64,000 bases of DNA. Origin: Rubellicoccus peritrichatus. Its GTDB lineage: Bacteria; Verrucomicrobiota; Verrucomicrobiia; Opitutales; Cerasicoccaceae. Below the pieces are notes generated by a model. That model was not told the DNA's origin. It did not search any database and was given only the letters and a program-made list of their open reading frames with translations. Location: the NCBI RefSeq assembly GCF_033100135.1, contig NZ_CP136920.1:2909001-2973000 (forward strand), read 5' to 3'. Both the position numbers and the translations under genes were made by a program. Shown piece by piece: positions 1 to 64,000 of this stretch (the stretch's first letter is position 1; every line of letters starts with the position of its first letter).

Positions 1-1924
1 TATCAGCATGCTTGTTCTTTTTGCCTTCTGGTGCTGGAGTCATGCTTGCCATCATAGACATCATGCCCATTTCGTGTTGTTCTCTCTCGGCATCTGATTC
101 AGGATTGAAAATCTGTCTCCACTCCTTGTTGAGCTTGTTCATGGTATCTCTAGCTTCTTTGAGTTGAGGGGTGCCTTTATAGGATGGCTCATTACGCATT
201 TTATAGAATTTGGCACGGGCGTCATTGAGCTTTTGTTCAAGAACTGCGGCCTCGTCCATATACTCAATCAATTCTGTTTTGGATAATTCTTCCATGTAGG
301 TAAGGGCAGGAGGGACTTTGCCGCTTGCATATGTGTGGTTTCCATTTCTGGCCGAGTAGTTTTCTTGTAGGATGAGGTCGATATCCGGAGTGATCAGGGT
401 GGCGATGGAGTCCCAGATCTGCTCTGCTGACATGCGTTGGAACACTGGTCCCTCCAAGTGATAATCATCGGCAAGGTCCGGATTGTCGATGACCGCTTCG
501 CGTTGGAAATACTTGGTATTGTAGATCACCCGGAGGTATTGCTTCATATCGTAGTCGAGATCCTGCATCAGTTCCTGCAAATAGGTCATCAGCTCGGGAA
601 TGTCAGCTTCAGATGCTTCGGTCAGATTATCAACCGGCTCGATCAAGCCTTTGCCCATTGCCTGTTTCCACATCCGGTTTGCGATCACGAGTGTGAATCG
701 CTCATTGTTTTTTCCAACCATCCAATTGGCGTAGCTCTGAACACGGGATTCCGAATCTTTGATTTTCCCATCTGCCAGGTCGCCAAATAAGATTTTGGGT
801 TCTACGACTTCCTTGGGGGCTCCATTGTCATACTGGTAGTCATGGGGTAACTTTAGATCACGATTACTATGTGATACGCCCCATCGTAATGGCTCAAACA
901 AAAGCCGGGCAGACCTGGCGGGCGATGGAACATTTCCTTTCAGCTTTTTGCCATTATTTTGCTGATTTGTCCTTCTGTTTATTTGCTTCAGGAGATTACT
1001 GATTTCCGGATATTCCTTCTGGAAGTTGATATTCGTTTGTAGACCGTAGGTGAAAGCCGAGTGCTCGTAAAAGTCCTTTTGTGTCCAAACGTCGGTTGGG
1101 TGGTCATGGCATTGGGCACACTGCAGCTGGGTTCCCAGAAAAATCTGCGTGGTCATCGCCATGTTATCCAACGGCATTCCAAAGTCTCTCAGGTAATAAG
1201 CAGTCGCCGGGTTTTCCCATGGATAGCCTTCGGCAGTGATCAGACTTTTGACAAAGTCATCATAGGGGACGTTTTCGCGGATTTGTTCTTTGATCCATGG
1301 CACGTAGTAAACACCGCCATAGCGGCTGCCTTGATTACCAGTCGTTTTCGCCCGAAGCACATCGGCCCAGAGATTGAAGTTGTGGCTGACATATCCGGGT
1401 GAATCGAGAAGTGTGTCAATAAGTGTGACTCGCTTGTTGGGAGCATTGTCATTCAAGAAATGAACGGCTTCCGCGTGGGTAGGGATACGCCCAATGATTT
1501 TTAGATAAGCTCTTCGTAGAAAAGTGGCATCATCAATTCTGGCTGCTGGTTTGACGCCCTGTTCTTTCCAGTATTTTGCCAGGATGTCATCAATCCGCTT
1601 GCTGGCCTTCTTGTGGTCAGGTGACTTTATGACTGGAGTGACGGTTGGTTGGTCAAACCCCGTATATTCGTTTAAATTGAGCCGCCCTGACTTTTTTTCA
1701 TTCAGGATAAAGTTACGGTCTTTGATTGAAAATCCCGACAAGGGCAGGGTAAAGGCTCTGCCATCTGAGGTTCGCTTAAAAGTAACTTGGTCATCCATGA
1801 TCGAGTGCAACTCGGCATCAATGGTTCGACCTTGGATATCCGTGAAAATGCGTGCTGTTACGCTTGGGGCTATGGTCATCGCAAGCAGGGCCAGGGCTGC
1901 AATGCGGGAAATAGTCTTTCTCAT
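1..1924 (-). CDS. DUF1549/DUF1553 protein with SHD1-like N-terminus and CxxCH motif (partial)
   Basis: I translated this gene by hand; it is open from ATG at 1924 down to base 1 and runs out of the window, so the C-terminus is missing. Residues 1-24 are a signal peptide. Residues 25-70 resemble an SHD1-like domain (FTDIQGRTIDAEL...). From about residue 100 the DUF1549 domain begins (IDDILAKYWKEQG, FLRRAYLKIIGRIPT) and contains CAQCHDHP, a CxxCH haem-binding type motif. The DUF1553 part follows (VIANRMWKQAMGKGLIEPVDNL, YNTKYFQREAV). The last visible residues are Met- and Lys-rich. The family is abundant in planctomycetes and Verrucomicrobiota and is exported; its biochemical role is not established. 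The substrate or partner cannot be read from this fragment. Family assignment is firm, function is not. Confidence 0.88.
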   Translation of the reverse strand, partial: MRKTISRIAALALLAMTIAPSVTARIFTDIQGRTIDAELHSIMDDQVTFKRTSDGRAFTLPLSGFSIKDRNFILNEKKSGRLNLNEYTGFDQPTVTPVIKSPDHKKASKRIDDILAKYWKEQGVKPAARIDDATFLRRAYLKIIGRIPTHAEAVHFLNDNAPNKRVTLIDTLLDSPGYVSHNFNLWADVLRAKTTGNQGSRYGGVYYVPWIKEQIRENVPYDDFVKSLITAEGYPWENPATAYYLRDFGMPLDNMAMTTQIFLGTQLQCAQCHDHPTDVWTQKDFYEHSAFTYGLQTNINFQKEYPEISNLLKQINRRTNQQNNGKKLKGNVPSPARSARLLFEPLRWGVSHSNRDLKLPHDYQYDNGAPKEVVEPKILFGDLADGKIKDSESRVQSYANWMVGKNNERFTLVIANRMWKQAMGKGLIEPVDNLTEASEADIPELMTYLQELMQDLDYDMKQYLRVIYNTKYFQREAVIDNPDLADDYHLEGPVFQRMSAEQIWDSIATLITPDIDLILQENYSARNGNHTYASGKVPPALTYMEELSKTELIEYMDEAAVLEQKLNDARAKFYKMRNEPSYKGTPQLKEARDTMNKLNKEWRQIFNPESDAEREQHEMGMMSMMASMTPAPEGKKNKHAD

Positions 1925-2251
1925 TTTTCTAATTTCTATCTCCTGTTATGGGTAAAATACTGGGGGGCTGCCAACGGAATGAAATACGGTATATTAAATG
2001 AGTCATATTCTGTCAATCTATTCCACATTCAAGCATTTGTGCCGCCTGTGAGCTTAACTGCCGTCCTGAAAATTTCTCTAATGCAAGGTGAGCATCATAT
2101 CGACGTCATACACTATCTATAAGAAATATCCTCAATTTTTCCAGCTGTTTGGGTTGTTTGAGGCAATCGAATCCAGTGAAATCGCTGAAATCGGAAAGAT
2201 TGCGCTTGAAAAGCATCCCTAATATGGGTTCTTTCTTCGTTTTTCAAAAGC
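1925..2251. other. intergenic region between the DUF1549 gene and tRNA-Cys
   Basis: These 327 bases hold no convincing gene; the short open frames here lack family resemblance. The region must contain the promoter of the leftward DUF1549 gene and that of the rightward tRNA. A TAATAT hexamer at 2220-2225 sits about 26 bases before the tRNA and could be a -10 element, but its possible -35 partner (TTGCGC, 2200-2205) is spaced only 14 bases away, so I do not call a promoter. Confidence 0.4.
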
Positions 2252-2326
2252 GGCGCGGTAGCCAAGTGGTAAGGCCGGGGACTGCAAATCCTCTATTCGA
2301 CGGTTCGATTCCGTCCCGCGCCTCCA
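2252..2326 (+). tRNA. tRNA-Cys (GCA)
   Basis: The acceptor arm GGCGCGG (2252-2258) pairs with CCGCGCC (2316-2322). The D-arm has the AGCCAAGTGGTAAGG pattern, the anticodon stem GGGGA/TCCTC encloses CTGCAAA giving anticodon GCA, and the T-arm carries GGTTCGATTCC. The discriminator base is T, as expected for bacterial tRNA-Cys, and CCA is encoded (2324-2326). It stands alone, 85 bases upstream of the DUF3127 gene. Confidence 0.96.
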
Positions 2327-2411
2327 TTGATTATCAATGGGTTATGGGAATTTTTGAAAGTCGTTTTCGGTTTTGCTTTACTCTTGTTCGGGTGCTCGGC
2401 ACGTTGTCGGC

Positions 2412-2756
2412 ATGTTTGAATTATCTGGTAAAGTTAAAGAGATTTTCGACGAGCAGACTTTTGGCAGTGGTTTTACCAAGCGCGAGTTTGTCATCACTAC
2501 GGCAGAAAAATACCCACAGGATGTCCAGTTTGAGCTGGTTAAGGACAAAATTGCCCTCCTTAGCAGTGTTTCCAAAGGGGACCAGGTAACGGTTTCCTTC
2601 GATGTCCGTGGCCGCGAATGGAAGGGGCGTTATTTTGTCAATCTAAGCGCCTGGAAGATTCAGGCTGGTGAGTCAGGCGGTGCGAAGGCTGAAGACGGTC
2701 CTCCGCTTGAGCACTATGATGCAGTTGGTGGCGACGCCGATGACGTTCCTTTTTGA
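2412..2756 (+). CDS. DUF3127 family small protein
   Basis: This 114-residue protein begins [12 protein letters not shown] and matches the DUF3127 pattern: a short OB-like beta-rich domain with [13 protein letters not shown] and [23 protein letters not shown], then an acidic tail ending DDVPF. That tail resembles the acidic tips of single-stranded DNA-binding proteins, which is suggestive only. The frame stays open upstream to 2373, but the ATG at 2412 starts at the conserved MFELSGKV and is preferred. The gene lies just after tRNA-Cys with no same-strand partner downstream. The family has no assigned function; an OB-fold nucleic-acid-binding role is inference. Confidence 0.85.
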
Positions 2757-2775
2757 TCTGGCGTAAAGTGTTTTT

Positions 2776-2796
2776 CCGCGAGCGGATTGCTCGCGG
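2776..2796. terminator. hairpin between convergent genes, possible terminator
   Basis: A perfect 8-bp stem (CCGCGAGC / GCTCGCGG) with a 5-base loop sits 20 bases after the DUF3127 stop and 15 bases before the stop of the convergent gene. The U-tract is poor: on the + strand the Ts precede the stem and only a loose T-rich stretch follows. It may serve both strands but could be a plain structured spacer. Confidence 0.5.
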
Positions 2797-2810
2797 AGCC
2801 TCCAGTCTTT

Positions 2811-3518
2811 CTACTCATTATTGACGCTGAACCACTGGTTTGTATTCTGATTGTAAAACCACTGTGGATTTGTGGTGCTCGTGTCGTAATATAGCCATGT
2901 CAGCATGAGCTGGTCGTAGATCCAGGGATAGAGCGTTTCGCTTGTTGCGAGCCACCCAAGTGGAGCAAAATAAAGCCATAAGGTCGTGTCGTCTGATCCC
3001 TGGCAATACATCCATGCGAGTGTTTCATGGTAAATCCATGGGAAGCCAGCACCGTTGAAAGAGCCAAACCAGGGGGTGCTGTTCCAATTGTCAGGATGCT
3101 GAGTGGCATCGGGAAAAGAAGCGGAGACTGGAGTGTTCATTGTCGCCACGATCCAGTATTCATTGACGCGGGTGCCTCCATTTTGCTCGTGTGAGCCGTT
3201 GGCATTGAGGACACGATTGACGATGGTCCCTGTGCTGAAACCAAAACCGTTTTCAAAGAACTGGACTGTTCCATTGGAATCGACAGTGCCGCTGACTCCG
3301 GAAATACCAGTGACAGTCAGGTTGCCTGCGCTATCAACGGTTACAGTAAGGTCATTGGTTTTTTCTCGCGGCTGCGTGACGATGCCAAAGTTTTTCACTT
3401 CTTCGTCGAGCTCGCCGTAGTAGGTGCCTTCATACTGGCTCTGCGCATTTACCATGGCAGTGGCAAAGCAGGAAATGAACAATAATGATGAGATGCGTTT
3501 TGTAGGTGAGTGTTTCAT
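2811..3518 (-). CDS. exported protein with C-terminal Trp/Tyr-rich repeats
   Basis: From the ATG at 3518 this gives 235 residues; an upstream in-frame ATG (3575) would add 19 non-hydrophobic residues before the signal peptide and is unlikely. The N-terminus (MKHSPTKRISSLLFISC...VNA) is a signal peptide. The middle is beta-rich with an INTV-like pattern (LTVTVDSAGNLTVTGISG). The last 90 residues are packed with aromatics in repeated units (PWFGSFNGAGFPWIYHETL, LWLYFAPLGWLATSETLYPW, LTWLYYDTSTTNPQWFYN). Such W/Y-rich tails recur at the ends of exported proteins in Opitutae as I remember them. Function unknown; a surface-anchoring or ligand-binding role is guesswork. Confidence 0.75.
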   Translation of the reverse strand: MKHSPTKRISSLLFISCFATAMVNAQSQYEGTYYGELDEEVKNFGIVTQPREKTNDLTVTVDSAGNLTVTGISGVSGTVDSNGTVQFFENGFGFSTGTIVNRVLNANGSHEQNGGTRVNEYWIVATMNTPVSASFPDATQHPDNWNSTPWFGSFNGAGFPWIYHETLAWMYCQGSDDTTLWLYFAPLGWLATSETLYPWIYDQLMLTWLYYDTSTTNPQWFYNQNTNQWFSVNNE

Positions 3519-3616
3519 ACTGGAGTGATTCTGAAAGTCAGAGATTTGTGGATCAACCTTATTCCCAGAGGGCAAAATGATTTGAATTGAACATTTCTTT
3601 CGTCATGGTCGGTGTC

Positions 3617-4039
3617 ATGTCTCACAAGGAATTAGAGGAAGGAAAAAAACTGGAGCTGGATTTTACCAAGTTGTCCAAGGTATCCACCTGCGGCGAGGAC
3701 TTGCTGCCCGCGGTTGCACAGGATGCAGACAGCGGCGAGGTGTTGATTGTTGGTTATGCAAACCAGCTGGCATTGGACACCACGATTCGTGAAAGAATGG
3801 CAACTTTCTGGAGCAGCTCGCGCAATGAGCTCTGGATCAAAGGTAAGACTTCGGGGGATTTTCTCGAAATAGTTGAGATACGAGTCAACTGTGAGCAAAA
3901 CAGCCTACTTTATCTTGTCAGACCAAAGGGCAAGGGGTCTTGTCACACAAAAGATAAGACGGGAACTGCAAGAAGTGGCTGCTACTATCGACGCCTGACT
4001 GAATCGGGTGAGCTTGAGTTCATCGCCGGGAAAGCATAA
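3617..4039 (+). CDS. hisI: HisI-like phosphoribosyl-AMP cyclohydrolase
   Basis: The 140-residue protein follows the HisI pattern along its whole length: LLPAVAQDADSGEVLIVGYAN, ATFWSSSRNELWIKGKTSGDF, then the metal-site region. HisI opens the ring of phosphoribosyl-AMP in histidine synthesis. The three conserved cysteines are present (Cys92, Cys109 in SCHTK, Cys122 in GCYY). The usual DCDxD triad that binds Mg reads NCEQN at residues 91-95, so two Asp are Asn and one is Glu. I recall this variant in Verrucomicrobiota HisI sequences, but cannot check it here. No other his gene is nearby. Start: the ATG at 3617 opens the family-like part; 3587 is also possible. It is divergent from the Trp-rich protein gene. 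Confidence 0.8.
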   Translation: MSHKELEEGKKLELDFTKLSKVSTCGEDLLPAVAQDADSGEVLIVGYANQLALDTTIRERMATFWSSSRNELWIKGKTSGDFLEIVEIRVNCEQNSLLYLVRPKGKGSCHTKDKTGTARSGCYYRRLTESGELEFIAGKA

Positions 4040-4051
4040 GAATAGACGATA

Positions 4052-4735
4052 TCAGTTTAGCTGGATGTCATCTTCGCCCAGTGTACCACGCAGCTTTTTT
4101 TCGAGAGCCAGGCGATTGTTCTCAAGCACCAGATATTCGAGATAGTCTGAGTAGCGCCGACTTGTATTGAGGTTTTCCAAAAGCTTTTGTTTTTCAACCC
4201 CGTCATTGCAGAGGGCAAACGCCGCCAGGTCGACAATTGCGTCTGGATCCTCCAATGCGCTCAAGAAAGCCATGACTTCATTGGGGACATTGCCTCCCAG
4301 CTCGTCATAAGTCCTCAGGAGTTTGAACAGTCGTTCTTTCTGTTGAGATAAGAGGATGCTGTCACCGCCTGGATTGGAATCCAAAGGTTCGATTTCAGCG
4401 ACGCGGTAGGGTTCTTCACGAACGATTTTTTTAAAACGCACCCGAACAAGCCCTTGAATGATCAGGTTGGAGGTTCCATCGTCATTATGATGGCTGGCCC
4501 TGACAATCCCGACGGAGGCAACTTCGTAAGGAGGCTCGACCTGACCAGTTGATTCTGCAATCAAGTCATTTTGGCCTGCGACACAAAAAATACGGTCCCC
4601 TTCGAGGACGTCATGCAGCATTTGCTGGTAGCGTGGCTCGAAGATATGCAATGGCAGCATGGCTTGTGGAAAAAGCACGACTCCGGAGAGGGTCATTACT
4701 GGAACCTCATTCGGAACGGTAAATGAAAGGGACAT
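4052..4735 (-). CDS. LON substrate-binding domain protein
   Basis: The 227-residue protein is a stand-alone LON N-terminal domain: EVPVMTLSGVVLFPQAMLPLHIFEPRYQQML, then VGIVRASHHNDDGTSNLIIQGLVRVRF and a helical C-terminal bundle. It lacks the AAA+ and protease domains of Lon. In Lon this domain recognises substrates; free-standing forms are common but their job is unclear. The gene converges on hisI with only 12 bases between stops, so no room exists for separate terminators. Family call secure, role inferred. Confidence 0.88.
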   Translation of the reverse strand: MSLSFTVPNEVPVMTLSGVVLFPQAMLPLHIFEPRYQQMLHDVLEGDRIFCVAGQNDLIAESTGQVEPPYEVASVGIVRASHHNDDGTSNLIIQGLVRVRFKKIVREEPYRVAEIEPLDSNPGGDSILLSQQKERLFKLLRTYDELGGNVPNEVMAFLSALEDPDAIVDLAAFALCNDGVEKQKLLENLNTSRRYSDYLEYLVLENNRLALEKKLRGTLGEDDIQLN

Positions 4736-4918
4736 AATAAAAGTATACAGGAAGATCTGTGTTAAACAAGGTTTCTTGGCATATTGTCTGGTGACATATG
4801 TGTTTGATTTTCAGAACCTTTTGTAAATCGCTTGTGAAAGCGAGGTGAAAACCACAAGAACAATCCCATGCAGTAGAGAAGCATTGCATATCGAAGTCCG
4901 TATACTACTCTTCAGCCT

Positions 4919-5737
4919 ATGAGAGCTTTTCTTACCTCGACTTTACTATTCCTTCTAGTTGTTCCGGTTTTTGCTCAGCCAAATGAGGCTGAAAGTATCG
5001 ATGCAAAATTGCGTGAAGCAATCCCGGATGATGGCACCGATGCAGCCTCAAAAAAAATCCTGGAAACACATCTTCGTTCGCTGGGTGGCCTTGGGCGGAT
5101 CATGACGATTAGAAATACTGTGAGTAAGGGGATTTTGAAGGAAGCGAAAGAAGACTATGATATGGTTTACTATCGGGCGGCTCCGGACAAGATTCGGGTT
5201 GAGACTTCTCAGACTTTCATGGGCCGTCCACAGACCTTGATCGAAGGCTACAATGGTGAAATTGCCTGGGAGTATGACAAGCGTTCCGAGAATGCTTTTC
5301 CTAAAGAAGTCAGTGCCAAACAAGCAGCTGATCTAATTCAGGAGGCTGACTTTTATGGCCCGCTCGTAAATTGGGAAGAAAAAGGATATGTCTTTAAGTA
5401 TGAAGGCGAAGTGAAGTCTCGTGGGCGTAAGCACTATCTACTCAAAATGTTTTATCCAAATGGGCGGACTGTCTATTTCTACTTTGATGCAAAGACGCTT
5501 TTAGTCACACGAGTTGGTCGCGAAAAAAATGTTCGTAACACACTTGTGGATACGGATGTGTATTACACGAAATACGATCGGGTAGATGGGATTTGGATGC
5601 CGGTTAAATATGAATTTGCTTTAGAGGATCAAATCTTTGGCTCTCTGACCCTTGACAGTATCGAAGCTAATCAACCGATGGACCTTGAAATATTCAATGT
5701 GCCGAAAATCAAAGAGCGTTGGCTCAGGAAAAACTGA
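4919..5737 (+). CDS. exported LolA-like (outer-membrane lipoprotein carrier-like) protein
   Basis: The 272-residue product has a clear signal peptide (MRAFLTSTLLFLLVVPVFA) and a beta-rich body with the half-barrel pattern of LolA/LolB-like proteins: LRSLGGLGRIMTIRNTVSKGIL, YYRAAPDKIRVETS, YNGEIAWEYD, KHYLLKMFYPNGRTVYFYFD, and GIWMPVKYEF near the end. Proteins of this type bind lipid-like ligands in the periplasm, and many are annotated as outer-membrane lipoprotein-sorting proteins. No Lol partner genes are adjacent; downstream is the helicase gene. The exact ligand is unknown. Start at the ATG opening the signal peptide. Confidence 0.7.
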   Translation: MRAFLTSTLLFLLVVPVFAQPNEAESIDAKLREAIPDDGTDAASKKILETHLRSLGGLGRIMTIRNTVSKGILKEAKEDYDMVYYRAAPDKIRVETSQTFMGRPQTLIEGYNGEIAWEYDKRSENAFPKEVSAKQAADLIQEADFYGPLVNWEEKGYVFKYEGEVKSRGRKHYLLKMFYPNGRTVYFYFDAKTLLVTRVGREKNVRNTLVDTDVYYTKYDRVDGIWMPVKYEFALEDQIFGSLTLDSIEANQPMDLEIFNVPKIKERWLRKN

Positions 5738-5812
5738 TTGGGGTATGAGTCCATTGGTCGAAGCTAATAATACTTCAGTTTTCTCACTGCTGTCTTCTCA
5801 CTTCCTTCTAAA

Positions 5813-8149
5813 GTGAAGCTGTCTGCTGATGAACGCCGCGCTGTTTTAAGTGCCAAGGATTTCGCTTGTTTCGATGAGACGCCGCTTCGTCCGGCGGGTT
5901 CTTATGCCCAGCCCTGGAGGGCAGCAGTTGGTTCAGCCTGGCATGCAAAATTGCGTGAGCAGCTGGAGGCGGAAGATTCAACTGCGCGTTTTGAGGTAAG
6001 TGTCGCCGCCAGCATTCCGCATCGTGGATGGGTTTTGGAGTTGAACGGTCGTATTGACCAATTGGTTCAGCAGGCTGATAAAGTGATTCTGCGAGAGGTG
6101 AAAACCGTCACCCGAAGTCTGCCTGTTGATGAAGCAGATTTACTGGCAGATTATCCCGAGCATTTCCTGCAATTGGCGTGCTACCTTGTGCTGGCGCAGG
6201 CAGATCCCAAGTTTGAACCCAAAGGACGTCTGGAAGGTGAATTGGTTTTCGTCGATTACCGTGCCGGGGTGATTCAGTCCGTTAAGTTGCCGACAAGTTT
6301 CGATCGGTTCTTCGAAGAACAGGCGGACCGTCTTGTTGGTTATTTGGAGGAGAAGCGCAGACATCTGACACGCATTCGCCAGATCACGGTAGGTTCTGCT
6401 TTTGAAAGTTTACGACCGGAGCAGGATCTAGCTTTGAAAGACTTGAAGGCGAGTGTGGGAAGCATCACCGCGTTTCAGGCTCCAACAGGTTTTGGAAAGA
6501 CCGGAGTTGCTCAGCAGGCGGCTCTCGAACAACTGGTCGAGGGGCAGTACGATCGGGTTATTTTTCTCTCTGGAAAATCTACCGGTCAGATTCAGGCGAT
6601 TCGTCAACTCGAGGCATTTGCATCACAAAGTAAGACTGCACTGCGCTTCTTTCAATTGCGGAGTAAGCGCGAACATGCCGAGCGTTGCCTTATCGCGAAT
6701 TGCGATGCGCGGTTGAGTTGCAGGGAGTCTTTGGAGAAAGGATGGCGGACTGCTAATTTGACTCCTCAAAAGTACTTTGATGAAGGAACCATCAAGATGG
6801 ATTCGGTTATTACCATGTCCGGTGAAACCGGGATTTGTCCCTTTGAGCTTTCCAAGTCTTTTCTGCCTTACGTTGAAGTCTGGGTGTGTGATTACAACTA
6901 TGTGTTCTCACCACGCCATGGCGGGCTTTTTGAGAACCTGCAGGATTACGATGCGGAGCGCACATGCCTGATTGTTGATGAGGCGCACAATTTGCCACAA
7001 CGGGTAGCGGACAACTACAGCTTTGCCCTGAGCAGTTATGATGCGGAATCTGTTATCAATGAACTGCGTTATCGCGGTGCAAGCGGTAAGCTCTTGGCCC
7101 CGTGGGAGCGTTGGAGTGAATTCCTTTCCGGACTTAAGGCTGCGGACGAACATCCATCGCTGATCGAATACGAAGCCATTGATTTGCTGGAGGCTTTAAC
7201 GGAAGCTATCAATCATGCGCAGATCGATTGGGATGAAATTCAACCGACTGTTGCTGATCGCATCTTTGATGTGGGGTGGCACCTTCGTACGTTATCTGAT
7301 GAAAGAATGAAACGCTTGGCCTGGTCACGTTCCAATGCTGAGCTGCGCGTCGAATGTCTGGATGCGTCACACTTGATTGGCGAGAAACTGAACTCATATG
7401 CCAGCGCTTTTTTGATGTCGGCAACTCTGGAGCCATTGAGTCTCTTCTGGGAAAGTATTGGTGGGCAGACGGATCGCAGTCGCTTTATTCCGGCCGCAAG
7501 CCCATGGCGTGAGGAAGCCTATTCCGTCGCCATCGATGCGCGTGTGGATACGCGTTTTCGTCGTCGAGCGGATTATTACACCACGACAGCGGACACCGTT
7601 GCACGGCTGACTTTGGATTCCGCAACACCAGTGGCAGTCTTTTTTCCCAGCTATCAGTATGCGGAAACCATACGTGCTTATTTGAATTCCGAGCAGCCGC
7701 TGACTCAGGTTGCCATGCAACCGAGAGCAGTGGACTTGGGAGGGCAGATGCGTTTCATCGAAGAAGCCTTGTTAACGTCGCACGCACTTTTCTTTGTTCT
7801 CGGAAGCAGCTTCAGTGAGAGTGTTGATTATCTCGGCGGCAAAATTGAACGTGCGATGGTGGTAGGGCCGGCTCTTCCGGAAGTGAACGCCATCCAGCGC
7901 GCGCGGATAGCAAATACACAAACGACAAGCCGGGATGAGGCGTTTCGTCGTGTTTATATTTTACCCGCGATGCATAAAATCAATCAAGCCTTGGGCAGAC
8001 TGGTTCGTGCTCCGGGACAACAAGCAAAAGTGCTGCTTCATTGTCGTCGCTTTCGTGAGGAACAGTATCAGGAATTACTCGACTCGGATTTCGTTCCAGA
8101 GCAAACCATTCGGGCTGATGACGAACTTGAGAATTGGCTTAATGAATAG
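5813..8149 (+). CDS. XPD/DinG-family helicase with N-terminal RecB-like nuclease domain
   Basis: The 778-residue protein starts with GTG at 5813. Residues 40-180 carry a PD-(D/E)XK nuclease signature: His44, GRID (Asp82), REVK (Glu95, Lys97) and QLACY (Gln120, Tyr124). The helicase follows: Walker A APTGFGKT (223-230), four cysteines typical of the XPD-type Fe-S cluster (292, 297, 303, 342), the DEAH box in LIVDEAHNL (389-392), and motif VI QALGRLVRAPGQ near residue 735. XPD/DinG helicases unwind DNA 5'-3'; the nuclease domain suggests end processing or flap cutting, as in Dna2-like enzymes. No second subunit lies beside it. The fusion is visible; the DNA repair role is inferred. Confidence 0.9.
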   Translation: MKLSADERRAVLSAKDFACFDETPLRPAGSYAQPWRAAVGSAWHAKLREQLEAEDSTARFEVSVAASIPHRGWVLELNGRIDQLVQQADKVILREVKTVTRSLPVDEADLLADYPEHFLQLACYLVLAQADPKFEPKGRLEGELVFVDYRAGVIQSVKLPTSFDRFFEEQADRLVGYLEEKRRHLTRIRQITVGSAFESLRPEQDLALKDLKASVGSITAFQAPTGFGKTGVAQQAALEQLVEGQYDRVIFLSGKSTGQIQAIRQLEAFASQSKTALRFFQLRSKREHAERCLIANCDARLSCRESLEKGWRTANLTPQKYFDEGTIKMDSVITMSGETGICPFELSKSFLPYVEVWVCDYNYVFSPRHGGLFENLQDYDAERTCLIVDEAHNLPQRVADNYSFALSSYDAESVINELRYRGASGKLLAPWERWSEFLSGLKAADEHPSLIEYEAIDLLEALTEAINHAQIDWDEIQPTVADRIFDVGWHLRTLSDERMKRLAWSRSNAELRVECLDASHLIGEKLNSYASAFLMSATLEPLSLFWESIGGQTDRSRFIPAASPWREEAYSVAIDARVDTRFRRRADYYTTTADTVARLTLDSATPVAVFFPSYQYAETIRAYLNSEQPLTQVAMQPRAVDLGGQMRFIEEALLTSHALFFVLGSSFSESVDYLGGKIERAMVVGPALPEVNAIQRARIANTQTTSRDEAFRRVYILPAMHKINQALGRLVRAPGQQAKVLLHCRRFREEQYQELLDSDFVPEQTIRADDELENWLNE

Positions 8150-8170
8150 GTGAGTGTTTCAACGTCGAAG

Positions 8171-8644
8171 CTAGGTACGCGGCTTGTCCGCGTTGTATAC
8201 GCTGCCTTGTTTTGCTGCTTTTCGCTTTGAGTTCCACCACACACGATACTTTTCAGCCCTATCGTCTCTAAATTCTTCAAATGGGTAATCGCACACCATG
8301 ATAAACCTATGCTCCCTATTTCTAATCAAATCCCATTCTCTCCAAGTGTATAACTGCCAAACTGTTCCTTCGGAATCAGTCGGACCATGAGTCCCAAGTC
8401 TCAATACTGCTATTCCCTCCTCTTCACGAAAGCTATGAACATCAGCAACCCATGCATCATCCCCCAGAATTTCACTTAGGTCCTCTTTATCGAGTTTGAT
8501 TTTTTCATTCCATTCGCCTTCAAATAGCTCTTCCCATATTAATTTGTGGAAATCTTCACCATAGGGCTCCATTTCACGAAAGATCAACCTAAGACGTGCT
8601 TTTCCTGTTTCGCTAACTAGTGATTTATGTTCGCTAAGTTTCAT
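8171..8644 (-). CDS. hypothetical acidic protein
   Basis: A 157-residue soluble protein with no recognised family. It is rich in Glu, Asp, Arg and Trp (IWEELFEGEWNEKIKLDKEDL, VWQLYTWREWDLIRNREHRF) and has no signal peptide or membrane segment. The gene is the last of a leftward run with the two genes at 8674-9269, 29 bases downstream of the small membrane protein gene, and ends 21 bases from the stop of the convergent helicase gene. The long frame and conserved-looking composition make it a likely real gene; the function cannot be stated. Confidence 0.6.
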   Translation of the reverse strand: MKLSEHKSLVSETGKARLRLIFREMEPYGEDFHKLIWEELFEGEWNEKIKLDKEDLSEILGDDAWVADVHSFREEEGIAVLRLGTHGPTDSEGTVWQLYTWREWDLIRNREHRFIMVCDYPFEEFRDDRAEKYRVWWNSKRKAAKQGSVYNADKPRT

Positions 8645-8673
8645 TCTTCTATTTCTTGCTGAACCAATGGTTA

Positions 8674-9000
8674 TTAATTGGCCGTCTCAAGTTGTTTCTC
8701 AAATTTACCAATCTCGCTTGTTTTCTTCACGAAGAGAATCACACCGGCAATCATCATCAGACCTCCCAATACGATCGAAAAATAGCCGGTGAAGGTGTTG
8801 TCCTTAACAGAGGTGAATCCCAACATTTGAAAAAGCATGCCTACGGCCATCAGTCCGTAGCAAACGCTGCTACGAAAGCGTTTAGCCGACATGATTTCTC
8901 TGCACAGATAATCCCGTTCCCTTATCGCATGATCGGGTAAATTCAACTCAGCCCGATTACCGAGTTGAAGCCTGGTGGGATCATAATTGGGATCATTCAT
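8674..9000 (-). CDS. small two-helix membrane protein
   Basis: This 108-residue protein has a soluble N-terminal segment (about 40 residues) and two predicted membrane helices (SVCYGLMAVGMLFQMLGF and YFSIVLGGLMMIAGVILFV), ending in a short charged tail. I do not recognise a family. It lies 14 bases after the stop of the ferredoxin gene on the same strand and is probably co-transcribed with it. A role with the ferredoxin is only suggested by this spacing. Confidence 0.65.
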   Translation of the reverse strand: MNDPNYDPTRLQLGNRAELNLPDHAIRERDYLCREIMSAKRFRSSVCYGLMAVGMLFQMLGFTSVKDNTFTGYFSIVLGGLMMIAGVILFVKKTSEIGKFEKQLETAN

Positions 9001-9014
9001 TTTGTCTGGATTGC

Positions 9015-9269
9015 TTAGGCGTCGATCACGACGTCTCCCTTGGGGACTGAGCAGCAGATAAGAATGGACCCTTCATCGGGTTCTCCACCATGGTCATTCG
9101 GGTAATCCACTTCGCCTGAGACCATCGCCTGCATGCAAGCAGTACAGTTGCCTTCACGACAACCGTAATCCAGATCCAGATCATTGGCTTCTGCCAGTTC
9201 GAGAATACTTTCGTGCTCGCCAGTCCACTCGGCATCCACACCAGACTTTAGAAATGTTACTTTGGGCAT
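9015..9269 (-). CDS. plant-type [2Fe-2S] ferredoxin
   Basis: An 84-residue protein with the classic plant-type cluster ligands: Cys37, Cys42 and Cys45 in CREGNCTAC and the distal ligand at Cys72 or Cys73 in LICCSVP. It starts [10 protein letters not shown] and matches the usual length of small electron-carrier ferredoxins. It would pass single electrons to a partner enzyme that is not encoded beside it. It heads a leftward run with a small membrane protein and an unknown protein. Confidence 0.93.
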
Positions 9270-9405
9270 AATGAGGGTATTTTAATGAAATCGAGTATGA
9301 ATGGAAGTTCGAAGTTTTATGTGGTAGCGGGATCTTATTACCAACTGAGGTTGTTTCTTTTTACGGTTGTTGCATGCAAATGCATTGAGCAGACTGTAAA
9401 AAATA

Positions 9406-10227
9406 ATGTCTCCCGAAGAAAACAAGCCTCCCATATTATCAGTAGAAGGTCTCGGAGTGTATCGAGGCAAAACATGTATGCTGAAGGGCGTGGACTGGAC
9501 AGTTGAGGCAGGTGAGCACTGGGCTATTCTTGGAGCAAACGGCAGTGGGAAAACGTCGTTGCTGGCCGCGATTACTGCATACCTGATGCCCTCCGAAGGT
9601 GAGGTTCGTATCCTGGGAGATTCCTATGGTGAGACCGACTGGCATGAAGTGCGTCAGAGAATTGGAATCGTTAGTAGCGTTATTGCTCAGCGAGTTCCTA
9701 ACGACGAAGCTGCGATTGCAACGGTCATGAGTGGTGAAACGGCACAGTTGGGATACTGGACGCGTAAGCGCTCAAGCAATGAAGATAAGGCACTACGATG
9801 TTTGGAGCTGATGGGAGTTGATGATCTGGCCCATCGTTTATGGGGAGTGCTCAGCCAGGGAGAGCGCCAGAAGGTCTTCATCGCAAGAGCCCTGATGGCC
9901 GATCCGGCTTTGTTGATATTGGATGAACCTTGTGCCGGGCTCGATCCGGTTGCTCGGGAGCGTTTCCTTTTAAGTCTTCGCCAGATGATATCCCAAACGC
10001 CTGAGCTTGGCCTCATTCTGGTCACTCATCACGTTGAAGAAATCTTTCCTGAGATATCGCATGTCCTTGTCTTATCCGAAGGAGAAGTCCTCGCTTCCGG
10101 GCCTAAAGCAAAAGTCATGAAATCAGAAATCCTTGGTAAAGCTTTCGGCGCCAAAGTCCGTATCACCAAAAACCGCAAAGGTATCTGGCAACTGTCGACT
10201 GGTTGTAATGGCCAGAGCTTATTGTAA
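9406..10227 (+). CDS. ABC transporter ATP-binding protein
   Basis: A single nucleotide-binding domain of 273 residues. Walker A is GANGSGKT (43-50), the signature is LSQGERQKV, Walker B is ALLILDEP, and the switch His lies in VTHHVEE. The sequence order and the TAYLMPSEGEVRILG stretch resemble ATPases of iron-complex or molybdate-type import systems and the YlmA group. No permease or binding protein is adjacent, so the transport substrate is unknown, and a non-transport role is possible. The secreted chorismate mutase gene begins 10 bases after its stop. Confidence 0.9.
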   Translation: MSPEENKPPILSVEGLGVYRGKTCMLKGVDWTVEAGEHWAILGANGSGKTSLLAAITAYLMPSEGEVRILGDSYGETDWHEVRQRIGIVSSVIAQRVPNDEAAIATVMSGETAQLGYWTRKRSSNEDKALRCLELMGVDDLAHRLWGVLSQGERQKVFIARALMADPALLILDEPCAGLDPVARERFLLSLRQMISQTPELGLILVTHHVEEIFPEISHVLVLSEGEVLASGPKAKVMKSEILGKAFGAKVRITKNRKGIWQLSTGCNGQSLL

Positions 10228-10237
10228 TATTTAGCTG

Positions 10238-10777
10238 ATGAAGTTTGTGGCTTTAATTTTTCTTGTAGTTGCTTTTATGGTTCATGCGGATGCTGAAGAG
10301 ACAGCGATTGCGTTGTTCAAGACCATTGGTGAGCGCCTCAGTTATATGCCGGATGTAGCCTTGTATAAGGCAAAGCATGGTCTCCCAATTGAAGACCTCG
10401 CGCGCGAGAAAATCGTCATCGAAAAAGCAAAGACATCGGCATACGAAGCAGGACTTGATCCCGAGTATATCGAGGATTTCTTTGTCGCACAGATATCCGT
10501 TGCCAAAGCAATACAGTTTCGTTGTCGTGCCGATTTACTTTCACAGCCATCTGCTGAACTGCCGAAGGATCTGAATAATGAAATACGTCCTCACTTAATT
10601 CGTTTGGGTGATCAGATTATTCAAGAAATCGTGGTCCACATAGAGAAGCATGGTTCATTTGATCGAATACAGTTTACCGATTTTGATGAGCTCATCGATG
10701 GTAAGTATGTTACTGATTCAGACAAAAAACTTCTCTTCGAAGCTTTGCTGAAAATAAAAAAAACATCGGAAAGCTAG
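10238..10777 (+). CDS. secreted chorismate mutase (AroQ gamma type)
   Basis: The 179-residue protein has a signal peptide (MKFVALIFLVVAFMVHADA). It continues with the AroQ-gamma pattern: LFKTIGERLSYMPDVALYKAKHG, then LAREKIVIEKAKTSAYEAGLDPEYIEDFFVAQISVAKAIQF. Chorismate mutase converts chorismate to prephenate; periplasmic forms occur in several bacteria and their purpose outside the cytoplasm is unsettled. It is spaced 10 bases after the ABC ATPase gene and is probably co-transcribed. The C-terminal half is helical and matches the gamma class in length. The export signal and active-site helix pattern are seen; activity is inferred. Confidence 0.85.
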   Translation: MKFVALIFLVVAFMVHADAEETAIALFKTIGERLSYMPDVALYKAKHGLPIEDLAREKIVIEKAKTSAYEAGLDPEYIEDFFVAQISVAKAIQFRCRADLLSQPSAELPKDLNNEIRPHLIRLGDQIIQEIVVHIEKHGSFDRIQFTDFDELIDGKYVTDSDKKLLFEALLKIKKTSES

Positions 10778-10789
10778 TTTTGAAAGGAA

Positions 10790-11824
10790 CTAAGCCAAGC
10801 GTTCCCAGAGGAGTTTGGCTCTTTCAGCCAGACCTGCTTTGGCCCGTTCAACTTCCTGCATGCGGCTTTTCATGTTTTCATTTGCGATGTCAGAAAGATC
10901 ATCAAGGCCATAGAGATAGGTGTTGTTGAGCTTGGCGACACCAGGATCGATATTTCGTGGCACACCAAGATCAATGAAGAAGTAGGGGCGGGAAGGGCGT
11001 TGTCGTAGAATCGGTTTGAGTCGCTTTCTGGTAATGAGTGGTTCTTCAGTTGTAGTTGACCCAATAACGACATCGGTATGGGGAAGGAATTTATCCAGGT
11101 CTCGTGTCGCGCCTGAGGCAGCGCCAAATTCGTCAGCGATCGCATAAGCGCGTTCGTGATTGCGGCTTATTACAGTGAGTTGTTCCACACCACGACTGAC
11201 AAGAGCCTGAGCCGTTTTTTGACCCGCTTCACCGGTTCCGATTAAGAGCAGATTGATATTGGACAGGTCACCACAGACACGTTCGGCCAGGTCAACCGCG
11301 ATGTTGCCAATGCTGACCAGACCCTGCCCAAGTGCGGTATTGGTTCTTGCCCACTTTGCTGCTTGAAAACTTTTCTGGAAAAGGCGGTTGAGGATTGGGC
11401 CGGTAGCTGAGAGTTCGGAAGCCGTTGCATACGATGCCTTAACCTGACCAAGGATTTCGGTTTCGCCAAGCATCTGAGAATCAATTCCTGCAGCGACTTC
11501 AAAGGCATGACGTACGACTTCTTCGTCGCATAAAGAAAAGCTGAATTTCGCCAGTTGTTTGGCCGGAATGCCGTGGCGTTCTTCCAAAAGGTTGTAGATC
11601 TTTTCCTCATCGAAGCCGTTGGGAGCAACACCGTAAATTTCAACTCGATTGCAGGTATTCAGTACCATGCATTCTGCGACATCGGCGTTTGTTTTCAGTT
11701 CACGGTATAGATCCGCCATACTTTCATCAGGTATGGCAAAACGCTCCCGCACCTCCAAAGGTGCAGTCCGGTGCGAGCTGCCGAAAAGAAACAGCTGCTG
11801 CGTCTTTTCACTAAGGTCCGGCAT
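10790..11824 (-). CDS. hemA: glutamyl-tRNA reductase, short form
   Basis: The 344-residue protein carries the catalytic domain with the nucleophile Cys58 in LNTCNRVE, the GSSHRTAPLEVRE start, the GETEILGQVK motif and the NADPH-binding GTGEAGQKTAQAL. GluTR reduces glutamyl-tRNA to glutamate-1-semialdehyde, the first step of C5 haem synthesis. The family is usually about 420 residues; here the C-terminal dimerisation domain is missing and the protein ends with MQEVERAKAGLAERAK, as I recall for chlamydial relatives. The ATG at 11824 lies inside the end of the upstream cytochrome-assembly-like gene (14-base overlap), which points to translational coupling. Confidence 0.95.
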   Translation of the reverse strand: MPDLSEKTQQLFLFGSSHRTAPLEVRERFAIPDESMADLYRELKTNADVAECMVLNTCNRVEIYGVAPNGFDEEKIYNLLEERHGIPAKQLAKFSFSLCDEEVVRHAFEVAAGIDSQMLGETEILGQVKASYATASELSATGPILNRLFQKSFQAAKWARTNTALGQGLVSIGNIAVDLAERVCGDLSNINLLLIGTGEAGQKTAQALVSRGVEQLTVISRNHERAYAIADEFGAASGATRDLDKFLPHTDVVIGSTTTEEPLITRKRLKPILRQRPSRPYFFIDLGVPRNIDPGVAKLNNTYLYGLDDLSDIANENMKSRMQEVERAKAGLAERAKLLWERLA

Positions 11825-12668
11825 CACTAAGCATGCCTGCCGGGTCGGCAGGAGAATCGAGCGGATTACGCTGGGTTAATGGCCAAAGGGAAATTAAGGC
11901 ACCCACAAAAAGCATAACGCACGAGATGGCGAAGGGGGCTGCGACCAACATATTCACTTTTCTCAGGACCAGAACAGCGAGGTAGGCGCCCCAGACAGCT
12001 GCCGCAACCAGGACTTTCAACAGACTTACCGTTCCAGGTTGGGCAAACCAATTGAGCACACCAATGATCACGGAAATAGTCAGGATGGAAACGCCAAAGA
12101 CGATGAGCTTTCCGTTGATCTCTTCCAGTTGGCGTATGGCAGGCAGGCGGTCAAATATGCCTCCAGAACGCCTGGCTTCCAGACCATGGTGCTGGATTAT
12201 GTACATCAGCGATGTGATTGCGAGGACACCAAACACAGCATAACTGAAAACGGCGAGGGCTGCATGGAAACCAACCCATGGGCTGCCATCGAGTTGCGAT
12301 GGCTGTGGGATGTAGTCCCAGCTTGAGACGCAAAGTGAAAACAATCCGAGAATTGCAGCGAGGCCAGAGCCAAAGAAGTTTAATAAACGTAGCCGGAATA
12401 GAGGCCTCAGCACGAGGTCGAGTGCGATTGCCGACCAGGCGAGGACTTGAAGGAGTTCAAATGGATTGCCAAGGGGAAATGCTTTTTCAATTAGACCACG
12501 AAAGAACAGTCCCAGGCTTTGAAAAATAAAGCCACCACCGAGTAGCAGAATCATACCAGTATGCCAGACCTTCTCCTTGCTTTTTAAAGAAGCAAGTGCC
12601 ATGAGGAAAGCCCCTCCATAAAGAGAGCAGCCTACCCAGAGCAACCATCTGTCATCACCAAATTCCAT
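11811..12668 (-). CDS. CcsA/HemX-like cytochrome c assembly family membrane protein
   Basis: A 285-residue polytopic protein with about eight hydrophobic helices. The central stretch, from PWVGFHAALAVFSYAVFGVL on, is the cytochrome-assembly family core, with a conserved His in WVGFHA. The LGNPFELLQVLAW stretch is also typical. Members help deliver haem for cytochrome c maturation (CcsA) or regulate HemA levels (HemX). Direct overlap with hemA favours the HemX-type role, though the WGxWxWD haem motif of true CcsA is not seen. It is the first gene of the hemA operon; the 430-base gap upstream should hold the promoter. Confidence 0.85.
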   Translation of the reverse strand: MEFGDDRWLLWVGCSLYGGAFLMALASLKSKEKVWHTGMILLLGGGFIFQSLGLFFRGLIEKAFPLGNPFELLQVLAWSAIALDLVLRPLFRLRLLNFFGSGLAAILGLFSLCVSSWDYIPQPSQLDGSPWVGFHAALAVFSYAVFGVLAITSLMYIIQHHGLEARRSGGIFDRLPAIRQLEEINGKLIVFGVSILTISVIIGVLNWFAQPGTVSLLKVLVAAAVWGAYLAVLVLRKVNMLVAAPFAISCVMLFVGALISLWPLTQRNPLDSPADPAGMLSDAGP

Positions 12669-13100
12669 ATAAACCGCTCAGAATACAAGGATTCTGACTC
12701 AATCGTCAAAACGTCTTTTCGTTGGAGTTCTTTAGGGTCTGTAATGTTATCCAATTGATTATTTTGTCTCGGGATATGGTTTTGAGTGGGATCTGCGAAG
12801 ACAAATGCACCGATCGTCAGAATCAGGAGAGTAAATCAATACTGTTAGTTTTTTGATAATGATTTTGAGATTATCGGAACGTTACCAAGGCACTTGTGAA
12901 GTCAATTGAACTGAGACATAAATGTCTCTTTTTGTGTCTCTGTGGGACATGTTTTAGCCGTGAAAGTTAAGTTTTTCGAATTTGGGTGCTATGAAAAATG
13001 CTGATAATCAAATGTTTAGGAATAAAATGATTCTACGGCTTGCAAGGAACTAAAACTGCTCCAGCTTGTTAAATATCATTAACAAAATCTATTTACAGTC
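12669..13100. other. intergenic region between divergent genes
   Basis: This 432-base stretch separates the leftward hemX-like/hemA operon from the rightward zinc peptidase gene. It is AT-rich and holds no convincing open frame. It should contain promoters for both directions. The only clear signal is the inverted repeat at 12913-12928, listed separately. A second GTGTCTCTGTGGGACAT stretch just downstream repeats part of that motif. Confidence 0.5.
12913..12928. promoter_or_regulatory. inverted repeat, candidate operator
   Basis: GAGACAT and ATGTCTC form perfect 7-base arms separated by two bases. The neighbouring GTGTCTC and GGGACAT give a degenerate second copy. It lies between divergent genes, a typical place for a dimeric regulator site, but no regulator is known. 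Confidence 0.35.
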
Positions 13101-13775
13101 ATGAACAGTCTCTATTATTTCGCCATTCTTATTGTTCCTACGATTATTCTTGGTATCTGGGCTCAGAATCGTGTCTCCAGTGCCTATAAAAAGTGGAGTC
13201 AGGTGAGTTCCCGTGGAGGTATTCGTGGCTACGAAGCTGCGGATGCTGTCATGCGTAGTGCTGGTATCACAGATGTTCAGATTGTTGAAATACCTGGGCA
13301 CTTGACGGATCACTATGACCCGATGCACAAGCGCCTGGCTTTAAGTAGTGAGAATTATCGTGGCTCAAGCCTTGCCGCTTTAGGAGTCGCTGCCCACGAA
13401 GCCGGTCATGCTATCCAGCACAAAGTTGGTTATAAGGCCCTTCAGCTGCGGATGAGCTTGATCCCGATTACCAATTTCGCTTCCAGCCTTTTGCCATTTG
13501 TCATTATTGGTGGATTCTTTTTTGGAATGTTTGGCCTGATCAAGCTGGGAGTCCTGGTTTATCTGGTTTTAACTATTTTTCAGTTGGTGACACTGCCGGT
13601 TGAATTCGATGCAAGTCGCCGTGCCAAGCTTCAGTTGGCTGGGCTTGGTATCATCAGCGAAGATGAGAAGAAAGGTGTTGCTGAGACGTTGACAGCAGCT
13701 GGCTGGACATACGTGGCCGCCTTTGTATCGACATTGGCTAATCTGGTTTATCTCTTGCTACTCTCTAGACGGTAA
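13101..13775 (+). CDS. membrane zinc metallopeptidase (YugP/Zn_peptidase_2 family)
   Basis: The 224-residue protein begins with a membrane helix (YYFAILIVPTIILGIWAQNRV), has the zinc motif HEAGH at residues 99-103 within GVAAHEAGHAIQHK, and two or three further helices. The family hallmark RGYEAADAVMRSAGI and the DPMHKRLALS stretch are present, as is LPVEFDASRRAKLQL. This is the pfam04298 family, whose members are membrane-bound with unproven substrates. A strong terminator follows at 13804, so it is probably transcribed alone. Confidence 0.92.
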   Translation: MNSLYYFAILIVPTIILGIWAQNRVSSAYKKWSQVSSRGGIRGYEAADAVMRSAGITDVQIVEIPGHLTDHYDPMHKRLALSSENYRGSSLAALGVAAHEAGHAIQHKVGYKALQLRMSLIPITNFASSLLPFVIIGGFFFGMFGLIKLGVLVYLVLTIFQLVTLPVEFDASRRAKLQLAGLGIISEDEKKGVAETLTAAGWTYVAAFVSTLANLVYLLLLSRR

Positions 13776-13803
13776 GCCGCAGCGGGCATTCCTTTTGTAA
13801 TAC

Positions 13804-13829
13804 AAGACCGGGTATCCCCGGTCTTTTTT
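13804..13829 (+). terminator. rho-independent terminator after the zinc peptidase gene
   Basis: A perfect 9-bp stem (AAGACCGGG / CCCGGTCTT) with a 4-base loop is followed by a run of six Ts, 28 bases after the stop codon. Confidence 0.92.
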
Positions 13830-13868
13830 GTTTGCGCGCTAGCAGAAGTCTGCCAAGAAATCAGGCAT

Positions 13869-14255
13869 ATGCTTCTGCGGCGTGTTGGTAGTTTACTGAT
13901 GCTCAGTGCAGTGTTGGCGTCACTCAACCTGCACCTTGCGCTTACGCAGACAGCGGCTTGGGCCGGTATGTTGAGTGACTATGGTGAGCAGACAGGTTCA
14001 TTCCGCGAGGCAGTTGAGATGACTTTTGGAGGGGATTACCCCTGTGAGCTTTGCGGTCTTGTAGAGCAGAGTATTCCGGTTTCGGATAATGAATCAGCTC
14101 CTGCTTTAGAGCAGGCTGCAAAAGTCCTGCTCTTGATTCCAAGTGATAAGGTGTGTTTTCCACTCAATCTCTTTTCCGCTAAATCATATGCCTCGCCAGA
14201 TGAGCAGGGGCGTTTTTGTTTCATGAGTCCGGAGACGCCGCCTCCGCGAATATAG
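13869..14255 (+). CDS. small exported protein with PCELC motif, probably metal-related
   Basis: The 128-residue protein starts with a hydrophobic export segment (VGSLLMLSAVLASLNLHLAL). It then has WAGMLSDYGEQTGSFREAVEMTFGGDYPCELC, a pattern I recall from Verrucomicrobiota proteins encoded next to a Met/His-rich outer-membrane protein and copper-handling genes. The two cysteines of CELC could bind metal. Here the next gene is exactly such an outer-membrane protein. The C-terminus is proline-rich and ends PETPPPRI. Expression with the following gene is likely but a structured hairpin lies between. Metal link is inference. Confidence 0.65.
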   Translation: MLLRRVGSLLMLSAVLASLNLHLALTQTAAWAGMLSDYGEQTGSFREAVEMTFGGDYPCELCGLVEQSIPVSDNESAPALEQAAKVLLLIPSDKVCFPLNLFSAKSYASPDEQGRFCFMSPETPPPRI

Positions 14256-14303
14256 ATAGCATCCCATGTAATCATGGAGGAATTCGTTTCCTCTGTTTAT
14301 TAG

Positions 14304-14340
14304 GCAGTTGTGAGATGGTTTTCCATCTCACTCAAACTGC
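14304..14340. promoter_or_regulatory. long hairpin between the PCELC gene and the outer-membrane protein gene
   Basis: GTGAGATGG and CCATCTCAC form a perfect 9-bp stem with a TTTT loop. It is extended by GCAGTT/AACTGC across a 3-base bulge. No T-run follows, so it is less like a terminator than an mRNA-processing, stability or attenuation element in the 5' region of the gene at 14373. Confidence 0.5.
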
Positions 14341-14372
14341 AATGTTATCTTCTCAAACTATAATTTAAACTC

Positions 14373-15488
14373 ATGAAATTTTCTAAAAAAGCATTTTTGG
14401 CAATAACATCTGTTGCCTTATCCAGTTACGCATTCGCTCAGGCTGAAGAAGCGGCTCCAAGCGAGAGTCGCCTCAGTGTGGCAGAAACTTATGATCTTGG
14501 CCGTCCAGATGGACATGCGCCGATTGGTGTTATGGGGGATCACGTCCATCGCGAAGGCGAGTGGATGTTTGCCTACCGTTATATGTACATGGACATGCAG
14601 CAAAACTATGACGGAGATTCGCAGATCTCGGATAGTGCTGTTTTAGGCCAGGGCTATCTTGTCACACCAACGAACATGTCGATGGAGATGCACATGTTCG
14701 GCATGATGTATGCCCTCACTGATGAGGCTACTGTGATGTTTGGTCTGCCTTACATTATCAAGGACATGGATCATTCCATTGGTGGTCCGGCTGCGTTTCC
14801 GCTTCGTGGGCAGTCATTTAACACCAGAACAGAAGGCATTGGTGATGCCAAGTTGACGCTTCTTTACAAAATTTGGGAAGGCGATCGTCAAAATCTGATC
14901 TTTAACGCCGGTGTCAGCCTGCCAACAGGATCAATTGATGAGCGTGATAACATCCCACTGCCTCCGCCAAACGGCAGTAATCCGGTTTTACCGTATCCAA
15001 TGCAGCTTGGTTCCGGTAGCTTTGGCCTGATGCCGGGACTAGTTTACAATGGCCAGACAGATTGGCTCTCGTGGGGGGCTCAAGCTCTCGGAACTCTGTG
15101 GCTCAATGACAATTCGGCAGACTATCGCCTTGGGGATTCCTTTCTTGGAACTGCCTGGGTTGCCAAGCCATGGACGGATTGGGTCAGCACATCTTTCCGC
15201 CTCGCATACAATATCTGGGGTAACATTAGCGGAGCCGATGCGCGGATTGGACAGAATTCACCAGTACCTGGTCTCCGAAGTGTCCCCACGGCTCAACCCG
15301 ATTTACGTGGTGGGCAGCGCCTCGATGTCCTCTTTGGAGCAAACTTTGACATCCCGGTTCCTGACAACTGGCCAATTGGCAGTAATCGTCTAGCGGTGGA
15401 AGGTGGGTTTCCCGCTTACCAAAACCTCAATGGTCCGCAGCTTGGCGTAGACTGGCAGATCACTGCTGGCTGGCAGGTGAGCTGGTAA
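14373..15488 (+). CDS. Met/His-rich outer-membrane transporter-like protein
   Basis: The 371-residue protein has a signal peptide (MKFSKKAFLAITSVALSSYAFA) and a beta-barrel-like body of alternating aromatic strands. The first third is notably rich in Met and His: HAPIGVMGDHVHREGEWMF, YMYMDMQQNY, MSMEMHMFGMMYALTD, IKDMDHSIGG. This pattern belongs to a family, often labelled transporter or MetA-pathway-like, that I associate with copper-rich settings. Later stretches (FNAGVSLPTGSIDERDN, DWLSWGAQALGTLWLND) fit an outer-membrane barrel, and the protein ends in a Trp (AGWQVSW), as many barrels end in an aromatic. A strong terminator follows. A copper or other soft-metal role is inferred from composition. 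Confidence 0.7.
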   Translation: MKFSKKAFLAITSVALSSYAFAQAEEAAPSESRLSVAETYDLGRPDGHAPIGVMGDHVHREGEWMFAYRYMYMDMQQNYDGDSQISDSAVLGQGYLVTPTNMSMEMHMFGMMYALTDEATVMFGLPYIIKDMDHSIGGPAAFPLRGQSFNTRTEGIGDAKLTLLYKIWEGDRQNLIFNAGVSLPTGSIDERDNIPLPPPNGSNPVLPYPMQLGSGSFGLMPGLVYNGQTDWLSWGAQALGTLWLNDNSADYRLGDSFLGTAWVAKPWTDWVSTSFRLAYNIWGNISGADARIGQNSPVPGLRSVPTAQPDLRGGQRLDVLFGANFDIPVPDNWPIGSNRLAVEGGFPAYQNLNGPQLGVDWQITAGWQVSW

Positions 15489-15501
15489 AGGATACTGATT
15501 T

Positions 15502-15538
15502 GCCACAGGGGTTTCAACAGCCTCTGTGGCTATTTTTT
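15502..15538. terminator. bidirectional terminator between convergent genes
   Basis: GCCACAG pairs with CTGTGGC (plus inner GG/CC pairs) over a short loop and is followed by TATTTTTT. It lies 13 bases after the outer-membrane gene and touches the stop codon of the convergent phosphodiesterase gene. Confidence 0.85.
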
Positions 15539-16322
15539 AAATATCCAGACGGCGTTCAACCCGTTCGCATTTAGTCGCAATTTTGCTTTGAGGATCGATT
15601 TCGATCAATACTCCGCAGAGGCGAACATCACCTTCGGCGACTGGCCATTTTCGTGGCATTCCGTCGAGGAATTTTGCGATGATTGGCTGAATTTCGCGCC
15701 CAAGGACGCTTTCGTAAGGTCCTGTCATTCCAGCATCCGTTAAATAAGCAGTGCCACGAGGGAGTATGGATGCGTCGGCGGTCGGAGTGTGGGTGTGGGT
15801 GCCAATGACTGCGACGGCATGGCCATCCAGATACCAGCCAAGGGCGATCTTTTCTGAGGTTGCTTCCGCGTGGACCTCAACAAAGACGGCATCGCATTGC
15901 TTTGACAATTCCTTGATCTTGGCGTCAGCGGCCAGAAAAGGACAATCAGCACTGGTTTTCATGAAAGTGCGACCAAGCACAGTGAAAACGCCAAGCTTGA
16001 AACCATCTTTTTCGATAATAAGTGATGTTCTTCCAGGATTGTCCTTGGGTAAATTGCAAGGTCTACAGACTTTATCAAGCTTATCGATTTCCTCGCTAAA
16101 GCCTCTTTGGTCCCATACATGGTCGCCCAAAGTGATCCCATCGACACCAGCTTGTGTCAGTTCATGGGCCGTCACCGAGGTCAGTCCTGAACCACCAGCC
16201 GCGTTTTCGCCATTCGCGATTACAATATCGACTCGTAATTCCGCAACGACACCCGAAAGCGCTTTTCTTACACATTCTCGTCCTGGTTTTCCGACGACAT
16301 CCCCTATAAACAATATTCGCAT
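15537..16322 (-). CDS. YmdB-family metallophosphoesterase
   Basis: The 261-residue protein matches the YmdB/TIGR00282 family end to end: [63 protein letters not shown], and [13 protein letters not shown]. The Asp, Glu, Asn and His residues of these motifs form the dinuclear metal site. Members hydrolyse 2',3'-cyclic nucleotides and affect RNA turnover and biofilm behaviour in Bacillus. In other genomes the gene often stands near rny (ribonuclease Y); none is visible here. The start sits at the conserved MRILFIGD. Confidence 0.93.
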
Positions 16323-16682
16323 GAAGAAGGCACGCTGAACATTAAACGACGAATGTTAAATGCTAAAAGTGAGTGAGAAGGCAGAAGTATGATAAAGGAT
16401 TTACCACAGAGGCACAGAGAGCGCAGAGAATCTAATTCATTAAGAGTTTAGATAGAATTACAGTAATTTAAAGAACCTCGGTCTATTAATTCTCTAAATT
16501 CTGTTAATTCCGTCTAAAAACTCAGTGTCCTCAGTGTCTCTATGGCAAATCCATCGCCAATCTTCTTACTCTATTCGAAAAAACGCCTCAGATTTTTGCA
16601 TTTGGAGCGAGACAATGTGAAAATATCTGTTATCTTCCCACGCTTTTCGTACAGTAATCAGAACACACAAACACGTAATATA
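16323..16682. other. intergenic region upstream of acetolactate synthase
   Basis: This 360-base stretch contains the long imperfect palindrome at 16398-16551 and about 130 bases of AT-rich leader before the ilvB start. An open frame in phase with ilvB extends back to 16542, but its first ATG falls in the palindrome and the encoded segment lacks family resemblance. No T-box or leader peptide rich in branched-chain codons was seen. Confidence 0.5.
16398..16551. repeat. long imperfect palindrome (REP/MITE-like)
   Basis: The outer arms GATTTaCCAcAGAGgCAC (left) and the reverse complement of the right end, GATTTgCCAtAGAGaCAC, match at most positions. The match weakens but continues inward (GAGTTTAGATAGAATTA versus GAGTTTTTAGACGGAATTA on the other strand). 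The whole 154 bases can fold back. CACAGAG-type intergenic repeats are, in my memory, dispersed in Verrucomicrobiota and some other genomes. Confidence 0.7.
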
Positions 16683-18461
16683 ATGAAAAACCAACCGGTT
16701 GTTGATTTTCCTCCGCAGGATGAAGTTGGCCCGGCGATGAAAGGCGCAGATTGCGTCGTCGCCTGCCTCGAGCGTGAGGGCGTGGATGTGGTGTTTGCCT
16801 ATCCCGGTGGTGCCTCCATGGAGCTGCACCAGGCCCTGACTAAAACGAAAAAGATCCGTACGATTCTGCCTCGCCATGAGCAGGGTGGTGGATTTATGGC
16901 GCATGGTTATGCCCGTGCCACTGGCAAGGCTGGTGTCTGCATGGCGACCTCCGGGCCGGGAGCAACCAACCTTGTTACCTGTATTGCTGATGCCTACATG
17001 GACTCGATTCCGCTGGTTGCAATTACCGGTCAGGTTTATCAGGAGTTTATTGGTAAAAGCGCCTTCCAGGAGACGGATTTCTTTGGGATGACCCTTCCGA
17101 TTGTTAAGCACAGCTTCCTCGTGCTCGATATCAAAGAGCTCCCAATGATCATCAAGAAGGCTTTCATGATTGCGACAAGTGGCCGTCCGGGACCGGTTGT
17201 TGTAGATATTCCAAAGGATGTTCAGATCCAGGTTTTCGAACCTGTTTTCCCAGGTGCGGTTGAAATTCCCGGTATGGCGGAGGATCCTCACTCCACTGAT
17301 GCCGAGCTGGAAGCCGTTTTACGTCTGATTGAAGGGGCAAAACGTCCGGTCTTTTACACAGGTGGCGGTATTCTTTCTGCCAATGCCAGTGATAATCTGC
17401 GTCGCCTTGCCAAGCTGACTGGCCTTCCGGTTGCATCTACGCTCATGGGCCTTGGTGCGATTCCGCCTGATGATCCACAGAGCCTTTACTGGTTTGGCAT
17501 GCATGGGACAGTTGCGGGTAATTGGGCAGTTTGCGACAGTGATTTGTTGATTTGCCTGGGGGCGCGTTTCGATGACCGTATTACGGGGACTGTTTCCAAG
17601 TTCGCTCCGGATGCGGAGATTGTTCACTTCGACATCGATAAAAGTGAGCACAACAAAAACAAGCATGCGCACCATGTTTTACATTGCGAGATTGGCTATG
17701 GAATCAAGCGCCTGTGCGAACTGATTGAAGCAGGTCCGTTTGAGAAACCAGATTTGAGTGACTGGTTCTCCACGATCAACAAGTGGAAGAAAGATCATCC
17801 TTATCCTTTCAATTACAAGCCTTCCAAATACATCCTGCCGCAGGATGCGATCACGGCTCTATATGAGGAAACCAAGGGTGAGGCGATTATTTCAACGGGT
17901 GTTGGTCAGCATCAGATGTGGGCACCTCAGTATTACCATTTCAAAGAGCCACGTTGCTTTATCAGTTCACTTGGTCTCGGGACAATGGGCTTTGGTCTCC
18001 CGGCCGCGATTGGAGCCAAGGTGGCCTGCCCGGATCGTCCGGTTATTGATATCGATGGCGATGGTTCCTTCCTGATGAATGTCCAGGAGTTGGCCACGGC
18101 CAAGATTGAGAAGATTCCGGTTAAGATCCTGCTCCTCAATAATCAGCACCTTGGGATGGTGGTTCAGTGGGAGGATCGATTCTACGAAGGCACTCGTGGG
18201 CATACTATCCTGGGTGATCCTGAGAATATCGGTGGTCCGGACAATCTCGACGCGGTTTATCCGAATTTCGTGGAAGTCGCCAAAGGCTTTGGCATTAAAT
18301 CACGTCAGGTCCATAAAAAGGAAGAGTTGAAGGATGCTATTCGCGAAATGATGGCCGATCCGGATGAACCTTTCCTTTTGGATGTCCTCGTTCCTTACAC
18401 CGAACACGTGCTGCCATTCATCCCGCAGAAGGCGACAGCAAAGGAAATCCTGACTGAGTGA
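16683..18461 (+). CDS. ilvB: acetolactate synthase, large (catalytic) subunit
   Basis: The 592-residue protein has the full thiamine-diphosphate enzyme layout. The N-terminal domain carries the catalytic Glu66 in [21 protein letters not shown], the middle is FAD-associated, and the C-terminal domain has the GDGSFLMN...LLNN cofactor motif. It condenses two pyruvates (or pyruvate with 2-oxobutyrate) in branched-chain amino acid synthesis. I place the start at the ATG at 16683 (MKNQPVVDF); the in-frame upstream ATG at 16542 lies in a repeat and would add 47 unrelated residues. The regulatory subunit gene ilvN and the rest of the pathway are not in the window. A palindromic repeat follows the gene. 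Confidence 0.94.
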
Positions 18462-18504
18462 TCGGTCGAGACCTTGTAGGTTTTTAACTAAGTCCAATGA
18501 TTGA

Positions 18505-18591
18505 GACAGGTAGCGGCCAGCGTCCTCGCTGGCCATACGGACTGAGGGGCAACGCATTTATGTCCAGCGAGGACGCTGGCCGCTACCTGTC
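18505..18591. repeat. palindromic repeat with perfect 28-bp inverted arms
   Basis: The left arm (18505-18532, starting GACAGGTAGCGGCCAGCG) is exactly complementary to the right arm (18564-18591), with 31 bases between. Inside each arm, CCAGCG(T/A)...CGCTGG can also fold on itself. It is GC-rich compared with its surroundings and lies 43 bases after ilvB, followed by TTTT, so it may also end transcription. Its form suggests a dispersed REP/MITE element. Confidence 0.8.
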
Positions 18592-18631
18592 TTTTGCAGT
18601 AAGAGCGTCGCTTTAATTGATGCAGGGGGTA

Positions 18632-19069
18632 TTAATCCTGATTGCGTACTTTAGCGAGCAGCAGAACCAGTTGCTTTCTCTCTTCGGCTGAAAGTTTGGT
18701 AAAGGCCAGGTCAAGATTCTTGGCATGCTCTGTAAATGCGATTTGGATGCGCTGTTGACCTTTGGTCGTCAGCGCAACGATCACGGTTCTGCGATCTTTA
18801 GTGTCGCGGGATCGTTCGACCAAGCCTGCCTTTTCGGCACGATCAATTGCACTGGTGACCGAGCCGCTGGTTAGTAAGACTTTCTTTCCGATCGTACTGA
18901 CTGGAAGTGGGCCCAGATGCAGGAGTATTTCCAGCAAGGCGAAGTCCGTGATGCAGGCGAAGCCAAGTGCTTTGACGCTCTCCAGGTCAATTTTCTCGAC
19001 AGAACGGTAGGCTCGAAAGAGAGAAAGCCACAGTTTGGTCCCGGAAAGCAAATGCTCAGATTGCGCCAT
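18632..19069 (-). CDS. MarR-family transcriptional regulator
   Basis: A 145-residue winged-helix protein. The recognition region LPVSTIGKKVLLTSGSVTSAIDRAEKAGLVERSRDTKDRRTVIV is a standard MarR wHTH with the DxRxxxV wing, here DRRTVIV. The flanking helices form the dimer. MarR proteins bind palindromes as dimers and usually respond to small aromatic or oxidising ligands. No obvious target is divergent from it; the gene upstream at 19197 is in the same orientation, 127 bases away. Confidence 0.92.
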   Translation of the reverse strand: MAQSEHLLSGTKLWLSLFRAYRSVEKIDLESVKALGFACITDFALLEILLHLGPLPVSTIGKKVLLTSGSVTSAIDRAEKAGLVERSRDTKDRRTVIVALTTKGQQRIQIAFTEHAKNLDLAFTKLSAEERKQLVLLLAKVRNQD

Positions 19070-19196
19070 TGAGTCTATCGTTCATTGGATGTTCTATCTG
19101 CAAAGGAATAAGATTAATTTAAGAGCAGATTTCGTATTTCTCCAACTTTTTCAGGGTTTCCAATGCTCTGTACCAAGCTTTTTAAGGTGAGACACC

Positions 19197-19649
19197 TCAA
19201 GTTAGCGCGCCAATAACAAGGCCGACGACTCCGCCAAAGAGTATATGTCCGAGTAGATGAATGGCTCCGGTTTGAAATGTAGCCTTGCGATACTTTTCAA
19301 TCGGATGTTTCTCAGAGACGATAAACATCAGACAATAGGCGACGACAATCCCATGAAACAGGCCCAGGCCAAAACCAAGAAACATGGAAAAGGGGAGGGC
19401 CAGCGCATTGGCACTGGACATAATCAGTCCATAAATAATGCCAAAGACCACACCGGATATTAGATGACAAATGGCACCCATTTTGATGGCGCCTTCCGTC
19501 TTTTTTGTGATCAGGCTCCCCAATGCTTCAACCATATTCACGCGGGCTTCACTTTGGGCGCTTATGAAATACATGAAGAAGTTCATGACGAGGGCACCGA
19601 CGATACCGCCAATTGCCGAGACGAAGATCAATGCGATAAAGCTTTCCAT
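19197..19649 (-). CDS. hypothetical four-helix membrane protein
   Basis: The 150-residue product has four strongly hydrophobic segments: LIFVSAIGGIVGALVMNFF, AICHLISGVVFGIIYGLIM, FSMFLGFGLGLFHGIVVAY and AIHLLGHILFGGVVGLVIG. Several His residues lie within or beside the helices (CHLISG, LFHGIV, IHLLGHI), which could bind haem or metal, but I do not recognise the family. It is divergent from miaA, with 74 bases between. Confidence 0.65.
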   Translation of the reverse strand: MESFIALIFVSAIGGIVGALVMNFFMYFISAQSEARVNMVEALGSLITKKTEGAIKMGAICHLISGVVFGIIYGLIMSSANALALPFSMFLGFGLGLFHGIVVAYCLMFIVSEKHPIEKYRKATFQTGAIHLLGHILFGGVVGLVIGALT

Positions 19650-19723
19650 GTTTACAAGGGGTTGTTCTGTAATGATAGCTTAGGCTGGTTATTTGATAAA
19701 GGCGACATCATATTTAAGTCATT

Positions 19724-20659
19724 GTGGATAAGAGTATTTACATCATCACGGGCCCAACAGCAGTAGGAAAGACTGCTTTGGCGATTCAGTGGGCGCTTGC
19801 CCATGATGCGGAGATTGTGTCCTGTGATTCTCTGCTCTTCTATCGAGGCATGGACATCGGCACAGCCAAGCCAACAATTGAAGAGCAGGCTAAGGTGCCA
19901 CATCACCTCATAGATATCTCGTCTGTTTCCACACAGTTCAATGTTCATGACTTTACTCAAGCAGCTCGCAAAGTTGTTCTTGATATTCAAAGCCGTGGTA
20001 AGCGGGTGCTCGTTACGGGCGGGAGCGGCTTTTACTTAAAATCCTTTTATGCTCCGGTTTCTGATCAGTATGAGCCCAGCGAGGCGGTTCGTACTGAGAT
20101 CCATGAGCTTGAATTCAATGGTGGTTTGGATGCAGTCGTCGAACGTTTGAAGCAATTGAACCCGGATGGAGTAGGGGAGCTGGATCTGCTGAACCCAAGG
20201 CGAGTCAATCGGGCTTTGGAGCGCTGCCTGGTTTCGGGCAAATCGCTACTGGAAATGCGTGCTGAATTCGATCAGACGAAAGGTCCTTTTTATGAATGGA
20301 CAAAGCGGTCATGCCTCCTGATGCGTTCCAAGGAGTCTTTGGCAAAACGAATAGAGACACGGACGCATGCCATGCTTGCGGAGGGATTGGCTGATGAGGT
20401 CCGCCAGCTGGTCAGCGATGGAATTGACCGGAATGTTAGCGCAAGCCATGCGATTGGCTACCGTGAGACTTTGGCATGGTTGGACTCCGGGCAGGAGCTT
20501 GGTGACCTTGAAGCATCGATTAACCAGAATACCCGGCGTTTGGTTGCCAGACAGATGAAGTGGTTTCGAAATCAGTTTAAAGCGGACCGCATTGTCGACC
20601 TGGATAACGATCAATTTGAAGTTGAATCGCTCTTCGGTCGCGAGAGTGAAGGGCGATAA
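19724..20659 (+). CDS. miaA: tRNA dimethylallyltransferase
   Basis: The 311-residue protein starts with GTG at 19724. It has the P-loop GPTAVGKT (10-17), the DSLLFYRGMDIGTAKP motif, VPHHLIDI, and GGSGFYLKSF, all diagnostic of MiaA. The enzyme transfers a dimethylallyl group to A37 of tRNAs reading UNN codons. The C-terminal helix ARQMKWFRNQF is also typical. Its last 49 bases overlap the end of the convergent coiled-coil protein gene, an unusually long antisense overlap. Confidence 0.96.
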   Translation: MDKSIYIITGPTAVGKTALAIQWALAHDAEIVSCDSLLFYRGMDIGTAKPTIEEQAKVPHHLIDISSVSTQFNVHDFTQAARKVVLDIQSRGKRVLVTGGSGFYLKSFYAPVSDQYEPSEAVRTEIHELEFNGGLDAVVERLKQLNPDGVGELDLLNPRRVNRALERCLVSGKSLLEMRAEFDQTKGPFYEWTKRSCLLMRSKESLAKRIETRTHAMLAEGLADEVRQLVSDGIDRNVSASHAIGYRETLAWLDSGQELGDLEASINQNTRRLVARQMKWFRNQFKADRIVDLDNDQFEVESLFGRESEGR

Positions 20660-21321
20660 TTGGGTGACCAGACACGATAGTTTGGAATGGTGATGTTACC
20701 ACCTGCTTCCATAATCTCTTCCTCAAGTTTTACCTGTTCCACAATTCGCCTTTTCCGTTCCTGCTGCGCCCTGTTATGTTGTTCGGCGATGGAGGCGAGT
20801 TCCGCTTTTTGCTTTTCAATCTGGGCAAGCACTTCCTGATGTCGATTCGCTTCCGTATCGCTTTTTTCAGCAAGTCGCTGGGCAATTTCTGCCTGCCTGC
20901 GTTCAGTTGCTTCCAGGTCTCTTTGCAACTGCTGCATTTTTGCTTCGGCATTTTTTGCCGCTTTTTCCGCCTCCTGCCTTGCTACTGCCTCCCGGGCAAG
21001 TCGTGCGTTAAGCTCCTTCAGTTTTTCTGCCTTTTGAGCCTCCTGTTTGGCTAAAGCCGCTTCGGCCATTCGGGCGGCTTCAGCAGATTGATTAGCGGCC
21101 TCAAGCGCAGCCTTTGCTTTTTCTTCAGCAGCCTCTTTTGCTTTCTTCTCCGCGCTGATTTCTTGCTCAGCGGCTTTCTGAACCTCCTCTTTTTCTGCTT
21201 GGAACCCCTGAGCTACGGCTTCGGTCTCTTTCGCCTGTTTTTGCTCTTTAATGAAAAGAAAAACAACAGCCGCAATGGCGGCAATCAATAGTATGGAAAG
21301 AATCGATACCGCAATCTTCAT
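20611..21321 (-). CDS. membrane-anchored coiled-coil protein
   Basis: The 236-residue protein has one N-terminal membrane helix (ISILSILLIAAIAAVVFLF-like, residues 6-24) followed by about 170 residues of Ala/Glu/Lys/Gln-rich coiled coil, similar in style to the TolA stalk. It ends with a short non-helical tail (NITIPNYRVWSPNYRP). No TonB/TolA-type C-terminal domain is seen. The anchor plus long helix suggests a periplasm-spanning or scaffolding role. It lies 73 bases downstream of the AsmA-like gene on the same strand and overlaps the 3' end of miaA by 49 bases. Confidence 0.75.
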   Translation of the reverse strand: MKIAVSILSILLIAAIAAVVFLFIKEQKQAKETEAVAQGFQAEKEEVQKAAEQEISAEKKAKEAAEEKAKAALEAANQSAEAARMAEAALAKQEAQKAEKLKELNARLAREAVARQEAEKAAKNAEAKMQQLQRDLEATERRQAEIAQRLAEKSDTEANRHQEVLAQIEKQKAELASIAEQHNRAQQERKRRIVEQVKLEEEIMEAGGNITIPNYRVWSPNYRPSLSRPKSDSTSN

Positions 21322-21394
21322 TCAAGGAAGTGTAGCATGGTTCCAGAGCAGTGCAAACCGCTATTCACGCCCGCATCAAACTCTGCGAATTGGC

Positions 21395-24300
21395 TTAATT
21401 CCCCAAAAGTCCATTGAGCAAACCTCTGACAGCCTCTTCAGGCTTTGTACCTCCAGAATTCTTGTTACTGCCTGATTCATTTGAATCATTATTGAGATTA
21501 CCGCCAAATCCCCCTCCGATGATTCCACTAGCCGCTTTGGTCAGGATATCGTTGAGCTCGGAGAAATCGGGGCTGGCTGGTGTCCCTTTAATGCTGAAAT
21601 TCGGACCCACATAATAACCTGACTTGTCTGGTTGTTTACTTTTGAGCAGACGCAATTCGTTGAGCAGATTCGCTGTTTTGTCTTTGGCATCAAGTGAGAC
21701 ATTTACAACCAGCGGTTGCTCTGCGATAGGCACTGCGGTTTTGTGCGTGATTGTGCCTTTGCCGTTGAGACGAACTTGTGGCCCTTGCAACAGGAAAGGG
21801 TCCAGATTGATGTTCAGGCTTTTGCCACGTGTTGCTTTGATTTCAAGTGTCTGGTAATCGATGCTTTGTAGAAGTTGAATCAGTTGTCCAAGTGCTGGCA
21901 GTTCGCGGACTTTATCACCAAGAAAAGCACCTGCAATACCTATAGCCGCAGCACCTAATCCTGCAGTGGCACTGGCATTTTTACCGGCTGCTGCAAGAGC
22001 TCTTAACTGCCCTGGACCACCTTTGAGTGAAAACTCGCCTTTGGCCTCATCGGCCATGGTTTGCAAGGTCGGAGCAAATCCGTGAAGTTTTCCATCAATG
22101 GAATAAAGCCCAGTCAGCGGTGCTGGTGAGCCGGGCTTTGTCAGAGCAAGAAACTTGCCTACGTCGAACTTTGACAAGGTCAGAGTCGATTTCAGGGCGT
22201 AAGGTTCAGTTGGGCGCGCATCAAGGACATGGCTGACATAAACATAGGCCTTAAGTGGAGCTCCCATCAGATCGGCCTCAGCTGGGTCCAGGGTGACGTT
22301 TTTCTCGGCCACCTTGAGTTGGGCATTCACCTTGGATACTTCGTAAATACCTTTCATCACGCGGTTGAGTTTCAGAGTTGCTGTCCCTCTGAAGTCTTTC
22401 CACGGAGGTTCCTGGTCTGGCGTGACCTTACCAGAGCCTTGAACATGTCTTGGTTGTTGGGATGGCCTTGATGCGACGGTTGGTTTTGTCGCTGTTGGGG
22501 TTGAAGGTGCTTGTCCCGTTATGCGTGGATTTTTAAAGGCAGAGGCGAGGAGCTGAAGGTCATCAGTGAAAATCGTATCTCCGGAGACATCGATTTTGAA
22601 TTCCTTAAATGCGGACCTTATCGCGACCCAGCCATCCAGCTTGGCACTGGTTTTGCCGGATGGTCCAAAAACTTCGAGAGGTGCGTTGATCGTTATGGAT
22701 TCCGGTAGCTTCGAAACACCGGAAGCACTGAGCGAAATCGTTTTGAATGAGCCTGCTGGTGATGCAACTCGAAATCCATTTCCTTTAATTTCAGCACTAT
22801 ACTTTCCGTCGTTGGCAAAATCGACATTGCCTTTTGCGGTAAAGGTTCCAGCAGCAAGATTGTTATAGGCCTGAACTACTGGTTGATTTAGAAACTGTGC
22901 CAGGTCGCCTTTGAAATCGAACATGGCCGTTTGCAGTGGTGTTATCGCTTTGGGAGCCAGCTTGGCGTTTAACTTCCCTGAAAGCAGCGGAATGTTCTTA
23001 CTCTTCAAGTCAAGCCCAGTCAGATCGACACTGGCAGCGTTTTCCGAATAGGTGATGTTTGGCGTCAACGTCGCCGTGATGCTATCAAGCATCGGCTTTC
23101 CTTTTTGAGTGACGCTTAGGTTTGTCACGCTTACGGCCTTGCTGCTTTTGATGTTAAGATTTCCGTTTTCACCAGACACAATTAATTGCCCATTCGCATT
23201 GCCCGATGTGATTTTGAGATCACCGAGGAATGCGTTAATGATTTCCGTAGGTAAGCTGGAGATGGTGACCCTGAATGTATCGCCATCGATGATCTTTTCC
23301 GGTGTAAGGCTTTCTGAATCGTTCAGGTTAACTTCAATCGGCTTAAGCATGGCCATGTCAGCTATTTTTTGACCACCTTGCTGTGTCAAGTTGGCAAGGA
23401 GTCGCTTGATGCGTAAATCGCCATTAGCTTTCCAGCTTGCGATGTTTTCGGCCTTTAATTCAACAGGTTTTGCCAGCTTTTGCGTAGAGAAAGGCTGATT
23501 CAGGATTGGGTCAAAGAAGGCAGCAAGCTTTACGGTGTAATCGGCCGACTCTGGCTGACCGTCTTCCATTCTGGCATCAACGTCCGCATTGAGCGAAAGC
23601 ATGGTTGAGCCGCTGGCATCCGTGACTTTGGCATTGGTCAGATCGAATGTCATCTCTGTTTCGCTCAGCGTACCAGCAAAGCTGATCATACCTCCAACAT
23701 TGCGGAGCATTTCTTTTCCCTGCTGGATTGCCGTCAGACCTTTGAAGGAAAATGGTTTGCTTGTGACCAGCTTGATTACGTCTTTGGATGCTTCGACTGT
23801 CGCTGCCCCGGAAAGTGCTCCGCCTTTCAGCTCGATATCCTTCAAGGCGGGGTTCAGCCATGATGGTTCGAATTTACCGATGCTTAGCTCTGCCACTTTG
23901 CCCGATAGATCGTGGAGATTGGAATCCTCGCCAATAACAATCTCCTGTAAAAGCTTGGCCATAATGATGGACGAGCCTTTGCTGTCGGATATATCGAGAT
24001 TGAAGTCAGTAGCCGTCAGAGATTCGGCGGTGATATCACCGTCATATTTAAACTGGAACCGGATGTCCGGAATGCCAGTGAGTTGTTCATTGATTCGCTC
24101 CAGCTTTCCTGCTGAGCCCGAGACTTCCGCCATGGTTGATCCAGCGTAAGTTTCACTGCTAAGATCGAAGTTTGCTTTTCCATTAACTGAAAGAGATGGC
24201 AGTTGCTTGTCCCCCATGATGGGCATAAGTCCACGCTGAGTAACTTTGAACGTCGCATCGCCCACCAGTTTCTTGGCATCAGGGTCAAAACTGGCTTTAT

Positions 24301-25165
24301 AATCAACAGAAATATAGTTGTCGCTGTCTGTCAGTTTCACCGTGTAAGTCTCTTTTCCAGACTCTTCTCCCTTTAAAATGACGTCAGCAGTGATTGTTGC
24401 AGGTTTCTGTAGATTGCCTCCACTGGCTTTAACGACCGTTGAAAGAACAATGGCATTGAGTTTCTGGCCGTCGGTTTGCGAAATTTCCAGAGTAGAATCA
24501 ACATCGACGACACCAGCAGCAGCATTTGCTGAACTATCCTTCATTTTGCCCTTTGCTTTGATGGAACTTGTTTTACCTGGGGCAATGCCTCCGCCAGTGA
24601 CAGCCACCGTAAGCATTTGGTTTTGGGAAACGGCTACCTTGGCTTTCACATCAACCCCGTCGATATAGAGTTTTACGGGGACTTCTGCTTTGCCAAAAAT
24701 ACCTTCAAAGGGAGGAGGCGGTTCGGATGATTCTGGCTCGTCATCGGAATCTGTTTCAGGCTTTTTTGCGGGCGACTTCTGTGTGGTTTCGTCAGGAATT
24801 ACGACCGGTCCAGGCCCCATTGGAATGACCTCTCTGGCTGCGGGAAGTTCGACATCAAGCCCTGACACTTCCAGCTTTGATATGCGGATCTCTTTTGAGA
24901 AGAGGGCATCCATAAGGGAGTAATCGACTTGCGCTTCCTCCAGTTTGATCTGAGTTCCATCCTGATCGACTATAAGTCCGCGGATGGTCATTGAAGAAAA
25001 GCCAGCTACCAAGTAATCAATTTCAACATGTTCGACTTTACCTTCGAGTTGCCCCATCACAATGGTCTTTTGTAGGCCTGAGCTGTTGAGGAGGATGGCC
25101 AGCCCGCCACCAATAATTACAATCAAAGTAACAACAATAATAGCAATCCACTTGAGTAGTTTCAT
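21395..25165 (-). CDS. large AsmA-like protein
   Basis: This protein of about 1256 residues has one N-terminal membrane helix (LLKWIAIIVVTLIVIIGGGLAILLN) followed by a long beta-rich body with the AsmA/TamB-type pattern: FSSMTIRGLIVDQDGTQIKLEEAQVDYSL, many LSGxAxV and VKLxAxFD strands, and an AsmA-like C-terminus (ALKSTLTLSKFDVGKFLAL, FSLKGGPGQLRALAAAGKN). An acidic Pro/Ser linker lies near residues 125-160. Members form groove-shaped bridges that move or control lipids between the inner and outer membranes. The ATG at 25165 opens MKLLKW and is preferred over a TTG at 25174. It follows the DUF2851 gene by 29 bases. Confidence 0.82.
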   Translation of the reverse strand: MKLLKWIAIIVVTLIVIIGGGLAILLNSSGLQKTIVMGQLEGKVEHVEIDYLVAGFSSMTIRGLIVDQDGTQIKLEEAQVDYSLMDALFSKEIRISKLEVSGLDVELPAAREVIPMGPGPVVIPDETTQKSPAKKPETDSDDEPESSEPPPPFEGIFGKAEVPVKLYIDGVDVKAKVAVSQNQMLTVAVTGGGIAPGKTSSIKAKGKMKDSSANAAAGVVDVDSTLEISQTDGQKLNAIVLSTVVKASGGNLQKPATITADVILKGEESGKETYTVKLTDSDNYISVDYKASFDPDAKKLVGDATFKVTQRGLMPIMGDKQLPSLSVNGKANFDLSSETYAGSTMAEVSGSAGKLERINEQLTGIPDIRFQFKYDGDITAESLTATDFNLDISDSKGSSIIMAKLLQEIVIGEDSNLHDLSGKVAELSIGKFEPSWLNPALKDIELKGGALSGAATVEASKDVIKLVTSKPFSFKGLTAIQQGKEMLRNVGGMISFAGTLSETEMTFDLTNAKVTDASGSTMLSLNADVDARMEDGQPESADYTVKLAAFFDPILNQPFSTQKLAKPVELKAENIASWKANGDLRIKRLLANLTQQGGQKIADMAMLKPIEVNLNDSESLTPEKIIDGDTFRVTISSLPTEIINAFLGDLKITSGNANGQLIVSGENGNLNIKSSKAVSVTNLSVTQKGKPMLDSITATLTPNITYSENAASVDLTGLDLKSKNIPLLSGKLNAKLAPKAITPLQTAMFDFKGDLAQFLNQPVVQAYNNLAAGTFTAKGNVDFANDGKYSAEIKGNGFRVASPAGSFKTISLSASGVSKLPESITINAPLEVFGPSGKTSAKLDGWVAIRSAFKEFKIDVSGDTIFTDDLQLLASAFKNPRITGQAPSTPTATKPTVASRPSQQPRHVQGSGKVTPDQEPPWKDFRGTATLKLNRVMKGIYEVSKVNAQLKVAEKNVTLDPAEADLMGAPLKAYVYVSHVLDARPTEPYALKSTLTLSKFDVGKFLALTKPGSPAPLTGLYSIDGKLHGFAPTLQTMADEAKGEFSLKGGPGQLRALAAAGKNASATAGLGAAAIGIAGAFLGDKVRELPALGQLIQLLQSIDYQTLEIKATRGKSLNINLDPFLLQGPQVRLNGKGTITHKTAVPIAEQPLVVNVSLDAKDKTANLLNELRLLKSKQPDKSGYYVGPNFSIKGTPASPDFSELNDILTKAASGIIGGGFGGNLNNDSNESGSNKNSGGTKPEEAVRGLLNGLLGN

Positions 25166-25194
25166 AATTACCAAGAAATCGCATTCCTGATCTT

Positions 25195-26388
25195 TTACAA
25201 GCCGCTTTCGAGGAAGATTTGCCAGGCTCCTTGCAACCAGCCGTTGCTTCGTGGTTGAGCTTTCTCAGGAAGTTCACAGTGCTGCAAAAAGTTACTTACT
25301 GCGTCTGGCATATCACCTGGAAACCAATGGAACCAGAGCGGGAACCATGCATTCGGTTTTGAGATAGCAAGCAGGGGGATCAGTCCATCAATTGCCCAAG
25401 TGTCAAGACGTGTTCCGCCGATGGCTCCGGCTAAAATAATGTCTGCTATTTCACGACGTTGAGCGGTTAATCGTTTTGTACGTCGATAGGCCTTGGTATC
25501 CTTTGAAAAGGTGCCTTCACTGATTCTTTGCGCTTTACCCCATGCTTGTAGCTTTGTCACCCAATCCGGTGAGTCCCGGAGGAGCTTTGCATATTGTTCA
25601 AGTCGTTTCCTGGGATGATTTGCAGGTCGTAGGCCAGAGAGTTTCCAATGTTCTTGCTGGCTTTTGAAGATGTCCTCAGGGCTATCGCTGAGAAAAGTGC
25701 GAGCCTTATAGGCTTCAGCGATCGTTGACATCGGGCTTCGATTACGTCGATAACCCAGGATCTCCAGTGTCATTTGGTGATACGCCTGTTCGCTGCCTGA
25801 TTTGTCTAATCTTTTGCGGGCGAAAGCAACTTTTTGAAAGAAACGTTTTCTGGCATTTTCTATAATCTGATGCTCCCGCTCTTCGGGTGCCTTATAAAGA
25901 AATTTCTCTAAAATACTGGCGGAATCCCGGCTTTCCCATTCACGCATAGCCTCATCTGCTGCGTAGGCTTCAAGGTCAACCGACATATGTGGGAGAAGCA
26001 CGAGCGTTTCCGGTTCATAGCCGCTCAACGTATGAATTGCTGCATTGGACGGAGGTGGGAAAACTACAACGTGAAGTACGACTTTATCGAACCGCCGTTG
26101 CTCATGATGTTGGTGGGCGAACCAGTCACGTGCGTAGAAGTGGAGCTCAACATCGCCATTGACTGGCTTTCCATTGATCATCAATTCAGCTCCGATAAAA
26201 TCCGGCCCTTCCTGCATGTTCCAACGTCCGGGGCGTTTTACTATTATGCTTTTTCCTGATTCGGTCTTGAGGGTGTCTTTTTGATAGTCACCACGCAGCC
26301 AGAGGCGTTGAATTAGTTTTTCTGAAACTGTGACTGGACCGTATAGGCCCTGTATTTCAGCTACGTGATTTGAGATGGTTTGTGGCAC
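25195..26388 (-). CDS. DUF2851 family protein
   Basis: The 397-residue protein agrees with DUF2851 in length and motifs: LIQRLWLRGDYQKDTLKTESGKSIIVKRPGRWNMQEGPDF, then INGKPVNGDVELHFYARDWF, VVLHVVVF, and EQAYHQMTLEILGYRRN. The GRWN...GPDF...GDVELH core resembles a nuclease-like fold, but no function is established. No signal peptide. It is the first gene of a leftward run with the AsmA-like and coiled-coil genes and is divergent from mpl. Confidence 0.9.
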   Translation of the reverse strand: MPQTISNHVAEIQGLYGPVTVSEKLIQRLWLRGDYQKDTLKTESGKSIIVKRPGRWNMQEGPDFIGAELMINGKPVNGDVELHFYARDWFAHQHHEQRRFDKVVLHVVVFPPPSNAAIHTLSGYEPETLVLLPHMSVDLEAYAADEAMREWESRDSASILEKFLYKAPEEREHQIIENARKRFFQKVAFARKRLDKSGSEQAYHQMTLEILGYRRNRSPMSTIAEAYKARTFLSDSPEDIFKSQQEHWKLSGLRPANHPRKRLEQYAKLLRDSPDWVTKLQAWGKAQRISEGTFSKDTKAYRRTKRLTAQRREIADIILAGAIGGTRLDTWAIDGLIPLLAISKPNAWFPLWFHWFPGDMPDAVSNFLQHCELPEKAQPRSNGWLQGAWQIFLESGL

Positions 26389-26483
26389 GGTCAGTTATAT
26401 GAGAAAAAAGGATACGGACCTGCAATAAGAAAATGCGCTCGATTGTGCATTGCCTGATCGTAAATCTTCCTCATCGTGCATGG

Positions 26484-27908
26484 ATGCACATTTATTTTAT
26501 GGGCGTTTGTGGCACGGCAATGGGGAATGCTGCGCTAATGATGCGTGAAGCTGGCCACGATGTTAGTGGCGCGGATACCGGTGTTTACCCGCCAATGAGC
26601 GATCAGTTGCGAAGTGGCGGTATCGATGTCCTCGAAGGGTGGAGTGCTCACCGTCTGGAGACGCTTGCTCCTGATCTTGTTGTCGTTGGCAACGTGATTT
26701 CTCGTGGTAACCCCGAGGTCGAATGGCTTCTTGAAACGAATCGTATACCCTACACGTCATTACCGGATCTCCTGGGCAATGAGGCCATTGGCAAACGTCC
26801 ATCTGTTGTTGTTGCTGGAACACATGGAAAAACCACCACCTCTACCCTGACTGCCTTTTTATTGGAAAGCAGTGGATTAAATCCAGGTTGGCTCATTGGT
26901 GGAGTTCCTTTGAATTTACCCACCGGTGCCTGCTTTGGTCAGCCCGATATGCCTTTCGTGATCGAAGGTGACGAGTATGACAGTGCCTTTTTTGACAAGC
27001 GAAGCAAATTCGTACATTACCGCCCGCGGATTCTGGCTTTGAACAATCTTGAATTCGATCATGGCGACATTTTTCGCGATCTCGCGGATATCTTACGGAG
27101 CTTCAGCCATGTTATTCGTCTAGTTCCTCGTGGTGGCAGCATTGTTTATAATGGTGATGATGAAAACCTAGCAAAGCTGCTTCCAGTGGACTGGTGTCAG
27201 GCTTACTCTGTAGGGATTGGCGAGGGTTGCGATTTGCGGATTATTGATTTTGCGGAAGATCGGAAAGGTGCTTCGTTTGTGTTACGCTGGCGTGGGACAA
27301 TCTGGGGCAAAGTAAAATGGGATATGTCGGGGCTTTTCAATGCACGCAACGCTGCAGTAGCAGCTCTTTCAGCAGGCCTGGTGGCTAAGCCCGATGATCC
27401 ACTTTGTGCCATAGATCTTGGATTGCTCTCTCGCTTTAAAGGAATCAAGCGTCGACAGGAGATATTGCTGGAGAATGAAGCACTTACAGTCATTGAGGAT
27501 TTCGGGCACCATCCGACTGCTATTGCTGGTACACTGCAATCCTTGCGTGCGCGTTATCCGGACCATCGTCTGACAGCCTGCTTTGAACCAAGGAGCAACA
27601 CTGCCGCAACAAATGTATTGGAGTCCGATTTTGAAAAAGCCCTTGGGCTTGCTGATGCGGTTTATCTTGGTCCCGTTCATCGTGCCGAGCGCTATGCAGA
27701 AGAGCGACGGCTAAATACAAATGCCATGGCGGCAAGATTGAATCAGCAGTCAGTATGTTCGGGGGCTTTTAAAACTAATGATGACCTTGTCGAAGAACTG
27801 ATCCATGCAACCAGGACCAAGCAGGACAAGCCACGCTGTGTGGTCTTTTTCTCTAATGGTGCCTTTGGCGGAGTGATGCCGCGCTATGTGGATGCGTGCT
27901 GCGAATGA
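26484..27908 (+). CDS. mpl: UDP-N-acetylmuramate:tripeptide ligase
   Basis: The 474-residue Mur-ligase protein begins MHIYFMGVCGTAMGNAALMM. It has the ATP loop AGTHGKTTTS (111-120), the ALNNLEFDHGDIF region and EDFGHHPTAI, the last diagnostic of the MurC/Mpl group. VVGNVISRGNPEVEWLLE and NVLESDFEKALGLADAVYLGPVHR favour Mpl, which recycles murein tripeptide onto UDP-MurNAc. The ATG at 26484 starts at the conserved residues; the frame is open back to 26433. Its last 25 bases overlap the end of the convergent DNA methyltransferase gene. Confidence 0.93.
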   Translation: MHIYFMGVCGTAMGNAALMMREAGHDVSGADTGVYPPMSDQLRSGGIDVLEGWSAHRLETLAPDLVVVGNVISRGNPEVEWLLETNRIPYTSLPDLLGNEAIGKRPSVVVAGTHGKTTTSTLTAFLLESSGLNPGWLIGGVPLNLPTGACFGQPDMPFVIEGDEYDSAFFDKRSKFVHYRPRILALNNLEFDHGDIFRDLADILRSFSHVIRLVPRGGSIVYNGDDENLAKLLPVDWCQAYSVGIGEGCDLRIIDFAEDRKGASFVLRWRGTIWGKVKWDMSGLFNARNAAVAALSAGLVAKPDDPLCAIDLGLLSRFKGIKRRQEILLENEALTVIEDFGHHPTAIAGTLQSLRARYPDHRLTACFEPRSNTAATNVLESDFEKALGLADAVYLGPVHRAERYAEERRLNTNAMAARLNQQSVCSGAFKTNDDLVEELIHATRTKQDKPRCVVFFSNGAFGGVMPRYVDACCE

Positions 27909-28690
27909 GTCAGTGTTTGAGCTTCCTTGAAGTAGTCAGGATCAATTTCAAAACCTATAAACTGGGAAGCTTTGCAAGCTTGAGCGGCGCGGAGTGAATG
28001 ACCAATGCCAAGAAAAGGGTCCATGACACAACTCTGTTCCGGTTCTCCATGGATTCGAATGCAATGTTCGGCCAACTTTGCAGGGAAAGTGGCAGGGTGA
28101 GGGCGATCCTTTGACCTCGATTTGATGGTTTCATAAGGGACAAACCATGTATTGCCACGGCAACGCTTGTCTTTCCCGTCCGTATGGCCCCAGCGTGCTA
28201 TGTTTGATTTGTCTGCATAGGGCACACCGATTGCAAGACGGTCGAGCGGAACATTTCCATGTTTGGTGAAGTGGAATACATATTCATGGCAATCCGTAAC
28301 ATAACGTTTGGAATTGATCGGCTTGAAGTGACCTGCTGAGACTGTATCGCCTTCTCGTGTTTCAACTGAAACCGCCTTGATCCAATGAAAGGTGTTTTGT
28401 AGTACAAAGTCCTCGCTCAGTTGGAGTGCGATTTGGTGCGGTAGCAATGGATCTTTGGGTGACGCTCCTATATTGATGAAGAATGAGCCATCGTCTTTCA
28501 GAACTCGATTGACTCCATGCGTCCAGTCGCGTGTCCAGTTAAGGTAGTCTTCGCGTGTGCCTTTGTCATCGTAGGAATTATAGGCAATACCGATGTTATA
28601 AGGTGGTGAGGTGATGACAACATCGACGGATTCTCCAGGCAGACTTTTCATGCCGAGGACACAATCCTGGTTTTCTATGTTGATATGCAT
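27884..28690 (-). CDS. site-specific DNA methyltransferase (beta class, TSPPY motif)
   Basis: The 268-residue enzyme has the catalytic motif IV as TSPPYNIG (residues 27-34) near the N-terminus and the AdoMet motif I as DPFLGIGHSLRAAQ near residue 222, the order of the beta class. The SPPY form is usual for N4-cytosine enzymes but also occurs in adenine enzymes. The RGNTWFVPYETIKSRSKDRPHPATFPAKL stretch is typical of this group. No restriction endonuclease gene is beside it, so it is probably a solitary methyltransferase. It ends inside mpl on the other strand (25-base overlap) and follows the sulfatase gene by 24 bases. Confidence 0.88.
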   Translation of the reverse strand: MHINIENQDCVLGMKSLPGESVDVVITSPPYNIGIAYNSYDDKGTREDYLNWTRDWTHGVNRVLKDDGSFFINIGASPKDPLLPHQIALQLSEDFVLQNTFHWIKAVSVETREGDTVSAGHFKPINSKRYVTDCHEYVFHFTKHGNVPLDRLAIGVPYADKSNIARWGHTDGKDKRCRGNTWFVPYETIKSRSKDRPHPATFPAKLAEHCIRIHGEPEQSCVMDPFLGIGHSLRAAQACKASQFIGFEIDPDYFKEAQTLTHSQHAST

Positions 28691-28714
28691 TCAGTAAGTA
28701 GCGTTCGAGTTCGC

Positions 28715-30064
28715 CTACTTCACTTCTGGTAAAATGAACGAATCCCCAGTGTCATCGATCCATTTTTGTAAGCGTTTATTTAGCTTAGCCCTTATGGCTC
28801 CAGTTTCCGGGCGTTGAGCATGGTTGGCCAGCTCAAGAGGGTCTTCATTTAGATTGAACAACATCCAGGGCTGCCCCTCAAGGCAAACATACTTCCAGCC
28901 GTCTGCGGTGACGATTCCTCTATAGGGTCGATCCATACTGTTTCCATGGCCAGTTGGATTGACGACTTGAAGATAGGCGGAATCCGGAGCATCGTCTGGA
29001 CGTGACTGCTTTTTGTCCCACAGCCATGAGTAGTCATGACCTTCCATCGAATCAGGTGCTTCGATGCCGCATATACCGAGTGATGTTTGTGCCAGATCAA
29101 CGAGACTCACGGGTTCGTAATTGGTGCCTCTTCGAGCTCCATACATTGGAGTGCCGCCCCAGATTATTAATGGAACCCGAGTTGATTCTTCATAGGGGGA
29201 GTGTTTGCGGAAATGTCCATGGCTTCCAAGTTGATCGCCATGGTCGCTGAAAAAGAGGATGACTGTATCTTTGACAGCATCGTACTCTTCCAGCTTTTGC
29301 ATGATGCGACCAACGTGAAAATCAAGATTTTCCACCATGGCGGCGTAGCCCGCGACTTCAGTGCGGGCCTGTTCAACAATGCGGGGAATGGGAGGGACGT
29401 TGTCTCGTAGTTTAACATTTGCATGGCTATGATTTTTCATCCACTGCTCAGGTGCGACGTACGGGTCATGTGGTGGCTGAACTGACAGCACGCTAAAGAA
29501 AGGTTGACCGTCTTCGTTGGAGGAGAGGCGTTCATCAAGATAATATAGCATGCGGTCTGTCAGGGCATCGGTTTCGTAGCCTTCCAGTTTTTCATGAAAA
29601 GCGTTGCCACCTTCGCCACCGTGTATCCAGCAGTCCCATTGACTATTGTTGTTTTCATAGCCTTCCCATTGTTGGAAACGTCCTCTGCGTTCAGGTGGGA
29701 TAATATGCATGGCGCTGCGCCCAGTTCGTTCGTGAAAGCCATCCAGATGCCATTTGCCAAAGTAAGCAGTGTGATAGCCTGCATTATTAAATGGATCGGC
29801 AATGGTTGGAAGGGTCGGATCAAGCGGCTCTTCATGGCCAGCAACCGCATGGTGCGGATAGCGTCCAGTCAGGAGCGTTCCTCGAGCCGGACAGCATAGG
29901 GGGAACCCGCTGACGCACCCACGACAGTCAACACCTTCATGGGCCATCCGGTCGATGTTTGGAGTGTGGATATTGGGATCTCCATGGCAGCTGAGTGCTT
30001 GAGAGCGGTGCTGGTCTCCAAAAATCCAGATGATATTGCGAGGTTTCTCCTTGGGTTGTGTCAT
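28715..30064 (-). CDS. type I sulfatase
   Basis: The 449-residue enzyme has the metal-binding start NIIWIFGDQHRSQALSC (Asp17), the formylglycine signature CCPARGTLLTGR with Cys57 to be modified (CxPxR), GYHTAYFGKWHLDG, and SDHGDQLGSHG. It is therefore a Cys-type S1 sulfatase, hydrolysing sulfate esters, most likely of algal polysaccharide or a glycan. I see no clear signal peptide, so it may act in the cytoplasm or leave by another route. An AraC-type regulator gene lies 32 bases upstream on the same strand, suggesting local control. The maturase for formylglycine is not in the window. Confidence 0.93.
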   Translation of the reverse strand: MTQPKEKPRNIIWIFGDQHRSQALSCHGDPNIHTPNIDRMAHEGVDCRGCVSGFPLCCPARGTLLTGRYPHHAVAGHEEPLDPTLPTIADPFNNAGYHTAYFGKWHLDGFHERTGRSAMHIIPPERRGRFQQWEGYENNNSQWDCWIHGGEGGNAFHEKLEGYETDALTDRMLYYLDERLSSNEDGQPFFSVLSVQPPHDPYVAPEQWMKNHSHANVKLRDNVPPIPRIVEQARTEVAGYAAMVENLDFHVGRIMQKLEEYDAVKDTVILFFSDHGDQLGSHGHFRKHSPYEESTRVPLIIWGGTPMYGARRGTNYEPVSLVDLAQTSLGICGIEAPDSMEGHDYSWLWDKKQSRPDDAPDSAYLQVVNPTGHGNSMDRPYRGIVTADGWKYVCLEGQPWMLFNLNEDPLELANHAQRPETGAIRAKLNKRLQKWIDDTGDSFILPEVK

Positions 30065-30096
30065 AATGCTGGCCCTATCAAATGAGTCTGAATTTA

Positions 30097-30978
30097 TCAG
30101 GTCGATAGTTTTTTCATGCTCTGTTCTTGCCGCACTTTACGAAAAGCACGTGGCGTCTGCCCGGTTACGCGCCTAAAAGAAGTGGCAAAATACTGACTCG
30201 TGTTGAAACCTAATTGAAAAGCAACGTCAGTAACAGAGAGTTCGGTGTCGATAAGCAGTTGCTTCGCTTTCTCAATACGAATGCGGGTTAGGTATTCGAT
30301 TGGGCTGAATCCTGTTTCTTTGCGAAATAAGTTTCTGAATTGGCTGGGTTTCAGTCCCGCATGTTCTGCTGCTTCTTCGATCGTGATGTTTTCTTCGATG
30401 TTTTTGCGAAACCAGTGAATTGCCCTCTGGATTCGCGTTGAATAGACCCGTTTACTGGATGTGTCTTTTGAACGTTCGAATGCCTGGAGTGCTTCGTGAA
30501 TCAAAATATGCAGGCTTGATTGGACGATCGCTTTTGCGAAAAAGTCAGGATGCTTATGAGCACTTAATATACGCTCATAATGATCGATCATTGTTTCCGG
30601 AGCACGACATTTGCGATAGGGCAGGGCTTGTAGAGCCTGATTCAGTTTTTTTGCTGCTGACGGTGATAACCCGAGTCTTCCTCCCTCAGGTTTTAGGGAA
30701 AATTGAACCCAGTAGAGTTCGCATGGATGCATGATACTGTTTTCGCCTCCGTGCAGTTCGTCTGGCCAGGTGATGAAGATTTCACCTGGCTCTATATTAA
30801 ATAATTCATCGCCGACCCACCAATGTGTTGAACCTCGTTTGATGTAGCATAACTCATAGGTGTCAGCATGGCTATGAGCCCCCAGCCAATTTGCAGAAGT
30901 GAATTGCGACCAGCCAATCATCTTCATATCCGGAATAAGGCATTCCTGTTTGTCTGCTTCAAAGACTATTCGACGCAT
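30097..30978 (-). CDS. AraC-family transcriptional regulator
   Basis: The 293-residue protein has an N-terminal cupin sensor (LGAHSHADTYELCYIKRGSTH, then VGDELFNIEPGEIFITWPDELH) and a C-terminal double HTH: ITIEEAAEHAGLKPSQFRNLFRKETGFSPIEYL and VTDVAFQLGFNTSQYFATSFRRVTGQTPRAF. These are typical sugar-sensing regulators. It heads the leftward run with sulfatase and methyltransferase, so the sulfatase is the likely target. The divergent neighbour is the fatty acid desaturase, 148 bases away. Confidence 0.93.
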   Translation of the reverse strand: MRRIVFEADKQECLIPDMKMIGWSQFTSANWLGAHSHADTYELCYIKRGSTHWWVGDELFNIEPGEIFITWPDELHGGENSIMHPCELYWVQFSLKPEGGRLGLSPSAAKKLNQALQALPYRKCRAPETMIDHYERILSAHKHPDFFAKAIVQSSLHILIHEALQAFERSKDTSSKRVYSTRIQRAIHWFRKNIEENITIEEAAEHAGLKPSQFRNLFRKETGFSPIEYLTRIRIEKAKQLLIDTELSVTDVAFQLGFNTSQYFATSFRRVTGQTPRAFRKVRQEQSMKKLST

Positions 30979-31126
30979 CGTGATTTCATGATCCTGAAGA
31001 CATTACTGCATGATTTAATAGTGCTTGTCATCCATAATGTTCAATTTTCGCCGACACCTATATCTGGAATCAATTTCCACGCTTTCATGATATACTTATG
31101 CGAATAATCACTTCGACTTATTCATT

Positions 31127-32146
31127 ATGAATGAATCAAAAGAAAACAATTACAGTGTGGGGTGGTATCGAGTACCACTTCCTAAAGAGTTGCGTCGTGA
31201 ATTGAATGCACGTAGTGACGTAAAAGGCTTTATGCAAGCCGGTGGCTATCTTGGGCTAATGTTTCTAAGTGGCCTGGGTGTTTTTCTTGTATGGCAAAAT
31301 CTTTCATGGCCCTGGTTGATTCCGGCTTTATTCATCCATGGGACGATTTGCTCATTTCAAATCAATGCAGTCCATGAACTAGTTCACGGAACTGTTTTTA
31401 AAACGAAGTGGCTGAATACACTGTTTGTTCACTTTTTTGCGTTCTTTGGCTGGATCAACCATCGTTTCTTTTGGGCCAGTCATACCGAGCATCACAAATA
31501 CACCTTGCACGACCCGCATGACATGGAAGTGGTCCTCCCGATTAAGTTCTCATTGTCCGGTTTTATGAAAGGAGCTTTTATCAACATACCAGGTATTCAA
31601 TGGAAATTGAAAAGAGATTTTAAAACTGCATGTGGCATGTGGAATAATGATTGGGAGAAACAACTTTGTGAGGGACAAAAACGACGGCATGCAATTTGCA
31701 ACTGGTCGCGCATTCTTATCGGCGGCCACTTACTCATAGCAGTCGTCTCGATTTACTTTGGGCTTTGGATTGTTCCAATTATCGTCAGTTTGAATTTTGC
31801 CTATGGAGGTGCCTTGCTGTTTTTTCTCAACAATACACAGCACGTTGGCTTACAGGATCATACGACAGACTTTCGCCTTAACAGCCGGACTTTCTATACA
31901 AACCCAGTCTTCCGCTTTCTTTATTGGAATATGAACTACCACATCGAACATCACATGTATGCTTCGGTTCCTTGCTACAATCTTTCGAAATTACATGAGG
32001 CAATCAAAAGTGAACTGCCGCCGACTCCGAATGGTTTGATTCAAACCTGGTTTCACATTATTGGTGTGCTTTACCGGCAGCAGGAAGAACCGGGTTATCA
32101 GTACGAGCCAAAGATCCCTGAGTCTGAATTCCGGAAAGCGGTTTGA
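31127..32146 (+). CDS. membrane fatty acid desaturase
   Basis: The 339-residue membrane protein carries the three His boxes of the family: HELVHG at 83-88, HTEHHKY at 119-125 and YHIEHHMY near residue 275. At least four hydrophobic helices surround them. Such di-iron enzymes introduce double bonds in acyl chains or related lipids, and the group also includes carotenoid ketolase-like and sphingolipid enzymes. The exact lipid is unknown. The radical SAM gene follows 116 bases later on the same strand, and both may act on lipids. Confidence 0.9.
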   Translation: MNESKENNYSVGWYRVPLPKELRRELNARSDVKGFMQAGGYLGLMFLSGLGVFLVWQNLSWPWLIPALFIHGTICSFQINAVHELVHGTVFKTKWLNTLFVHFFAFFGWINHRFFWASHTEHHKYTLHDPHDMEVVLPIKFSLSGFMKGAFINIPGIQWKLKRDFKTACGMWNNDWEKQLCEGQKRRHAICNWSRILIGGHLLIAVVSIYFGLWIVPIIVSLNFAYGGALLFFLNNTQHVGLQDHTTDFRLNSRTFYTNPVFRFLYWNMNYHIEHHMYASVPCYNLSKLHEAIKSELPPTPNGLIQTWFHIIGVLYRQQEEPGYQYEPKIPESEFRKAV

Positions 32147-32262
32147 AGTAATCCAATAATAGTGCTGGTTATTCATACCAGTGCTTTTCCTTCTAAGCGA
32201 GTCGTCATCAAGATAAAACCTCGCTTGCACTTTCATGGGTGGCAGCCTTTGAACATCCGTCT

Positions 32263-33747
32263 ATGAATGTTCTATTGGTATACCCGAAATTTCCCACGAC
32301 TTACTGGAGCTTTCAATATGCCCTTAAGTTTCTCGGCAAGAAAGCTGCTTTGCCACCGCTTGGCTTGATCACCGTCGCAGCAATTTTGCCGAAAGAGTGG
32401 ACCTTGAAGCTTGTTGATATGAACGTTTCCCGGCTGCGAAAATCTGACCTGGCATGGGCCGATGCTGTAATGATCAGCGCGATGGTGGTTCAACAGGATT
32501 CGGTCCGCGATGTGATTTTGCGAGCCAACGCATTGGGCAAAACCGTTATCGCTGGCGGCCCTGCGTTTACTTGCGAGCCGGATGAATACCCAGGAGTGGA
32601 TCATTTGATATTAGGAGAGGCAGAACGATCGCTTGCTCCATTTCTCGAAGATTTTGTCAGAGGCAAAGCAAAACCGCGATACGAAGCAGAGAGTTTTCCT
32701 CAAATGTGTGATGTGCCCAATCCGCGTTGGGATTTGCTGAATATTCGTAAGTACGCTTCCATGAGCATTCAGTTTTCTCGCGGCTGCCCTTTCAATTGTG
32801 ACTTTTGTAATGTCACGGCCCTCTTTGGTCATCGCCCGCGTATCAAGACGACAAAACAAATACTTAAGGAGCTCGACTCAATTTGGGCTCTGGGATGGCG
32901 AAGCTCGGTCTTTTTTGTTGATGATAATTTTATCGGTAATAAACGCTTCCTAAAGCGTGATTTGCTTCCCGCGCTTGTTGCGTGGCAAAAGTCTCATAAG
33001 ACAGGATTGCCGTTTTATACTGAAGCATCGATTAATATGGCAGACGATCCGGAGTTGATGGAGATGATGTCTGCGGCCGGCTTCGATACCGTGTTCATTG
33101 GACTGGAAACTCCATCGGAAGCTGCACTGACAGATTGTAACAAAAAACAAAACCGTGGCCGTGACCTTGTCAATGACATCAAAAAAATCCAACGGGCAGG
33201 GATGCAGGTGCAAGGTGGCTTTATTGTTGGCTTTGACAGTGACACTCATTCGATCTTTCAGCGACAAATTGACTTTATCCAGAAGAGTGGGGTTGTGACC
33301 GCGATGGTTGGCATTTTACAGGCGCCAGTCGGCACTGCGCTCCATGAGCGTATGAGTCGCGAAGGGCGTTTGGTGGGGGAGTCTTCCGGTAATAACACTT
33401 CTGTATCTACAAATATCATTCCTAAAATGAATCTGGATACACTGGTCGACGGTTATCAGTCTCTTATCAAAAATCTCTATTCGCCCTCGACCTATTACGC
33501 GCGCGTAAAGATTTTCTTAAATGAATTCAACGGGCCGATGATTCGAGGGAAAGTGGATCGGCACCGTTTGCGTGCCTTCCTGACATCAATAGTGCGCCTC
33601 GGGATTTTAGGGCGCGAGCGTTTTGAATATTGGAAACTTCTATCATGGGTCGCCGTTCGAAAGACCCATCTGCTACCAACAGCTATTTCCCTTGCTATTA
33701 TTGGTTTTCACTTCCGCAAAGTATCCGAGCAAATCTGTGCAGATTGA
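32263..33747 (+). CDS. B12-binding radical SAM protein (DUF4070-like)
   Basis: The 494-residue protein starts MNVLLVYPKFP, opening a cobalamin-binding domain (residues 1-140; PPLGLITVAAILP, AGGPAFTCEPDEY, LGEAERSL). The radical SAM core follows with CPFNCDFC (Cys175, Cys179, Cys182; the CxxxCxxC motif). The C-terminal region (YQSLIKNLYSPSTYYARVKIFL) resembles DUF4070. Members of this architecture do methylations or ring formations, including of hopanoids and tetrapyrroles. The substrate is not known; the neighbouring desaturase makes a lipid target conceivable. The ATG at 32263 is preferred to 32239. Confidence 0.9.
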   Translation: MNVLLVYPKFPTTYWSFQYALKFLGKKAALPPLGLITVAAILPKEWTLKLVDMNVSRLRKSDLAWADAVMISAMVVQQDSVRDVILRANALGKTVIAGGPAFTCEPDEYPGVDHLILGEAERSLAPFLEDFVRGKAKPRYEAESFPQMCDVPNPRWDLLNIRKYASMSIQFSRGCPFNCDFCNVTALFGHRPRIKTTKQILKELDSIWALGWRSSVFFVDDNFIGNKRFLKRDLLPALVAWQKSHKTGLPFYTEASINMADDPELMEMMSAAGFDTVFIGLETPSEAALTDCNKKQNRGRDLVNDIKKIQRAGMQVQGGFIVGFDSDTHSIFQRQIDFIQKSGVVTAMVGILQAPVGTALHERMSREGRLVGESSGNNTSVSTNIIPKMNLDTLVDGYQSLIKNLYSPSTYYARVKIFLNEFNGPMIRGKVDRHRLRAFLTSIVRLGILGRERFEYWKLLSWVAVRKTHLLPTAISLAIIGFHFRKVSEQICAD

Positions 33748-33789
33748 TGTGAATGCTTATGAACATAACGTCTGGGATTGATGAAAACT

Positions 33790-34302
33790 CTACTCCTTGT
33801 CCGTGGTATTAACCGGCTGGACTAAATTCGCTTTCGGATAATTCTGCCAATACTTGTCACCGGATTCGATGTTGCCGTCGCGGTCGGCGTCCCAGAGGCC
33901 CTGGGCGAGGAAGTTTGCATTCAAGTATAACTTATCATCTACGATTGCCCACTCTTCCGGATCGATATCGGCAATACGGTTAATTGCAATCGCGTAGGCG
34001 CAATAGCCTCCGTATTGTGGAACATAGCGCTCGGGATTGGCTTCGAATTCGCGACGGTTTTCTTCAGAAGAAAAATGATAGGTGACATCCTCCCAGTCGG
34101 CGCTAATCGTTTCATTCCCAGGTGTGGGTTTGCCTTCGGTAAAGTAGGCGACCGGATCATAGCCTTTGAGCGCGACTCCCTGCTCGGTATTGACCATTGG
34201 GATTGGTCCTTCGGGCGTGGTCGAGCAGGCGGCTAACAGAATGGAGACAACTGCTAAGAGCATTACTTTTGCGAATATTATTGGTGATGTTTGGTTTTGC
34301 AT
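33790..34302 (-). CDS. YHS domain lipoprotein
   Basis: The 170-residue protein starts at the ATG at 34302, which overlaps the stop of the RND gene as TAATG, the mark of translational coupling. A lipobox (LLAAC) follows a hydrophobic segment, so it is a likely lipoprotein. The YHS domain reads VALKGYDPVAYFTEGKP, WEDVTYHFSSEENRREF and PQYGGYCAYAIA, the classic form of this metal-associated domain. It would sit at the membrane beside the exporter. The function of YHS lipoproteins is not settled; metal binding is likely from the Cys/Tyr/His residues. Confidence 0.9.
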   Translation of the reverse strand: MQNQTSPIIFAKVMLLAVVSILLAACSTTPEGPIPMVNTEQGVALKGYDPVAYFTEGKPTPGNETISADWEDVTYHFSSEENRREFEANPERYVPQYGGYCAYAIAINRIADIDPEEWAIVDDKLYLNANFLAQGLWDADRDGNIESGDKYWQNYPKANLVQPVNTTDKE

Positions 34303-36482
34303 TATGAATTCTTTTCTTTGCGCCAAAGGAGTAGGGCTGGCAGGACAATTAAATCGCAGATGACTGCGGTTATGGCTGTAACGGCGATTAATAAGCCGAA
34401 ATACAGGGTAGGGCGGAAGGGTGTGAAGGCAAATGCACCGAAACCAATAGCAACGGCAAGACTGGTTATGATAATGGGGCGGCCAACGTGAAAAAGTGTT
34501 TGTCTGATCGCAAGAAGCGCACTTTTCCCTAGCTTGCGACCTTCCCGGTATTGATGCAGAAAGTGAATGGTATCATCGACAATAAGCCCGAGGGCGATTC
34601 CGGCTACGGTGACAGTTGCGGTGTTGAGAGGTATCGCCAGCAATCCCATTAGCCCGAGTGTCATTACGACTGGCAGCAGATTGGGCAGGAGCGAGATCGT
34701 GACAAGTCTGACTGATCGAAATGCTGCAATAATCACAAGAGTCACAATCAGGAATGCGATGCCAAAAGAGCGAATCTGCGTGTCGAGCAAAAGCACCTGT
34801 CCTTCGATTAGCAATGTCGCACTGCCGGTAAGAGTTGCGCTGATACCTGCAGGGAATGCAGTGGCGATACGTTCACGAAGTCGCTCAGCCAAGTCATGAC
34901 AGGCATTGGATGAATCCGTCTGGGCGGCCAAAGTAGTCCGGAGTACGACTTGATTATCTTGCACCCAAAGCGAAGCATTGAGTTCTTCCGGTAAGTCAGC
35001 TGGGTTTTCCGGAATACTATGCGCGAGGATTGTCGCTGGCATGATGAGTTGCAAGTCGCCATGATCATCCGGAGATGGTCGTAGCAATGGAGAAAGCCCT
35101 TGTTGGAGGAGTGGTTCTTCCTGAATCGATTGTTCTAAAAACAACTCAAGTGCAGTTAGCGTTTGTTCTGAAAAGACTTGATCGCGGTCCCCCTCAAGAA
35201 TTAATTCAAAGGTGGATAGTCCCAAAAGGTTATCTTCGAATTCGTGATAGTTCAATGGGACACGATGATCCGGCGGGAAGAAGGTCAGAATGTTGGACTC
35301 GACCGTGAGTTTGCGCAGACCGAGTCCACAGACAATAGTTCCGACAATAGCAACCAGTAGAATTGCCGTGGCGTGTTGTTGCAGCCAGGTGCTGATTGAA
35401 TTCACTCGTGTGTTTGTCCACCATCTTTGCGTTTGTGGGCGTGGGCAAACTTTAGAGCTGAGTGAAAGGAGGATAGGACCCAAACTGAAAGTCAGCAGGA
35501 ATGACAAGATCACTCCGATTGCGGTAAAGGTTCCCAGGTTGTATACTGGTGGGATTTCGGAAAAGCCCAATGCGGCGAATCCGGCGGCTGTGGTGACGGC
35601 GCTTAACATGCAGGGTTTCCAGGTGGCAGCGATTGCTTGTCGCCACCAACCATGGCGCATGGATTTATCGAGTTCCGTTTTGCTGTTGTTTGTTTCAATC
35701 GATTGAAAACGGGAAAACAAATGCATGAACTGAGCGACGGTTACGACTGCGAGAATTGCAGGCATTGTGACCACAACGAGATTCAGTGTTCGGTCAGCAA
35801 GTGCGAAAATGCCCAGGCTCATGATGCTGACCACACTTACAATCAGGAGACCAACGATGACTGCCCGCCATGATCGCGTCGCCACTAGAAGAATTCCACA
35901 CATGAGTGTGAAAACCAAAGGAGATAACCCGCCGAGTGACTGTTGCGATCCGAGGTCAAGGTCGTGGGTGATCACATCGGCACCCGCGATTTTCAAAGTG
36001 CCAATCTGCGCTTCCCATGGAATTAGCGTATCCTGGAGTTCGTTGATGAGCTGGCTGCGTTGCGCAACATCGAGTGAGTCCTCGGGAAAGAGTACGATCG
36101 CGGCATAGTTGTTTTCTTTATTAAAAAGATAAGGAGCCAGCGGTGATCGAATCGATGGCTGACCGATTTCGGGATCAAAGTCCGGCGCTTCAATCGAAGC
36201 GATGCCACTCAGATCCAGAAGCGCTTCAGAGAATTTCTCAAAGTTTGCTCGCCATGCTTCTTCCTCAATAAGTGCCTGATCAGTGAAAACGACGATGAGT
36301 GAATCATCTCCGAAGCGATCCTTGAACTGGTAATAATCATCCAGTTTACTGAGGTTGGCTGGCAGCCAAGCCTCCGGGGTATTGTCCACTTGCAGGCGCG
36401 AAGCTGCCCAGCCCAAAGCGATCGTAGCCAGAGCAATGCAGCTAAGAATCAGAAGCGGACGTTTCAGCAAAAGAGCAATCAC
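34302..36482 (-). CDS. RND/MMPL-family exporter
   Basis: The 726-residue membrane protein has the two-fold RND layout: a first helix (LLLKRPLLILSCIALATIAL), a large periplasmic loop, six helices, a second loop, then a second set of helices (LPVVMTLGLMGLLAIPLNTATVTV, GIALGLIVDDTIHFLHQY). The GLIVDDTIHFLHQYREG motif is typical of the MMPL/patched-like RND group, which moves lipids, hopanoids or other hydrophobic molecules. No adaptor or outer-membrane channel gene is nearby. It forms a two-gene operon with the coupled YHS lipoprotein. Confidence 0.9.
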   Translation of the reverse strand: MIALLLKRPLLILSCIALATIALGWAASRLQVDNTPEAWLPANLSKLDDYYQFKDRFGDDSLIVVFTDQALIEEEAWRANFEKFSEALLDLSGIASIEAPDFDPEIGQPSIRSPLAPYLFNKENNYAAIVLFPEDSLDVAQRSQLINELQDTLIPWEAQIGTLKIAGADVITHDLDLGSQQSLGGLSPLVFTLMCGILLVATRSWRAVIVGLLIVSVVSIMSLGIFALADRTLNLVVVTMPAILAVVTVAQFMHLFSRFQSIETNNSKTELDKSMRHGWWRQAIAATWKPCMLSAVTTAAGFAALGFSEIPPVYNLGTFTAIGVILSFLLTFSLGPILLSLSSKVCPRPQTQRWWTNTRVNSISTWLQQHATAILLVAIVGTIVCGLGLRKLTVESNILTFFPPDHRVPLNYHEFEDNLLGLSTFELILEGDRDQVFSEQTLTALELFLEQSIQEEPLLQQGLSPLLRPSPDDHGDLQLIMPATILAHSIPENPADLPEELNASLWVQDNQVVLRTTLAAQTDSSNACHDLAERLRERIATAFPAGISATLTGSATLLIEGQVLLLDTQIRSFGIAFLIVTLVIIAAFRSVRLVTISLLPNLLPVVMTLGLMGLLAIPLNTATVTVAGIALGLIVDDTIHFLHQYREGRKLGKSALLAIRQTLFHVGRPIIITSLAVAIGFGAFAFTPFRPTLYFGLLIAVTAITAVICDLIVLPALLLWRKEKNS

Positions 36483-36684
36483 CAGATAGAATAGTCGTTG
36501 TCATTGCTAACACCTTACGTGTTTAAGGCGATTAGATACTTTGGCGCGAATTTAGGATGGCTTACTTATTCTGCTGATTGGCGTCCACTGATGTGGGTAA
36601 ACTGTCGTCTGCTTGTCATGTAAAACGACTGTGTCATTTGACTGAGTCTATCTGGTATCAGGCTTAAAGTGTTGTATATGGTTT

Positions 36685-36724
36685 TTCGAATACGGCATTC
36701 CTATGAATGAATACCGCATTCGAA
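36685..36724. repeat. inverted repeat
   Basis: TTCGAATACGGCATTC pairs with GAATACCGCATTCGAA over an 8-base loop, with only two G-U type exceptions. It is close to the end of the giant protein gene and may shield or end its mRNA, though there is no T-run in either direction. Confidence 0.65.
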
Positions 36725-36731
36725 ATCACAA

Positions 36732-36795
36732 AGATTCCTGAACAAACTGCTTTCGAAGCAACTGAGGCTTGAAACCAGTTTAAGTTCAGGAATCT
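36732..36795. repeat. inverted repeat with perfect 12-bp arms
   Basis: AGATTCCTGAAC (36732-36743) is exactly complementary to GTTCAGGAATCT (36784-36795). The inner sequence adds AAACTG/CAGTTT, giving a stem of about 18 pairs around a 28-base loop. It lies 16 bases after the giant gene's stop and could act as a terminator or mRNA end. Confidence 0.7.
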
Positions 36796-36810
36796 AAGCG
36801 CTTGTAACGG

Positions 36811-39800
36811 TTATTGCAGGGGTAGTGGTAAAAGAGCAGTGACCGTTTCACTCTGAAATGTCTTTTTGAGGTCTTCCAGTTCTTTGCGCTGACGCTCTAA
36901 TTCCAGATGAAGCGCCTGCACCTGTTTCATGCCGTGTTGATAGACCAGATTGCTTGCCTTCAGCGCTTTGATCTCAAGTTGCATTTGGGTGATCAACTTC
37001 TGCTGGTAGTCCGCCTGAATGCCCGGGAGACCGACCACGGCGTTTACTTTGCCTTGGCCTGTTCCGTCAAAAGAGGACCATGCGCGACCGATGATCCTGT
37101 TCATGGATGTTAGCGCCAGTTGATCACCAGAAACTGCCACTGCCGTGCCATCTTCATTACCGGAAGGAATCAGGTAATCGCCAATGTCCACTTTCCCAAT
37201 AACACGGACGTCCACCTGGCCCATGAAGCCGGTGATTACGTAGTCTTCCGTGCCTTTGCCTTCGGTCGGCATGTTGCCAACAACGATAGGGTTGGTCGAA
37301 GCGACCATGATCCAGTCGGCGCCATCCGTTTGCCTGGAGACCTCACCGCCAAACACGCCGACGACATCGCCGGGTTCAATGGTTTCATTCAGATCCTTCT
37401 TTGGGAGATGCTCGGCGTAGTCGGCGCCTGAGGTTTCATAAATGACGCTTTGAGTGCCAGACGCCATTTTAACACCACCAATGTAAGAGCCATTCCCCCG
37501 TAAGAAACTAATAAACTGACTTCCGGTTGCCGACCCTGTCCATAAGGCCAGACAGTGCGACAATCCACTCCCCGTCGCACCATTACGAAACGAGACCATA
37601 TGATCGAGAGCGCTTCTTGTGCCTGTAGTTGTTTTCTTGCCACCTGAGACGGTGAATTCGGTAATGGGTGCGCCTCCAATGCCAACGCGGCCTTTTCCAC
37701 TCGTAGTCGAGTCATCATCAGCAGTGTAAAGTATCTGCTTCTTAGTTGTGGTGATTAGCGAACCAGACAAAGATTCATCTTCAAAATAAAGATTCTCTCT
37801 AAGATCGCTTAAATCGACATTACGGGTATTGCCTGCTTCTGTCAGGATCAGAAACCCACTTGAATAACTGAAGTTAGATACCAGTTCATTCGTGCTGCTG
37901 GGGTCGATACTGATCTCATTGCTCAAAGCACTTGCGGTGACAGCGCCATTGGCGATCGCGGCGGCGGTGACCGAGTCATCAGCGAGTGCTGCGGCATTGA
38001 CAGTGCCTGGTGCGAGACTGATCCCCGTCAATAGTGAACCATCTCCGGCAAAGCTGGTCGCGGTTACTGTGCCAACTACTTCAAGCTCTGAACTCGGCGA
38101 ACCACCTGTCCCGATGACCAATTGTTGAGCTCTTAGTAAGCCATTATCATCCATGGAAAACAAGACGTCCGGTGACGCGGCATCTTTGAAACTCAATCCA
38201 GAGTCACCAATCAAAATTTCAGTCGGCTGCAATGAATCAAAATCGGCCAGGTTGACTGAGGTATTGCCGCCCGCATCCGTGATGATCAGTTGACCGCCCG
38301 ATACCTGGAAGCCCGTGACCAATTCGTTGTTCGGATCGGCATCGGCGTCATCGACATTCAGGTCACTCCAGGCAGTTCCATTTCCTGTGGTTGTGAGGAC
38401 CTGACCACTGGCTCCCGCTTGTCGATTGGAATCAAGCAAGCTGCCGGTTACAAAGGCGTCACCGGCAACATGGAGCTCGGCAGCGGGTTGGGTTGTACCA
38501 ATGCCAATACGATTTTCGGCAATAAGATCGACTGGAATGTTTTCCCAAATCTGATTTAGAATTGTAATTGCGTTGTCATCCCGCGCGCTAAGGTAAATCA
38601 AGCCATCTTCGACATCCAGATCGTAGGCAAACTCAAGACGATCGAATCCGTTGCCATCTTTGGCCACGACGAGAGGCTTTGGATTTGATGGATCACTGAT
38701 GTCGATCGCGGTCAGCGCGTCGTCATATAGTGCAGTCACAAAGGCAACATCGCCGACGACCTCTACATTCGCCGCTCCATCCAATGCATCAAAGTCGCCG
38801 ACTTCGTCCTGGGCAACAGAAACCAATGCCGGCGCATCTGGATTGCTGATATCGACTATAGTAAAGGCACCACTGTCCTGAGCGGCAAGGTAAGCGTAGT
38901 TACCAATAACATCGACGTCGAAAAGCCTCTCCAGACTGGTGAAGACTCCGTCACCGTCATATACTTCGGCGCGCAATGCGAGGTCACTCTTATCGCTGAC
39001 ATCAATGATCGTGAGCGCGTTATCAACATAGGAACCGACATATGCCAGATTGCCAACCACCTCCACATCACGCGCGCCCTGAAGGTAATTAAACTCACCG
39101 TCTTCATCTTCTATCCACGAAACAAGTACCGGGGTTGTGGGCGTGCTGATATCGAGGACCAGGAGGGCATTACTTCGAAAAGCAGTCACATAGGCATAAT
39201 CTCCACTTACGAAAACGTCTAACGGCCCATCAAGGAGATTATTCAGTTCAAAACTCTCGATGACGGCGACAGAGGCGGGGTTGTAGGGGTCGCTGACGTC
39301 AATTATGTTAAGAGCGTTATCTCCAAATCCGGCGACATAGATATAATTACCATGCAGAAAAAAGTCTCGGACATCATTCAGCAGGTAGGGTCCACTGTTC
39401 GAGATAATCGCTGCCTCAACGGGACCAACGCCATCCAGGTCACTAACATCGAAAATGTACATTCCCGAGATTCGGGTTAGGACATAGACAAAATCGTCTT
39501 GAACCTCAATGGCTACAGGCTCTCTAAAGTCAACGGAGGCAAAGGAGCCGCTGTAGATTTCTTTAGCCACACTCAGGCTCGCGAGGGTTTCATAGCCTTC
39601 CACGCTTCCGATGTGCAAACCAGCTTCGGGGCTCGCGCCGTTCAGCCCAATGCCCAAGCCCGAACTGCCATCTAAAATAGAACCCACGGTGTTCGAGAGA
39701 TCCACACTCGTCGTGCCGCCGTCGATAGATAACCCATTACCGCTAAGACTCAATGACTGCAATTCGTTGGTCGGATCAACATCAATACCAGCAGCCAAGG

Positions 39801-42800
39801 CACTCGCCGGAATGCTGCCATCTGCGATTGAGACACCATCTAGATTCGTTAAGCCGGAGCCGTCACCCGATATCGCATTTGCGGTAAGTGTGCCATTGGA
39901 ATCAATGTTAATGGTTGGCTCGACATATACTTTTAGATGAGGATTAAAAATAGTAAATAATCCTGTATTATATGATGACCCATACCAGTGGCTTACTGAC
40001 CCCATAGGGTTAACCGTAAGTTGAACCTGCATTTCATCACCAGCTTGAACTTCGATTACCTCATCAAACTGAATCGGATGATAGTCTGAACCTGCTGGCA
40101 CCTGCGACGTCACTTGCCATTGATCCGCATCTCGTGACAAAGTAACATCTAATTCGGTCGCTTCGATAACTTCAAGCTGAGGTTGAATGCTAACCAGTCG
40201 GCCACTGGTCGAAATCGTAAAATTTATGGTAAACGGTATACCTACATTGGCTGGACTAGTAACAGGAGTACCACCCAGTGATTCATGATCGACGTCAAGT
40301 AGCGGCGTGCCAGTTTTAATCACTAAGCCGGAAGACCCATAGGTAATGGTGTTCAATTCGATCCCATCAAGCGTAAGGCCATTCAAATCTACCGTATTTT
40401 GATTGCCTGCTTCTGTGATGGTCAGCTCACTGCCAGTAACGGAAACGCCGTTGATTAACTCATTGGTGGGGTCGGCGTCAGCGTCGTCAGCCGCACCTGG
40501 GGCGAGTGCAAGGGCAGGGATAGTACTCTCGACGATGGCCGTGCCATCGAGTCTGGTCAATCCATAGCCATCACCAACGAAAGCGGCGGAATTCAATTGT
40601 CCGGCTTGCAGAATATTAACCGCTACGACCCCATCAGAAGTGAGCGCCAGGGCTGTTTCATCCGGAACTATATATGTCCTGAAGTGATAATCAATTTCGC
40701 CGAAGCCAGGATTGTCCGGTGCTTCATCATCACTATAATTTGTTCGCCAGCGGAGCTCTGATCCCGACAGGCCGGCACTTACCAGCGTTAATCGTAGGTT
40801 AAGTATTTCTCCCGCCGCAACGTCGATAGCTTCGTTTTCGAAAAGAGTGAAATATCCGTTATGACCAACGGGTATGGTGGCGGTTTGACTATAGACTACC
40901 TGTGCTGATAACTCTCGATTCATGTTCACATCGAGCTCAATCGCAGCAGAATGATCATTCACCAGATAAACTTCTACCTTTGAGTGCTTACCAGTAAAAC
41001 CTGCTGTGAACGTTACTTGGCGCGAAGGTGATGAACCGAATCCTGACGAGAAGAAATCATCGAAACCATATGGGTTATCGGCAGATACATCCTCCTGAGT
41101 ATCCACATCGAGCAACTCGCTCACTTCAGTCGCTTGAAAAGAGACGCCACTTGATTCAATCGTAACCTCTGAAAAATCCAGCGCGTCGACATTCAATTCA
41201 TTCAAGTTGACTGACCAAGTCGTCCCAGCTTCGGTTAAAGCGATTTCGTTGTTGCTGAATGATAATGCAGTGATGACTTCATTGTTGTCGTCATTGACGT
41301 ATGAAGACAGGTCGGCACTGAGTGTCCCACCGGCATCCGTTAGTTGTAATTGGTTATCTGTGATATTGAAGCCGCTAATTAACTCATTGGCTGGGTCGGC
41401 ATCGGCGTCATTTGATACGCCAGCGACCAAAGCACCGGCGGGGATGCTGCCAGCTGTGATTTTGCTGCCATCGAGTGAGTCCAGCTCAAGGCCACCCATA
41501 TCAATGGTGTGGCCCACGCCGGCTTCGGTAATCGTCAGGTTACTGCCCGAGAGTCCAATTGCGGTGATCAGCTCATCGTTGGTGTTATTCACGTAGCTGG
41601 ATAAGTCTACGCTTTGAATCCCGCCGGCATCGGTGAGTTGAAGTGCATCACCATCTAAAGTAAATGCACTCACCAATTCATTGCTGTCACTCGTGTCTAT
41701 TCCGCTCAACCGGGAACCGTCTCCCAGGAACGAACTGGCTGCAATGGCTCCATCTACGTTGAATTCAGTGGCGACCCAATCCAGCGGAGTTAGGGTGGCG
41801 AACTTCAAGTCATTATTTGTGGAATCGAGGTAGCTGAGCACTGGAACGCCACCAGCTATGGCCAGCGATTTCTGTTGGCCAACGATGGTTGCTTCGTCAA
41901 TGGAAGTGAGATCCCAAAAACCAGAAAAGTTCGGAGCTTTGTTGATCGCTATATTGAGTGTGCCACCATCTTGAAAGCAGACAATAACGTGTTGGCTACC
42001 CATTGCAGCCATCGAAACTTCACCAAGGCCCGATCCACCTCTTCCGCTAAAAACGTTATAAGTGGTCCAGCTTCCCTGTCCATTGGGTGCATCATTGATG
42101 GCGAACTTCAGGTCATTATCGAGAAAATAAACGATGGCTGGTTTACCATCAATTACCGCAAGTGCATTATCCTGTGGAGAAGTAGAAGAATCAATCTCAT
42201 CAATCATTTCGATATGCCAGGTTCCATCGCCGTCAACTGAATCGTTAATGGCAAACTTCAGCTCATCGGCGTCTATGTCGCGGTAACTGATTGCAGGATA
42301 GCCATTCATGGAGGCGAGTGAAATTGGCGCACGGATCTCACCATCAGAATCAACGGTTACCGTAGACCATGCTCCCGAGCCATCAGAGGCAGCGTTAATT
42401 GCGAAAATCAAGGCATCATCTTTAGTGAAGGCGAGAGCTGGCCTCCCGTCGATTTCTGCCAGCGATACCATCGACTCATAAGCGCCATCGACATTGACCG
42501 TCGATCTAATCCAAGTTCCCGAACCATCTGCTTCTACATTGGTCGCAAACTTCAGGGTCGAGTTGGTATCGTCCCGATAAACGATAAATGGCAAACCATT
42601 CACCACTGCCATTTCGCTATGCGAACCGACTTGGCCAATCCAATCCACGTAGACAATAGTCCAATCTCCGGAGCCATCGGCTTCGGCGTTGATCGCAAAT
42701 TTCAAATTTCCGCCGGTGTTCTCGTAGTAGCTAATAGCAGGTTTCCCATCGAGCACCACCACCGAGTTATAGTCTCCGACTTCTACCGATGAGTCGACAA

Positions 42801-43689
42801 CCTGAGAGTCAAAACTTGACTGAACTGGACGACTAGCGGTAAATCCAGTTGTGGGATCCGGATTAGGAGTCACTGTCCATTCACTTGATGCATATGAAAG
42901 TGTTTGGGGTGAAGCGAAAGGGACATCAACCATCCAAACGGCGTCTCTCTCATCTGATGTACTTCCTAAATCAACGTTCAGCACGCCATCGACTAGACTG
43001 CCTTCAGTCGTATCACTCGCTAAATGATTACCAGAGATCGCACCGTCAGCAATTACAGTATTGGTTACAGCACCGTCAGCGAGTGCAGTATTATCAACTG
43101 CGCCATTTGCCAGAGCACTTGCTGATACCGTATTTGCTTCAATCTTGGTTCCGTCTAGTGAAACAATTGCACTTCCCGGAATAGAATTGGTACCGATGTC
43201 AACCTGGGAAATATTGATCGCAGCGGAAGAATGCAAAGCCAGTGCGGTATCTGCCAGCCCACTGCGTACCGAAAAAGCCGTATTATTTACCGGTTGGTCA
43301 GGGAACTGTTCGAAGGTGAGCCCGTCCTCACTGTACCACATACGTATGTAGGTGCCTGACTCATCCCACATTGTATGGACTGATTGAGGCAATTCAGCCA
43401 TATTCGGGTGGCTGGTGTCTCCCAAGTTGACAGTGAAGAGGCCCTGGGTCACTACCACTGTAATGTGATCATCCGGTTCCCCGAGGGGCAGTTCAATATC
43501 CGGAGAGTTCATCCAGACAACGGTGGCGCCATCTGTTTCAACAATAGCAAATTTAAAGTAGCGGTCTCCAGTCGGCAGAGTTGCATCTTTGGAGATACGT
43601 CCGCTGTAGTTAAATGATTCTTTGATGCTTCCGCTGAGGGGAAGCGCTGCAATCAGTAGAGTGTAGAGGCATACACTTATTTTGTTCAT
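36811..43689 (-). CDS. giant exported fibre-like protein, paralogue 1 (propeller and LVIVD repeats)
   Basis: The 2292-residue protein opens with a signal peptide (MNKISVCLYTLLIAALPLSGS) and a YSGRIS...FKFAIVETDG domain (residues 24-145) like the YQGRL-type N-termini of bacterial tail-fibre-domain proteins. Repeats follow: linker units of the DADADPTNELI...LTEAG...VDL kind, about seven propeller-like units (GKPAISYYENTGGNLKFAIN type, roughly residues 290-635), and LVIVD-like repeats (YVLTRISGMYIFDVSD type, roughly 1375-1710). Near residue 2075 comes a conserved module (GADYAEHLPKK, GDVVGVFGGEVS, STNPIVVGN, IIGRAWSS, VVGLPGIQADYQQ), then a coiled coil to the end. It is likely exported and fibrous; the role is unknown. 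It is the third and last gene of a run of three paralogues. Confidence 0.85.
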   Translation of the reverse strand: MNKISVCLYTLLIAALPLSGSIKESFNYSGRISKDATLPTGDRYFKFAIVETDGATVVWMNSPDIELPLGEPDDHITVVVTQGLFTVNLGDTSHPNMAELPQSVHTMWDESGTYIRMWYSEDGLTFEQFPDQPVNNTAFSVRSGLADTALALHSSAAINISQVDIGTNSIPGSAIVSLDGTKIEANTVSASALANGAVDNTALADGAVTNTVIADGAISGNHLASDTTEGSLVDGVLNVDLGSTSDERDAVWMVDVPFASPQTLSYASSEWTVTPNPDPTTGFTASRPVQSSFDSQVVDSSVEVGDYNSVVVLDGKPAISYYENTGGNLKFAINAEADGSGDWTIVYVDWIGQVGSHSEMAVVNGLPFIVYRDDTNSTLKFATNVEADGSGTWIRSTVNVDGAYESMVSLAEIDGRPALAFTKDDALIFAINAASDGSGAWSTVTVDSDGEIRAPISLASMNGYPAISYRDIDADELKFAINDSVDGDGTWHIEMIDEIDSSTSPQDNALAVIDGKPAIVYFLDNDLKFAINDAPNGQGSWTTYNVFSGRGGSGLGEVSMAAMGSQHVIVCFQDGGTLNIAINKAPNFSGFWDLTSIDEATIVGQQKSLAIAGGVPVLSYLDSTNNDLKFATLTPLDWVATEFNVDGAIAASSFLGDGSRLSGIDTSDSNELVSAFTLDGDALQLTDAGGIQSVDLSSYVNNTNDELITAIGLSGSNLTITEAGVGHTIDMGGLELDSLDGSKITAGSIPAGALVAGVSNDADADPANELISGFNITDNQLQLTDAGGTLSADLSSYVNDDNNEVITALSFSNNEIALTEAGTTWSVNLNELNVDALDFSEVTIESSGVSFQATEVSELLDVDTQEDVSADNPYGFDDFFSSGFGSSPSRQVTFTAGFTGKHSKVEVYLVNDHSAAIELDVNMNRELSAQVVYSQTATIPVGHNGYFTLFENEAIDVAAGEILNLRLTLVSAGLSGSELRWRTNYSDDEAPDNPGFGEIDYHFRTYIVPDETALALTSDGVVAVNILQAGQLNSAAFVGDGYGLTRLDGTAIVESTIPALALAPGAADDADADPTNELINGVSVTGSELTITEAGNQNTVDLNGLTLDGIELNTITYGSSGLVIKTGTPLLDVDHESLGGTPVTSPANVGIPFTINFTISTSGRLVSIQPQLEVIEATELDVTLSRDADQWQVTSQVPAGSDYHPIQFDEVIEVQAGDEMQVQLTVNPMGSVSHWYGSSYNTGLFTIFNPHLKVYVEPTINIDSNGTLTANAISGDGSGLTNLDGVSIADGSIPASALAAGIDVDPTNELQSLSLSGNGLSIDGGTTSVDLSNTVGSILDGSSGLGIGLNGASPEAGLHIGSVEGYETLASLSVAKEIYSGSFASVDFREPVAIEVQDDFVYVLTRISGMYIFDVSDLDGVGPVEAAIISNSGPYLLNDVRDFFLHGNYIYVAGFGDNALNIIDVSDPYNPASVAVIESFELNNLLDGPLDVFVSGDYAYVTAFRSNALLVLDISTPTTPVLVSWIEDEDGEFNYLQGARDVEVVGNLAYVGSYVDNALTIIDVSDKSDLALRAEVYDGDGVFTSLERLFDVDVIGNYAYLAAQDSGAFTIVDISNPDAPALVSVAQDEVGDFDALDGAANVEVVGDVAFVTALYDDALTAIDISDPSNPKPLVVAKDGNGFDRLEFAYDLDVEDGLIYLSARDDNAITILNQIWENIPVDLIAENRIGIGTTQPAAELHVAGDAFVTGSLLDSNRQAGASGQVLTTTGNGTAWSDLNVDDADADPNNELVTGFQVSGGQLIITDAGGNTSVNLADFDSLQPTEILIGDSGLSFKDAASPDVLFSMDDNGLLRAQQLVIGTGGSPSSELEVVGTVTATSFAGDGSLLTGISLAPGTVNAAALADDSVTAAAIANGAVTASALSNEISIDPSSTNELVSNFSYSSGFLILTEAGNTRNVDLSDLRENLYFEDESLSGSLITTTKKQILYTADDDSTTSGKGRVGIGGAPITEFTVSGGKKTTTGTRSALDHMVSFRNGATGSGLSHCLALWTGSATGSQFISFLRGNGSYIGGVKMASGTQSVIYETSGADYAEHLPKKDLNETIEPGDVVGVFGGEVSRQTDGADWIMVASTNPIVVGNMPTEGKGTEDYVITGFMGQVDVRVIGKVDIGDYLIPSGNEDGTAVAVSGDQLALTSMNRIIGRAWSSFDGTGQGKVNAVVGLPGIQADYQQKLITQMQLEIKALKASNLVYQHGMKQVQALHLELERQRKELEDLKKTFQSETVTALLPLPLQ

Positions 43690-43757
43690 GGTAGTTCACT
43701 TGGGAGGGTTTATTTATCATAGTTATACGAATAATGACTTTAAATATGAGGTATGAG

Positions 43758-45923
43758 TTATCGAATTTCTGTATTATTGTAATGTGTCGTCGTTAAAGTG
43801 GTTATTGCTTCGACTTTTATTAGCGATTCCAGTTCAGCCAGGCGTTTATCCTGATCAACGAGCTCCTGTTGAACTTTTGCCAATTCCTTTTGCGCTCCTT
43901 TGAGCACATCGATTTCTTGCTGCATCCTGGCGATCAACTTCTGTTGATAGTCTGCCTGAATTCCCGGGAGCCCAACTACTGCATTGACCTTGCCTTCGCC
44001 TTCGCCGTCAAAGGATGACCAGGCGCGACCGATTACCTTGTTCAGATCAACCATCTCGTTCTGTTCAAGTGGAACTGCTCGTGCGGTGCCATCTTCACGG
44101 CCAGATGCGATGAGGTAGTCGCCAATGTTTACTTCACCAAGCACGCGCACATCGACTTGCCCCATGAAGCCGGCAATGACGTAATTGTCAGCACGCTTAC
44201 CTTCGGCCGGCATGTTGCCGACAACAATCGGGTTGGTCGATGCGACCATGATCCAGTCTGCGCCCTCGGTTTGCTTCGAGACTTCGCCGCCATAAATGCC
44301 GATGACGTCGCCTGGATTGATAACTTCGTTTGGAGTTTTCTTCGGCAGATACTCGGCGTAGTCAGCGCCCGCGCTCTCGTAGATAACGCCACTACCGGTC
44401 CCCAGAATGCCGCCAAGATAGGCATCTTCTTCCTTATAAAAACTGACGAAGTTGGTATTCGTAGCACTGTTGTTGGACTTCAGGGCTAACACATTCGTGA
44501 CGGCATTTTCATACGTAGACGAATTGTTTATGAGTGCAACATGATTGCCTAAATGTGGAGTTGGGCTTCCAACTGCTGCAACATTTGTCTGTTCGACGTG
44601 AAGGGTATGAGTTGGCTTTATGTCTCCAACCCCAAATCTTCGATTATGTCCATCAAAAGTGATATAATCAGTTGGTGTCACAGGTGCATGCGGTACTTTA
44701 ACCCTATCCGCATTCCAGATGGTTACTTTTCCATTGTAGAAACGAATTCCGTCTCCATCGGCACGTTCGTCGATTAAGTAGAAGCGATCATCACTAGTAT
44801 CAAAGTAAGCGTTTCGCGAAATGTGATAATTCCCAATCATGCCATCGTCGGTTTCGGATGATTGGATGTAGAAATCAGGATCGACGTTGTAACCGGCTAA
44901 TGAAGGCGAAAGGATAATGGCGCCATTTCGTGCAGGGTCATGAATCAAAAGGCGTCCTTGGACCTCCAGTCGTTCCTTCGGTGTTTCGAGGCCTGTTCCT
45001 ATACCGACAAATCCTCCGGCGCTTGAGCCATTTGAAGGTAATGCCACTTCCGCTGTGTAAATTGCGACATCAGCTTCGGAAGTGTTTTCATCTATGCTTT
45101 TTAAATAATGCAATCTATCATGTTGGAAGGCTTCCAGGCTGACTGTATGTATGGTTCCTGCTTCGGTAATATTCAGGATATTGCTAAAACCTGAGGAAGA
45201 ATCCAGCAGACTGAAATCAACGATCTGCTGATCGTCTTCTCCGCCGACCACGCCGGTAAATCCGCTTGTTGCGGCGCCTATGGGCAATACGTAAGTCTCG
45301 CCTGCATCTGACAGGATGAGGGAACCATTTTCGTAGCTAAAGCTCTGCACTAATTCATTCGTTGAATCAGCATCGGCATCATCACTGGCGCCCGTTTCCA
45401 ATGCAGCTGCTGGAATGCTACCAGCGGTTACTTGAGAGCCGGATATGGTTGCTGAAGGTTCGAGAGCCAGAGTGGAATTGGCCAGACGGCTTCTTACCGC
45501 GAAAGGCATGCTGTTGATTCGCTGATTCGGGAATTGCTCATAGCTTTCGCCATCACCGCTATACCAAACCTTTATGTAGATGCCGGATTCGTTCCACAGG
45601 TCATTGGAAGGGGAGGGTAATGATGCCATGTTTTCATGATTCGCACTATCACCAAGATTAACGGAGAAAAGCCCCTTGTTTATCTGAAGGACTACGGGAG
45701 CATCAGGTATGCCATCAGTCGGGTCTATATCCGCCGAGTTCATCCAGGCAATCGTTTCGCCATCGGTTTCGACTATGGCGAATTTGAAATAGACGGTTCC
45801 CGTGGGTAGTATGTCCTGGTCAGAAATACGTCCGCTGTAATTGATGTATGGATTAGCCAAGGCGTTGAGTGATAGCGTGATTGCTATGAAGGTTGATGTT
45901 ACGAGAAGTGCGTTTTTTGTCAT
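43758..45923 (-). CDS. exported fibre-like protein, paralogue 2 (short form)
   Basis: The 721-residue protein is the compact version of its two giant neighbours. It has a signal peptide (MTKNALLVTSTFIAITLSLNALA), the same N-terminal domain (NYSGRISDQDILPTGTVYFK), one DADADSTNELV linker block, and a middle section with ERLEVQGRLLIHD and IIL-type strands. It lacks the propeller and LVIVD blocks. The C-terminal module (GADYAEYLPKK, GDVIGIYGGEVSKQTEGADWIM, VVGNMPAEGK, IGRAWSSFDGEGEGKVNAVVG) begins about residue 511 and is the best preserved part, followed by a coiled coil with heptad-like EIDVLKGAQKELAKVQQEL. It lies 68 bases upstream of paralogue 1, so the three are probably co-transcribed. Confidence 0.85.
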   Translation of the reverse strand: MTKNALLVTSTFIAITLSLNALANPYINYSGRISDQDILPTGTVYFKFAIVETDGETIAWMNSADIDPTDGIPDAPVVLQINKGLFSVNLGDSANHENMASLPSPSNDLWNESGIYIKVWYSGDGESYEQFPNQRINSMPFAVRSRLANSTLALEPSATISGSQVTAGSIPAAALETGASDDADADSTNELVQSFSYENGSLILSDAGETYVLPIGAATSGFTGVVGGEDDQQIVDFSLLDSSSGFSNILNITEAGTIHTVSLEAFQHDRLHYLKSIDENTSEADVAIYTAEVALPSNGSSAGGFVGIGTGLETPKERLEVQGRLLIHDPARNGAIILSPSLAGYNVDPDFYIQSSETDDGMIGNYHISRNAYFDTSDDRFYLIDERADGDGIRFYNGKVTIWNADRVKVPHAPVTPTDYITFDGHNRRFGVGDIKPTHTLHVEQTNVAAVGSPTPHLGNHVALINNSSTYENAVTNVLALKSNNSATNTNFVSFYKEEDAYLGGILGTGSGVIYESAGADYAEYLPKKTPNEVINPGDVIGIYGGEVSKQTEGADWIMVASTNPIVVGNMPAEGKRADNYVIAGFMGQVDVRVLGEVNIGDYLIASGREDGTARAVPLEQNEMVDLNKVIGRAWSSFDGEGEGKVNAVVGLPGIQADYQQKLIARMQQEIDVLKGAQKELAKVQQELVDQDKRLAELESLIKVEAITTLTTTHYNNTEIR

Positions 45924-45964
45924 ACTTTATTGAATGGTTAACTGATTTGATTCCGTAGCTAGGC

Positions 45965-48900
45965 TCAATAATATTGAATATTTTTTATCTTTAATGTTGG
46001 GTAGTTTACTTGAGTGTTAGTGTCGGGATTGAAGTTATCATCGATGATCAATTCCAGTTGATTGATGCGCTTGTTCTGGACTTCCTGATTTCTTGCTAAA
46101 TCGTTGTTTTTGTCCGTGAGAGCATCGATTGTCCGTTGCATCGAAATAATTCTCTGCTGCATCCGAGTGTTCTCCTGTTGCATCTGGGAAATCAATTCCT
46201 GCTGGTAATCTGCCTGAATGCCGGGCAGGCCGACCACGGCGTTTACTTTGCCTTCACCTTCACCGTCAAAGGATGACCAGGCACGGCCAATGATTTTATT
46301 CAGATTAACTGTATTAACTCGTTCGATTGGAATTGCGCGCGCCGTGCCATCTTCATGGTCGGATGGAATAAGATAATCACCAGTTGTTACCTTGCCAATC
46401 ACGTGCACCTCAACTTGCCCTATGAAGCCCGTGCTTACGTAATCCTCTGCGCCCTTGCCCTCGGCCGGCGCGTTGCCGACGACAATAGGATTGGTCGAAG
46501 CGACCATGACCCAATCCGCGCCTTCTGTTTGTTTGGATACATCACCACCATAAATGCCGATGACGTCACCAGGCTCAATGACTTCGTCCAGATTCTTCTT
46601 GGGGAGATACTCGGCGTAGTCGGCCGTGCCGCTTTCAATGGTTATAGCTCCGCCATGTCCTCGAATGCTGCCGGCAATGCCATTCTTATGCCTGAAGGTA
46701 ATGTAGTTTGTATTCTGTCCGTCTGACGCTGTTTCCAGGCAGAGTACGTGCGTGTCCTGGCTTGTCGTATTGGCTTCGTTAATGATGCGAGCCATGTGAA
46801 CACCCGGCAGCGGGTCACTATCATTTAAGGTCGAAGGGTGACTGGCTTGAACTTCAAGAAATGTCACAGGAGCCGCCCCGTTTCCTATGTTGACCCGTTT
46901 GTTTGTTCCATCAAAAACGACGTACTGTTCAGGACTAAAAGTCGAACCACTTTGATCACTTCCACTCGGAAGATAACCATAAATCCGCATGCTTCCCGAT
47001 TGCATGGTGATTCCATCGACGCTTTCGGTAGGGTCGATCAGAGCATAGCTGCCGCTGTCAGGATCATAATAGGCGTTGCGAGACAGATGATAGTGCTGAC
47101 CACTAGCAACCAACGATGACTGCAGATTGAGTTCACCATCAACACGATATCCACCAGTGGAAGGCGAAAGAGTCAGGCCGGCGGGTTTACCTGGATCGCG
47201 TACGAGCACACTTCCCTTAACCTCCAGGCGTTCATTCGGTGTGTCCGTCCCGGTGCCAATGCCAACAAAGCCGCCTGGACTGGTTCCAGACGTCGAAGTC
47301 GTTACTTCCTCGGTATAAATTGCGACTTCGCCATTTATCGCATCCGCATCGTTATAGTGCAGGCGGTCCAGCTCCAGACTGCCCAAATCAATCGAGGAAA
47401 TACTAGATTGGCCTTCGGTAATTTGAAGATTGTTTTTTAAGCCAAAATTCTGGGCCGCCAATGCCAGGTTAGAGATCAGCTCGTTCGTATTGTCGGCATC
47501 GATTGATGAGGCTAAAGCGCTAGACGGGATCGTGCCGTCGGCGATTGAGGTGCCATCCAGATTGGCTAAACCCGAACCGTCGCCAACGAATGACCCGGCG
47601 GCAATCGTTCCTTCGACGGAGAGCTCGGCTGCGGTCCAGTCCAATGGTGGAAAACTGGCAAATTTCAAATCACCGGCATCACCATCGTAATAGCTTATGG
47701 ATAGATGTTCTCCTGCCAGCGCCAATGAGGTATATGCGCCGACGTTACCTGTCGTATCAACCGCTTGGACCGTCCAGTTTCCCGTTCCATCGTCAGTGCT
47801 ACTGAATGCAAACTTCAGATCCTCGTTAGTCTCATCATAGTAACTGATAACCGGAAGGCCATCAAAGGAAAAGAGTGAGGCATAAAGACCGACGGTATTC
47901 GTGGCGTCAACTGTTACGATTGTCCAGTTTCCGGTTGCATCAGTGGCGTCACTAATCGCGTATTTCAGATCGTCATTGGTATCATCATAATAACTGATTG
48001 CGGGATAACCATTGAACGATGTGATCGAGGTATGCTTACCAACAATTCCGCCCGTATCGACGGCCTGTTTTGTCCAGGTTCCGGTTCCATCGGCTGCCGT
48101 ACAGGTCGCAAAATACAAATCTTTAGTCTCAGCCTCTAGTACTGTAGATTGGTTATGACTCTTGGTGCCATCCTCAAAGTAGCTCACAACCGGCAATCCG
48201 TTCAGGTCCGCCAGCGAGATATGTCCTCCACCTGGACCGGCGATAGTTTGGGTCGCTGCCCAGCTTCCAGTGCCATCCGTTGAGCCGTTCACTTTGTATC
48301 TTAAAAAGTTGTTCAAATCTCTCTGGTATGCGACGGCTGGATACCCGCCAATGACGGCCAGCGACACGCTAGAACCAACGCTGAAGCGATAATCAAGGAT
48401 TTCTATCGTCCATGTCCCAGACCCATCCTCGTTACTGGCAATCGCGAATTTCAGGTCTGCGGCAGTCGCATCATAGTAAGCAATCGCTGGACGACCGTCC
48501 ACCTCGGCCAGAGAGCACTCCTGGCCAACATCATTGACAGAATCATCAACTGTCACCGTAGTCCAGGAGCCGGAACCATCAGCCCTGCTGTTGATGGCAA
48601 ATTTCAGATCGCCATTCGTCTCGTCGTAGTAACTTATTGCCGGATAGCCATTAATCATCGCCACGGAGCTGTGTTGGCCAACATCATCAATATTATCTAC
48701 GGTTTGCTTTGGCGTCGCATTGGTAGCGGTAAATCCGGTGGCAGGATCGGCATTCGGCGTCAGGATCCAGCTATCCGACGAATGGCTCAGCATCGGGCCT
48801 TGGTTCAAGGCAGGATCAAAAGTGAAGGAAAGCGTCACCGAGTCGTCGGCATTGAAACTGAGAACGCCATCCAAAAATGTCCCGGTAAGATAACCACTCG

Positions 48901-51900
48901 CTAGCTGATTTCCAGTAATTGTATTATCTGAAATCGCTGCGCCATTGAGATTCGTCAGGTCCGAGCCATTGCCCGAGAAGCTGGTGGCAGTCACAGTGCC
49001 GTCAGAATCAATTACCAGATGGTCGATGGAATGCGGTGTCACATAGGTTTCGAGGAAAAAGTCGTAATCGGCGTTGATCGAACTCGTTCCCCGTGTGTAA
49101 AAGTCGCCAATACCGTAGAGCCAATGAGTTTGTGAACTATTACCAACATTGCTGTAAAGCGCGACAGTATACACTTCGCCTTTCGAAACGTTAGCGTTTG
49201 AAAAGAGAAATGTGTAAGCTCCAGTGCCTCCTGGGACCATTGATATGATATCATGGGCAATAGTAAGTCCACTTGTGCCGTCACCTGCATAAATTTTCAT
49301 CTGTATTTGATCACCCACCAGGTGATTGTTATTCACTAGGTAAGCTCTTGCTTGATCCAGCGATCCAGTCATGCCAGCGGTAAAGGTTTGGAGCTTCTGA
49401 TTCGTTTCATCTCCCAATACGCTGTCGGGATTCGTGTAAGAATCTGCTGCTACGATGTTCTGGTCCAGGAATGACTCATTAGCAGTGTTCTCTTTGGCAA
49501 TCGTAAAGCCATTGTCATCAAAATGCACCTCGCTGAGACGAAGCGTTTCGATCTGCACAGAATCCAGCTCAATTGAATGTGTGGTCTCATCTTCTTTGAT
49601 ACTGATTATGTTGTTCGAGATAGAAAACTCTGTGATCCGTTCGTTGTTGGGATCGGCGTCTGCGTCGTCGATATTGATGCCAGTTAGGGCAGAACCGTCG
49701 CCCGAGAAGCTCGTGGCCTTTACTGTACCAACTACTTCAAGTTCTGAGGAAGGGGACTCCGTCCCAACACCGAGCTGATTCATGCTGACAACGCCATTGG
49801 CATCAGCGGAAAGGGTTTTGAGATCACTCACGACATAGGCCCTGAGATTGAAATCCAGAAGTATGTTGCTTGAAGAAACACCATCGCCGTAAAGATCACT
49901 GGTTGATCCCCACCATTGAAGCGATTGGCTTATTGCTGAGTCATCGAATGTCAGATGGATGGTTAATGGATCGTTCGCCTGTACAATGGTTGTTCCAGCG
50001 CTAATGACTTCAACATGGCCGCTTGCTCCAACGGGCAAGCTGAATGGGGTCTGGCTCAGTGGCGTCTTTCCGTCAATTCCTTCACCAGAGTAGAGATAAG
50101 TTGTGCCGGTGATAGCACCTGATTGCAAGATGTCTACCATCTCGACTTCAACTCGTGACAAGATGCCATCTGAATTGACTTTGAAGCTCTGCCACCAGTC
50201 ACCAATTGGTGATGCTCCTGATAGCTCTAAGCCGTCTATATCAACATCCAATAATTCTACTGAAGCAGGTGATTTAAAAGCAAAACCTTCATTACTATAG
50301 TTGATTTCATCCAACTCTAGTGATTGCACATTACCGTTCAAATCAATCGTGTGTGTGTGTCCACCTTCTGTGAGAAAGATCTGACCATCAGTAATCGAAA
50401 ATGAGTTGATCCTTTCATTGCTGGGATCGGCATCGGCGTCATCGATATTGATGCCAGTCAGGGTTGAACCGTCGCCAATGAAAAAGTCAGCGGTGATGGC
50501 ACCAATGACATCGAGCGCCGAGCTGGGAGAACTGGTCCCAATGCCAAGTTTGTTCGTGGACAAGGAACCATCGGAAGCAATAACTAATGGGGCAGCATCC
50601 GGTATCATGTAGGTCAAAACATAGAAGTCGGCGTCTTCATTTGAAACTGCGTATCCGCCAGAATAGGAACCTTGATCATTCCAGTGCCAAGTAACTTCGC
50701 TTCCGGTTAGTCCGGAGGAAGTCATTTCGACTGTTAATGCCAGTTCGTCTCCTGCATCTATCGTGATTGCTTCGTTTTCGAAAAGCGCAATGAATCCCGT
50801 ATGACCCAATGGGAGTGTAAAGCTATGATTATAGAGAAACACTTCAAGGCCTTGATGATACAGCGAGATGTTAAATTCAACGTCAGCAGTATGTAGGTTT
50901 TCCAAAAATACTTCGACTTTCGACAATTGACCGTCGATTCCGATAGTGAAGGATTGGGCCCTGGACATTCCTATAGCAGGTAGCTCGGGAAGTAGCGAAA
51001 AGTTATTATATGGGGCGCCTATAGAGTTATTACCCGTTTGGCTTTCAAGCCTTCCCCGGGTGTCCTGGTCTAATATCTCAACCACAGTCGCAGTCTCGAA
51101 AGATAGACCGTTCGCGCCTATAGTCGCCTCAAGAAACTCTAATGAGTTGAGGGTGAGGCCGTTTAGCTCAGCTGTGCGCAAGACGCCATCCTCCTCAAGG
51201 CGCAACTCACTACCAACTAACTCAAAATTGGTAACGAGCTCGTTAGTTGGATCCGCGTCGGCATCATTCAAGTTGCCTTCTTCAAGAGCGGACACGGGGA
51301 TCGTTCCATCAGTTATAGCTGAGCCATTCAGGTTCGTTATGCCAGATCCATCTCCAGCCAGTGCGTCTGCGGTAATCGTTCCAATAACCTCAAGTGCGGA
51401 GCTTGGAGAGTCAGTCCCAATGCCCAGCTTGATTGCAGATAATGAACCATCTGCGCCCAAAAACAAAGGGTCTGCTTCAGGGACAACATAGGTCAAAATG
51501 TGAAAATCGACATTCTCATCAATATTGGAGCGTCCAGCAAAATAGCTTCCGTTCTCATTTAAACGCCAAGCAGCCTCAGCTCCGGTTAGTCCGGATGAGG
51601 TCATTTCGATTGCAAGGACTATCTCATCGCCCGCGGCTACTTCTATCACCTCATTTTGAAATAGCGCAATAAACCCAGAGTGACCAACTGGTAGCGTAAA
51701 AGGCTGATTGTAGACAACTGATTCTAGTCTGGAACTATATAGCACAACATTGAAATCAATGTCGCTCGTTGTATGTTGGTTACTTAAATATGCTTCGACC
51801 TTGGATAGTTGTCCTGCTATCCGAGGGCTAAATGACTGAGCCCTCGCCATTCCCAATTCCGGTTGTTCGGGAATCAGTGCAAAGTCATGATGTGATACAT

Positions 51901-52729
51901 TATTAATATCGACTTCTCCTTGGGTATCTTGGTCCAAAATTTCGGTCTCTGTTACAGTCTTGAAAGAAAGACCATTGGCTCCGATCGTTGCCTGGGAAAA
52001 TTCCATTGAGCTCAAGCTCAACCCATCCAAATCGACAACATAGTCTGCAGTTGCCTCACTCAAAGTCAGTTCGCTGCCTACTAGCTCAAAACTGGCAATG
52101 AGTTCGTTGCTGGGGTCGGCATCAGCGTCATCGGCGGCGCCTGATTCTAATGCTGTGGCGGGAATTGTGCCGTCCTGAATCTTGCTGCCGTTAAGGGAAA
52201 TGAGTACATGGCCCGGAATTGTGCCTGACTGAATGTTTAGTTGCGAAGCCTCAATGATCGCGGAAGAATGCAAATCCATGGCTGAATCTGCCAATCCACT
52301 TCGGACGGCAAAAGGCACATTGCTTATTGGCTGGTCAGGAAAAAGTTCAAAAGTATTACCGTCCTCACTGTACCACATGCGTATGGCTGTGCCTGAAGCA
52401 TCCCATATTGTATGGACTGATTGAGGCAGCTCAGCCATATTGGTGATGCTGGTGTCTCCCAGGTTGACTGTGAAAAGGCCTTGAGTTACTTCCAGAGTAA
52501 CGGCATCATCCGGCTGTCCGTCTATGGGGAAATTCACATCCGGGGAGTTCATCCACGCGATGGTGGTTCCGTCGGTTTCAACAATAGCAAATTTAAAGTA
52601 GCGGTTTCCGGTCGGCAGAGTGGAATCTTTGGATATACGTCCGCTATAGCTAAATGATTCTTTGATGCTTCCGCTGAGGGGGAGCGCTGCAATCAGTAGA
52701 GTGTAGAGGCATACACTTATTTTGTTCAT
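45965..52729 (-). CDS. giant exported fibre-like protein, paralogue 3 (propeller repeats)
   Basis: The 2254-residue protein has a leader almost identical to that of paralogue 1. The N-terminal domain is followed by about four units of roughly 190 residues (NELI...LVGSELTLSEA...GLSFKTVTETEILDQDTQG, then a jelly-roll-like SFSPRIAGQLSKVEAYL stretch). Next comes a block of about eight propeller-like repeats (GYPAISYYDETNGDLKFAIN, roughly residues 1340-1700). A region with FVGIGTGTDTPNERLEVKG follows. The C-terminal module (TADYAEYLPKKNLDEVIEPGDVIG..., VVGNAPAEGK, IGRAWSSF) begins about residue 2030 and leads into a coiled coil. It is the first gene of the three-gene run and would be transcribed from the AT-rich gap upstream. 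No LVIVD block is seen. Confidence 0.85.
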   Translation of the reverse strand: MNKISVCLYTLLIAALPLSGSIKESFSYSGRISKDSTLPTGNRYFKFAIVETDGTTIAWMNSPDVNFPIDGQPDDAVTLEVTQGLFTVNLGDTSITNMAELPQSVHTIWDASGTAIRMWYSEDGNTFELFPDQPISNVPFAVRSGLADSAMDLHSSAIIEASQLNIQSGTIPGHVLISLNGSKIQDGTIPATALESGAADDADADPSNELIASFELVGSELTLSEATADYVVDLDGLSLSSMEFSQATIGANGLSFKTVTETEILDQDTQGEVDINNVSHHDFALIPEQPELGMARAQSFSPRIAGQLSKVEAYLSNQHTTSDIDFNVVLYSSRLESVVYNQPFTLPVGHSGFIALFQNEVIEVAAGDEIVLAIEMTSSGLTGAEAAWRLNENGSYFAGRSNIDENVDFHILTYVVPEADPLFLGADGSLSAIKLGIGTDSPSSALEVIGTITADALAGDGSGITNLNGSAITDGTIPVSALEEGNLNDADADPTNELVTNFELVGSELRLEEDGVLRTAELNGLTLNSLEFLEATIGANGLSFETATVVEILDQDTRGRLESQTGNNSIGAPYNNFSLLPELPAIGMSRAQSFTIGIDGQLSKVEVFLENLHTADVEFNISLYHQGLEVFLYNHSFTLPLGHTGFIALFENEAITIDAGDELALTVEMTSSGLTGSEVTWHWNDQGSYSGGYAVSNEDADFYVLTYMIPDAAPLVIASDGSLSTNKLGIGTSSPSSALDVIGAITADFFIGDGSTLTGINIDDADADPSNERINSFSITDGQIFLTEGGHTHTIDLNGNVQSLELDEINYSNEGFAFKSPASVELLDVDIDGLELSGASPIGDWWQSFKVNSDGILSRVEVEMVDILQSGAITGTTYLYSGEGIDGKTPLSQTPFSLPVGASGHVEVISAGTTIVQANDPLTIHLTFDDSAISQSLQWWGSTSDLYGDGVSSSNILLDFNLRAYVVSDLKTLSADANGVVSMNQLGVGTESPSSELEVVGTVKATSFSGDGSALTGINIDDADADPNNERITEFSISNNIISIKEDETTHSIELDSVQIETLRLSEVHFDDNGFTIAKENTANESFLDQNIVAADSYTNPDSVLGDETNQKLQTFTAGMTGSLDQARAYLVNNNHLVGDQIQMKIYAGDGTSGLTIAHDIISMVPGGTGAYTFLFSNANVSKGEVYTVALYSNVGNSSQTHWLYGIGDFYTRGTSSINADYDFFLETYVTPHSIDHLVIDSDGTVTATSFSGNGSDLTNLNGAAISDNTITGNQLASGYLTGTFLDGVLSFNADDSVTLSFTFDPALNQGPMLSHSSDSWILTPNADPATGFTATNATPKQTVDNIDDVGQHSSVAMINGYPAISYYDETNGDLKFAINSRADGSGSWTTVTVDDSVNDVGQECSLAEVDGRPAIAYYDATAADLKFAIASNEDGSGTWTIEILDYRFSVGSSVSLAVIGGYPAVAYQRDLNNFLRYKVNGSTDGTGSWAATQTIAGPGGGHISLADLNGLPVVSYFEDGTKSHNQSTVLEAETKDLYFATCTAADGTGTWTKQAVDTGGIVGKHTSITSFNGYPAISYYDDTNDDLKYAISDATDATGNWTIVTVDATNTVGLYASLFSFDGLPVISYYDETNEDLKFAFSSTDDGTGNWTVQAVDTTGNVGAYTSLALAGEHLSISYYDGDAGDLKFASFPPLDWTAAELSVEGTIAAGSFVGDGSGLANLDGTSIADGTIPSSALASSIDADNTNELISNLALAAQNFGLKNNLQITEGQSSISSIDLGSLELDRLHYNDADAINGEVAIYTEEVTTSTSGTSPGGFVGIGTGTDTPNERLEVKGSVLVRDPGKPAGLTLSPSTGGYRVDGELNLQSSLVASGQHYHLSRNAYYDPDSGSYALIDPTESVDGITMQSGSMRIYGYLPSGSDQSGSTFSPEQYVVFDGTNKRVNIGNGAAPVTFLEVQASHPSTLNDSDPLPGVHMARIINEANTTSQDTHVLCLETASDGQNTNYITFRHKNGIAGSIRGHGGAITIESGTADYAEYLPKKNLDEVIEPGDVIGIYGGDVSKQTEGADWVMVASTNPIVVGNAPAEGKGAEDYVSTGFIGQVEVHVIGKVTTGDYLIPSDHEDGTARAIPIERVNTVNLNKIIGRAWSSFDGEGEGKVNAVVGLPGIQADYQQELISQMQQENTRMQQRIISMQRTIDALTDKNNDLARNQEVQNKRINQLELIIDDNFNPDTNTQVNYPTLKIKNIQYY

Positions 52730-53801
52730 GGTAGTTTTCTTCGTAATATATCAGTTTCATTTTCTATTGTATTATTAAGGGCTTGCCCTGAAGGTGCTCA
52801 CGCACCCTGGTTTTGATCATTGTATGGTTTGGTTATCAGGTTGTGTATGTAGGTATGGGTTGAGGTAGTGTTGCTGCCTGGTTGCTATTTGTTTAGTCAA
52901 GCTGACCTGGGCAGGTTGTATAACTGAAGTTGTTTAGGTCTTGAGTTCTTTTTCTCAGGAAAAGTTATACTTTTTTATGAGAAAAACTGAATTATGTGAT
53001 TTGAGGAGCAGTTGCGGGGAGGGAATTATGAGGTTTTAAATTAATATATGTAAATAGAAAAATTCTATAAAAGATTTTTGAATATATTTTGTAATACTAA
53101 TCGAAGATTGGTCTGTTGTCTTGAGATCCTGCCATAGGGGTGTGGGGTTAGTTATATGCAATATTTGTCAGCATATACCAAAGTCTTCTATTGATAAAAA
53201 TTTTAGTTAAACTTTTTTTGCTATTATAACATCTCCAAGATGAATGTAGCATGAATCCAAGTAAAATTCCGAAATTATGCTATAAATAACTGATATTTAT
53301 GTGAAATGATCGTATCTGTCTATATGCTCTGGATGTTTAGAAAGGCGCACTATTAGTCATCATGCAAACTAATGAAAATTAAGAGACTGAGATGAATATT
53401 GCTCATTCATGTTAAATTCATCTTTTTGTTCTACTTTTTTAATAGACCGAGCATTGCTATTATGAAACTTTGATCAGTAGATGTTTCTGGATTCGACCGT
53501 GAATTAGAAAAAGTGATAGGAGTGGTAACTTTGCATCTCCTATTAAGACGGTTCGGTCACCTGGAATTGTTTCCAGGCAGTGCATTCAAATGAACGCATC
53601 CGGAAATTCTTGCCGGCCTTTAGCCGAAAATCTATTTTCTCTGCTTAGCAGGCCTTGTTTTGTTTCACTTGGAAGCCTGTATCGTGAGAAAGACCAGCTT
53701 CGGCTTCACGTTCTGCAATTTGTGAAGAAACTGCCTGGACTCAAAGAGCCTCAAGCCTGAATGAGGTATTTGGCGCTTACCAGGCAGTCCAATGGCCCTG
53801 T
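52730..53801. other. AT-rich gene-poor region upstream of the giant protein operon
   Basis: This is the longest gap in the window (1072 bases). The part from 52740 to about 53500 is strongly AT-rich and has no plausible gene. It must hold the promoter of the giant operon. From about 53520 composition returns to normal: a hairpin CCTGGAA/TTCCAGG at 53560-53577, the 9-mer CCAGGCAGT at 53573 and 53780, and its complement at 53730 frame a 56-codon frame (53590-53760, ending KKLPGLKEPQA) of doubtful reality. Confidence 0.6.
52778..52806. promoter_or_regulatory. two adjacent small hairpins in the leader of paralogue 3
   Basis: GGTGC/GCACC with a TCAC loop (52793-52806) and AGGGC/GCCCT with a 2-base loop (52778-52789) lie 49-77 bases before the start codon, in the position of the 5' untranslated mRNA. 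They may modulate translation; no riboswitch class is matched. Confidence 0.35.
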
Positions 53802-54623
53802 CTACCTTTTCTCGGCGACAACGACACCATAGCCAATGAGGCCGCGATCCATGGCTTTGCGCATGCCTTTAATCGCACTTAGCAAACCGAGTGCATCGCT
53901 TCCGAGTTCCAGAGCCAGTTGCAGGATTGTTGGTGTCTGTGTGATGGAAATACCCTCGTCCCATGTTTTACGGGTGGCGTTGGCGATGTCTTCTGTGGAT
54001 ATGACATTATAGCCACTTTCTTCGAACCAGTTAACGTAGTTTTTGACCGAGGCAACATCCGGCATGAGCATGCCTTCAAGTACGGGGTCAACATACTTGC
54101 GTTTGTCTTTTTCTGAGACATCGGGAGCAATAACCCAGTCAGCGAGGAGAAATCTGCCCCCTGACTTGATGAGTCGTGGAGAGTTGTTGAGAAATCCATG
54201 TTGGTTGGGTAAATGTCCAAGAACACCTACCATCCAGAGAAAATCAAAAGGTTCGTCGAACGTCACAGTGTCTGCGTCGGATACTTTAAAAGCCACTTCC
54301 ACGCCTGCTTGCTCCGCATGCTGTTGTGCAATTTCCACCTGGACGGAGCTCAAGGTAATTCCTGTCATATGACAGCCCAGGTGCCTGGCTAGCCAGACTG
54401 AAGTTGCACCCATCCCACAGCCTATATCCAGGCCACGCTTGCCCTGGGGAATCTGAGCACGTTTTGCAAGGTAGGCGACGAGCTTCTCCTGGGCAATTTC
54501 TTTGGTTTCGTCGCCATGCTCGTAATAACCGTCGTGCAGATGTTCGCCCCACATATCGCGAAAGTGCGGTGAGAGTGAGTCATAGAAGTCACGAATTCGG
54601 TTTTTTATAGCAATATCTGTCAT
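53802..54623 (-). CDS. SAM-dependent methyltransferase, probably polyketide-tailoring
   Basis: The 273-residue class I methyltransferase has the AdoMet motif LDIGCGMGATSVW (65-77) and the layout of the tocopherol/cyclopropane-type C- or O-methyltransferases (MTGITLSSVQVEIAQQHAEQAG; WMVGVLGHLPNQ; SGGRFLLADWV). It lies 36 bases downstream of the type III polyketide synthase gene on the same strand, so its likely substrate is the polyketide made by that enzyme. Whether carbon or oxygen is methylated is unknown. It is the last gene of the run. Confidence 0.87.
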   Translation of the reverse strand: MTDIAIKNRIRDFYDSLSPHFRDMWGEHLHDGYYEHGDETKEIAQEKLVAYLAKRAQIPQGKRGLDIGCGMGATSVWLARHLGCHMTGITLSSVQVEIAQQHAEQAGVEVAFKVSDADTVTFDEPFDFLWMVGVLGHLPNQHGFLNNSPRLIKSGGRFLLADWVIAPDVSEKDKRKYVDPVLEGMLMPDVASVKNYVNWFEESGYNVISTEDIANATRKTWDEGISITQTPTILQLALELGSDALGLLSAIKGMRKAMDRGLIGYGVVVAEKR

Positions 54624-54659
54624 GAGAGGAAGTTTTTGAAGTGAAATATGAGAACTGGC

Positions 54660-55751
54660 TTACCAATGGATCAATGCAGTTTCGGCAGACAGGCCAGGCC
54701 CAAGTGCAACCAGGACTCCCAAATCTCCGGGACGTGCATCACGCAGAGCGCGTTCGAGGACAAAGAACAGGGTGGGTGAGGACATGTTGCCACATTCGCG
54801 TAAAACTGTTCGACTGTTGGCGAGTTCGTTGTTTTTGAAGCCGAGTGACTGGTCGATGGAATCGAGCACGCGTTTCCCGCCCGAATGTATGATCCAATGG
54901 TCAATCGCATTCCATGCGACACCTGTCTGATCCAATAAACGTTCGACGGCCGTTTTGACCAACGGGCCTGATGCATCACGTAGCTCTTTGGCCAGAATGA
55001 TACGATTTTTGCCTGCTTTAAATTCAAACCCGACACTTTCAATGTAACCGGTATCCATTAAGCCGGCGAACTGCGCAATGGCTGGATAGTTGCCTGAATC
55101 ACCTGTGCCGATGAGTGCCGCGGCTGCACCATCGGCACAAATCGCATTGCCGACAATGGTTTCCATCGTGTCATCAACATACCAGCAGGCAGAGCTGATT
55201 TCGACGGTGATGACCAGTGCGCGTTTATCGGGGTAAGCACGCACGAAATCGTTGGCTCGTTGGAGCGAAGGCATGGCTCCGGAGCATCCCATGCCAACGA
55301 GGTCGGCTCGTTGGATATCGTCCCGCAAGCCGAGTTCCCTTGCGATGCGTGCTGTTAGGCCGGGACATAAATAACCTGTGCATGTAGCCACGACGAGGTA
55401 ATCCACATCTGTGGCCGAGAAGTCACCTTGCTCCAGGCACTGTCTGGCCGCGCGAGAACCAAGTTTCAATGACTCTTCGCTGTAAATGGCATGGAGCTCA
55501 TCGGAATCAACCGTGGGGTCAAAGTCCTCCTGTTTGATTGAGAAATTACGGTGATCGATTCCTGAGTTGCGAAAAATACGTTCAGCAATCGGCTCTCGAT
55601 ATTGTGAGAAATGCTCGGCAAACCTGGCCAGTGTTTCTTCCTGTGTCCAGCGTTCGGAAGGAACTGCTGTGGACAGAGAGAGTAATCGCGGCATTACGTT
55701 GCGAGACTCTTCTGTAGCTGGTTGCGATTGCGGAAATATCGATGTGGACAT
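54660..55751 (-). CDS. type III polyketide synthase (chalcone synthase-like)
   Basis: The 363-residue enzyme has the complete catalytic triad of the family: Cys156 in LVGMGCSGAM, His289 in HWIIHSGGKRVLD and Asn322 in ECGNMSSPT. GFEFKAGKNR and the closing LGPGLSAETALIHW are also typical. It builds aromatic or pyrone products from a starter acyl-CoA and malonyl-CoA. The starter is not readable, though bacterial relatives often make alkylpyrones or alkylresorcinols. It is flanked by a methyltransferase (downstream, 36 bases) and a corrinoid adenosyltransferase (upstream, 40 bases), all on one strand. Confidence 0.93.
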   Translation of the reverse strand: MSTSIFPQSQPATEESRNVMPRLLSLSTAVPSERWTQEETLARFAEHFSQYREPIAERIFRNSGIDHRNFSIKQEDFDPTVDSDELHAIYSEESLKLGSRAARQCLEQGDFSATDVDYLVVATCTGYLCPGLTARIARELGLRDDIQRADLVGMGCSGAMPSLQRANDFVRAYPDKRALVITVEISSACWYVDDTMETIVGNAICADGAAAALIGTGDSGNYPAIAQFAGLMDTGYIESVGFEFKAGKNRIILAKELRDASGPLVKTAVERLLDQTGVAWNAIDHWIIHSGGKRVLDSIDQSLGFKNNELANSRTVLRECGNMSSPTLFFVLERALRDARPGDLGVLVALGPGLSAETALIHW

Positions 55752-55791
55752 AAAGAGATCAGGATAGGGTGAAAAATGTTAAAATATGAAT

Positions 55792-56379
55792 CTAGCTATT
55801 TGCGCCGGGACGCCAAGGTATATCCCTGGCACCATTTTCATTCGCGACACGACCGATAATAAAGAGCAAGTCGGAAAGTCTGTTAAAATAAGTGAGGAGT
55901 GTTTCAGAAACTTCCTCTTCGCTATCTTCGGCCAATGCCCAAAGTGTCAGTTCTGTTCGCCGGCAGATGGTCCGGGCGACATGCAGCTGCGCTGATACGA
56001 TAGTGCCACCAGGTAGGATAAAGGAGTTTAGGGCAGGCAGATCGGTGTTCCAGTTTGCTATCTGTTCTTCAAGGCGTTGAACTTGAGTCAGACTGATTTT
56101 TGTGACTGATACTGACTCTGATCTGCGTTTGTTGGCACTGGCTAGCTCAGCTCCAGCATCGAAAAGGTCGTTTTGGATGGCATGCAGGCATTCTGCTATT
56201 TTTCCCTCTTCGGCTTCGTAGGACAGGAAACAGATCGCGAGACCTATTGCGGAATTCGTTTCTTCGATCGAGCCGATTGCTATAACCCGCGGAGAGGATT
56301 TACTGACTCGCTTACCTCCCGCCAATCCGGTTTTGCCTTGATCACCCGAGCGAGTGCTTACCTGATCGATGCGAATCAT
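55792..56379 (-). CDS. PduO-type corrinoid adenosyltransferase
   Basis: The 195-residue protein has the PduO signature TRSGDQGKTGLAGG at residues 9-22, the conserved IEETNSAIGLAICF, LPGGTIVSAQLHVARTICRRTEL, and NRLSDLLFIIGR. It forms adenosylcobalamin from Cob(I)alamin and ATP. It opens the run that continues with the polyketide synthase, but the metabolic link is not obvious and may be chance co-transcription; the B12-dependent radical SAM gene of the window is 22 kb away. Start at MIRIDQVSTRSGD. Confidence 0.93.
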   Translation of the reverse strand: MIRIDQVSTRSGDQGKTGLAGGKRVSKSSPRVIAIGSIEETNSAIGLAICFLSYEAEEGKIAECLHAIQNDLFDAGAELASANKRRSESVSVTKISLTQVQRLEEQIANWNTDLPALNSFILPGGTIVSAQLHVARTICRRTELTLWALAEDSEEEVSETLLTYFNRLSDLLFIIGRVANENGARDIPWRPGANS

Positions 56380-56698
56380 TATTCAACAAATTGAGAAATT
56401 AAGCGTATAATCACTAATAGCATGTCTTTTCTATTGTCGTTCGGTTATCGAAATCCTTACAGATATTTGGGCCAAACAAATTAATTTGATTGTAGGAGCT
56501 GGCTGGGGCGCAGCCCTGAAGATCGCCATTGCAGGCGTGCATTAAGCCCTTGGATGCAGAACCAGCTAAATCATTTATTCGAATGTTTGAATAATCGGGC
56601 AATTTGCCAGTTTGGTTTTGTACTGTACAGATTTTAACGATCTCCATCGTATTTGATTACGATACCTAGCAACCCCAATCATAAATACAGGGAACATA
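56380..56698. other. intergenic region upstream of the secreted esterase gene
   Basis: This 319-base stretch between divergent genes has no convincing open frame. A GC-richer island at 56491-56567 begins TGTAGGAGCTGGCTGG and ends AACCAGCT, giving AGCTGG/CCAGCT as inverted ends, and may be a decayed repeat. The rest is AT-rich and should hold promoters for both directions. Confidence 0.45.
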
Positions 56699-59600
56699 AT
56701 GAGTTATAGCCTTATGAGTTCGTTATCCCGCGCTGCGACTACCTGCCTTTGTCGTGTCGGATATATATCAACCACACTCTTTACCACGGTAGCATTGCTA
56801 CTGACGTTACAGGGCGCAAGCGCTGTTACCTATCCTGCTGCAAATGCTACTAATTTCCCGTCAGGGACCTATGATGATGGCGTCAATCCGGTGCCTATGA
56901 ATTACCGCTACTTCATTCCTAAAGACTACGATGCGAATGATACGGGAACACTTTATCCGCTGGTTTTGTTCCTGCATGGAGCAGGTGAAAAAGGAACTGA
57001 GAACAATAAGCAGTTGAATAACAATGCCAACAAGGCGATGATTTTTATTTCCAGTGCGAACCCTGATAACCAGACGGATTTTCCGTGTTTCTGGGTTGCG
57101 CCTCAGGTTTCACCACAGCCCGATGCCCCGGGCACTTCTGATTGGAGCACTCATGGCCGGCCGGCTCAGGTTCAGGGTGTTTTGGATCAGATGATTGCTC
57201 AATACAATATCGATCCTGATCGTATTTATATTACGGGACTATCGATGGGGGGCAACGGGGTTATGAGTCAGTTGCTTTCCTATCCGGGACGCTACGCAGC
57301 TGCGAATCCCAATTGCGGATGGCTTGGTAGCAGCAGCGCGGCGGGAATTGAACATATGCCGCTCTGGGCCTTTCACTGTGCGAATGATGGTGCGGTAAGT
57401 GTTAATGGCTCGGATAATATTGTTGGCAAAATGCGTGATCTTGGCGGTCAACCCATTTATACCCGTTACGACACTGGCGGCCACTCGGGTGCCTGGACAC
57501 GTGCTTATAATCCGCAGACTCCGCTGGTGTCCTGGATGATGGCGCAGCGAAGAGGGCAGGCTCCGGTTTCTGTTGTCGGCCCCTATATCAATCTGACTTC
57601 TCATAACAATGGAGATCATATTTCGACGACGGCCGATAGCATTGATATTGCTGGTGATGCCGATGCGAATACGACGAGTGTTTCTTATATTAACAGACAG
57701 TATAATAGTGTGACTAATTCGGTTAATGGAACAACTAGCTGGGATGTGACAGTTACGCCACTTCGCAACGACAAGGAAAACAAGATCTACATTGAGGCGG
57801 AAAGCATTGCCTATTCCGCAGTAGGAAATGGGCTAACAACGGTTAATACCACTCTATACGTGAACCGCGTTCCGGTTGGAAGCGATGCTGTTCAACCGAT
57901 TTTAACGATTACGCAACCTATTGATAACCCGATATATTCAACCATTGATACGACTATCGATATCGCCGGAACCGTTTCCGATGATGTTGCTGTGACGAAT
58001 CTCACTTGGGAGAACCATCGAGGGGGCAGCGGATCGATACCGATAACCAATCCATGGCAGTATGATGACTTACCTGTTTTTGACGGTCTGAATATTATTA
58101 CCATAACAGCACTGGATGCGGCCGGTAATAAAGCCGTGGATACTATTCATGTTATCTCCAATGCGAATCAGGCTCCACATGTCGCAACCAGTGCCGATCA
58201 ATCTGTTTACCTTGCGGATGGGGCAACTCTTGGAGGGATCGTAATCGATGATGGGCGATTACCTGGTAGTCCGACACCAACGACGACATGGAGTCTGGTC
58301 AGTGGTCCGGGGACAGTGTCTTTTGGTGATGTCAATGCAATCGATACGACTGCGACATTCTCTATCGATGGGGTTTATGTCCTTGAGTTATCTGCCAGCG
58401 ACGGAGTGCTCACTGGCTCGGATACAGTCACTATTACCGTGACTATTCCTTCCGATACACCGATTGTGCTTTATGACTTTGGGACACAGAGTTTGCCCGC
58501 TGGAAATTGGAATCTGGTCCGCAATGCCGCCCTTGGCGATGAAGTATTGGATGCAATTGACACAAATGGTGATCCTACTTCCTTTGATTTACGCATTACC
58601 GATGCTTTCAAGAGTCGCGATACGACCGGATTATCCGGGACTGGACTTTATCCCGATGAAGCGACTACGGATTCATACTTCGTAAGCAATGCGAATTTGG
58701 GTGAAATTACTTTTGAAGATCTCAATCCAAATCGGACTTATAAAGTAACGATCTTTGCTTCGGCCTCATTGGACTCACAAGTCCTGGCTCTGGGAGACTA
58801 TACTATAGATGGGAATACACAGACACTTAATGCGGCAGACAATTCCAACCAGACGGTTGTTTTCAATAACATCTCACCGGATGCTTCCGGTCATATTGTT
58901 CTCGCTTGTATTGCTTCGGGAAGTAGCGGCGAAGCCTTTATCAATGTGATTGAGCTCGAGCAGCTACCGCAAAATACTCCGAATACGCCGCCGGTTGTTG
59001 ATGCAGGGGCCGACCAAACAGTTGGTCTTGCCGTCGGAGCTACTCTGGATGCAACGGTGACGGATGATGGTCTCTCTCCCGGTAATCCAACGCCAACCAC
59101 AACCTGGAGTATGGTCAGCGGTCCGGGAACAGTTTCATTCGGAGATGCCAGTGCAATTGATACTAGCGCGACTTTTTCTGTTATTGGAACCTATGTCCTT
59201 GAACTATTTGCAACGGATGGAGACCTAAGCAGTACTGATACAGTAACGATAACCGTTGATGACACTGTTCTGCCGATGCCTGAAGTAACCGTCCTTTATG
59301 ACTTTGGGACACAGTTTTATCCATCTACAGGGAATTGGAATCTGGTCCGCTATGCAGCCCTTGGCGATGAGGTCTTGGATGCGATTGATACGGACGGTAA
59401 TCCAACGCCTTTTGACTTACGCTTCACTGATGCTTTTAAAGGCCGTGATGCGACGGGGTTGACCGGCACGGGACTTTATCCCGATGACGCTACTTATGAT
59501 TCCTATTATGTAAACAATGCGAATCTGGGAGAAATTACTTTTGAAGATCTCGATCCAGACCAATCTTACAGACTAACAATTTTTGCCTCAGCTGCCTTGG

Positions 59601-61297
59601 ATCCGCAAGTGCCAGCCTTGGGAGATTATACGATCAATGGAAACACGCAGACATTTAATGCGGCGGACAATACGAGCCAGACGATTGTTTTTGATGACAT
59701 CTCTCCGGAAGCCTCCGGTCATATTGTTCTCGCTTGTATTGCTTCAGGCAATACCGGTGAAGCCTTCATCAATGTGATTGAGCTCACTCAGTTGGCTCAG
59801 GTCATTCCCAATACGGCACCGAATGTGGATGCAGGTCTCGATCAGATAATTGATCTTCCGGTCGGAGCTTCTCTGGACGCAACCGTAACGGATGATGGTA
59901 TTCCTCCTGGTGACCCAACGCCAACCACAATCTGGAGCATGGTCAGTGGCACTGGGACAGTTTTATTTGGTGACGCTAATGCAATCGATACCAGTGCGAC
60001 TTTCTCCGTCGCTGGAACTTATGTCCTTGAATTGTTTGCAACCGACGGTGACCTAAGCAGCGCTGATACCGTGACTATCACCGTTAATGAAGTTATCCCT
60101 CCCGCACCTGAGTTAACCGTCCGCTACGACTTTGGAACACGGTATTATCCATCCACAGGTAACTGGAATCTGGTTCGCTATGCCGCTCTTGGTGATGAGG
60201 TATTAGATGCGATAGATACGGAGGGGAATTCAACTCCCTTTGACCTACGCTTTACTGATGCTTTCAAAGGTCGTGATACGACAGGATTGATCGGGACAGG
60301 ACTCTATCCTGATGATGCGACGTATGATTCCTATTACGTAAGCAATGCAAATCTAGGTGAAATTACTTTTGAGGACCTCGATCCGGACCAATTATACAAT
60401 TTAACGATTTTCGCCTCAGCAGCGTTGGATCCGCAAGTGTCCGCCTTGGGGGATTATACGATCAATGGGAATACACAGACGCTTAATGCAGCGGACAATA
60501 CGAGCCAGACGATTGTCTTTAATGATATTTCACCGGATGCTTCCGGCAATATTGTTCTCGCTTGTATTGCTTCAGGGAATACCGGTGAAGCCTTTATCAA
60601 TGTGATTGAGCTTACTCAGTTGCCACAGGTTACATCAAGCCAGGCCCCCGTTGCAATTGCGTACAATGATTCAGTCAATGAGGGCGTTAGTGTGGCCATC
60701 GATGTGCTGGAAAATGATACATCCATTGCCAGTGATCTGACCTCAGTCGGCCTTTCGGCGAGCGCGATTGGAGCTGGAGCATCAGGCAATAGTCGGGTTC
60801 TGGCGAATGGAGATTGGGAAGTGAATGGGGCTGGACTTGGTTTGGTTGGAACTACGGATAGTATTGTGCTTGAAACCGAAACCGTCAGCGGTGACTTCCA
60901 GGCTTTGGTAAAAGTGAATAGCTTGTCCGGAGGAACTGTGCCGCTTGCAGGCCTGGCCTTACGTGAAACAGTGAGTCCAGATTCACGGACCGTTGCGGTT
61001 GCTTCCAGTCTGACGAACAACTATCAAGTCGCCTCACGGGCCGCGACTACATCGTCTTTGACATGGACAATTTCGACAGCCAGCTATGTCTATCCGGATG
61101 CCTGGGTGTTGCTGGAGCGCATGGGTGATGATGTCCATGTGGCAGTTTCCTCCGACGGGGTGACTTTCACAGAGATCGATGTGATTGCTTTAGCAAGCCT
61201 CAGCCCAAGTGTTGAGGTGGGGATTTTCTCCAATAGTGGATCAGCAGGAGAAAATTCGCGAGCAGTCTTCTCAAACTATACGATCGTTCCACTTTGA
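56699..61297 (+). CDS. secreted multi-domain esterase with threefold repeats
   Basis: The 1532-residue protein has a long signal peptide (cleavage after about residue 42). Residues 43-285 form an alpha/beta-hydrolase with nucleophile Ser182 in GLSMGG, Asp230 in CANDGA and His262 in GGHSG, like CE1/PHB-depolymerase-type esterases. After Ig-like stretches, two units alternate three times. One is PKD-like (ADQTV...GATLDATVTDDG...SMVSGPGTVSFGD; about 485, 761 and 1034). The other is a malectin/CBM-like block (YDFGTQ...NWNLVRYAALGDEVLDAID...; about 589, 864 and 1140). The C-terminal 220 residues start with a cadherin/VCBS-like fragment (NDSVNEGVSVAIDVLENDTS) and end in a DUF1349/LamG-like domain. 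Likely removes ester groups from an algal polysaccharide; this is inferred. Confidence 0.85.
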   Translation: MSYSLMSSLSRAATTCLCRVGYISTTLFTTVALLLTLQGASAVTYPAANATNFPSGTYDDGVNPVPMNYRYFIPKDYDANDTGTLYPLVLFLHGAGEKGTENNKQLNNNANKAMIFISSANPDNQTDFPCFWVAPQVSPQPDAPGTSDWSTHGRPAQVQGVLDQMIAQYNIDPDRIYITGLSMGGNGVMSQLLSYPGRYAAANPNCGWLGSSSAAGIEHMPLWAFHCANDGAVSVNGSDNIVGKMRDLGGQPIYTRYDTGGHSGAWTRAYNPQTPLVSWMMAQRRGQAPVSVVGPYINLTSHNNGDHISTTADSIDIAGDADANTTSVSYINRQYNSVTNSVNGTTSWDVTVTPLRNDKENKIYIEAESIAYSAVGNGLTTVNTTLYVNRVPVGSDAVQPILTITQPIDNPIYSTIDTTIDIAGTVSDDVAVTNLTWENHRGGSGSIPITNPWQYDDLPVFDGLNIITITALDAAGNKAVDTIHVISNANQAPHVATSADQSVYLADGATLGGIVIDDGRLPGSPTPTTTWSLVSGPGTVSFGDVNAIDTTATFSIDGVYVLELSASDGVLTGSDTVTITVTIPSDTPIVLYDFGTQSLPAGNWNLVRNAALGDEVLDAIDTNGDPTSFDLRITDAFKSRDTTGLSGTGLYPDEATTDSYFVSNANLGEITFEDLNPNRTYKVTIFASASLDSQVLALGDYTIDGNTQTLNAADNSNQTVVFNNISPDASGHIVLACIASGSSGEAFINVIELEQLPQNTPNTPPVVDAGADQTVGLAVGATLDATVTDDGLSPGNPTPTTTWSMVSGPGTVSFGDASAIDTSATFSVIGTYVLELFATDGDLSSTDTVTITVDDTVLPMPEVTVLYDFGTQFYPSTGNWNLVRYAALGDEVLDAIDTDGNPTPFDLRFTDAFKGRDATGLTGTGLYPDDATYDSYYVNNANLGEITFEDLDPDQSYRLTIFASAALDPQVPALGDYTINGNTQTFNAADNTSQTIVFDDISPEASGHIVLACIASGNTGEAFINVIELTQLAQVIPNTAPNVDAGLDQIIDLPVGASLDATVTDDGIPPGDPTPTTIWSMVSGTGTVLFGDANAIDTSATFSVAGTYVLELFATDGDLSSADTVTITVNEVIPPAPELTVRYDFGTRYYPSTGNWNLVRYAALGDEVLDAIDTEGNSTPFDLRFTDAFKGRDTTGLIGTGLYPDDATYDSYYVSNANLGEITFEDLDPDQLYNLTIFASAALDPQVSALGDYTINGNTQTLNAADNTSQTIVFNDISPDASGNIVLACIASGNTGEAFINVIELTQLPQVTSSQAPVAIAYNDSVNEGVSVAIDVLENDTSIASDLTSVGLSASAIGAGASGNSRVLANGDWEVNGAGLGLVGTTDSIVLETETVSGDFQALVKVNSLSGGTVPLAGLALRETVSPDSRTVAVASSLTNNYQVASRAATTSSLTWTISTASYVYPDAWVLLERMGDDVHVAVSSDGVTFTEIDVIALASLSPSVEVGIFSNSGSAGENSRAVFSNYTIVPL

Positions 61298-61360
61298 ATT
61301 TTCATTTGTTGCGAAGAAGAAGATGCTGAAAAGCTTCGATATACATTAAAGGGTACATAC

Positions 61361-61395
61361 GAAGCCCCCGCATGTGCGGGGGCTTCTATTATTAT
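61361..61395. terminator. hairpin between convergent genes, probable terminator
   Basis: GAAGCCCCCGCA and TGCGGGGGCTTC form a perfect 12-bp GC-rich stem with a 2-base turn (61361-61386), followed by a TATTATTAT stretch. It lies about 64 bases after the esterase stop and 56 bases before the stop of the convergent agarase-like gene. Confidence 0.85.
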
Positions 61396-61442
61396 AACGC
61401 TTAACTAAACTAACTGTTCTCAGTTAAATGCTTTTAATGGAT

Positions 61443-63422
61443 TTATTGAACTACGGTTGCTGCGCGGAGAACGACAGAACCGATAGTGCCTTCTTTTCCA
61501 TCAGGGAAAGAGGTTGTCACAGTATTCTCATTTTGGATCCATGACGGATCGATAGAGGCAATACGTGTTGTTGCAAAATCACTGTTGCCTTCGAGGCGAG
61601 ATGCACTCTTTTCAACAGGCATATCGACTGGATGACCATTGAATTTTACGGAAAGCGAATAATTCGTTCCGACAGGGCGGCGGAAGCCAATACGGAGTGT
61701 GGCGTATTCTATTTCACTTGGATCTGGGACGGTGATCATTGCTTCATTCTGACCATTTGCTTCAACTGGGAATATGACTTTATTGCCATAATAAGGGATT
61801 TCGTTAACGACTTCATCTTGCGAGATCGGCTTTTTATACTCTGCAGTGATTATGAGCGCCTCACGTCCTTGTATCGTCAAGTCCTTGAGTGATTTTACCT
61901 CTTCATCAAGAACATACGGTGTGAAGTCTGCGTTGCGGCCCAAGCGTCTTACGCTGTAATGCTGAGCAAGTGGTAGGTCGAAGCTAAGGGCTTCGGGTTC
62001 CGTCCAGAGATTGTTCAAGAGGACATGTAGTTTATTACCCTCCACAAAAGCCTGAGTTTGAATATCCGGTGATCCTGATTCGACAAGCACACGACGTCCA
62101 TTGAGATCGCGAAAGAATTCATAGAAATCGAGGTTGCGTGACGGTACCCACTGAGACTTGTCTTCGAAGTTGTAAGGGGTGTAGAGCGATGCATAGTATT
62201 TGGGATCCCAACTGAACGATTCCAGAAGCATAAAGGGAACCGCTTTTTGGACAGTATGCGGATGGTCCATAAAGTTCATCGTGCTTGCCAGCATGCTGCT
62301 TACGCCGTTGAAGTTCATGATCGATCGTTTCTTTACTTCCCAATCGAAACCTTCACCTGGGAAGTATTGTTGTGCAATCTCTTCGGCAATTTCATCGCCT
62401 GATTTACCATGATTTCCAGTGACGTAACCACCATGTTCACTGATTACGATAGGGACTTCTTTTCCGTGTTCGATAACCGTGTAGTTCTGCACGAGATCGA
62501 GAACACCTTCCATTGGAAGGCCGGTTTGAATCCTACCGTTGAACTCACCATCTTCAAAATTAAGGTAGTCGTAGACATGGAATGAGTAGAAATCCAAACT
62601 GGCATCCGTGTTATCAATGAATTTTTTCAGTCCATTCCATGCGCGGTAATTATGGTCATACATATAAGAAACAGACATGCACAAACCGCCGACTTCCACA
62701 TCTGGAACTTGTTCATCGAAGGCTTCGTTTAATTGCATATGCCAGTCCGCAAGCTGCTGATCTCCAGCGTATGACCAGTGTGGTTCATTTACCGGCTCAT
62801 AATAAGCCGGGCGGCTGAAGTCGTTGTAGTTGTTCTGAAAAACAGCGACGGCAAGTTCAACAGCTGCATCGATATTCTCGGGAAGATGATGAGCATGGTG
62901 AGCTTTTTTGGCTTCTTCACTCATGTGTTCACCCATGAATTTGGGATAAGCTTGCTGGTGTCCATGTGTGGCTACATTAAGGTTATCACCAAAGTCACGA
63001 CGCATTCTCTCGCTGGGTTGAGTGCTACGTTTTGCCAAGTCAGCTTTGAGTTTTTCGATGTTGGCGTAACCCGGGCGATTCGGATCTTCTTCCACCAGTT
63101 TGTTCCAATGCGTGACACTTTGCACGGGACCAAGACTCCGTCCAAAACTAATGTTCAACTCATTGACAAGGTAATCATAAAGTTCCGGGTCTTTGACTTT
63201 ATTGTCAAAGTTGGTTCCACTATCGCTGATTGCAAAATAACGCTTACGTTCCAAGTCTGAAATGCCTTGAATTTCGCGTGTGATGTGTGGATCGACTGTA
63301 ATGCTGACGGTATCAGTTTTTGATTCTGTAAGCGAGGTACATCCGGCTGGTCCGAATCCAATCACGAAAAGAGTAAGACCGGTGGTAATAACTCCGAGGG
63401 GGCTTTTCTTTATTCGTTTCAT
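61443..63422 (-). CDS. GH86-like beta-agarase/porphyranase
   Basis: The 659-residue protein has a hydrophobic signal with a weak lipobox (GPAGC, Cys28), then a TIM-barrel with YYEPVNEPHWSY (acid/base Glu213) and VPIVISEHGGYVTG (nucleophile Glu329). The family-like stretch YFAISDSGTNFDNKV and two C-terminal beta domains (residues 440-659) complete the GH86 layout. GH86 enzymes cut agarose or porphyran chains internally. The neighbour upstream on the same strand is a GH2-like galactosidase, and a Cys-type sulfatase is 31 kb away. Whether agar or porphyran is preferred cannot be told. Confidence 0.88.
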   Translation of the reverse strand: MKRIKKSPLGVITTGLTLFVIGFGPAGCTSLTESKTDTVSITVDPHITREIQGISDLERKRYFAISDSGTNFDNKVKDPELYDYLVNELNISFGRSLGPVQSVTHWNKLVEEDPNRPGYANIEKLKADLAKRSTQPSERMRRDFGDNLNVATHGHQQAYPKFMGEHMSEEAKKAHHAHHLPENIDAAVELAVAVFQNNYNDFSRPAYYEPVNEPHWSYAGDQQLADWHMQLNEAFDEQVPDVEVGGLCMSVSYMYDHNYRAWNGLKKFIDNTDASLDFYSFHVYDYLNFEDGEFNGRIQTGLPMEGVLDLVQNYTVIEHGKEVPIVISEHGGYVTGNHGKSGDEIAEEIAQQYFPGEGFDWEVKKRSIMNFNGVSSMLASTMNFMDHPHTVQKAVPFMLLESFSWDPKYYASLYTPYNFEDKSQWVPSRNLDFYEFFRDLNGRRVLVESGSPDIQTQAFVEGNKLHVLLNNLWTEPEALSFDLPLAQHYSVRRLGRNADFTPYVLDEEVKSLKDLTIQGREALIITAEYKKPISQDEVVNEIPYYGNKVIFPVEANGQNEAMITVPDPSEIEYATLRIGFRRPVGTNYSLSVKFNGHPVDMPVEKSASRLEGNSDFATTRIASIDPSWIQNENTVTTSFPDGKEGTIGSVVLRAATVVQ

Positions 63423-63447
63423 ATATATGGTAATGTCAGTTCCGGGG

Positions 63448-64000
63448 TTAGATTTGCGAAATATTTAGTGATGTTGTTTCTAAATTTTCACTGGAGGCTG
63501 ATACTTTCAATGTGTCTGGAGATTTTCCGGCCTGCAGAATCATGAGACAGCGTCCGTTTTCCGTCACACATTTGTCTGATTTATAATCCTGTATGCTGTC
63601 GCATGCGCCATTGTCTATGCCTATGTTTGTGGCATCTCCATCGACTTGGAAATGAACTTCCATTTCCGTGTGGCTTACTGGCAGACCCGCTGCATCCACT
63701 AATTGTGCAACACAGTGCACGACATCGCTTGTGTCAGCGTGAATACTGTTGCGATCCACTTCTAATCTAACCGCACTTGGTTGGCTCGCTGTGCGAAGGT
63801 CATCGTTGATCTTTTCATTGATTGCGACAGCTTTTAGTGATCCCGCTTCAAAAGGCACAACCCAGCGGAAGATGCGATCTTCATTGTCACTTATACTGTG
63901 TATGCCAAGGGATTTCTCGTTGAGAAAGAGTTCTACTGATTCACAGTTTGAGTAAACTTCGACATAGATTTCTTCGCCTTCTGTGTAGTTCCAGTTTTCC
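63448..64000 (-). CDS. GH2-like beta-galactosidase, C-terminal part (partial)
   Basis: This frame is open from base 64000 and ends at 63448; the catalytic part lies outside the window. Read by hand, the visible start is NWNYTEGEEIYVEVYSNCES, VELFLNEKSLG and FRWVVPFEAGSLKAVA, the DUF4982-type domain of GH2 proteins. It ends with a bacterial Ig-like domain (VVHCVAQLVDAAGLPVSHTEMEVHFQVDG). The GH86 start is 25 bases downstream, so the two are probably one operon of galactan breakdown. The internal ATG at 63858 is not the true start. Confidence 0.82.
   Translation of the reverse strand, partial: ENWNYTEGEEIYVEVYSNCESVELFLNEKSLGIHSISDNEDRIFRWVVPFEAGSLKAVAINEKINDDLRTASQPSAVRLEVDRNSIHADTSDVVHCVAQLVDAAGLPVSHTEMEVHFQVDGDATNIGIDNGACDSIQDYKSDKCVTENGRCLMILQAGKSPDTLKVSASSENLETTSLNISQI

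What the first reader, a model, noticed from the sequence alone, without database searches (positions are those of the whole stretch)
36811..52729. Operon of three tandem exported fibre-like paralogues, two of them above 2200 residues
Seen: three same-strand genes separated by 41 and 68 bases. All have a signal peptide, a YSGRIS-type N-terminal domain, DADADPTNEL-type linkers, and a closely conserved C-terminal module (GADYAE...STNPIVVGN...GRAWSS...GLPGIQADYQQ) that leads into a coiled coil. Known: YQGRL-type N-terminal domains occur in bacterial proteins with phage-tail-fibre-like ends. Inference: this is a surface fibre or adhesin set made in one transcript, with short and long members mixing or competing. 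I know of no described system with this layout.
Basis: partly seen in the sequence, partly recalled or inferred. Interest (0 to 1): 0.85.

Follow-up and report, generated by a model that had tools for sequence, protein, structure and literature searches.

The report
Bacterial fibres with phage-like self-cleaving chaperone
A marine Verrucomicrobium makes three tandem secreted fibre proteins that end in the same kind of trimer-forming, self-cutting chaperone domain that Bacillus phage phi29 uses on its tail spikes, on a front end related to the adhesive fibres of the predator Bdellovibrio.

Summary
The three ORFs are real: 2254, 721 and 2292 aa, same strand, gaps of 41 and 68 bp, signal peptides, shared N-terminal domain and C-terminal module. 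The C-terminal module is the phage tail-spike intramolecular chaperone domain Peptidase_G2. A 36-sequence profile finds phi29 gp12 in the PDB (E=5e-5), and the top two Foldseek hits of the model are phi29 gp12. The D and E of DYAE (D692 and E695 in phi29) are invariant, and the phi29 released fragment starts at that D. A long coiled coil follows. The N-terminal domain is distantly related to the MAT (mosaic adhesive trimer) domain of Bdellovibrio: 10 of 11 members match, best E=1.4e-6, below NCBI's cut-off. The same genome has nine such genes: five with G2 tips, two with S74 chaperone tips and two with another tip, so tips have been swapped. The family is patchy in Verrucomicrobiota, but the G2 module occurs in several other phyla, often in tandem. 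Best reading: trimeric, modular surface adhesion fibres that mature by phi29-type autochaperone cleavage. Surface location, ligand and actual cleavage are inferred. It is a new variant of a known kind. No evidence supports the 'mixing or competing' idea.

The parts
45965..52729 (-). Fibre gene 1 (P0003, 2254 aa): signal peptide, MAT_N-like domain, four jelly-roll repeats, propeller-like repeats, G2 chaperone, coiled coil
43758..45923 (-). Fibre gene 2 (P0002, 721 aa): short member, same N- and C-terminal modules, no jelly-roll or propeller repeats
36811..43689 (-). Fibre gene 3 (P0001, 2292 aa): two jelly-roll repeats, propeller-like repeats, five LVIVD repeats, G2 chaperone, coiled coil
52280..52729 (-). 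P0003 signal peptide and MAT_N-like N-terminal domain (residues 1-150)
45474..45923 (-). P0002 signal peptide and MAT_N-like N-terminal domain (residues 1-150); Bdello_MAT_N E=4.2e-5
43240..43689 (-). P0001 signal peptide and MAT_N-like N-terminal domain (residues 1-150)
45968..46621 (-). P0003 Peptidase_G2-type chaperone plus coiled coil from D2037 (predicted released fragment, 218 aa)
43761..44363 (-). P0002 Peptidase_G2-type chaperone plus coiled coil from D521 (predicted released fragment, 201 aa)
36814..37422 (-). P0001 Peptidase_G2-type chaperone plus coiled coil from D2090 (predicted released fragment, 203 aa)
51479..51973 (-). P0003 jelly-roll repeat 1 (modelled, pLDDT 82)
50600..51109 (-). 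P0003 jelly-roll repeat 2
49826..50287 (-). P0003 jelly-roll repeat 3
49034..49510 (-). P0003 jelly-roll repeat 4
40663..41148 (-). P0001 jelly-roll repeat 1
39916..40329 (-). P0001 jelly-roll repeat 2
47660..48697 (-). P0003 repeats of about 45 aa (VDGRPAISYYDDTNxDLKFA type), beta-propeller-like by inspection; related to P0001 residues 285-640
   Evidence: propeller fold not modelled
41770..42837 (-). P0001 repeats of the same propeller-like type
   Evidence: propeller fold not modelled
38560..39492 (-). P0001 LVIVD repeats (PF08309, E=1.9e-32; edges approximate)

Best explanation
These are three modular, trimeric surface fibres (MAT-like adhesins) made from one tandem gene cluster. Each chain is exported by its signal peptide. 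The N-terminal MAT_N-like domain would sit at the cell surface. A beta-structured shaft carries jelly-roll and propeller-like modules that could bind glycans or other surfaces. The C-terminal Peptidase_G2-type domain, with its coiled coil, would register three chains, act as intramolecular chaperone for the shaft, and then cut itself off just before the Asp of DYAE, leaving a mature homotrimeric fibre. Shown here: signal peptides, domain homologies, invariant D and E, the predicted fold, and swapped tips among nine paralogues. Inferred: trimerisation, cleavage, surface location, adhesion (perhaps to algal surfaces) and co-transcription.
For: ORFs, spacing, signal peptides. Peptidase_G2 in P0002 (E=2e-5 whole protein; 27.9 bits over the 25-bit cut-off for the C-terminus alone) and in 31 of 36 relatives. 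A 36-row profile finds phi29 gp12 (6qz9 E=5e-5; the released fragment 3gqh begins at the D of DYAE; the premature form 3suc carries Q in place of E); profile A1 also finds the chaperone domain of tailspike Dpo31. DYAE is invariant in 36 of 36. AlphaFold core pLDDT about 95 followed by a 65-residue helix; the top two Foldseek PDB hits are 3suc and 3gqh; phage preneck appendage and tail-fibre models among the viral hits. phi29 gp12* ends at residue 691 (PMC6542822). N-terminal domain: Bdello_MAT_N matches in 10 of 11 members, best 1.4e-6. Own genome: nine N-terminal-domain genes, five G2 tips, two S74 tips (PF13884 E about 1e-14; one also with YadA_head, a trimeric fold), two with another tip. 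The G2-tipped L021_7849 has an N-terminal domain closer to differently tipped L022 (54%) than to window members (32-38%).
Against: The residue before the scissile bond is A, G or E in all 36 relatives, Ser in phi29; if that Ser is needed, the domain would be a chaperone that stays attached. The Bdello_MAT_N score (23.4 bits for P0002) is well below the curated 60. Pfam Peptidase_G2 scores for full-length P0001 and P0003 are weak (E=0.046 and 0.0043). Trimer state was not modelled. No anchor or secretion partner was found beside the window cluster. The jelly-roll model gives only generic hits (best E=1e-4) that mix capsid, baseplate, esterase and CBM domains, so the ligand is open.
Confidence: 0.7

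Rival explanations
1. Same trimeric fibre and same chaperone fold, but no autocleavage: the G2 domain and coiled coil remain as a permanent trimerising cap at the fibre tip and may themselves be the binding head.
For: Ala/Gly/Glu instead of Ser before the Asp in all 36; non-S74 MAT tips stay on the fibre (PMC10769870); P22 tailspike has a proposed uncleaved auto-chaperone (PMC4690869); in some Bacteroidota 130-335 further residues follow the G2 domain.
Against: D and E invariant across phyla; E is replaced by Q in the premature phi29 structure, which suggests that E matters for the cut; full-length tailspike Dpo31 also has Ala before DYAE, its cleavage state not checked.
Confidence: 0.27
2. 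Extracellular matrix, sheath or appendage building blocks rather than adhesins: the propeller-like and jelly-roll modules are structural spacers.
For: Large, acidic, repeat-rich proteins; several paralogues in one genome; no ligand identified.
Against: Domain order and swapped tips parallel the MAT adhesins; modules vary among paralogues as expected for binding heads.
Confidence: 0.18
3. Remnant prophage or phage-derived tail fibre genes.
For: C-terminal fold and sequence shared with phage tail spikes.
Against: Signal peptides; neighbours are chromosomal metabolic and transport genes; no relative in viral contigs, one weak match among 50,697 phage records; many G2 relatives in bacterial genomes have signal-peptide-like N-termini.
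Confidence: 0.04
4. Long and short members form mixed or competing heterotrimers.
For: G2 cores 70-76% identical among the three.
Against: Shafts differ in length by about 1500 residues and coiled-coil sequences diverge; no data for mixing.
Confidence: 0.06

Closest known systems
MAT (mosaic adhesive trimer) fibres of Bdellovibrio bacteriovorus (PMC10769870)
   Same: Signal peptide, homologous beta-rich N-terminal domain of about 130 aa, long fibre, several paralogues in one genome with exchanged C-terminal tips, some with S74 self-cleaving chaperone.
   Different: Window members end in a G2-type chaperone with coiled coil, not S74 or the reported non-S74 tips; two of them are about twice as long as typical MATs, carry jelly-roll and propeller-like modules, lie in tandem, and come from a Verrucomicrobium in which predation is not known to me.
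phi29 gp12 preneck appendage / Peptidase_G2 (PF11962)
   Same: C-terminal domain sequence, fold, invariant D and E (D692, E695), position at the end of a beta-structured spike.
   Different: Secreted by a bacterium; Ala instead of Ser before the Asp; C-terminal coiled coil of about 65 residues; only 13-17% identity in the fold alignments.
S74 / ICA chaperones (endosialidase, T5 pb1, GA-1 gp12, MYRF)
   Same: C-terminal trimerising autochaperone, with a C-terminal triple coiled coil in MYRF; two S74-tipped paralogues exist in the same genome.
   Different: No PF13884 match and no Ser-Lys dyad motif at the cut in the window proteins; the phi29 domain is structurally different from S74 chaperones (PMC4690869).
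YadA-type trimeric autotransporter adhesins
   Same: Trimeric surface adhesin idea; one paralogue (L021_1398) has YadA_head repeats.
   Different: No YadA membrane anchor found in the window proteins.

Membership tests
MAT fibres (Bdellovibrio) | Conserved beta-rich N-terminal domain of about 130 aa after a signal peptide | tested here: met
   Homology by HMM: Bdello_MAT_N matches 10 of 11 members, best E=1.4e-6; P0002 aligns to profile 5-146 of 162
MAT fibres (Bdellovibrio) | NCBIfam NF053851 curated cut-off (60 bits) | tested here: not met
   P0002 N-terminus 23.4 bits, so not filed as a Bdello_MAT_N subfamily member
MAT fibres (Bdellovibrio) | Repertoire of paralogues with swapped C-terminal tips, S74 and non-S74 | tested here: met
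   Nine genes with three tip types in this genome; N-domain similarity does not follow tip type
MAT fibres (Bdellovibrio) | Trimeric beta-helix or prism shaft | tested here: inconclusive
MAT fibres (Bdellovibrio) | Surface location and prey or glycan binding | not testable with these tools
   Needs microscopy or binding assays
Peptidase_G2 (phi29 gp12 chaperone) | Pfam PF11962 match at the C-terminus | tested here: met
   P0002 C-terminus 27.9 bits against cut-off 25; 31 of 36 relatives match at E<=0.01; full-length P0001, P0002 and P0003 are below the cut-off
Peptidase_G2 (phi29 gp12 chaperone) | Asp and Glu of the DxxE cleavage motif | tested here: met
   DYAE in 36 of 36; aligned with D692 and E695 of gp12
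Peptidase_G2 (phi29 gp12 chaperone) | Ser before the scissile bond (as in phi29; whether it defines the family is not known to me) | tested here: not met
   A in 24, G in 9, E in 3; whether Ser is required could not be checked (primary paper not held)
Peptidase_G2 (phi29 gp12 chaperone) | Fold | tested here: met
   Foldseek top hits 3suc E=5e-5 and 3gqh E=3.4e-4, probability 1.00
Peptidase_G2 (phi29 gp12 chaperone) | Autocleavage after trimerisation | not testable with these tools
   Needs expression
Peptidase_S74 | SDxxxK dyad / PF13884 | tested here: not met
   No PF13884 match in the three window proteins; present in two paralogues elsewhere in the genome
Trimeric autotransporter adhesins | YadA membrane anchor | tested here: not met
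   No such Pfam match in the three proteins
Prophage tail fibre | Phage gene neighbourhood, no signal peptide | tested here: not met
   Signal peptides; flanking genes metabolic or transport

The most novel reading that the evidence does not exclude
A phi29-type (aspartate/glutamate, not Ser-Lys) self-cleaving chaperone is a general maturation device of exported bacterial surface fibres in many phyla, exchangeable with S74 and uncleaved tips on one MAT-like chassis, with several fibres laid out in tandem.
Probability: 0.5. Interest if true: 0.62.

Novelty: new variant of a known kind. Interest (0 to 1): 0.48.

Why it matters
It extends phage-fibre-like adhesins from a bacterial predator to a marine, apparently alga-associated Verrucomicrobium, and shows two structurally different phage autochaperone types (S74 and G2) used as alternative ends on the same bacterial chassis within one genome. 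That gives a testable case of tip swapping and of how very long secreted trimers fold outside the cytoplasm.

Tried and rejected
Prophage origin: rejected on signal peptides, neighbours, and absence from viral contigs. Single-sequence PDB search with P0002 gave only chance hits; the profile was needed. Direct Pfam G2 search of the genome found nothing at E<=0.001. N-terminal profile against the PDB: nothing, as the MAT paper also states for its domain. The non-S74, non-G2 tip of L022 has no PDB relative by sequence. Promoter and terminator scans: uninformative. The primary phi29 gp12 paper is not held, so the role of Ser691 could not be read. A literature search for MAT-type fibres with this chaperone in Verrucomicrobiota found only the Bdellovibrio paper. 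The companion gene was followed only far enough to show its association.
Full report
OBSERVATION. The three ORFs exist as described: minus strand, 45965-52729 (P0003, 2254 aa), 43758-45923 (P0002, 721 aa), 36811-43689 (P0001, 2292 aa), in that transcriptional order, with gaps of 41 and 68 bp. All begin with a signal-peptide-like segment without lipobox and have no other membrane-like stretch. The C-terminal cores are 70-76% identical, the N-terminal domains 52-81%, and the shared parts show up as long DNA repeats. The cluster lies in a 5.8-Mb single-contig genome. One of its family relatives (G007) matches Cerasicoccus frondis by contig (contig of 272,928 bases).

C-TERMINUS. Pfam gives Peptidase_G2, the intramolecular chaperone / autoproteolytic domain of phage tail spikes, for P0002 (27.9 bits, over the cut-off of 25, when the C-terminus is scanned alone) and for 31 of 36 relatives. 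A profile of 36 relatives finds phi29 gp12 in the PDB (E=5e-5), its released chaperone fragment 3gqh, whose chain begins exactly at the Asp aligned with DYAE, and its premature form 3suc, in which the Glu of DxxE is replaced by Gln. The mature phi29 spike ends at residue 691 (PMC6542822), so the scissile bond precedes this Asp. All 36 relatives keep DYAE. AlphaFold gives a confident beta domain (pLDDT about 95) followed by a 65-residue helix; the first two PDB fold matches are 3suc and 3gqh, and viral matches include preneck appendage and tail-fibre proteins. The one departure is the residue before the cut: Ala, Gly or Glu, never Ser. Cleavage is therefore likely but unproven.

N-TERMINUS. The 150-residue YSGRIS / YQGRVS domain matches NCBIfam Bdello_MAT_N in 10 of 11 members tested (best 1.4e-6), well below that model's strict cut-off. 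In Bdellovibrio this domain directly follows the signal peptide of all 21 MAT fibres, which end in S74 chaperones or in diverse adhesive tips (PMC10769870). It is thus homologous but outside the named subfamily.

MIDDLE. P0003 has four and P0001 two copies of a jelly-roll domain, modelled with pLDDT 82; fold hits are generic (viral baseplate and capsid domains, esterase accessory domains, carbohydrate-binding modules). Both long proteins carry propeller-like repeats by inspection, and P0001 also LVIVD repeats. P0002 lacks these modules. Shaft motifs of the IGTxxPxxxLxV type are enriched.

REPERTOIRE. The genome holds nine genes with this N-terminal domain: three in the window; three in a second cluster (L021), of which two have G2 tips (72-bp gap) and one S74; and singles with S74 (L023) or with another, unidentified tip (L022, L024). 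N-terminal similarity does not follow tip type (among the genome's own paralogues, L021_7849 with a G2 tip is closest to L022, which has the other tip), which indicates tip swapping as in MAT fibres.

DISTRIBUTION. The N-terminal domain was found in 55 of 388 sampled Verrucomicrobiota genomes and the G2 tip in 5; in the family, 3 of 10 genomes have the N-terminal domain. The G2 module occurs in 32 loci from Verrucomicrobiota, Bacteroidota/Ignavibacteria, Cyanobacteria, Proteobacteria, Margulisbacteria, Eisenbacteria and others. Tandem copies recur: Cerasicoccus frondis (L040), Saprospiraceae (L065), Flavobacteriales (L069), Ignavibacteriae (L060), UBP8 (L047/L053). No relative came from viral contigs and one weak match from phage records.

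MECHANISM. Most likely: Sec export; three identical chains registered by the coiled coil and G2 domain; folding of the trimeric shaft from the C-terminus; self-cleavage before DYAE and loss of a 201-218-residue fragment; display through the N-terminal domain. Separate homotrimers are more likely than mixed fibres because shaft lengths and coiled coils differ. Adhesion is inferred from MAT fibres and from the modular binding-like domains; the porphyranase-like gene 9 kb away suggests a red-algal niche but does not link the fibres to it.

VERDICT. Real, well conserved in its modules, and largely explained: a new variant of MAT-like trimeric adhesion fibres that uses the phi29-type chaperone.

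Noticed in passing
own genome, L021 5865-6872, L023 2675-3655, L024 7216-8175 and the gene ending at L021 19460-19999; relatives L039 545-1216, L026 2280-2921, L035 2224-2853, L028 286-1368: A small secreted companion family sits directly beside most of these fibre genes: all four strong copies in the genome adjoin a fibre gene, and more adjoin fibres in other genomes, but none adjoins the window cluster. It could be an anchor or assembly partner.
   Followed up: partly
window 61443-63422 and 63448-63858: Beta-porphyranase-like gene (Porphyrn_cat_1, BPA_C) and an ORF matching a GH2 C-terminal domain, pointing to red-algal polysaccharide use.
   Followed up: no
window 53802-56379: Type III polyketide synthase next to a CMAS-like methyltransferase and a cobalamin adenosyltransferase, upstream of the fibre cluster; an MMPL exporter lies downstream at 34302-36482.
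   Followed up: no
window 43498-43689 and 52538-52729: The first 192 nt of the first and third fibre genes are 91% identical, more than the rest of the shared regions, suggesting recent duplication or gene conversion of the signal peptide region.
   Followed up: partly
window 52730-53800: AT-rich 1-kb intergenic region without ORFs of 60 aa or more upstream of the cluster.
   Followed up: no
L022 3077-8173 and L024 1503-7061: Two more fibre paralogues share an unidentified C-terminal tip (ending in ...IRIRSxNGNxQNxxFxFxAIG); no Pfam match to the tip was found in either, and the L022 tip has no PDB sequence match.
   Followed up: partly
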